34,912 nucleotides of DNA, from NCBI GenBank assembly GCA_022925895.1, contig JAKSYS010000655.1:1-34912 (forward strand), read 5' to 3'. A model generated the notes under the pieces. That model saw nothing but the letters and a program-made list of their open reading frames with translations, was not told the DNA's origin and did not search any database. The stretch is from Fragilaria crotonensis (lineage: Eukaryota > Bacillariophyta > Fragilariophyceae > Fragilariales > Fragilariaceae). Of the stretch, positions 1-34,912 are shown piece by piece; the first letter of the stretch is position 1, and each line of letters begins with the position of its first letter. Both the position numbers and the translations under genes were made by a program.

Positions 1-19
1 CTAGTGTCTAGCCTCCCGA
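1..19 (+). repeat. left terminal inverted repeat
   Basis: CTAGTGTCTAGCCTCCCGA is a perfect reverse complement of 4059-4077. It is followed by the subterminal palindrome GGGGTTAATTAACCCC at 25-40 and a partial copy at 51-64. Confidence 0.8.
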
Positions 20-628
20 GCCTTGGGGTTAATTAACCCCGTCAATTGCCTAATTAACCCCGTCATTTTCGTACGTGTGCAAGACGCTTTTCTGTACATT
101 TAATACCACGGGCCAACAGAAAAAGTGCTCCAATTGCAGTCATCTATGTTGCAAGATGACGATACCTTGTGCATCCATTTGATCCATATTCTTTTCTTTG
201 TTTTCAGGAAGTCACTGATGTGAAAGAAAAGCGCGATACTGTCTTTTCATCCCCGATCAGTTTCTGACTATGGCATAAAGGTATGCAAACGTGCGTAGAG
301 TGTGGTAGAGGTTCTACGTAACTTCAAAACAGTTTTTTTTTTTGCAAGTCCAAATTCATTCAACTCTGCAAAGCCAAATTGAGACGTTGGAAAACATTAC
401 TGCGTGACCGGTGACCGACAACTTTCGAAGTATCTGCATCCTCACTCCTTAAGCCGAGCGCTTCGAAATCATCTTCTGACTCTTAATTCAAAATCTGTCA
501 TAGTAGAGAATTTTTTTCCAACGCTTGGTACAAATTCTACACAATTTCTGCGTGGAAATTGTCCGTTGGGGTTCCTTTTTCCGATCAACCTATACTTGTG
601 AATTCTTCAAGCTGGTCAAATGTCCTGA

Positions 629-665
629 GTACGAGCATAAACATAGTAGCTGGACTACAAAAATT
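629..665 (+). repeat. internal inverted repeat, left arm
   Basis: This 37-bp arm, which starts GTACGAGCATAAACATAGTA, matches the reverse complement of 1513-1549 at 34 of 37 positions. The arms are about 850 bp apart inside the TIR element. A related piece (AACATAGTAACTGGACGG) occurs near 818-836. Confidence 0.7.
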
Positions 666-1512
666 ATTCGCTGCATCGGTGTACTACATACCCAACTTCT
701 AACGGCAGCAAATCATAGATCTCATAACAGGCTTTCTATTCAGCTACTGAAAGTGATGATACGATGTTTATTGATGGAGTTATGAGTAGTCTAATTTTAT
801 TTTTTGAGATTTTTTTTAACATAGTAACTGGACGGTTCAGTCACTAGTGAGGCAAATTGAGTCCCATTTGACAATCTCAAGTTGGAACACGTTTTTTTGC
901 GAGTTACAAATAAATCTCAAGCGTCTGTTCTACAAGTTTGCCATCTCAGAACTGATCTATTCAGCAACGAATACATTCGAATTGCTGTTGATATGGACAG
1001 CACTAAAACATCGAAGTTCGTAATGAAACTCTTGCATTATATGCGATTAAATTAGTAGCAAGAATTTTTTTGTACGGAAGGTGCCGTAGGATTAAAAAAT
1101 TGAGATGTCAACGCACTTCGATGTTCAAAATTGACTTCGACAATGTCGACTTCGTGACGGCCGTTAACAATGAAAAACTTCGATAATTGACTGCAAATTT
1201 GGCAGTATATTAGATTGCCGGCCTACCAACAAGTGCTAGCAGTGTCATAGAAGCAGTACGGTTGTACTTGGCTTTGGTTGACACGATACAAAAATGTGCA
1301 ATTAAATTACGAAGCGAAAGTTAAGATTTGAAAAAAAAATCCAATATTTTAATTCAATCCATCTTTTGAAGTGTCCCCCCTCACCACAAACGAGCTACGG
1401 CAACCCCTTATGTTTCAGTGCACAGGACAATTCTTAAGTTAGTGGAATAGTCAATCTTCGTGCATGAATGTGGTGAAATTCGTCCTTTCAAAATCCGTCC
1501 AGGTACCTTCGT

Positions 1513-1549
1513 AATTTTTGCCGTCCAGATACTATGTTTATGCTCGTAC
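1513..1549 (-). repeat. internal inverted repeat, right arm
   Basis: This is the inverse partner of 629-665 with three mismatches. It lies in the AT-rich, gene-free left half of the element and may mark an older nested element or part of the element's own structure. Confidence 0.7.
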
Positions 1550-2239
1550 TTCATCACCATTGAAGGTATACTGAAGATGATGATCACCTCAGCTTTTTCT
1601 ATATGTAGATGAGAATTATGTAAAACCGGGGGATTCGAAACCACCTACTCCTTCGTAGACTTTGGTATATTTTCTACACGATTCTTCAGCATTTTTTTTT
1701 TCTGGTTTGATGTCGTTCTTTAATTGATTGCAGTCGCTTAAATATTGAGCGCCCGACAAGTTTCATGTTTAGATACAATACTTCAATGTATTTGACACAC
1801 AATAGTCACCTTACTTTTGGTTGAATTCGACATGAGCGTAAACAAACCGCAGGCCAAAAGGAGTTTCAGAATAGTGAGTTTTACGTAGAATCGGGTATAA
1901 TTTCTACTGCTAGTCTTAATCAGAAATGACAGGAAAAAATCAGAGGGTCAAGAAAATTGATGCAGAAAAACTCTTGTTTCTCGATGAAAAACAATATACA
2001 GCTGGTTGCACAATTAAATGGCATCGCTTAGAACGTAGTAATATTTCTACAGGCGTTGAATAATCTCCATAGTAGACGTCAGCAGAACAATTTGAATGGC
2101 TGCTACGGTATTCCTCATGAATGGTATTTCCACATCTGATGTCTCATGCCGTCTCTGCCCAATTCGGATGCGACTCGCAATGTTCCCAATCCATACTTGA
2201 AGAGCAGTTTGATGAACCAGAAGATTGCTCTTGTCGTGA

Positions 2240-3592
2240 CTCTAGACAGTGGTTTTGAACACTCCCGTGTTTGTGAGTGGTACTTTGGAGGCAGGACCAT
2301 TCGAGACGAGGCGTTTTTGCGCCGATCCGGCACGCCTACCAGTAGCCCATTTGTGTTGGACTGAGCTGTGCGCTGGATGCTCAGCATGGTTCCGTTTGAG
2401 GAGCGAGCGTCTCGCAAAACGTGCCGACGTGTTTCTGGCTTGTGTAAAGTAATGCGGCGGGTCTCCCGAACGGCATGAGTGGGTACGACGACATGCCCGA
2501 TGCGATGGTGCAGCACAACGAGGTGTTTTCCGTCAAGGGGTGGCTGAACATGGTGGTTGGTTGTTGTGGGTCGATACCTCCTCACATCAAGGCGATCCGC
2601 GAGATGGCTGCGAACTACAAGCCTCGCAAGCTTCCCGACGCGGGTCATCCGAAGATGTGGCTGTCAGGTCTTGAGGATCATGTAGTTGAGGACGTGCATA
2701 ACCAGCACGGCAGGCCGTTCTTGAACGTGGGTGAGCGATGCAACCTGAGGGGCTCTATTAAGTTCAAGAAGGTCATGATGGCTGGTGATTTTGGAGCTGC
2801 CATGGATATAAGTTGAGGATGGAGCACACGTGATTGACATCAATGTCGATGACGGTATGCTTGATGGACTCGCGGCGATGCAGAAGTTTGTGAAGATCGC
2901 CGTGACTGAGCCTGAGATCGCGAAGGTTTCGTTCATGTTGGACGTTCTTGCTGGGTTGAAGTGGTGCCAAGGGAAGTGCATAATCAACTCGATCTCGTTG
3001 AAGGTTGGCGAGGAGTGAGTTCAAGGAGCATGTGCCATTGCTGAAGAAGCATGGAGCCGCTGTCGTTGTGATGGCGTTCGACGAGGAAGGTCAGGCCGCG
3101 ACAGAGGATGAAAAGCTACGCATCTGTAAGCGCAGTTACGACATGCTAGTGAACGAAGTCCGCTTTCCTCCTGAAGATATCATCTTTGATCCCAACGTGT
3201 TGACGATCGGCACTGGTTTGGAGGAGCACAACAACTATGGCGTTAACTTTATTAATGCTATTAACTTCATTAATGCTGTTAGCTTTATTAATGCTGCGAA
3301 GATAATTAAGGAAGAATGTCCGTATGTGAAGATTTCTGCTGGTATCAGCAACTTGTCGTTCGGCTTCCGCGGCGTGACAAAAGATTCGCGAATCGATTCA
3401 CTCAGTGTTCTTACACCATGTCATCTTGGAGGCTGGTATGGACGTGGGTATAGTTAATGCATTGGAGTTGCTTAGCATTGATGAGCTTGACCCTGAATTG
3501 AGAGAAGCCAGCGAGAACGTCGTGTTGAACAAGATGGAGAATGCGACAGAAGTTATGTTAGATTTGACTTGTGAGTCAGATTTTGCTCACCA
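2240..3592 (+). pseudogene. metH: decayed internal fragment of cobalamin-dependent methionine synthase
   Basis: MetH transfers a methyl group from methyltetrahydrofolate to homocysteine through cobalamin. The remnant reads through the end of the homocysteine-binding module (VFVSGT near 2257; GLSCALDA near 2355; NAAGLPNGMSGYDDMPDAM; GCCGS near 2560) into the folate-binding module ([108 protein letters not shown]). The reading frame shifts several times: about 2400-2475, about 2808 with an in-frame TAA, about 3017 and about 3390-3410. A few codons are also missing before GLKWCQGK. The start and the cobalamin- and AdoMet-binding modules are absent, so it cannot encode a working enzyme. Family identity is certain from the motifs; transposon capture is inferred from the flanking TIRs. 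Confidence 0.88.
3242..3295 (+). repeat. three tandem 18-bp units inside the metH remnant
   Basis: Three 18-bp units encode [12 protein letters not shown] and VSFINA in a row where MetH homologues have one such unit before the KIIKE segment. The expansion keeps the frame, so it arose either before decay or as neutral slippage. Confidence 0.75.
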
Positions 3593-3599
3593 AGCAGAA

Positions 3600-4021
3600 G
3601 AAAGTCACATAAAGGCACCAAATTATAACAAATTGTGGGGTTGTGGTGTGAAAACTGACAACATCACTCATGTTGCTCAATCCTCAAGGTAGTGCGCAAG
3701 GTAATGATATAGGGCATGTTGTCAGTTTGCCACAGTGTCGGCTTCGTAGACCCGCTGATGCCCCCATGATCAACACATGATATTTCTGTGTTAATTTTTT
3801 TGAGTACCCGAAAGTACGAATCTATTTTACTTAGGCAAAAAAGCTTTAACGTGCAAAAATTACCAAGATCTACGTTGGGTTATTTAATTGTGCAAACAGC
3901 TGTACAGATACTGGGCTTTGACGGCATGCACAATCATGGGGTCCTTGAGTCACTGCCCAAGTTTCTATTCGAACGGAAGATTTGCACGTAGTAGCGAACA
4001 CTTTTTGTGATGTGCAAATAC
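3600..4021. other. right interior of the TIR element, no gene seen
   Basis: Downstream of the metH remnant the sequence turns AT-rich again up to the subterminal palindromes. No coding signature or RNA gene was recognised. Confidence 0.4.
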
Positions 4022-4058
4022 GGGGTTAATTAACCCCGTTTGGGGTTAATTAACCCCG

Positions 4059-4077
4059 TCGGGAGGCTAGACACTAG
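4059..4077 (-). repeat. right terminal inverted repeat
   Basis: TCGGGAGGCTAGACACTAG is the exact inverse of positions 1-19. Just inside it are two full copies of the 16-bp palindrome GGGGTTAATTAACCCC at 4022-4037 and 4042-4057, against one full and one partial copy at the left end. Confidence 0.8.
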
Positions 4078-4088
4078 TGCATGTGTGC

Positions 4089-4131
4089 ACACATCACACA
4101 TCACACATCACACATCACACATCACACATAC
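4089..4131. repeat. 7-bp microsatellite (CACACAT)n
   Basis: About six consecutive copies of ACACATC/CACACAT lie immediately outside the right end of the TIR element and upstream of the glycosyltransferase-like gene. Confidence 0.85.
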
Positions 4132-4221
4132 AGGTCGCAACTCTTTCTCCGCCACAATATTTGATCATCACTTTCGTGCCATCGCACTGATTCGGTTCGA
4201 TATCTATTTCTCTCTCGATAG

Positions 4222-4286
4222 GTAAGCGTGAAGCATGACAATGACGTCTCGATCTGATCGTAACAACGTGATTCCCTGACTTTCAG
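4222..4286 (+). other. candidate 65-nt intron in the 5' untranslated region
   Basis: A good donor (AG|GTAAG at 4221-4226) and an acceptor with a branch-like CTGAC and pyrimidine-rich stretch (CTGACTTTCAG, ending at 4286) enclose 65 nt upstream of the start at 4505. Size and signals suit a small stramenopile intron. No coding frame runs through it, so it would be a leader intron. This is a prediction from splice signals only. Confidence 0.35.
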
Positions 4287-4504
4287 TCTGACTTCCCAAC
4301 CTGCATCGTCTCCAAACCTCTGCGCCTCGCGTAAATCCATCACAGCCAAGCAGCCAAGTCGCCAGTCGCTCCTTCCAAGAACTATCTTGTTCAAATCCGA
4401 AGCATCGAGGCACTGGAGCACTTTTTCATCCGCATTGGTAATAGAGACAGCTAACACGTGTGCACCCATGTATCCAAATCACACAAAGCAGTACTACTCC
4501 TACA

Positions 4505-5767
4505 ATGTACAATCATGTGGTCAAAAAACTGCTCATGACCACCTTGCTTGTCGCCACGGCTACTTTCTCTGTCATGAGACTGGACTTGAGCAGAGAATAC
4601 AACCCGATTACTACGAGATTGATCATTATTCCTGCCGTCAATGAGCAGACTGCTAGTAGGAGTATTCAAAAACCAAAGTCGTCGAGTGCTAAAGCGTCTA
4701 CGAATACAAACATTCCGTTGCTGCAGCGCAAGGCCTCGTCGCTTTGGATGTACGTGGAACAATTCTCGGAGGGTATGGCAACTTGGAAGATTTCATTGGC
4801 TGAAATTCTCACGGTTGCGAAGAAGCTTAATGCCACCGTGGTGGAACCCTGCATACTGCACGGGACCTTGCGAGCCTGCGACAACTATACAGTCCGGTTG
4901 AATCAAATTTACAATGTTGACCGACTCCGTCAATTTCACCCACACATTGTATCCTATGAAGATTATCAAACCATGCTAGCGGAGGAGAAGCCAACCATTG
5001 TGCCCATGTGTTTTCAACATCCGCAGGGGATTCCAGCTGTTGCAAAGGTATGCGGCAATCTAACGAACCTCTATAAAGTGAGTGTCAACGCTCCACTGCA
5101 AAGTGTGCTCCAACCGAGCAAGGGTACGACTGTGATGCACATTGCGTATTATCGACAAGGTGGCTTACGTGTGACACGAGTTGGTCGAGAGACGTTAGTC
5201 GGTCATCACAATACGACGTTGGAAACACTTGACAAGTACTTTGCTTTTGACCGCCAGCATTACGATACTGTGGACTATCTGCTGGAATTGATGGGGATCG
5301 CCAACAATTCGGACTTTGATGTGATTCATTGGCGAGCCGAAAAGGTCAATATTGATTACGACGATTGCGCCAACAAGATTATGCAAGCCAGACAAGCCAT
5401 GGGTAGCAACACCACGGTGTTGATGTCAAGCATCAATCAACTGACCGACATGCTGTGGTACAACCCACGCAGGTATAATCAAAGTGATGCCATCCGAAAT
5501 CTCAATCGACTCTTGGACTCTGGATTTCACAAGCTGGATCAGGTGCTTGATAAAGTCCGAAATATGATCCCCGACAAGATTGTTCTTCCAGTTTGGGACC
5601 AAATCATTGCTCAAAAGGCCCGACATTTTGCCACTTGCACAAAACAATGTGCCGACGCGAATCATCTCTGTAAGGCTTGCAACTTTCGTGGAAACTTCGC
5701 CCAAACGACTGTTGATTTGCGTACAAAGATTGGCAAGTCGAGTTATGAATGCTGGCCGACCGAGTAA
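4505..5767 (+). CDS. type II membrane glycosyltransferase-like protein, possibly O-fucosyltransferase-like
   Basis: This is an intact 420-codon frame. The start is the first ATG of the frame (MYNHVVKKLL); the open frame extends upstream only through non-ATG codons. A short basic N-terminus precedes a hydrophobic anchor (about residues 9-24), then a Ser/Lys-rich stem and a luminal domain. Several N-glycosylation sequons (NAT, NYT, NLT, NTT, NNS, NQS) and paired cysteines near the C-terminus (CTKQC...CKAC) support a secretory-pathway location. The motif VIHWRAEK (near residue 280) recalls the HWR-type nucleotide-sugar motif of fucosyltransferase-like GT-B enzymes, but family assignment is tentative. 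Donor and acceptor are unknown. A truncated, disabled copy with 3' flank lies 26.6 kb downstream (31690-32710) in the same orientation. Confidence 0.75.
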   Translation: MYNHVVKKLLMTTLLVATATFSVMRLDLSREYNPITTRLIIIPAVNEQTASRSIQKPKSSSAKASTNTNIPLLQRKASSLWMYVEQFSEGMATWKISLAEILTVAKKLNATVVEPCILHGTLRACDNYTVRLNQIYNVDRLRQFHPHIVSYEDYQTMLAEEKPTIVPMCFQHPQGIPAVAKVCGNLTNLYKVSVNAPLQSVLQPSKGTTVMHIAYYRQGGLRVTRVGRETLVGHHNTTLETLDKYFAFDRQHYDTVDYLLELMGIANNSDFDVIHWRAEKVNIDYDDCANKIMQARQAMGSNTTVLMSSINQLTDMLWYNPRRYNQSDAIRNLNRLLDSGFHKLDQVLDKVRNMIPDKIVLPVWDQIIAQKARHFATCTKQCADANHLCKACNFRGNFAQTTVDLRTKIGKSSYECWPTE

Positions 5768-6130
5768 TAGGAGCGCTCACGCCTCACGAGCATGTCAGTC
5801 AGAAGAAAGATGAACAGTTCGCGAGGCCAACGCACATGAACGCCAGCTCGTCAAGGGTTGTAACGTTCTTCATGGGCAATCATTGCAGAAGGACGATGGT
5901 CAGGTGTTGTCGACAGTTCGGCAAGTGTGTTGTTTGGAAAATATCTGATCCTTCCATCGACAGCCACACCACACTCTCGGTGTGCTGCATATGCCTTGTC
6001 GAATTGTCTGACGGTCGGTTCTACTCACGGCAATACCATCTACTTTCGGAGCATCAGCGGTATTGCTATTATTGGAAAGAGGTATCATCCCTCACGCTTG
6101 ACAGCGTCCACATCGAGCATACGTAAAACA
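5107..6130 (+). repeat. segmental duplication, copy 1 (C-terminal part of gene plus 3' flank)
   Basis: From GCTCCAACCGAGCAA near 5107, through the stop at 5767, to about 6130, the sequence is closely matched by 31690-32710. Similarity fades near AAAACAA in both copies. The 3' flank after the stop is conserved but with frame-breaking indels, which suits untranslated sequence. Confidence 0.85.
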
Positions 6131-6801
6131 AACTTCGGTTTACGTTGATCAACTTATCCCTTTCAAAGGATTGCACCATTGAACAGATCGAGAGCCGCGA
6201 TTCGCACGATGGCATACCCTTGATACCGACACACTGGTGTGATTGCGATGTTCAGAACTTCCTTCTCGCGATGCGCGTCCAAGAGACGTACTGTAGTATA
6301 AAACAATGAATCAAATGTTGTGTTGATGCATGAAGTGCCAAGACGACTTCAAAACGTCGCCACCACAGCACACATTGGATGACGAGAGATGAAATGTGTT
6401 GTGCTGTGACTTGGTACAATACGTGAGACGATAAAGGTTTCGGCCGCTGTCATGGGGTGGTCGTCTTGTCAATCAGGCTTGGACGGCTACGGTTAGCTGA
6501 GCTTCAGCCTTGCGAAAGTAGGATTCGAAGAGAAGGATCACCTGTGATGATAATGCAGTTACCGTACCCCGGAATACTGTTATAATATCATACATTACGC
6601 TACCTATGTTTCAGTCGTGGTTCCGTCACAGACAGCAATCGAAGGTAGAATGACTTAATCACGGTCGTGGTATGTCGAGGCGTAACAAGATCCGACACTC
6701 ATTACTTTTGCAATTCTGTTTTACTCTCGTTTTGCAGCCCAACCATATCGTAGAAATCACATGCTTCCCTCTGCGAGAGTTAAAGAAACAATGATGAAGC
6801 G
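6131..6801. other. intergenic, no gene seen
   Basis: No convincing coding frame, RNA gene or repeat was recognised between the end of the duplicated block and the gag-like fragment at 6802. Confidence 0.4.
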
Positions 6802-7098
6802 ATGGCGGAAGAACCCGCTGTGGCATTCGTGTTCTCACCAGTGTTAGCAATTCAAGGACTGTTGGACTACACTAGGACCAAACACTCCAAGACAGCAATC
6901 AGGGAGGTCCTCTGTAAGGAACCGTTTGACTGCAAGGCTGAAGGCCTCTACCAGTTCCTCAAGGACGTTCAGGACAGTGCCGACCAAATGGGATGGTCCG
7001 ATAGCATACTAAACATAACGGAGGAGGTGGACGACAAAATCACCCAATACAGGAAAAGCTCATCAAAAACTGCGGAACAATCGCGCTCAAACAGGTGA
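6802..7098 (+). pseudogene. gag-like fragment of a diatom-type retroelement
   Basis: This 98-codon frame starts MAEEPAVAFVFSPVLAIQGL and contains LLDYTRTKHSK, PFDCKAEGLYQFLKDV and MGWSDSILNI. This pattern resembles from memory a family of N-terminal gag-like segments that is abundant beside reverse transcriptases in diatom genomes. The family lacks a well-known name, and the assignment is recollection without a database check. The frame stops after a Ser-rich tail, and no protease, integrase or reverse transcriptase follows. It is therefore read as an isolated relic, though a short expressed gene is possible. Confidence 0.45.
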
Positions 7099-7271
7099 TT
7101 GAGTCCGAACTCCAGTGTACATGTTGTATTAGTGCCTTTAGGCATCCATGTCAAGTAGCACTGAGAAGAAGGTGCCCCTGTGGTCAGATCCGTATAGAAT
7201 TGGCAATGATGAGGTATGCAGCAGCAGGGTGGCACTTTTGAAAATCATCATTAGGGAATGCCATCTTGATA

Positions 7272-8229
7272 CTAATGGCCTTTGGTAGTAGTGTCCATCA
7301 TCGTTGTTGTGTTGTCCATAGTAGTTGTTGCGCCCGCAGTAGTTTTCAAATTGATTGATGCTGGTGTTGTCCATTCAGCCGTGTTGGGGGATCTTGATAG
7401 CAATTGTTTCCTCTTCAACCAGAAGAGGGTTGGGCTTTGGAAGAAGGGGAGCACTGGTGCAGATTTTCTGTCATCATCTTGGTTGCTGGCAGGGAGTGAG
7501 ACAACACTCTGAGGGGTCTGGAATGCTTTATCAGGTATTTGAAAGGCTGAAAAAGTAGGAATGGTAGGGTCCGGACAAGAAGCAGCAATGTTGGTCAATG
7601 TACAGTTGACGGCAGCAGTAGTAATCATTGGTTCATTGGTAACGTTGGTAGTTTCTTCAGTTGGTTTCTCCTTCTTCCTCTTCTTCTTGATGATGATGAT
7701 GATGCTTGGGCTTCTTGGTAATCTTCTCGTCCATTTTGGTAATCCCAGTTGAGTTGACGTCTTGAAATTCCTTGAGAATAGTATCAATTTTGTCCAACAA
7801 TGCCAGTTTTGTTGGAGAAAGTGCGCTTCTTCTGGGTAATGTTGGGGTCCTTCTTCCTCTTCTGATTGTCACCAGAAGTTGGGGTAGTTGGGAACATAAG
7901 GCTTTGTTTTATAGGTCTCTGGTCGTCAAGTTCCTGAGTTTTGGCGGGAGGTAGTTTCGTAGTTGCACTGTTGCACAACCATAGTTTTCAATGGCGTGTC
8001 CGAGTGCTACTTGTGCAGTAGACATAGACGTTGAAATAGTAGTAGCTCCTGTAGTGTCGTGCTTCTGGACGGTGCCAGTAGGCAAGTAGATCTTCCACGG
8101 TAGTATCGCTGGTACAAGGCAAGCATCTATGACAGTATTCATGTAGACGGTACGCGAGTACCAGGTACTGGTCGACAGAACGCATAGGGACGGTACATAC
8201 AATTTGCGAATTGACGGAGTGCACGACAA
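7272..8229 (-). pseudogene. possible decayed low-complexity protein gene
   Basis: On the minus strand, consecutive frames keep a similar Thr/Pro/Lys-rich character while jumping frame. Segments include LRNYLPPK (near 7930), ALSPTKLALLDKIDTILKEF (near 7790), a His/Glu-rich stretch over the (GAT)n/(TTC)n tract at about 7669-7705, and KPTEETTNVTNEPMITTAAV downstream. This continuity across breaks hints at one gene that has lost its frame. No domain was recognised, and low-complexity composition alone could produce the impression. Confidence 0.22.
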
Positions 8230-8306
8230 TGACCCAAATTCTATCTACGGTCATGTCGCCCCATCATTCGAAGCAGTCCCCATCCTCCAATGCTAGCTCG
8301 CCCGCT

Positions 8307-8543
8307 TGACGATCGGTTCAGATTCTCGACAAGAAAGCTGTTCTGACTTTGGATAAGTTATCAGGACACGATGAGGAATTACTTTGCTTGGCGGGAGTCG
8401 ACGATCAACATCTTAGGAACCGCAGGGTTCGGGCGTTTCCTTGACGAAGCGACTTGGACAACAAAGTATCCGGAGGTTTCCGAGACCGCGTTCTTAAATT
8501 CGCTCGACGCTTTCGACGACCCATTTGAGGACGGTACGTGAGT
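8307..8543 (+). pseudogene. second gag-like fragment, frameshifted
   Basis: One frame reads VQILDKKAVLTLDKLSGHDE (about 8309-8372). After a one-base shift the next reads YFAWRESTINILGTAGFGRF and then LDEATWTTKYPEVSETAF, stopping near 8541. The pattern (LSGHDE, FxWxESTINxLGTAGFGRFL, HPEVxE-like) recalls diatom retroelement gag-like proteins. The frameshift and lack of continuation indicate a dead fragment. Identification is from memory only. Confidence 0.42.
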
Positions 8544-8860
8544 TTATTGGTCCACCGATGAAATGACCTCGTTCTTCGGTGTCTGTAAGCTCGATACATC
8601 CATTCCCCCACGACGTTGACCCTGTGGAAGTTCCGTTGATCCTGGCCACAGGTTCAACGAGTGCTTTGAATGCGCCTGCTGTCAGACCACCAGAGGAGAC
8701 GGAAACGGCTGCATCAATCGATGTGGACTCCTGGCGTGACGACGTCAGAAGAGAGTCTTTAAGTACTCCGCCCGTCAAATCTGAGTGTATTCCAAATACA
8801 CAGGAGGACGAGAATGTGGGACCCGATATTCTTGAAAATGTGGTTCATGAGCTTCAATAG

Positions 8861-9127
8861 GAGGCGGATATCCCATTGGATGATGAATTGTTTGAAGCGA
8901 TCGTAGGTTGCGAGTTGATGGATTGTGTTCTTATTCTTCGGCTGTTATGGAAGACGGATGAAACCACAACTGTCCCGTTCACGACAGCCTGCATGGACTT
9001 TCCGGAGGCCGTGGCAGACTACATTTTACAACGCAAGGTTGGCAGCCCAAACGCAAAATATAGTGGGGGATGTTTCATCCTCTTGGCTTGCCAGTTCAAA
9101 AGGCATTATCATTATCTAGAGCGCTGA
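8861..9127 (+). pseudogene. possible chromodomain-like tail of a retroelement polyprotein
   Basis: The frame reads DDELFEAIVGCELMDCVLIL, then LLWKTDETTTVPFTTACMDF and PEAVADYIL. The order F-x-x-I ... W-K-x-x-E/T ... V-P/E-P-F/L ... D-F/Y-P ... A-x-Y-I-L resembles the short domain at the end of some diatom Copia-type polyproteins. It lies about 320 bp after the second gag-like fragment on the same strand. The evidence is weak. Confidence 0.27.
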
Positions 9128-11719
9128 GATTCCCGAAGGAATGTCCGCAAGGCCATCCATTGCTGCACGCGTCGTCAATTCTCTTTGGTGTCGGAGCCAT
9201 CAGAATTTTGCCAATATTTGTACCAAGGCACTGGGCGCAACGATATTCAACGATTTGGTTTGTGACATGATGACCTAATGTGAGTCTAGGGTCTGGGTTT
9301 GAGAAGAGGTGAGGTCTCGGGCTAGGGACTCTAGCTAGAATAGCCGAAGAGGAGGTCAGGATACTGTCGTCTGTCCTGCTCCCACGTAGCTCACGATGCC
9401 AATCAACACAAGAGCAGGAACTAAATCTATATTTTTCACTCTTACTGGTGTATGACGTCTGTCTTGAGATTTTACTGAGACAGATGCAACCCGCCATTTG
9501 TTTCAAAACAACATGACCGACTTCATCCTTTCCGCTCACGACACGGCCAACGAATTTCCGACATCGTTCTATGGCAATGCCATGCATGGACACCACTGGG
9601 AAGACAAGAATAACTCCTACGTCGACTGAATTTACGACTACCAATCACAGCAAGAACGATTCTTCTTGTTGGATCGCAACACGAGTTATCAAAAACGATT
9701 AGCTCCGACGGTCGATGGCGACAATGGCAATGGGAACTCCGAAAGAACAGAAGACCACCAAATCTCAATTATTGGTACATCGAGGCGATTGGGTCGTCGG
9801 ATCGGAATGTCAACTTTGACGCTCGTGACAGAATAAGATGGTGCAGAGATAGAGATGCGGGCACAAAAATTCTAACAAGGCCCATCCGTCAGGATTGGGA
9901 GGGCTGCCGTACTGCAGTACATCCTTCACATAGCGTGACGGTCGATTGCTAGCGTACCTTTATCAAGTGATGACGTAGTTCGAAGGACTGCGTCTCCTGC
10001 TTCTCTTCAAACCGAGTACAGATTCTTTGAAGGGTGTTTGTGAGGCCGAGAGACCTGCCATGGGTAAAATGAGTGGCAGTGTTCCCGGCTCGACCCTATC
10101 GGAGCGGTGATTGCCCCGACAGTACCGGCTCTATAGTTTCGAGAGTAATTCGACCGGGGAGATTTCGGGTTAGACATGAACATTTTGCGTTGTCATAAAC
10201 TTGAGGCTTGCCATCGGCATCGTCAACGACATCGTCAAGAAACAAAAATTGCCTTTGAAATTGAAGCTCGCTTTTGTTTTCTTCTGGATTGCTGCGCACC
10301 ATGATTTCTCCCGACTCGCAATACTCCCATCTCGATGTCCACGACTAGCGCATGATCATGGTCATCATTTGCTGACTGCTGACGGTATATGGACTCGCAG
10401 TATTACTTCAATCGACTCCTCATCGATTTATAATGAATCCAACTCCAAAACTGCCCCCTCTACGCGAACGCCCACGTCGAGGATTTCATGCACGAGTTAG
10501 TTCGTGGATTGGTGAGAGGGCTTTTGTCTTTCGTTGAGCCCATCTGTCGGATCGTTGTCTCGTTGTCTGATTCAATCTCAGAAGCGGACGTGACTACCGG
10601 TAGTACAAGCTTATGCAAGGTACTGTAGTGTCATACAAAGCATGTCCAGAGTCCTCGGTACTACAAGGTACCAGCGTACTCCGGACCAGCGTAACTTAAA
10701 GAGGCGTGCGTTCGACCTGTGTCTTCCATCATTCAGGATGTTATAACCACGTGTCATCATCCTCGTTTACAAATCTCACCAGGCATCTGGCATCTGTCGT
10801 CCGGTCTGATTATCGTACCGACGCACCAAAAACCAAAATACCACGATCGCTTGCGACGTTGATGCATAATCTTCGCTAGAAATAAACGACTCTTTCAACT
10901 TCGACAAAGATTCGCACAAACTGCGTTAAATGTGAATTGCTTATGCCCATGAAGTTAGATGTGTGGTGTGTCCAAGTGGGAATGGTCATGTCTTCTAAGA
11001 ATGAAATGCTATTATAGGTTATAAATGCTATGCCCAAACGACGAACTAAAACCTCCTACCATAGATTAGGACTGAACTCTTAGCATTTAGTCACAAGGGA
11101 CAGTCGACTCAAAATCAATGTATATATTAAAGAGTTTCACAATCTATTTATCATTATGATAGTGCTGCCGAATGCTACGACCAAATGTGCGAATCAAGAT
11201 TTGTCACGGTTTACACATACGCTACTGTCGACTTAGGAACCATAAAGAAAAATGATTCGCACAAAACTATGTATTGGGAAGGCATATTAAATCTCATGGA
11301 AGCCTTTCAGCCTTGGTCGAAGTCCTACGACCACACGCCCACCTACGACATGAGTACAATACTTAAAGTGCAATATTTAGACCAAAGGCGAAATCCTTCG
11401 TTTCCCAGGTTTCGATACCAATTTCAACGTTGATTCCACGTCGAGCCGATATGTTTGTGCGTTTGAGCATGTCCACGATGTCCTTTAGGACAAGAAGAAA
11501 AGAAGCATCCGAAATGTCAACGCAAATCCTGCAGGACATTCTCCATCACAACTTGAAGATCAAGAACCAGGTTCTTGGCCGCTTCCCTTGATCCGCATCA
11601 TTTCTTTTCACTATTCGACCTTTCGGTCAGGCAAAATTCGTGCCAAGGACTCAACGCTCATCCTCTGCATCATCATCCTCAAGTTCTTCCAGTATTAACG
11701 AGAGGCATTTGCATACGCC
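9128..11719. other. gene-poor region upstream of the giant gene
   Basis: About 2.6 kb without a recognised gene. Several short frames exist on both strands but none shows a family motif. A cluster of GTAC-rich motifs with the palindrome CTACCGGTAG lies at about 10592-10690. The promoter of the giant gene should be within the last few hundred bases; no definite core motif was identified. Confidence 0.4.
10592..10606. promoter_or_regulatory. CTACCGGTAG palindrome, copy 1
   Basis: GACTACCGGTAGTAC contains the 10-bp palindrome CTACCGGTAG. The same 15-mer recurs at 34398-34412, and the 10-mer core again at 34574-34583. All are in noncoding DNA among GTAC-rich sequence. A shared regulatory site or repeat family is inferred. 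Confidence 0.3.
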
Positions 11720-12286
11720 ATGGCTCGACATTCTCTTGTCGTCGACGTTCTCATCGTCACGATGATTGTTCTGTACGTCCCCTTCTCTACGGCCTCATCT
11801 GAAGCTCGAGATGGATGGCTTCAAGTCCATAAACAAGGAGGCAGCGGCAAGGTGTCTGCGGGTGAAACCTCGGCACTGGGTGCCGACGATGATACCGAAC
11901 AAAATGTCCAACCTGACGGAAACACTATCAAGGACGAGGATCCTGACATGTTGCAGCCCTTCTTTGCAAACCACCAGCTTTCGTCCCCTAGGAACGGCAG
12001 CAATGAAAGTTCGATCAGCCGCGACCCCTACTTCAATGGTTCCGCAATATCAACAAGGAGAGCCCAGTCAACCGGAGCTAACTTGATCTCTGATAAGACC
12101 ACCTACTACGACGGACAGAAGATCCAAGTCACGTTCGAAGTTAATGCACCAACAACAACGGAGTTGCCTTTTGTGTTTCCTGGATTGCTTTGTTCCCTCA
12201 GAACACCGTTGACTACTCAGTGTTGCAAACTTGGGATTATACAGCCACAATGTATGGAACCCCGACAGGCAGCGTCGATTTCATGA
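11720..12286 (+). CDS. N-terminal segment of the giant protein up to the first frame break
   Basis: This segment encodes the signal peptide (about residues 1-26), an acidic/Ser-Asn-rich spacer and the first strands of repeat 1 (LISDKTTYYDGQKIQVTFEV). Near 12174 the sequence has TTTTGTGTTTCC where the paralogous array at 28736-28747 has TTTTGTTTCA, two bases fewer. After that point the true reading continues in the frame of 12190-12540 and this frame becomes nonsense until its stop. Confidence 0.6.
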   Translation: MARHSLVVDVLIVTMIVLYVPFSTASSEARDGWLQVHKQGGSGKVSAGETSALGADDDTEQNVQPDGNTIKDEDPDMLQPFFANHQLSSPRNGSNESSISRDPYFNGSAISTRRAQSTGANLISDKTTYYDGQKIQVTFEVNAPTTTELPFVFPGLLCSLRTPLTTQCCKLGIIQPQCMEPRQAASIS

Positions 12287-15200
12287 CTCGCTCCTTGCCA
12301 GCATTGGGTAAATACAAGGCAGTAATGGCAATCGCGTTCAGCGACCCTCTTCGCATCCTCGGCGTAAGCAACGCATTTGATGTCTTGAAGAATGATGCTA
12401 CATTGGTGACGGACGAAGTGCAGTACTTCGAAGGAGAGTTGATCGACTTAAACTTCAACATAAAGGAGTGGGACGGCACCATTGACCCTTGGTTCGCTTG
12501 GGTTGGATTCTTCCCTCAAAATGCTCAAGACTACTCTGTCCCCCCCCTCTTGCGCCGCCGTCCAATCCATACATGTACGAAAACACAGGGACTTTCCAAT
12601 TCTCAAGCAGAGGCCTGCCAGCTTTGAACGCAACCTACAAAGCCGTGATGGCAATTACCTATTCCGAACCCCTACGCATTCTTGGCGTAAGCAACTTGTT
12701 TCAGCTCTTGAGGAACACCGCAGAATTGGCAACAGAGGAACTGAAGTACTATGAAGGAGAAACGATTGATGTCACCTACACGATGAGTCAGGATACGGAC
12801 AACATGGAGTGGGGCTTCGCCTGGGTGGCGTTGTTTGCCGACAACGTAACAGACTACTCTCTTCCTCCTGCTGCTTTTCAGTCAACAGGATATTGGATGA
12901 GGGACAGCACTGCAACCATGCAGTTCTCGAGCAGAAACCTGCCAGTCTTGAATGTCAAGTACAAGGCCGTGATGGCCATAACCGATTCCAACCCTCTCCG
13001 CATTCTTGGCATTAGCAGCTCGTTCGACGTCTTGCAAAACGCTGCGATACTTGTGACTGACGAACCGAAGTACTTCGAAGGAGAAACGATTGATGTCACC
13101 TACACCATGAGTCCAGATACGGACAACATGGAGTGGGGCTTCGCTTGGGTTGCATTGTTTGCCCACAACGTTTCCGACTACTCTCTCCCTCCCGCCGCTA
13201 TTCAGTCAACAGGCTTTTGGATGAGGGACAGCACTGCAACCATGCAGTTCTCGAGTAGAAACCTGCCAGTCTTGAATGTCAAGTACAAGGCCGTGATGGC
13301 CATAACCGATTCCAACCCTCTCCGCATTCTTGGCATTAGCAGCTCGTTCGACGTCTTGCAAAACGCTGCGATACTTGTGACTGACGAACCGAGATACTTC
13401 GAAGGAGAAACGATTGATGTCACCTACACCATGAGTCCAGATACTGACAACATGGAGTGGGGCTTCGCTTGGGTTGCATTGTTTGCCCACAACGTTTCCG
13501 ACTACTCTCTCCCTCCCGCCGCTATTCAGTCAACAGGCTTTTGGATGAGGGACAGCACTGCAACCATGCAGTTCTCGAGTAGAAACCTGCCAGTCTTGAA
13601 TGTCAAGTACAAGGCCGTGATGGCCACAACCGATTCCAACCCTCTCCGCATTCTTGGCATTAGCAGCTCGTTCGACGTCTTGCAAAACGCTGCGATACTT
13701 GTGACTGACGAACCGAGATACTTCGAAGGAGAAACGATTGATGTCACCTACACCATGAGTCCAGATACTGACAACATGGAGTGGGGCTTCGCTTGGGTTG
13801 CATTGTTTGCCCACAACGTTTCCGACTACTCTCTCCCTCCCGCCGCTATTCAGTCAACAGGCTTTTGGATGAGGGACAGCACTGCAACCATGCAGTTCTC
13901 GAGTAGAAACCTGCCAGTCTTGAATGTCAAGTACAAGGCCGTGATGGCCATCGTTGACTCCAACCCCATTCGCATTCTTGGCATTAGCAACACGTTCGAC
14001 GTCTTACAGAATTCTGCAACACTGGTGACTGACGAACCGAAGTACTTCGAAGGAGAAACGATTGATGTCACCTACACCATGAGTCCAGATACTGACAACA
14101 TGGAATGGGGCTTTGCTTGGGTGGCCGTTTATGCCCACAACGTTACTGACTTCTCTCTTCCTCCTGTCGCTATTCAGTCAACAGGCTTTTGGATGAGGGA
14201 CAGCACTGCAACCATGCAGTTCTCGAGTAGAAACCTGCCAGTCTTGAATTCCAAGTACAAGGCCGTGATGGCCACCGTTGACTCCAACCCCCTTCGCATT
14301 CTTGGCATTAGCAACACGTTCGACGTCTTACAGAATTCTGCTACATTGGTTACGGACACGACGCTGTACTACGAGAGAGAAACGATCGATGTCACCTATA
14401 CAATGAGTCAGGATACGGACAACATGGAGTGGGGCTTTGCGTGGGTGGCCTTGTTTGCTGACAACGTTACTGACTACTCTCGCCCTCCAGACTCGATTCA
14501 GTCAACGGGGAGTTGGATAACGGATAGTACTGTAACCATGCAATTCTTGACAAGAGACCTTCAAACTCTAAACGCCAACTACAAAGCGGTGATGGCCATT
14601 ACTGACTCTCGCCCTCCTCGCATCCTTGGGGTGAGCCCCTCATTTCAGGTCAAAGCAGGATTGCGACCGGCGACTCCGTCTCCAACAACGCAACCCACTA
14701 CCCTGAATCCTACAAAGTCTCCGACTACGCTGTCTCCAACGCGTCACCCCACGACGCGGTCTCCGACGGGACAACCGACGACGCGGTCTCCGACGAAGCA
14801 ACCGACGACGCGGTCTCCAACGAAGCAACCGACGACACTTTCTCCAACAAGACAACCAACGACGCGGTCTCCGACGAAGCAACCGACGACACTTTCTCCA
14901 ACGAGTCGACCCACAACGCTGTCTCCAACGAGTCAACCCACAACGCTGTCTCCAACGAGTCAACCCACAACGCTGTCTCCAACGAGTCAACCCACAACGC
15001 TGTCTCCAACGAGTCAACCCACAACGCTGTCTCCAACGAGTCAACCGACGACTGCTAGACCTACCATGACACCGACGACGCTGTCTCCAACGAGTCAACC
15101 AACGACGCGTTCTCCCACGCAGCAACCCACGACGCTGTCTCCGACGGGACAACCGACATCGCTTTCGCCAACGATGCAGCCGACGACACTTTCTCCAACG

Positions 15201-18200
15201 GGACAACCGACGACGTCGTCGCCAACGATGCAACCGACGACTGCTAGACCATCCATGGCACCGACGACGCTGTCTCCCACGCAGCAACCGACGACTTTGT
15301 CGCCAACGATGCAACCAACGACGCGGTCTCCAACAGAACAACCGACGACGTTGTCGCCAACGATGCAACCAACGACGCGGTCTCCAACAGGGCAACCGAC
15401 GACTGCTAGACCTACCATGGCACCGACGACGCTGTCTCCAACGAGTCAACCCACAACGCTGTCACCAACGATGCAACCGACGACCCTCAACCCTACAATG
15501 AGACCGACAACGCTTCCTCCAACGGGGCAACCCACGACACTGTCTCCAACATTGGGACCCGTTGTATGCCCGATTGGTACATTTACGAAAGACTGCCTTC
15601 CACTCATCGCCATTGACACAATTTTTCCAAGTGGTGGCCTCGTTACAGGAGGATTTGTGGTTCGAGTTCAGGGTTTTAACTTTGGAAATTTCAGCAATGC
15701 CACCGTGATGTGTCAATTTGGCGCCTCGAGCGTCAGTGGCACGTACCAGTCAAGGACGGAAGTGGCATGCGTTGCTCCCGACGTCTCTGGATTAGGTGTT
15801 GTTGTGGAGGAAAGTGCAGTGGTCGTGTTCTCCGTGTCGATAGGTGGGCTGACGTCCTACAACAGTGTCCCATTCGAGTTTTTTGGTCTTTGTCGTCGCG
15901 ATGCGTGTGTCAACGGATTCTGCGCTGTTGCTGGGTGTATTTGCGAGAGCGGTTATCAAGGAGAAACCTGCCTCAATGCCGTGATCCCTCCTCGATTGAA
16001 GGCGGTCAATTCAAGTATCATTCAAGTTCGAGAGAATGCTAAGTATACATATCTGGCAACGATCGAACAAGGTGACTTGCCAATATTATGGTCAGTTTCA
16101 GTTGATCCTTCGCAGGACGATGTGTATATGAACCCATCCACCGGAGCTTTGGAATGGGGACAGGTGAAGGCATCAGTGACTGGTAGGCCCTACAACGTGA
16201 CCATTGTTGCCGAGAACAGTGGCGGGAGTGATTCCGTCAGTTTCCAGCTCGAAGCGCTTTCTGAATACATTATTGAGGGGGTGCGGTCGACATTGAGTGA
16301 AGTCTCGAGTGGTCCAGAAGTAACATTGGTTCCAATCGAAGGGTATTGCCTCTTTCGCGACAACCGAAGTGCGGTTCCCTTCTGTGAAGCTGAAATCGTT
16401 GTCACAAAAGACGGCTTCAGGCGCGCAATATCGACTGTCGCTCGACAAGACGGCAAAATTCGAGTTTCGTTTGTTCCCTTTGACGAAGAAGGGGGTACGT
16501 TTTATCTCAGTGGACAGCCGAAGGGATTTCGGAATGATACAATTCAAGACAGCTTCAGTCGCGTTGGCCTCGCCGTGATTCCTCGAGAGTTGCGCATTGT
16601 TGCACTCACGCTCGAGCAAATCGAGGAATCTCTAACAGTTTTGTCACTTTCTGACAATGTTGTGCTCGGAGGTCTATCTGTCAGCATAACGTCTCCGATT
16701 CCACCTGAAATTCAGAACATCAGCATTCAGCTGAACTCCAACGTGCTCGCTCCGAAGTCAAACATCGATGCCACCGTGAGAGTCGTTGGCCGTCTTTCTG
16801 GAACATTTGTTATTCAATACAAGGTTTCAAGCAACACTACCGCCTTTGCTACTGGCCGGCTGTCTTTGGGATTCCAAGCTCCCACTCCAGTGCTAGTGGC
16901 CGAGCCTCCCAGCATTGGACTTCGAGCTGCCCGCGGGGCGAGGTCCATGGCTCAGATCATTCTCACGAATGCGGGGGGAGTCCCGACGGGTGATTTGCAG
17001 GCGATCATGCCGGCAAATTTTCATCTGCTGCAGCTCGCGTCGCACTCTGTCATCCCATCGATCCTCCCCGGGGAATCAGCGACCGTTTTGTTTTCCAGCC
17101 TCCCAAATGCGACCGAGCCATTTCAATCTTGGACGGGAGCCATGAACATTCAGTCGACGACCGTTTCTCTCCGTGTGGACTTTCGCATCGATGTTGTCAG
17201 TAATCTTGTTGGAAATCTAGTTGTCATCACCGAAGATGAAGCGACCTTTCACAAGGAGGGCAATCCGCCCCTCAACACATCGAGTGTGACTATCAAGAAC
17301 GCAGTGACGCTCGAGACGTTTCGACGGTCTGTTGATGCAACCGGTTCGGCTGTGTTTGCCAACGTGTCAAGGGGTGTCTATGAAGTCCGAGCAACAGCCG
17401 CCAAGCATGGGGAGTATATGAAAATGATAGAGGTGACAGGTGCCGATCAGATCATTTATGCGTTCCTTCCAATGCAAGTTGTGTCGTACACATGGAGTGT
17501 GAACCCGATAACACTCGAAGAAGAATACGAGATCGTCCTTGAGACGACGTTCACAACCTTTGTGCCAGCTCCCGTTGTCACAATCGAGCCAAATGAACTT
17601 GATTTGGAGACTTTGATCCCCGGCGAAGATCAAATTAACTTCAAGATCACCAACCACGGGTTCATTGCTGCAAAGGGTGTCCAACTGAACCTTCCACCAA
17701 CGAATGGTCTCCGTTTTGTACCACTCCTTGGTCGCCCGATTGGTGATCTTCCAGCCAATTCTACCATTTACTATCCCGTCAAGGTTGAATATGATAGTGT
17801 TCCATCTGGTATTGGTACGGGTACTGGCACTGGTATCGTAAATACCTGTGATTATGATGTCATCAGCTGTTTTGGGCATTTGGATTGGTACATCATCTGT
17901 CGCGGCATTGTCAACTCCTCAATCCCCGTTGTGTTCAGAAACCCATGCTGTCGCGGGGGCGGCGATGTTGGAACTGTCTTTGGAAGTGGTGGTTACGGTT
18001 ACATTTACGTCTTCGGCGGCAGCAGCTCCATCATCATTCCATGCGGATGTGCAATTGAAGTGTTGAAGTGCGCTTGGTCACTTGCGCCATTTAGCGATTG
18101 CGCCGAGGCCATCGGAGGAGCACTTTCGGATTCTGACACAAGCGTTTCGAATGTCGTGGGCAATGTATTTGGCGCAGGCATGGCGTGTATGGATTACATT

Positions 18201-21200
18201 CCTTTCAAGTTTCCTATGAAAGACTGTTTGAGCGCAGTGGGCTCAGCCGTTGATGTGACGAAGACGGGATTGCCCGCTGTATCTGCCGCAGTGTCGTTCG
18301 GAAGTGCTGCTACGGGATGTGCTGGGGATGTAGGAGAGATTGGAAAGCGATTTTTTCCTTCAATCGCTAATTCCGGTATTCCAAGTACTCGGCGCTTGAC
18401 ACATGGTGATCAATCCCAGCACCACAGGGTTCTTCTCCTTCCAGCGATCGCCGCGTTTGCGTTTGAGGCTGTTTTATATGGCATCTCGCATGCTGATGAC
18501 TTGGTTAAATGTTTCAATGGAATCAAGGAGGAATGTTTTGATGCATCGGTCACTGGCTCGTCCCGATTCTTGCTTGACGTCGATAATGAGCTCTCTATTG
18601 CGCAAGCTAATTTGGTCTATTCCTACGCGGCGTTGGTAACATCCATCGAGTTGGCCTTCTATGTATTTGGGGGGCCCACATTCTTTCAGTCTATGGAATC
18701 GGACCAAGAATTCGCCTTGTTCGATTCTGCGTTCAAGTCATCCATCGACACCAACGGGCCAGGAGGCTCGCTCATCTCCGAGAGCGAAGCGTCGTCCTTG
18801 GCCACCATCCGCCCGACAAGTGATCTCACCTACAGGGATAACCTCAGAGCGTTCGTGGCGAAATGGAATCGATCGCAGGACTACTACGCGCAGGGGTACT
18901 TTCAGCCTTCTGATTTACCGCCAGCTCTTGCGTTGAACTCGGACATGATTAACTTTACGTATATCAACGAGAAAGCTGCATTTTTGAATAATGCGACGCA
19001 GACCGCACTGCGCCGCGGATTCAACGACATATATGATCTCTGGTTAGATGACAAACAAGCGTTGGAGACGGCTAATTCAAGAGTTGACGAAGGCGTCTGC
19101 GCTTCTGTGCGTGTTCAGATCAAACAGAGAGCGGTTCTTACAAGGGATGCATTTGAGGCTGAGCTGCAGATTCAGAATTCTGGTCTCGACATGACCAATA
19201 TGACAATCACGTTATCAATCACAAATCGCGACTCCTTAAGGTCTGCCAACAATCTGTTTGTTCTATCGAGTCCAACCCTTGTCGGCATCACCAATGTGGA
19301 CGGGAACGGAACGCTGGCTGGGTCGATTTCGGGGTCTGCATCTTGGCTGATCTTGGCATTAAGCGATGCTGCACCGATTGTGCCAACATATTACAATGTT
19401 GGTGGGAAGTTTGAATACTACCAAGATGGTGTGCTGACTTCCACTACGATGAATCCTGACACGATTCTGGTCTCGCCAGATCCACAGTTGGATCTGCTGT
19501 ACTTCCATGAGTACGACATCTTTGGCGATGATCCTTTCACACCGCCTATTGAACCTCCTGTGCCGTATAAGCTTGCAGTCTTGGTGAAAAATAGTGGCTA
19601 TGGCGATGCTCAGGGACTAAGAATAATGTCGGGGCAACCGGAAATCATTGACAATGAGAAAGGTCTATTGGTCGACTTCAAGATCATATCCGCAGAGCTG
19701 GCGGGAGAGCCTGTGCAGCCTTCACTCGACGTGAATTTTGGCACGGTCCCGGCTCGTTCCAGTAAGGTTGGGGTGTGGACTTTGACTTCCACCCTTCAAG
19801 GCACTTTCTCCAACTACAATGCCACTTTCACCTACAAGGGACCCCTTAATGACGAACGACTAGCACTCATCAAATCGGTGCAAATGTTCAAACTCTCGCA
19901 TTGTGTATACATTGATTCAGCGGCTTCTGCGGAAGGAGGTGGGTTTGATGACAACCTCCCTGATTTCTTGATCGATAAATTTCCTGATATCGATCTGATA
20001 CCAGACACTCTTATCAGCTCCTATCAGGGAACTGAGTATCCTGTATTCGTGACTATTGGCGGAAAGATTGTCAAATCTGAGGCGGTGGTGGGTGAATCGT
20101 TCACACATCGACTTGTCGTGAATATGTCCTTGCCATATGTTCCTTTGCCATTGGCATCGCCCAACGGAAACTGGTTTTATTTTCGTTTCAACGACACGCT
20201 GCCATCATCCTTTAACCTTCAATCAGTTGTTCGCGAGAGGGGGACCCGGGAGGTTCTTCTTGGGCAGAATGTCTGGCGCACGTCCAAGATACGGCGTCTT
20301 GTTGGAGTTGGTGAAGTGCCTCAAAGATATTTCCATATTCTGGACTATGGGCCCCCCTCTGGTGTTTATGAATTACGTTTCAGCTCGGTTGGTATGGTTC
20401 TCCAACTGACGGCCACCAACATCACTCAAACGTCCGCAGTACTGTCGTGGACCTCTGCGGAGCCAGGGATGTACTTCGCAGTTTATCAGAAGTCAGCATC
20501 GGAGGAACCCGAAAGATACAACTTGATCGAAACGGATGTTCGAGGAACATCTTATTTGGTGTCAAATTTGCTGCCAGCGTCGACTTATTCAATTCAAATC
20601 CGGATGGCATCAGCGCCAGGTGGATACATATCAGGCGGAAGCGAGCTACTACTAACCACACTGGATTCGTTCAATAGAACATTGCAACCTGCGACACTGT
20701 CTCCAACAAAGCAACCAACGACTATACCTCCAACGATGCAACCGACAACGTTGTCTCCAACAAGACAGCCGACGACCCTAAGTCCTACGATGAGACCGAC
20801 TACGCTGTCTCCAACGAGTCAACCGACGACGCGGTCTCCGACGGGACAACCGACGACGCGGTCTCCAACGAAGCAACCGACGTCACTTTCTCCAACGAGA
20901 CAACCAACGACGAGGTCTCCGACGGGACAACCGACGACACTTTCTCCAACGAGTCGACCCACAACGCTGTCTCCAACGAGTCAACCCACAACGCTGTCTC
21001 CAACGAGTCAACCGACGACTGCTAGACCTACCATGACACCGACGACGCTGTCTCCAACGAGTCAACCAACGACGCGGTCTCCCACGCAGCAACCCACGAC
21101 GCCGTCTCCAACGGGACAACCGACGACGTTGTGGCCAACAACCCTACCAACCACGTTGTCTCCATCACAGCAACCAACGACGACTTTGTCGCCAACGATG

Positions 21201-24200
21201 CAACCGACGACTGCTAGACCTACCATGGCACCGACGACGCTGTCTCCAACGAGTCAACCCACGACGCTGTCTCCAACCGGACAACCGACATCGCTTTCGC
21301 CAACGATGCAACCGACGACACTTTCTCCAACGGGACAACCGACGACGTCGTCGCCAACGATGCAACCGACGACTGCTAGACCAACCATGGCACCGACGAC
21401 GCGGTCTCCCACGCAGCAACCCACGACGCTTTCGCCAACGCAGCAGCCCACGACGCTGTCTCCAACGGGACAACCGACATCGCTTTCGCCAACGATGCAA
21501 CCGACGACACTTTCTCCAACGGGACAACCGACGACGTCGTCGCCAACGATGCAACCGACGACTGCTAGACCAACCATGGCACCGACGACGCTGTCTCCCA
21601 CGCAGCAACCCACGACGCTTTCGCCAACGATGCAACCGACGACCCTCAACCCTACAATGAGACCGACAACGCTTCCTCCAACGGGGCAACCCACAACACG
21701 GTTGCCAACGAAAGCACCGACGACCCTGAGTCCTACAATGAGGCCGACTACGCAGTCTCCAACAAAGCAACCGACGACCCAGAGCCCCACTTTGTTTCCG
21801 ACTACGCGGTCCCCAACGATGAAGCCGACGACGTTCTCACCAACACAGCAACCGACGACACTGTCGCCAACAATGCAACCCACGACACTGTCTCCAACAA
21901 TGCAACCCACGACACTGTCTCCAACAATGCAACCCACGACACTGTCTCCAACATTGGGACCCGTTGTATGCCCGATTGGTACATTTACGAAAGACTGCCT
22001 TCCACTCATCGCCATTGACACAATTTTTCCAAGTGGTGGCCTCGTTACAGGAGGATTTGTGGTTCGAGTTCAGGGTTTCAACTTTGGAAATTTCAGCAAT
22101 GCCACCGTGATGTGTCAATTTGGCGCCTCGAGCGTCAGTGGCACGTACCAGTCAAGGACGGAAGTGGCATGCGTTGCTCCCGACGTCTCTGGATTAGGTG
22201 TTGTTGTGGAGGAAAGTGCAGTGGTCGTGTTCTCCGTGTCGATAGGTGGGCTGACGTCCTACAACAGTGTCCCATTCGAGTTTTTTGGTCTTTGTCGTCG
22301 CGATGCGTGTGTCAACGGATTCTGCGCTGTTGCTGGGTGTATTTGCGAGAGCGGTTATCAAGGAGAAACCTGCCTCAATGCCGTGATCCCTCCTCGATTG
22401 AAGGCGGTCAATTCAAGTATCATTCAAGTTCGAGAGAATGCTAAGTATACATATCTGGCAACGATCGAACAAGGTGACTTGCCAATATTATGGTCAGTTT
22501 CAGTTGATCCTTCGCAGGACGATGTGTATATGAACCCATCCACCGGAGCTTTGGAATGGGGACAGGTGAAGGCATCAGTGACTGGTAAGCCCTACAACGT
22601 GATCATTGTTGCCGAGAACAGTGGCGGGAGTGATTCCGTCAGTTTCCAGCTGGAAGCGCTTTCTGAATACATCATTGAGGGGGTGCGGTCGACGTTGAGT
22701 GAAGTCTCGAGTGGTCCAGAAGTAACATTGGTGCCTATCGAAGGGTATTGCCTCTTTCGCGACAACCGAAGTGCGGTTCCCTTCTGTGAAGCTGAAATCG
22801 TTGTCACAAAAGACGGCTTCAGGCGCGCAATATCGACTGTCGCTCGACAAGACGGCAAAATTCGAGTTTCGTTTGTTCCCTTTGACGAAGAAGGGGGTAC
22901 GTTCTATCTCAGTGGACAGCCGAAGGGATTTCGGAATGATACAATTCAAGACAGCTTCAGTCGCGTTGGCCTCGCCGTGATTCCTCGAGAGTTGCGCATT
23001 GTTGCACTCACGCTCGAGCAAATCGAGGAATCTCTAACAGTTTTGTCACTTTCTGACAAGGTTGTGCTCGGAGGTCTATCTGTCAGCATAACGTCTCCGA
23101 TTCCACCTGAAATTCAGAACATCAGCATTCAGCTGAACTCCAACGTGCTCGCTCCGAAGTCAAACATCAATGCCACCGTGAGAGTCGTCGGCCGTCTTCC
23201 TGGAACATTTGTTATTCAATACAAGGTTTCAAGCAACACTACCGCCTTTGCTAGTGGCCGGCTGTCCTTGGGATTCCAAGCTCCCACTCCAGTGCTAGTG
23301 GCCGAGCCTCCCAGCATTGGACTTCGAGCTGCCCGCGGGGCGAGGTCCATGGCTCAGATCATTCTCATGAATGCGGGGGGAGTCCCGACGGGTGATTTGC
23401 AGGCGATCATGCCGGCAAAGTTTCATCTGCTGCAGCTCGCGTCGCACTCTGTCATCCCATCGATCCTCCCCGGGGAATCAGCGACCGTTTTGTTTTCCAG
23501 CCTCCCAAATGCGACCGAGCCATTTCAATCTTGGACGGGAGCCATGAACATTCAGTCGACGACCGTGTCTCTCCGTGTGGACTTTCACATCGATGTTGTC
23601 AGTAATCTTGTTGGAAATCTAGTTGTCATCACCGAAGATGAAGCGACCTTTCACAAGGAGGGCAATCCGCCCCTCAACACATCAAGTGTGACTATCAAGA
23701 ACGCAGTGACGCTCGAGACGTTTCGACGGTCTGTTGATGCAACGGGTTCGGCTGTGTTTGCCAACGTGTCAAGGGGTGTCTATGAAGTCCGAGCAACAGC
23801 CGCCAAGCATGGGGAGTATATGAAAATGATAGAGGTGACAGGTGCCGATCAGATCATTTATGCGTTCCTTCCAATGCAAGTTGTGTCGTACACATGGAGT
23901 GTGAACCCGATTACACTCGAAGAAGAATACGAGATCGTCCTTGAGACGACGTTCACAACCTTTGTGCCAGCTCCCGTTGTCACAATCGAGCCAAATGAGC
24001 TTGATTTGGAGACTTTGGTCCCCGGCGAAGATCAAATTAACTTCAAGATCACCAACCACGGGTTCATTGCTGCAAAGGGTGTCCAACTGAACCTTCCACC
24101 AACGAATGGTCTCCGTTTTGTACCACTCCTTGGTCGCCCGATTGGTGATCTTCCAGCCAATTCTACCATTTACTATCCCGTCAAGGTTGAATATGATAGT

Positions 24201-27200
24201 GTTCCATCTGGTATTGGTACGGGTACTGGCACTGGTATCGTAAATACCTGTGATTATGATGTCATCAGCTGTTTTGGGCATTTGGATTGGTACATCATCT
24301 GTCGCGGCATTGTCAACTCCTCAATCCCCGTTGTGTTCAGAAACCCGTGCTGTCGCGGGGCGGCGATGTTGGAACTGTCTTTGGAAGTGGTGGTTACGGT
24401 TACATCTACGTCTTCGGCGGCAGCAGCTCCATCATTCGATGCGGATGTGCAATTGAAGTGTTGAAGTGCGCTTGGTCACTTGCGCCATTTAGCGATTGCG
24501 CCGAGGCCATCGGAGGAGCACTTTCGGATTCTGACACAAGCGTTTCGAATGTCGTGGGCAATGTATTTGGCGCAGGTATGGCGTGTATGGATTACATTCC
24601 TTTCAAGTTTCCTATGAAAGACTGTTTGAGCGCAGTGGGCTCAGCCGTTGATGTGACGAAGACGGGATTGCCCGCTGTATCTGCCGCAGTGTCGTTCGGA
24701 AGTGCTGCTACGGGATGTGCTGGGGATGTAGGAGAGATTGGAAAGCGATTTTTTCCTTCAATCGCTAATTCCGGTATTCCAAGTACTCGGCGCTTGACAC
24801 ATGGTGATCAATCCCAGCACCACAGGGTTCTTCTCCTTCCAGCGATCGCCGCGTTTGCGTTTGAGGCTGTTTTATATGGCATCTCGCATGCTGATGACTT
24901 GGTTAAATGTTTCAATGGAATCAAGGAGGAATGTTTTGATGCATCGGTCACTGGCTCGTCCCGATTCTTGCTGACGTCGATAATGAGCTCTCTATTGCGC
25001 AAGCTAATTTGGTCTATTCCTACGCGGCGTTGGTAACATCCATCGAGTTGGCCTTCTATGTATTTGGGGGGCCCACATTCTTTCAGTCTATGGAATCGGA
25101 CCAAGAATTCGCCTTGTTCGATTCTGCGTTCAAGTCATCCATCGACACCAACGGGCCAGGAGGCTCGCTCATCTCCGAGAGCGAAGCGTCATCCTTGGCC
25201 ACCATCCGCCCGACAAGTGATCTCACCTACGGGGATAACCTCAGAGCGTTCGTGGCGAAATGGAATCGATCGCAGGACTACTACGCGCAGGGGTACTTTC
25301 AGCCTTCTGATTTACCGCCAGCTCTTGCGTTGAACTCGGACATGATTAACTTTACGTATATCAACGAGAAAGCTGCATTTTGAATAATGCGACGCAGACC
25401 GCTGCGCCGCGGATTCAACGACATATATGATCTCTGGTTAGATGACAAACAAGCGTTGGACAGCTAATTCAAGAGTTGACGAAGGCGTCTGCGCTTCTGT
25501 GCGTGTTCAGATCAAACAGAGAGCGGTTCTTACAAGGGATGCATTTGAGGCTGAGCTGCAGATTCAGAATTCTGGTCTCGACATGACCAATATGACAATC
25601 ACGTTATCAATCACAAATCGCGACTCCTTGAGGTCTGCCAACAATCTGTTTGTTCTATCGAGTCCAACCCTTGTCGGCATCACCAGTGTGGACGGGAACG
25701 GAACGCTGGCTGGGTCGATTTCGGGGTCTGCATCTTGGCTGATCTTGGCATTAAGCGATGCTGCACCGATTGTGCCAACATATTACAATATTGGTGGGAA
25801 GTTTGAATACTACCAAGATGGTGTGCTGACTTCCACTACGATGAATCCTGACACGATTCTGGTCTCACCAGATCCACAGTTGGATCTATTGTACTTCCAT
25901 GAGTACGACATCTTTGGCGATGATCCTTTCACACCGCCTATTGAACCTCCTGTGCCGTATAAGCTTGCAGTCTTGGTGAAAAATAGTGGCTATGGCGATG
26001 CTCAGGGACTAAGAATAATGTCGGGGCAACCGGAAATCATTGACAATGAGAAAGGTCTATTGGTCGACTTCAAGATCATATCCGCAGAGCTGGCGGGAGA
26101 GCCTGTGCAGCCTTCACTCGACGTGAATTTTGGCACGGTCCCGGCTCGTTCCAGTAAGGTTGGGGTGGACTTTGACTTCCACCCTTCAAGGCACTTTCTC
26201 CAACTACAATGCCACTTTCACCTACAAAGGACCCCTTAATGACGAACGACTAGCACTCATCAAATCGGTGCAAATGTTCAAACTCTCGCATTGTGTATAC
26301 ATTGATTCAGCAGCTTCTGCGGAAGGAGGTGGGTTTGATGACAGCCTCCTGATTTCTTGATCGATAAATTTCCTGATATCGATCTGATACCAGACCTCTT
26401 ATCAGCTCCTATCAGAACTGAGTATCCTGTATTCGTGACTATTGGCGGAAAGATTGTCAAATCTGAGGCGGTGGTGGGTGAATCGTTCACACATCGACTT
26501 GTCGTGAATATGTCCTTGCCATATGTTCCTTTGCCATTGGCATCGCCCAACGGAAACTGGTTTTATTTTCGTTTCAACGACACGCTGCCATCATCCTTTA
26601 ACCTTCAATCAGTTGTTCGCGAGAGGGGGACCCGGGAGGTTCTTCTTGGGCAGAATGTCTGGCGCACGTCCAAGATACGGCGTCTTGTTGGAGTTGGTGA
26701 AGTGCCTCAAAGATATTTCCACATTCTGGACTATGGGCCCCCCTCTGGTGTTTATGAATTACGTTTCAGCTCGGTTGGTATGGTTCTCCATTTGACGGCC
26801 ACCAACATCACTCAAACGTCCGCAGTACTGTCGTGGACCTCTGCGGAGCCAGGGATGTACTTCGCAGTTTATCAGAAGTCAGCATCGGAGGAACCCGAAA
26901 GATACAACTTGATCGAAACGGATGTTCGAGGAACATCTTATTTGGTGTCAAATTTGCTGCCAGCGTCGACTTATTCAATTCAAATCCGGATGGCATCAGC
27001 GCCAGGTGGATACATATCAGGCGGAAGCGAGCTACTACTAACCACACTTGATTCGTTCAATAGAACATTGCAACCTGCGACACTGTCTCCAACAAAGCAA
27101 CCAACGACTATATCTCCAACGATGCAACCAACAACGTTGTCTCCAACAAGACAGCCGACGACCCTAAGTCCTACGATGAGACCGAGTACGCTGTCTCCAA

Positions 27201-30200
27201 CGAGTCAACCGACGACGCGGTCTCCGACGGGACAACCGACGACGCTGTCTCCAACGAAGCAACCCACGACACTTTCTCCAACGAGACAACCAACGACGAG
27301 GTCTCCGACGAGACAACCGACGACACTTTCTCCAACGAGTCGACCCACAACGCTGTCTCCAACGAGTCAACCCACAACGCTGTCTCCAACGAGTCAACCC
27401 ACAACGCTGTCTCCAACCATGCAACCGACGACTGCTAGACCTACCATGACACCGACGACGCTGTCTCCAACGAGTCAACCAACGACGTGGTCTCCCACGC
27501 AGCAACCCACGACGCTGTCTCCAACGGGACAACCGACATCGTTTTCGCCAACGATGCAACCGACGACACTTTCTCCAACGGGACAACCGACGACGTCGTC
27601 GCCAACGATGCAACCGACGACTGGTAGACCAACCATGGCACCGACGACGCTGTCTCCCACGCAGCAACCCACGACGCTGTCTCCTACGCAGCAACCCACG
27701 ACGCTGTCTCCTACGCAGCAACCCACGACGCTGTTTCCAACGGTGCAACCGACGACGCTGTCTCCAACAGAACAACCGACGACGTTGTCGCCAACGATGC
27801 AACCAACGACGCTGTCTCCAACAGGACAACCGACGACTTTGTCGCCAACGATGCAACCGACGACTGCTAGACCTACCATGGCACCGACGACGCTGTCTCC
27901 AACGAGTCAACCCACGACGCGGTCTCCGACGGGACAACCGACGACACTTTCTCCAACGAGTCGACCCACAACGCTGTCTCCAACGAGTCAACCCACAACG
28001 CTGTCTCCAACCATGCAACCGACGACTGCTAGACCTACCATGACACCGACGACGCTGTCTCCAACGAGTCAACCAACGACGCGGTCTCCCACGCAGCAAC
28101 CCACGACTCTGTCTCCAACCATGCAACCGACGACTGCTAGACCTACCATGACACCGACGACGCTGTCTCCAACGAGTCAACCAACGACGCGGTCTCCCAC
28201 GCAGCAACCCACGACTCTGTCTCCAACGAGTCAACCAACGACGCGGTCTCCCACGCAGCAACCCACGACTCTGTCTCCAACGGGACAACCGACATCGCTT
28301 TCGCCAACGATGCAACCGACGACACTTTCTCCAACGGGACAACCGACGACGTTGTCGCCAACGATGCAACCGACGACGCTGTCTCTAACAATAGCACCGA
28401 CAACACGGTCTCCTACACAGCAGCCGACCTCACGGTCTCCCACGCTGCAACCCACAACACGGTCTCCCACGCTGCAACCCACAACACGGTCTCCCACGCT
28501 GCAACCCACAACACGGTCTCCCACGCTGCAACCAACAACACTGTATCCGACAATGCAACCAACGACGCGGGTTCCCACACAGCATCCCACAACGCTGCCA
28601 CCAACAAAAAAACCCACGACACGTCCTCCATCGCCAAAAGAAGCGTACCTGATCGCTGATAAAACCACATTCTACGATGGACAGAATATCGAAGTCACGT
28701 ACGAAATTCGTCAGACGACAACAACAGCTGAGTTGCCTTTTGTTTCATGGGTTGCTTTGTTCTCTCATGACACCTTTGACTACTCAGTATTGCAAACTTG
28801 GGGTTATACAGCTACTATGTATGGAACCCCGACAGGCAGCGTCAATTTCAAGACTAGCTCCTTGCCAGCATTGGGTAAATATAAGGCCGTAATGGCCATC
28901 GCATTCACCGATCCTCTACGCATCCTTGGCGTGAGTGACGCATTTGACGTCCTGCCGAATAATGCTACATTGGTGACAGACGAAGTGCAGTACTATGAAG
29001 GAGAGTTGATCGATGTTGACTACAACATAGTCGAATGGGGCATGAACATATGGTTCGCTTGGATAGGACTGTTCCCTCACGATGCGCAAGATTATACTAC
29101 CCCGATCGCGCTGTCATCCCGTCCGTATATCTACGAAAATCAAGGATCAATGCAATTCTCAAGCAGAAACCTTCCAGCTTCGAACACTAAGTACAAGGCC
29201 GTGATGGCCATAACCGATTCCAACCCTCTCCGCATCCTTGGGATTAGCAGCACCTTCGATGTCTTGCGAAACACTGCTACACTGGTGACTGAAGAAACGA
29301 AATATTATGAAGGAGAAATGATTGATGTCACCTACACGATGAGTCAGGATACGGACAATATGGAGTGGGGCTTCGCCTGGGTGGCATTCTTTGCCCACAA
29401 TGTAACAGACTACTCTCTTCCTCCTGCTGCTTTTCAGTCAACAGGGTATTGGATGAGGGACAGCACTGCAACCATGCAGTTCTCGAGTAGAAACCTGCCC
29501 GCTCTGAATGCCAAGTACAAGGCCGTGATGGCCATAACCGATTCCAACCCTCCCCGAATCCTTGGCATTAGCAGCACCTTTGATGTCTTGCGAAACACTG
29601 CTACACTGGTGACTGAAGAAACGAAGTATTATGAAGGAGAAACGATTGATGTCACCTACACGATGAGTCAGGATACGGACAACATGGAGTGGGGCTTCGC
29701 CTGGGTGGCGTTGTTTGCCGACAACGTAACAGACTACTCTCTTCCTCCTGCTGCTTTTCAGTCAACAGGGTATTGGATGAGGGACAGCACTGCAACCATG
29801 CAGTTCTCGAGTAGAAACCTGCCGGCTCTGAATGCCAAGTACAAGGCCGTGATGGCCATAACTGATTCCAACCCTCTCAGCATTCTCGGCGTGAGCAACA
29901 CCTTCGATATCTTGCAGAATGTTGCTACGTTGGCGACTGACGAAATGCGATACTTCGAAGGAGAAACGATTGATGTCACCTACACCATGAACCAAGATGC
30001 GGACAACATGGAATGGGGCTTTGCTTGGGTTGCCTTGTTTGCCCACAACGTAACAGACTACTCTCTCCCTCCAGCGGCTATTCAGTCATCAGGGTATTGG
30101 ATGAGGGACAGCACTGCAACCATGCAATTCTCGAGTAGGAACCTGCCAGTCTTGAATGCCAAGTACAAGGCCGTGATGGCCATAACTGATTCCAACCCTC

Positions 30201-31264
30201 TCCGAATTATTGGCGTTAGCAACACTTTCGATGTCTTGCAGAATGCTGCTATCTTGATGACCGACGAAACGAAGTACTACGAAGGAGAAACGATTGATAT
30301 CACATACACGATGAGTCAGGATACGGACAATATGGAGTGGGGCTTCGCTTGGGTTGCATTGTTTGCCCACAATGTTTCCGACTACTCTCTCCCTCCTGCC
30401 GCTTTTCAGTCATTAGGCTATTGGATGAGGGACAGTACTGCCACAATGCAGTTCTCGAGTAGAAACCTGCCGGCTCTGAATGCCAAGTACAAGGCCGTGA
30501 TGGCCATAACCGATTCCAACCCTCTCCGCATTATTGGCATTAGCGGCACCTTCGATGTCTTGCGAAACACGGCTACACTGGTGACTGAAGAAACGAAGTA
30601 TTATGAAGGAGAAACGATTGATGTCACCTACACGATGAGTCAGGATACGGACAACATGGAGTGGGGCTTCGCCTGGGTGGCATTCTTTGCCCACAATGTA
30701 ACAGACTACTCTCTTCCTCCTGCTGCTTTTCAGTCAACAGGGTATTGGATGAGGGACAGCACTGCAACCATGCAGTTCTCGAGTAGAAACCTGCCGGCTC
30801 TGAATGCCAAGTACAAGGCCGTGATGGCCATAACTGATTCCAACCCTTTCCGCATTATTGGCATTAGCAGCACCTTCGATGTCTTGCGAAACATTGCGAT
30901 ACTTGTGACTGACGAAACGCAGTACTATGAAGGAGAAACGATTGATGTCACCTACACCATGAACCAAGATGCGGACAACATGGAATGGGGCTTTGCTTGG
31001 GTGGCGTTGTTTGCCGACAACGTTTTAGACTACTCTCTTCCTCCTGTCGCTATTCAGTCGTCAGGTTATTGGATGAGGGACAATACTGCAACCATGCAAT
31101 TCTCGAGTGGTAACCTTCCAGCTGTGAACGTCAACTACAAGGCGGTTATGGCCATCACTGACTCGAACCCTCCTCGAGTCCTCGGGGTGAGCCCCACATT
31201 TCTAGTGAAATCAGGATTACGACCGGCGACCCTTGCTCCAACAATGAATCGTCGTCTCGAATAA
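11720..31264 (+). CDS. giant modular secreted/surface protein with Thr/Pro linkers (frame broken)
   Basis: The start is ATG 11720, MARHSLVVDVLIVTMIVLYV, a clear signal peptide or anchor. Order: signal; low-complexity spacer; eight 108-residue repeats (12080-14663); Thr/Pro linker 1; core C1 (15567-20682); linker 2; core C2 (21969-27068); linker 3; eight 108-residue repeats (28641-31224); stop TAA 31262-31264. Bridged, it is about 6,500 residues and apparently intronless. Frame breaks relative to internal paralogous copies are +2 near 12174 (duplicated GT), -1 in a C run near 12540, and ten deletions between 24356 and 26414. Long open segments are 12550-24464 and 26360-31264. The Thr/Pro linkers suggest heavy O-glycosylation; a surface, adhesive or wall role is inferred. 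No C-terminal membrane anchor is seen, and the true 3' end may be lost. It may be a pseudogene, two or more separate genes, or a good gene with assembly errors. Confidence 0.7.
12080..14663 (+). repeat. array A1: eight tandem 324-bp (108-residue) beta-sandwich repeats
   Basis: The consensus order is YFEGETIDVTY, then MEWGFAWVALFAHNV, DYSLPP, FWMRDSTATMQFSSRNLP, YKAVMAITDSNPLRILGIS. Repeats 3, 4 and 5 are almost identical at nucleotide level with an exact 324-bp period; repeat 1 and repeat 8 are most diverged. The layout (Y-x-x-G-E-x-I-x-V-x-Y, W-V-A-L-F, M-x-F, Y-K-A-V/L, I-L-G-x-S-x-x-F-x-V) resembles SKICH/Ig-like beta-sandwich domains with a DWIGLF-type strand. That fold assignment is inferred from the pattern only. 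Confidence 0.85.
12550..24464 (+). CDS. main open segment of the giant protein (A1 repeats, linker 1, C1, linker 2, most of C2)
   Basis: This is a single uninterrupted frame of almost 12 kb. Homology to the second array shows that it is the continuation of 12190-12540 after loss of one C in the run at about 12540-12547 (eight C where nine would keep the frame). It has no ATG at its upstream edge, which confirms that it is an internal segment. It ends at TGA 24462-24464, soon after a G run at about 24356 that is one G shorter than in C1 (17955-17959). In C1 the same protein sequence reads straight through. Confidence 0.75.
14664..15566 (+). repeat. Thr/Pro linker 1 (27-bp/9-residue LSPTxQPTT repeats)
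   Basis: About 33 units of the type LSPT-x-QPTT run from GLRPATPSPTTQ to SPTLGPVVCP. Five perfect 27-bp units (CCCACAACGCTGTCTCCAAC...) are at 14910-15044. A variant TARPTMTP/TARPTMAP recurs in fixed sub-blocks that are shared by all three linkers. Such Thr/Ser/Pro stretches are typical O-glycosylated stalks. Confidence 0.92.
15567..20682 (+). repeat. core C1: IPT/TIG, EGF-like, carboxypeptidase-regulatory-like, Cys-rich and FN3-like module
   Basis: This ~1,700-residue block opens with CPIGTFTKDCLP and an IPT/TIG-like domain (IFPSGG...V.V.G.NFG, 15600-15884). An EGF-like domain follows (CRRDACVNGFC, CICESGYQGETC, 15885-15984), then an Ig/cadherin-like stretch (15990-16255). A carboxypeptidase-regulatory-like fold (GNLVVITEDEAT ... 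GVYEVRATAAKHGEY, about 17211-17490) precedes VPAPVVTIEPNELDL and a Cys-rich piece (17845-18350). Next come a helical segment with DLVKCFNG, CARDB-like beta regions, and an FN3-like domain (LTATNITQTSAVLSW..., 20401-20672). The block recurs as C2 at an offset of 6402 bp. Domain names are from visible patterns. Confidence 0.8.
20683..21968 (+). repeat. Thr/Pro linker 2 (9-residue repeats)
   Basis: About 47 LSPTxQPTT-type units lie between the FN3-like domain of C1 and the CPIGTF start of C2. It includes one ten-residue unit (SQQPTTTLSP near 21170) where the nine-residue register slips, and three near-identical last units before SPTLGPVVCP. Confidence 0.92.
21969..27068 (+). repeat. core C2: near-identical tandem copy of C1, frame-broken in its middle
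   Basis: Positions correspond to C1 at a constant +6402 bp from 21969 to about 24356 with only scattered substitutions. From 24356 to 26414 ten deletions totalling 16 nt occur: about 24356, 24433, 24970, 25378, 25401, 25460, 26166, 26347, 26394 and 26414. From there to the linker the offset is a constant +6386. Nine of the ten deletions are not multiples of three. The domain content is otherwise as in C1 (EGF-like 22287-22386; FN3-like 26787-27058). Confidence 0.85.
26360..31264 (+). CDS. C-terminal open segment of the giant protein (end of C2, linker 3, A2 repeats)
   Basis: The frame reopens within the end of C2 (IDKFPDIDLIPD) and runs about 4.9 kb through the fibronectin III-like domain, the longest Thr/Pro linker and eight 108-residue repeats. 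It finishes GLRPATLAPTMNRRLE and stops. There is no ATG at its upstream edge. In array A1 the equivalent GLRPAT is followed by a full Thr/Pro linker; here a decayed linker follows the stop. Confidence 0.7.
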   Translation: MDKFPDIDLIPDLLSAPIRTEYPVFVTIGGKIVKSEAVVGESFTHRLVVNMSLPYVPLPLASPNGNWFYFRFNDTLPSSFNLQSVVRERGTREVLLGQNVWRTSKIRRLVGVGEVPQRYFHILDYGPPSGVYELRFSSVGMVLHLTATNITQTSAVLSWTSAEPGMYFAVYQKSASEEPERYNLIETDVRGTSYLVSNLLPASTYSIQIRMASAPGGYISGGSELLLTTLDSFNRTLQPATLSPTKQPTTISPTMQPTTLSPTRQPTTLSPTMRPSTLSPTSQPTTRSPTGQPTTLSPTKQPTTLSPTRQPTTRSPTRQPTTLSPTSRPTTLSPTSQPTTLSPTSQPTTLSPTMQPTTARPTMTPTTLSPTSQPTTWSPTQQPTTLSPTGQPTSFSPTMQPTTLSPTGQPTTSSPTMQPTTGRPTMAPTTLSPTQQPTTLSPTQQPTTLSPTQQPTTLFPTVQPTTLSPTEQPTTLSPTMQPTTLSPTGQPTTLSPTMQPTTARPTMAPTTLSPTSQPTTRSPTGQPTTLSPTSRPTTLSPTSQPTTLSPTMQPTTARPTMTPTTLSPTSQPTTRSPTQQPTTLSPTMQPTTARPTMTPTTLSPTSQPTTRSPTQQPTTLSPTSQPTTRSPTQQPTTLSPTGQPTSLSPTMQPTTLSPTGQPTTLSPTMQPTTLSLTIAPTTRSPTQQPTSRSPTLQPTTRSPTLQPTTRSPTLQPTTRSPTLQPTTLYPTMQPTTRVPTQHPTTLPPTKKPTTRPPSPKEAYLIADKTTFYDGQNIEVTYEIRQTTTTAELPFVSWVALFSHDTFDYSVLQTWGYTATMYGTPTGSVNFKTSSLPALGKYKAVMAIAFTDPLRILGVSDAFDVLPNNATLVTDEVQYYEGELIDVDYNIVEWGMNIWFAWIGLFPHDAQDYTTPIALSSRPYIYENQGSMQFSSRNLPASNTKYKAVMAITDSNPLRILGISSTFDVLRNTATLVTEETKYYEGEMIDVTYTMSQDTDNMEWGFAWVAFFAHNVTDYSLPPAAFQSTGYWMRDSTATMQFSSRNLPALNAKYKAVMAITDSNPPRILGISSTFDVLRNTATLVTEETKYYEGETIDVTYTMSQDTDNMEWGFAWVALFADNVTDYSLPPAAFQSTGYWMRDSTATMQFSSRNLPALNAKYKAVMAITDSNPLSILGVSNTFDILQNVATLATDEMRYFEGETIDVTYTMNQDADNMEWGFAWVALFAHNVTDYSLPPAAIQSSGYWMRDSTATMQFSSRNLPVLNAKYKAVMAITDSNPLRIIGVSNTFDVLQNAAILMTDETKYYEGETIDITYTMSQDTDNMEWGFAWVALFAHNVSDYSLPPAAFQSLGYWMRDSTATMQFSSRNLPALNAKYKAVMAITDSNPLRIIGISGTFDVLRNTATLVTEETKYYEGETIDVTYTMSQDTDNMEWGFAWVAFFAHNVTDYSLPPAAFQSTGYWMRDSTATMQFSSRNLPALNAKYKAVMAITDSNPFRIIGISSTFDVLRNIAILVTDETQYYEGETIDVTYTMNQDADNMEWGFAWVALFADNVLDYSLPPVAIQSSGYWMRDNTATMQFSSGNLPAVNVNYKAVMAITDSNPPRVLGVSPTFLVKSGLRPATLAPTMNRRLE
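27069..28640 (+). repeat. Thr/Pro linker 3 (9-residue repeats), longest linker
   Basis: About 58 LSPTxQPTT-type units. Its first units are almost the same as those of linker 2, which places the edge of the core duplication inside the linker. Four 27-bp units (CACGGTCTCCCACGCTGCAA...) are in tandem at 28431-28538. The last units drift to PTKKPTTRPPSPKEAYLIAD at the junction with array A2. Confidence 0.92.
28641..31224 (+). repeat. array A2: second set of eight 324-bp beta-sandwich repeats
   Basis: This array begins EAYLIADKTTFYDGQNIEVTYE, the counterpart of LISDKTTYYDGQKIQVTF in A1. It has the same number of repeats and the same atypical first and last repeats (PPRVLGVSPTFLVKSGL against PPRILGVSPSFQVKAGL). 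A2 is intact where A1 has the +2 and -1 frame breaks, so it serves as the reference for locating them. Confidence 0.85.
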
Positions 31265-31620
31265 TGGAGTCATACGATGAAACCGACGGTGTTCAGTCTA
31301 GAACGGCAACCAACCACCTTGTTACAAACACGTCAACCAACGATCCGAATCCGTACGACAAGAATGGCTGTGTCTCCTCCAAGGCGTCGGACAAACCTTG
31401 TCTACATTACCGACCCACGACGCTATCTCGAACGATGCACCCGACGACACTTCTGCCATCACCGCAACCTTCGTCCCGGGCTCCAAAGGAAAGGAGCAAC
31501 CCACGAAACTGTCGACCAACACAATAACCGACGGCTCGCTCTCCACCTCAGCAGCCCATGACCCTGTCTTCGACAAGCAATCCGGGTGTGTCGATTTTTG
31601 CACATTCTAGTTTCCACCCA
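31265..31620 (+). pseudogene. decayed fourth Thr/Pro linker
   Basis: Directly after the stop, Thr/Pro-type units remain readable but alternate between frames: MKPTVFSLERQPTTLLQTRQ in the frame of the giant gene, YRPTTLSRTMHPTTLLPSPQ in the next, and QQPMTLSSTSNP near 31550. The decay shows that the coding region once continued past 31264, as A1 continues into linker 1. Confidence 0.6.
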
Positions 31621-31689
31621 AAAAAATCGACTATAGACGTACCTTAGCCCTCGAACCACAGATGGCGTCCGATGGCCTGTGCTTGCCTC

Positions 31690-32352
31690 CAGTGCTGCTC
31701 CAACCGAGCAATGGTACGAGTGCGATGCACATTGCGTATTATCGACAAGGTGGCTTACGTGCGATACGAGTTGGTCAAGAGACGTTAGTCGGTCACCACA
31801 ATACGACGTTAGAAACACTTGACAAGTACTATGCTTTTGAACGCCAGCATTACGATACGGTGGACTATCTGCTGGAATTGATGGGGATCGCCAATAATTC
31901 GGACTATCATGTGATTCATTAGCGAGCCGAAAAGGTCAATATTGATTACGACGATTGTGCCGACAAGGTTTTACAGGCCAGACAAGCCATGGGTAGCAAC
32001 ACCACGGTGTTAATGTCAAACATCAATCAACTGACCGACATGCTGTGGTACAACCCACGCAGGTATAATCAAAGTGATGCCATCCGATATCTCAATCGAC
32101 TCTTGGACTCTGGATTTCACAAACTGGATCAGGTGCTTGATAAAGTCCGAAATATGTTCCCCGACAAGATTGTTCTTCCCGTTTGGGACCAAATCATTGC
32201 TTAAAAGGCCCGACATTTTGCCACTTGCACAAAAGAATGTGCCGACGCGAATCATCTAAGGCTTGTAACTTTCGTGGGAACTTTGCCCAAACGACTGTTG
32301 ATTTGCGTACACAGATTGGCAAGTCGAGTTATGAATGCTGGCCGACCGAGTA
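31690..32352 (+). pseudogene. truncated broken copy of the glycosyltransferase-like gene
   Basis: This copy corresponds to the C-terminal two-thirds of 4505-5767, from LLQPSNGTSAMHIAYYRQGG onward. TGG of the HWRAEK motif is TAG at 31920-31922. CAA is TAA at 32202-32204. About four bases are lost near 32258 (AATCATCTAAGG against AATCATCTCTGTAAGG). It lacks the membrane anchor and stem. The remaining sequence is very similar to the intact copy, so the duplication is fairly recent and the disabling changes few. Confidence 0.85.
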
Positions 32353-32710
32353 ATGGTAGAACTCACGCCTTACGAGCATGTCAGTCAGAAGAAAGATGAA
32401 CAGTTCGCGAGGCCAATGCCCATGAACGCCAACTCGTCAGGGTTGTTGTCGCGTTCGCCTTGGGCAATTGTTGACGAAAGGACGATGGTCAGGTGTTGTC
32501 GACAACGGGGCATGTGTGTGTGTGTTGCTGGGAAAGATCCGATCCGTGCATCGACAGCCACACGCGCGGAGTTAATATGCCTTGTCGAATTGTCTATGGT
32601 CGGTGCTACTTACGGCACTATCATATACTAACGAACCATCCACGGTATCGGAAAGAGGTCTCGTCCCTCGCACTTGACATTATCCACGCTGAGGATACTT
32701 AAAACAAGAA
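31690..32710 (+). repeat. segmental duplication, copy 2
   Basis: This is the direct-orientation copy of 5107-6130 and includes about 360 bp of 3' flank. It abuts the decayed fourth Thr/Pro linker on its left. Confidence 0.85.
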
Positions 32711-32979
32711 TTGCACCTTTCAAGATGGTGAAACAGTGATCTACTGCCGCAAAAGTGAAAACAACGGTTAGGTTTATATTGAATTAGACGACGAACTAGC
32801 GTAAAGCCTTTGACAAAAAGTCTTCCAATCAAACGGACCCGAGAGAGTGGCGGTGCATGTATGAGTAGTACATTACAGCAAATCAAACACAATGTGTAAG
32901 CATAGCATGTGGCCATCGACCAATCTGAGTTACAAAGAATCCAGGTCGACGACACGACATCTTTGTTCACACGCCTTCA
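32711..32979. other. convergent intergenic region, nothing recognised
   Basis: This stretch separates the duplicated block and the stop of the SLC10A7-like gene. It should contain the latter's 3' end; no distinctive signal was seen. Confidence 0.4.
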
Positions 32980-34304
32980 TCAAACATAAGTAGCGGTATT
33001 TGCAGTTCCACTTGATCCATGGAGAACGAGAGGTGTTTGCTCGTCAATCTCTGGACCCTGATCGTTCGTCGTCCCGGGCGGCTGCTGGGCTTGCTCATTC
33101 AATCGAAGTCTCTCTTGCTCCACAAACGCCTTGAGTTTGGGTGCCAAAATGGATCCAACCAAAAGTTGCGTCGGATGCCAGATGAGTAATGGGAGTGTGT
33201 AAAGTCCAACATTCGGATTTCCCTCGTACATGGCGGTGATGAGCGGTATGCCAACCGAAACGGTCTTGAAGGTGCAACCGAACAATCCCATGACACGCAA
33301 TTCCGGTTTATCAAAAAAGAGAAATCGGAGTAAGAACCACGCAACGACAGTGAGGCCACACAAAAGGAGCAGTTGTAGAAACATCATCATTATAACGCTC
33401 CCCATGGGCATGCGTGTCCCAGCGGAGAATGTGGTACAAAAGACGGTGTAGACGATAAAGACGAGGGCGTAGATTTGTGACTTTTTGACGTGGCGGGCAT
33501 AAGTCTTCATCCACTGGACTGCGCGGGTCGATCGTTTGTGAATGATTTGACCGATAATCAAGGGCATCACAATGCGAACGGCCAATTCATAAAACACATC
33601 GACCAGATTTACACCATCTCCTGAAACGCCGAGATATCCCAATATCAATAGTGGACTGAGGAAGACGCCAATAAGGTTGGCAAAGGTGGCGTTCAGAATT
33701 GCAGCGGCTTCGTCTCCACCTGCGGATTTAGTCAATATGAACACCATGTTTATGGCCATGGGGAGGCAGGAACAAATCACCATGCCATCGGCCAAGGGTT
33801 CGACAAGCGCTCCTGTCTTCAACAACATGCGAGAGAATTCATACACCAACAGAGAGACTGCACCAAAGTTGAAGACCTGAAGAAAAGCGTTGAAGAGCAT
33901 TTCCTTAGAAGCTGTTTGGAATTCCTCCGTTTTGAGGTCCAGTCCGGCCACAACTGTGTTGTTGGAAAGGAACAAAAGAAACGAATGAATTTGTTGTGTG
34001 GACATGTGAGCAAGGATATAAGAGTGTCCAACGGTCGGTTGCGACCTTCATGAAAGATTGAAACAAACCCAAGCAACTCACTAAAGATGAAGACAACCGC
34101 AATCCATTTTGCGGTGATCTGAGGCACAAGGTACTTGGATCCAAGTGGAGGATAGGCTTTTGCAAGAAAAATGACAACCGCAAAGAGAATGAGAATTTCG
34201 TATGCATTGTAGAACTCAACAACCTTTTGTCTTATGGTTGATCTCTGGTTTGTTTCTTCAACATTCGTGGAGGAGTTGTTCCTCAACGACGCGGTTTCCT
34301 TCAT
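32980..34304 (-). CDS. SLC10A7-like (sodium/bile acid cotransporter 7 family) membrane transporter
   Basis: The gene has two exons on the minus strand: 34304-34082 and 33953-32980, joined across a 128-nt intron in phase 1 to give 398 residues. Exon 1 starts MKETASLRNNSSTN and holds the first two membrane segments; exon 2 holds the rest. Diagnostic stretches are GLDLKTEEF, ILTKSAGGDEAAAILNATFA, IVMPLIIGQI, TFKTVSVGIPLI and PLLIWHPTQLLVGSILAP, close to animal SLC10A7 and bacterial SBF-like proteins. About ten membrane helices are expected. The cytosolic tail is Gln/Pro-rich. Animal SLC10A7 affects Golgi/ER calcium and glycosylation; transport in algae is not established. An in-frame ATG at 34439 could extend the N-terminus by 45 residues, but 34304 fits the family length better. 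Confidence 0.85.
33954..34081 (-). other. 128-nt intron of the SLC10A7-like gene
   Basis: The donor GTGAGT follows ATC TTT A at 34082, and the acceptor CCAACAACACAG precedes TTGTGGCC at 33953. Splicing joins VVFIF-I-VAGLDLKTEE, which restores the family alignment. Without it the frame hits in-frame stops. Confidence 0.85.
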
Positions 34305-34397
34305 GCTGATGCACTGTTGCCCAATCCTCGCCCTACTGATGAGATAGAGCACACCACACACCAGACACGTCTGACGATTGACAACGACGAGAAGTAC

Positions 34398-34412
34398 GAC
34401 TACCGGTAGTAC
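34398..34412. promoter_or_regulatory. CTACCGGTAG palindrome, copy 2
   Basis: GACTACCGGTAGTAC is identical to 10592-10606. It lies about 95 bp upstream of the transporter start codon, a plausible promoter position. Confidence 0.35.
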
Positions 34413-34573
34413 CTGTATCAGTAGATCAGTAGTATGCATGTATGCATTATGCTGTACAGGACCAGGAGCATATATGGATGCCGCTGATGAAAAGTAGTCC
34501 CTGGTACTTGGGATACGTAAGAAATACAGTTCTACTACTGTACAATGGTCTCACTCTGTCAGTAGGAGTGCTT

Positions 34574-34583
34574 CTACCGGTAG
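34574..34583. promoter_or_regulatory. CTACCGGTAG palindrome, copy 3
   Basis: This third copy of the 10-bp palindrome lies 270 bp upstream of the transporter start, within GTAC-rich sequence. Confidence 0.28.
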
Positions 34584-34640
34584 AGTACTTGGTACTGGCT
34601 ACTGGCGTACTCCAATCATCAACAAACGCAGGTTGCAGTC

Positions 34641-34673
34641 AATAATGTACTCCTTGTACTCGAGTACATTATT
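34641..34673. repeat. inverted repeat AATAATGTACT / AGTACATTATT
   Basis: Two perfect 11-bp arms (34641-34651 and 34663-34673) are separated by an 11-nt loop. It could form a hairpin or serve as a dimeric protein site. Confidence 0.5.
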
Positions 34674-34912
34674 CCAGTGTTTCCGTACGAATGGGGGAAA
34701 CGTTATGAGAGAACGCGACAGACATGCTCTGCTTGATCGAGCAACAATTATGCAGCGGCACGACTCTCACGCAATGGCATGAGAAGTGCGTTCTAGTCAC
34801 AGTCGAACGGTTCATACCGTGTACTACTATATGTAAACCTCGCACAAGTACAAAAACATCCGACGAAGACAATACACACACATTGAATGGCACTGAATCG
34901 TTGTCGACGAAG

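Follow-up and report, generated by a model that had tools for sequence, protein, structure and literature searches.

The window analyzed here is a whole contig, C619 (34,912 bp), of a Fragilaria crotonensis assembly of 62.1 Mb in 881 contigs, and it was this assembly that was searched for related sequences. Its plastid rbcL has its best PDB matches among Rubisco entries of diatoms, in keeping with a diatom host. Between positions 11720 and 31264 the contig carries a succession of protein modules, comprising a signal peptide-like N-terminus, eight repeats (array A), a stalk, a core (C), a second stalk, a second core, a third stalk, eight further repeats (array A') and a stop codon. The first-pass annotation had proposed this order, these end points and a common direction for all modules, and it was right on each count. 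The gene opens with an ATG and a signal peptide-like N-terminus (11720..11800, +), recognized by a hydropathy scan and by similar paralog N-termini, followed by array 1 (12082..14654, +), which consists of eight repeats of about 108 residues with a predicted SKICH-like Ig fold and contains frame breaks near 12172 and 12540. Stalk 1 (14655..15560, +; 302 residues, 32% Thr and 23% Pro) leads to core 1 (15561..20681, +), whose frame is intact and which includes TIG, EGF-like, Ig-like, carboxypeptidase-regulatory-like and FN3 parts together with variable Cys/Gly parts.

After stalk 2 (20682..21959, +; 426 residues), core 2 (21960..27067, +) repeats core 1 with 99.1% DNA identity (5,061 of 5,105 aligned bases) and with ten deletions between 24356 and 26414, nine of them frame-changing. 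Stalk 3 (27068..28624, +; 523 residues when counted from 27056) is fused in frame to array 2 (28640..31210, +), which again holds eight repeats of about 108 residues and has no signal peptide of its own, and the gene closes with the tail LRPATLAPTMNRRLE and a stop at 31264 (31211..31264, +), without a Cys-rich D domain. All three stalks are rich in Thr and Pro. The eight-repeat arrays and the duplicated core, as originally described from the sequence, thus hold, with repeats and identities far beyond chance.

The flanks of the giant gene contain several other features. An open frame at 3005-3457 (+) matches the C-terminal part of Pterin_bind with 66 bits and presumably belongs to a folate or methionine synthase gene. 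An O-FucT-like gene is open at 4460-5767 (+), its score of 26.5 bits falling short of the Pfam cut-off (31.5); a 5'-truncated O-FucT-like copy with 88% DNA identity, disrupted by two in-frame stops and a frame change, is found just 3' of the giant gene at 31691-32707 (+), and O-FucT-related DNA clusters on contigs C471 and C444. The region from about 6750 to 9460 is made up of dispersed repeat-like stretches, 66-88% identical to many contigs among the matches listed, and is possibly a mobile element; neither of the two ORFs within it had a Pfam match. Toward the end of the contig, at 32980-34005 (-), lies an SBF-like CPA transporter gene (Pfam SBF_like, 224 bits), to which two stretches on C467 are related at 82-86%. 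Neither a tRNA nor an Rfam family was found in the window.

Predicted folds and secretion

Structure prediction of one repeat, which the first-pass annotation had named as a check, yielded an Ig-type model; two A repeats were modeled from a 12-row alignment, with a pLDDT of 81.8 and a pTM of 0.67. Foldseek ranked many Ig-like proteins with this model, and in VIA-align the top eight rows were all SKICH domains (NDP52, TAX1BP1) with Z scores of 10.6-11.9, followed by a row at 9.9. SKICH (Pfam PF17751) is therefore the closest known fold, the predicted A repeat aligning over 102 residues at 2.4 A to the NDP52 SKICH domain (5z7a; Z 11.7). At the sequence level, the whole arrays scored 53.5 and 58.9 bits against the SKICH profile (cut-off 23.4), a sum that is inflated by near-identical repeats and to which no single stretch passing the cut-off contributed, while one of ten single A repeats matched weakly (E 0.086, below cut-off) and neither of the two among them that came from the window did. 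Because these single-repeat matches are weak, we describe the A repeats as having a predicted SKICH-like Ig fold and do not assign them to the SKICH family. Searches of the A repeats against PDB sequences gave nothing significant (best E 0.23 and 0.43), and the array matches returned from NCBIfam (tetracycline efflux, PKS and others), far below their cut-offs, were rejected as repeat noise. SKICH domains are known mainly from intracellular autophagy adaptors, where a single domain is present, whereas the window gene strings eight SKICH-like repeats together in each array of a putatively secreted protein. Two consecutive A repeats also superpose over about 180-190 residues on domain pairs of complement C3/C4/C5 and alpha-2-macroglobulin that we take to be MG1-MG2 (Z 8.3-9.9), but with an rmsd of 5.8-9.1 A and 4-12% identity, so that only the tandem Ig-like arrangement is held in common.

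In the core, TIG (27.4 bits, Pfam cut-off 20.9) and fn3 (28.0 bits, cut-off 25) both passed, He_PIG and carboxypeptidase-regulatory matches were weaker, and EGF models matched four of the six cores compared at E values of 1 or lower (best 3.7e-05), with all matches of core 1 below cut-off. Against PDB sequences, FN3 alone was found (best E 0.0007), the other core searches giving nothing below 0.1, and an AlphaFold model of the N-terminal half of the core, built on a two-row alignment, reached a pLDDT of 29.

The N-terminus read from 11720 contains a 19-residue hydrophobic stretch with a mean Kyte-Doolittle value of 1.74 in the hydropathy scan. By eye it resembles the N-termini of two related genes, C592b and C530, and the DNA at 11421-11759 is 67% like C592:135745-136092. 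Elsewhere, a scan of the three long open segments showed only weak hydrophobic stretches in the core (1.63-1.65). Given the signal peptide-like start and the weakness of these other stretches, secretion is predicted and the protein would be exported, and the secreted, stalked character originally attributed to it is upheld.

Related loci and the origin of the module order

The genome has at least five loci that share modules, the window gene among them. The core occurs at four other loci, one core each: two in tandem on contig C592 (C592a and C592b), one on C530 and one on C865. Across 1,550 residues or more, the window core, of about 1,700 residues, is 64-81% identical in protein sequence to those of C592a, C865 and C530, and the cores at C865 and C530 contain one or two stops. 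The A repeat was found on at least C619, C530 and C592 (all 50 of 50 listed candidates scored). As read from translations, C592a has the order A-stalk-C-stalk-D, C592b has SP-A-stalk-C-stalk-D with four internal stops in D, C530 has SP-A-C-stalk-D, and C865, whose contig ends at the core, has C-stalk-D. The N-terminal part of the window gene, with its signal peptide-like start and an A array 5' of the core, fits this family. D is a Cys-rich domain with no Pfam match; it was matched downstream of the core at all four other core loci, and none of its 19 matches in the genome is on C619. Further D matches lie on C722, on C668 and at a second place on C865, and a 1,192-residue open frame at C243:18548-21808 (+) holds several.

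The order of the window gene had been described as mirror-like. This is not the design of the family, since the four other core loci follow A-(stalk)-C-stalk-D within the limits of their contigs. Because these loci have a single core with D downstream and the window contig lacks D, A-C-C-A appears exceptional within its own family, having one extra core, no D and a second array (A') in D's place. Beyond this genome, one scan of prokaryote genomes with an alignment of the C-terminal half of the core gave 72 pattern-matching stretches, none confirmed as a relative. Among the matches listed from an open-access literature, no article dealt with a SKICH-array diatom protein, and to that extent the family of giant modular diatom proteins is apparently undescribed. 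The window gene is a real and unusual member of it, with a putative exact order and a putative single frame.

The explanation that we favor, at somewhat better than even confidence, is that the locus is a gene for a giant secreted, stalked protein in which the core has been doubled in tandem and D replaced by A', the frame breaks being assembly indels. A probable route to the second core is unequal exchange involving the repetitive stalks of neighboring genes; a tandem pair of family genes does exist on C592, as assembled and with frame breaks. The C-terminus would then be the second array fused directly to stalk 3, with D gone. The two cores have 28 synonymous differences over 1,237 sites (dS about 0.02; 0.9% divergence), and the A and A' arrays, compared over repeats 3-8, have a dS of 0.50 with a dN/dS of 0.17, so that arrays and cores stem from separate duplication events. 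Just 3' of the stop, at 31273..31584 (+), lies a decayed stalk relic, whose best match has 63% identity over 309 columns and scored 95.4 bits, where 50 mononucleotide shuffles reached 24.0 bits at most. Since this stalk has decayed while the 1,640-codon frame 5' of the stop is open, the A' terminus of the gene would seem to be genuine and of long standing.

Between 20738 and about 20980, stalk 2 is collinear with the start of stalk 3 at 95-99% identity, as expected if stalks were exchange points; its first window, at 20684, is only 81% like stalk 3, with a counterpart at the edge of the stretch searched. The same likeness would also follow from the main rival explanation, which we consider unlikely on balance, namely that the tandem cores are an assembly artifact in which two haplotypes of an A-stalk-C-stalk-A' gene were joined end to end in a stalk, the second copy being left unpolished. 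The 99.1% identity of the cores with all indels in one copy accords with such a join, the core divergence might also be seen between two alleles, the contig is only 34.9 kb long, and consecutive cores occur at no other locus (the C865 contig stops at its core). An allelic join nevertheless predicts a near-identical end of the stalk before the core, unless the alleles differ by an insertion, and some 300 bp toward the end of stalk 2, compared in five windows (21656-21952), have best matches of 70-84% in stalks 1 or 3, with no close match, as is also the case for the window at 21116. The flanks likewise argue against two haplotypes, as no near-identical second copy was among the matches listed for 32710-34912 (next match 86%) and, among those listed for 4400-11760 (40 of 112 candidates scored), those outside C619 are 66-88% identical, the 88% ones being short. 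The cores differ by 44 mostly synonymous substitutions and the stalks differ as well, so a false duplicate of a single molecule was rejected as an explanation.

Breaks in the reading frame

The first-pass annotation described an intronless protein of about 6,500 residues. The modules indeed contain no intron, but the locus is not a single ORF, the figure of 6,515 codons being the span divided by three and not a translated frame, and the description requires 11 small indels to be assembly errors. The longest stop-to-stop frames are 12486-24461 (frame 3, 3,992 codons), which carries A-stalk-C-stalk and the N-terminal half of the second core, and 26342-31261 (frame 2, 1,640 codons), which carries the end of that core, stalk 3 and A'; reading from the ATG at 11720 stays open no further than 12283. 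Followed by homology, the coding path shifts from frame 2 to frame 1 at about 12172 and to frame 3 at about 12540, and then passes through nine breaks in core 2 (24356-26414), so that two of the 11 frame-changing indels fall near 12.2-12.5 kb and nine in core 2. Aligned to array 2, array 1 has two surplus bases near 12172 and five near 12540. All ten gaps between the cores are losses in core 2, and had ten gaps been placed randomly in the core, the probability of clustering this tightly would be about 0.0016. Introns were rejected as the cause of the breaks, because homology between the two cores and between the two arrays runs unbroken through each of them.

The evidence from sequence comparison favors, but does not prove, consensus indel errors in the assembly, in which case the whole locus would be translated as one chain. 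The cores are under purifying constraint: of their 44 substitutions, 28 are synonymous where 24% would be expected (P = 4e-8; dN/dS 0.18). Of the 15 that fall in the indel zone, 10 are synonymous (P = 5e-4; dN/dS 0.15), and nonsynonymous changes are not in excess there (5 in 1,560 sites, compared with 11 in about 2,300 sites elsewhere). Constraint in the zone is therefore that of the rest of the core, unlike that of a decayed pseudogene, although the synonymous bias spans the whole divergence of the cores and, taken alone, is compatible with very recent indels. For seven of the nine frame-changing losses, all four paralogous cores align cleanly and have the bases that core 2 lacks; another site falls in a variable stretch, and at the remaining one (24971) C530 differs and C865 has an adjacent extra base.

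Small indel errors do occur in this assembly, since an HSP70 gene present twice in opposite orientation on the plastid contig C881 (7500-9600 and 132800-134800) is identical at 1,998 of 1,998 aligned bases and differs only by three one-base homopolymer insertions, which break one copy into stop-bearing pieces. These are insertions whereas core 2 has losses, so that the control proves the occurrence of errors and not their kind. At five myosin or HSP70 loci (C219, C298, C471, C452 and C358), matches continue in a new frame without an intron-sized gap, in agreement with assembly indels; the five were picked because they looked broken and thus give no error rate, and other loci in the myosin and HSP70 searches had open matches. 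One myosin region occurs twice, at C24:79000-87000 and C7:55700-63700, with 88-89% DNA identity over about 5.3 kb, possibly from an old segmental or genome-wide duplication.

That the indels are real, and that core 2 or the whole gene is a pseudogene no longer translated through, is in our judgment quite improbable. The 11 frame-changing indels, as assembled, speak for it, as do the decayed stalk and the decayed O-FucT-like copy immediately downstream and the frame breaks or stops that paralogous loci also carry as assembled; the family may be partly pseudogenized. A pseudogene with nine frame-changing indels should, however, also carry many neutral substitutions, and because the indel zone has no such matching load, this would be an unusual form of decay and assembly error is favored; the lack of a nonsynonymous excess in the zone and the intact 3,992-codon frame weigh in the same direction. 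A pair of separate genes, SP-A-stalk-C and a downstream C-stalk-A', would account for the broken zone between two long frames, but is hardly credible, as the downstream half begins inside a core that aligns full-length to core 1, with neither a signal peptide nor an intergenic stretch between the halves. Giant repeat genes in draft assemblies can appear broken, or whole, for technical reasons.

A putative fibre protein of the diatom surface

If the locus encodes one secreted chain, as we favor, we infer that the best functional reading is an extended wall or mucilage fibre protein; the fibre or adhesive suggested in the first-pass annotation is thus a reasonable proposal. The roughly 1,250 Thr/Pro/Ser-rich stalk residues would be extended and probably O-glycosylated, giving, with the rise per residue that we assume, a fibre of a few hundred nm. 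The Ig-like arrays at its two ends could bind ligands or each other, with the cores sitting between stalks; such two-ended arrays would make a cross-linker, and the D-bearing relatives may be one-end anchors. Diatom Trailins carry a bacterial-type choice-of-anchor domain; no such domain was among the Pfam matches here, obtained with a profile set that may lack a model for it. Neither the GDPH nor the RGD motif was found in the five open segments of the window gene, and no vWD domain was matched with Pfam.

Among known diatom proteins, the vWD/GDPH and adhesive-trail proteins of Amphora and Seminavis are likewise secreted and modular, with a hypothesized role in adhesion (PMC7335047); the window gene, with no GDPH or vWD match and another set of domains, represents a different family by these tests. 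AC3362 of Amphora, a tyrosine-rich cell-surface protein and adhesive candidate that proved to act in the cell wall (PMC4220933), shares a repetitive proline-rich region with the putative surface protein of the window, but is rich in Tyr and Lys, and EGF has no occurrence in the main text of that article. Since this adhesive-looking protein turned out to be a wall protein, caution is needed, and an adhesive function for the window protein is a guess.

Tentatively, and at rather less than even confidence, we propose that a diatom lineage evolved a family of giant extracellular fibre proteins with SKICH-like arrays, in which minisatellite-like T/P stalks serve as recombination sites that duplicate, delete and re-order modules and have produced new orders such as A-C-C-A in a living, translated protein of about 6,500 residues. 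To our knowledge, few wall or mucilage fibre proteins of diatoms are known, and the family offers testable candidates. If its order is real, the window gene would be a natural experiment in how the architecture of a giant surface protein changes, combining a recent core duplication and an older array with single-core relatives in the same genome.
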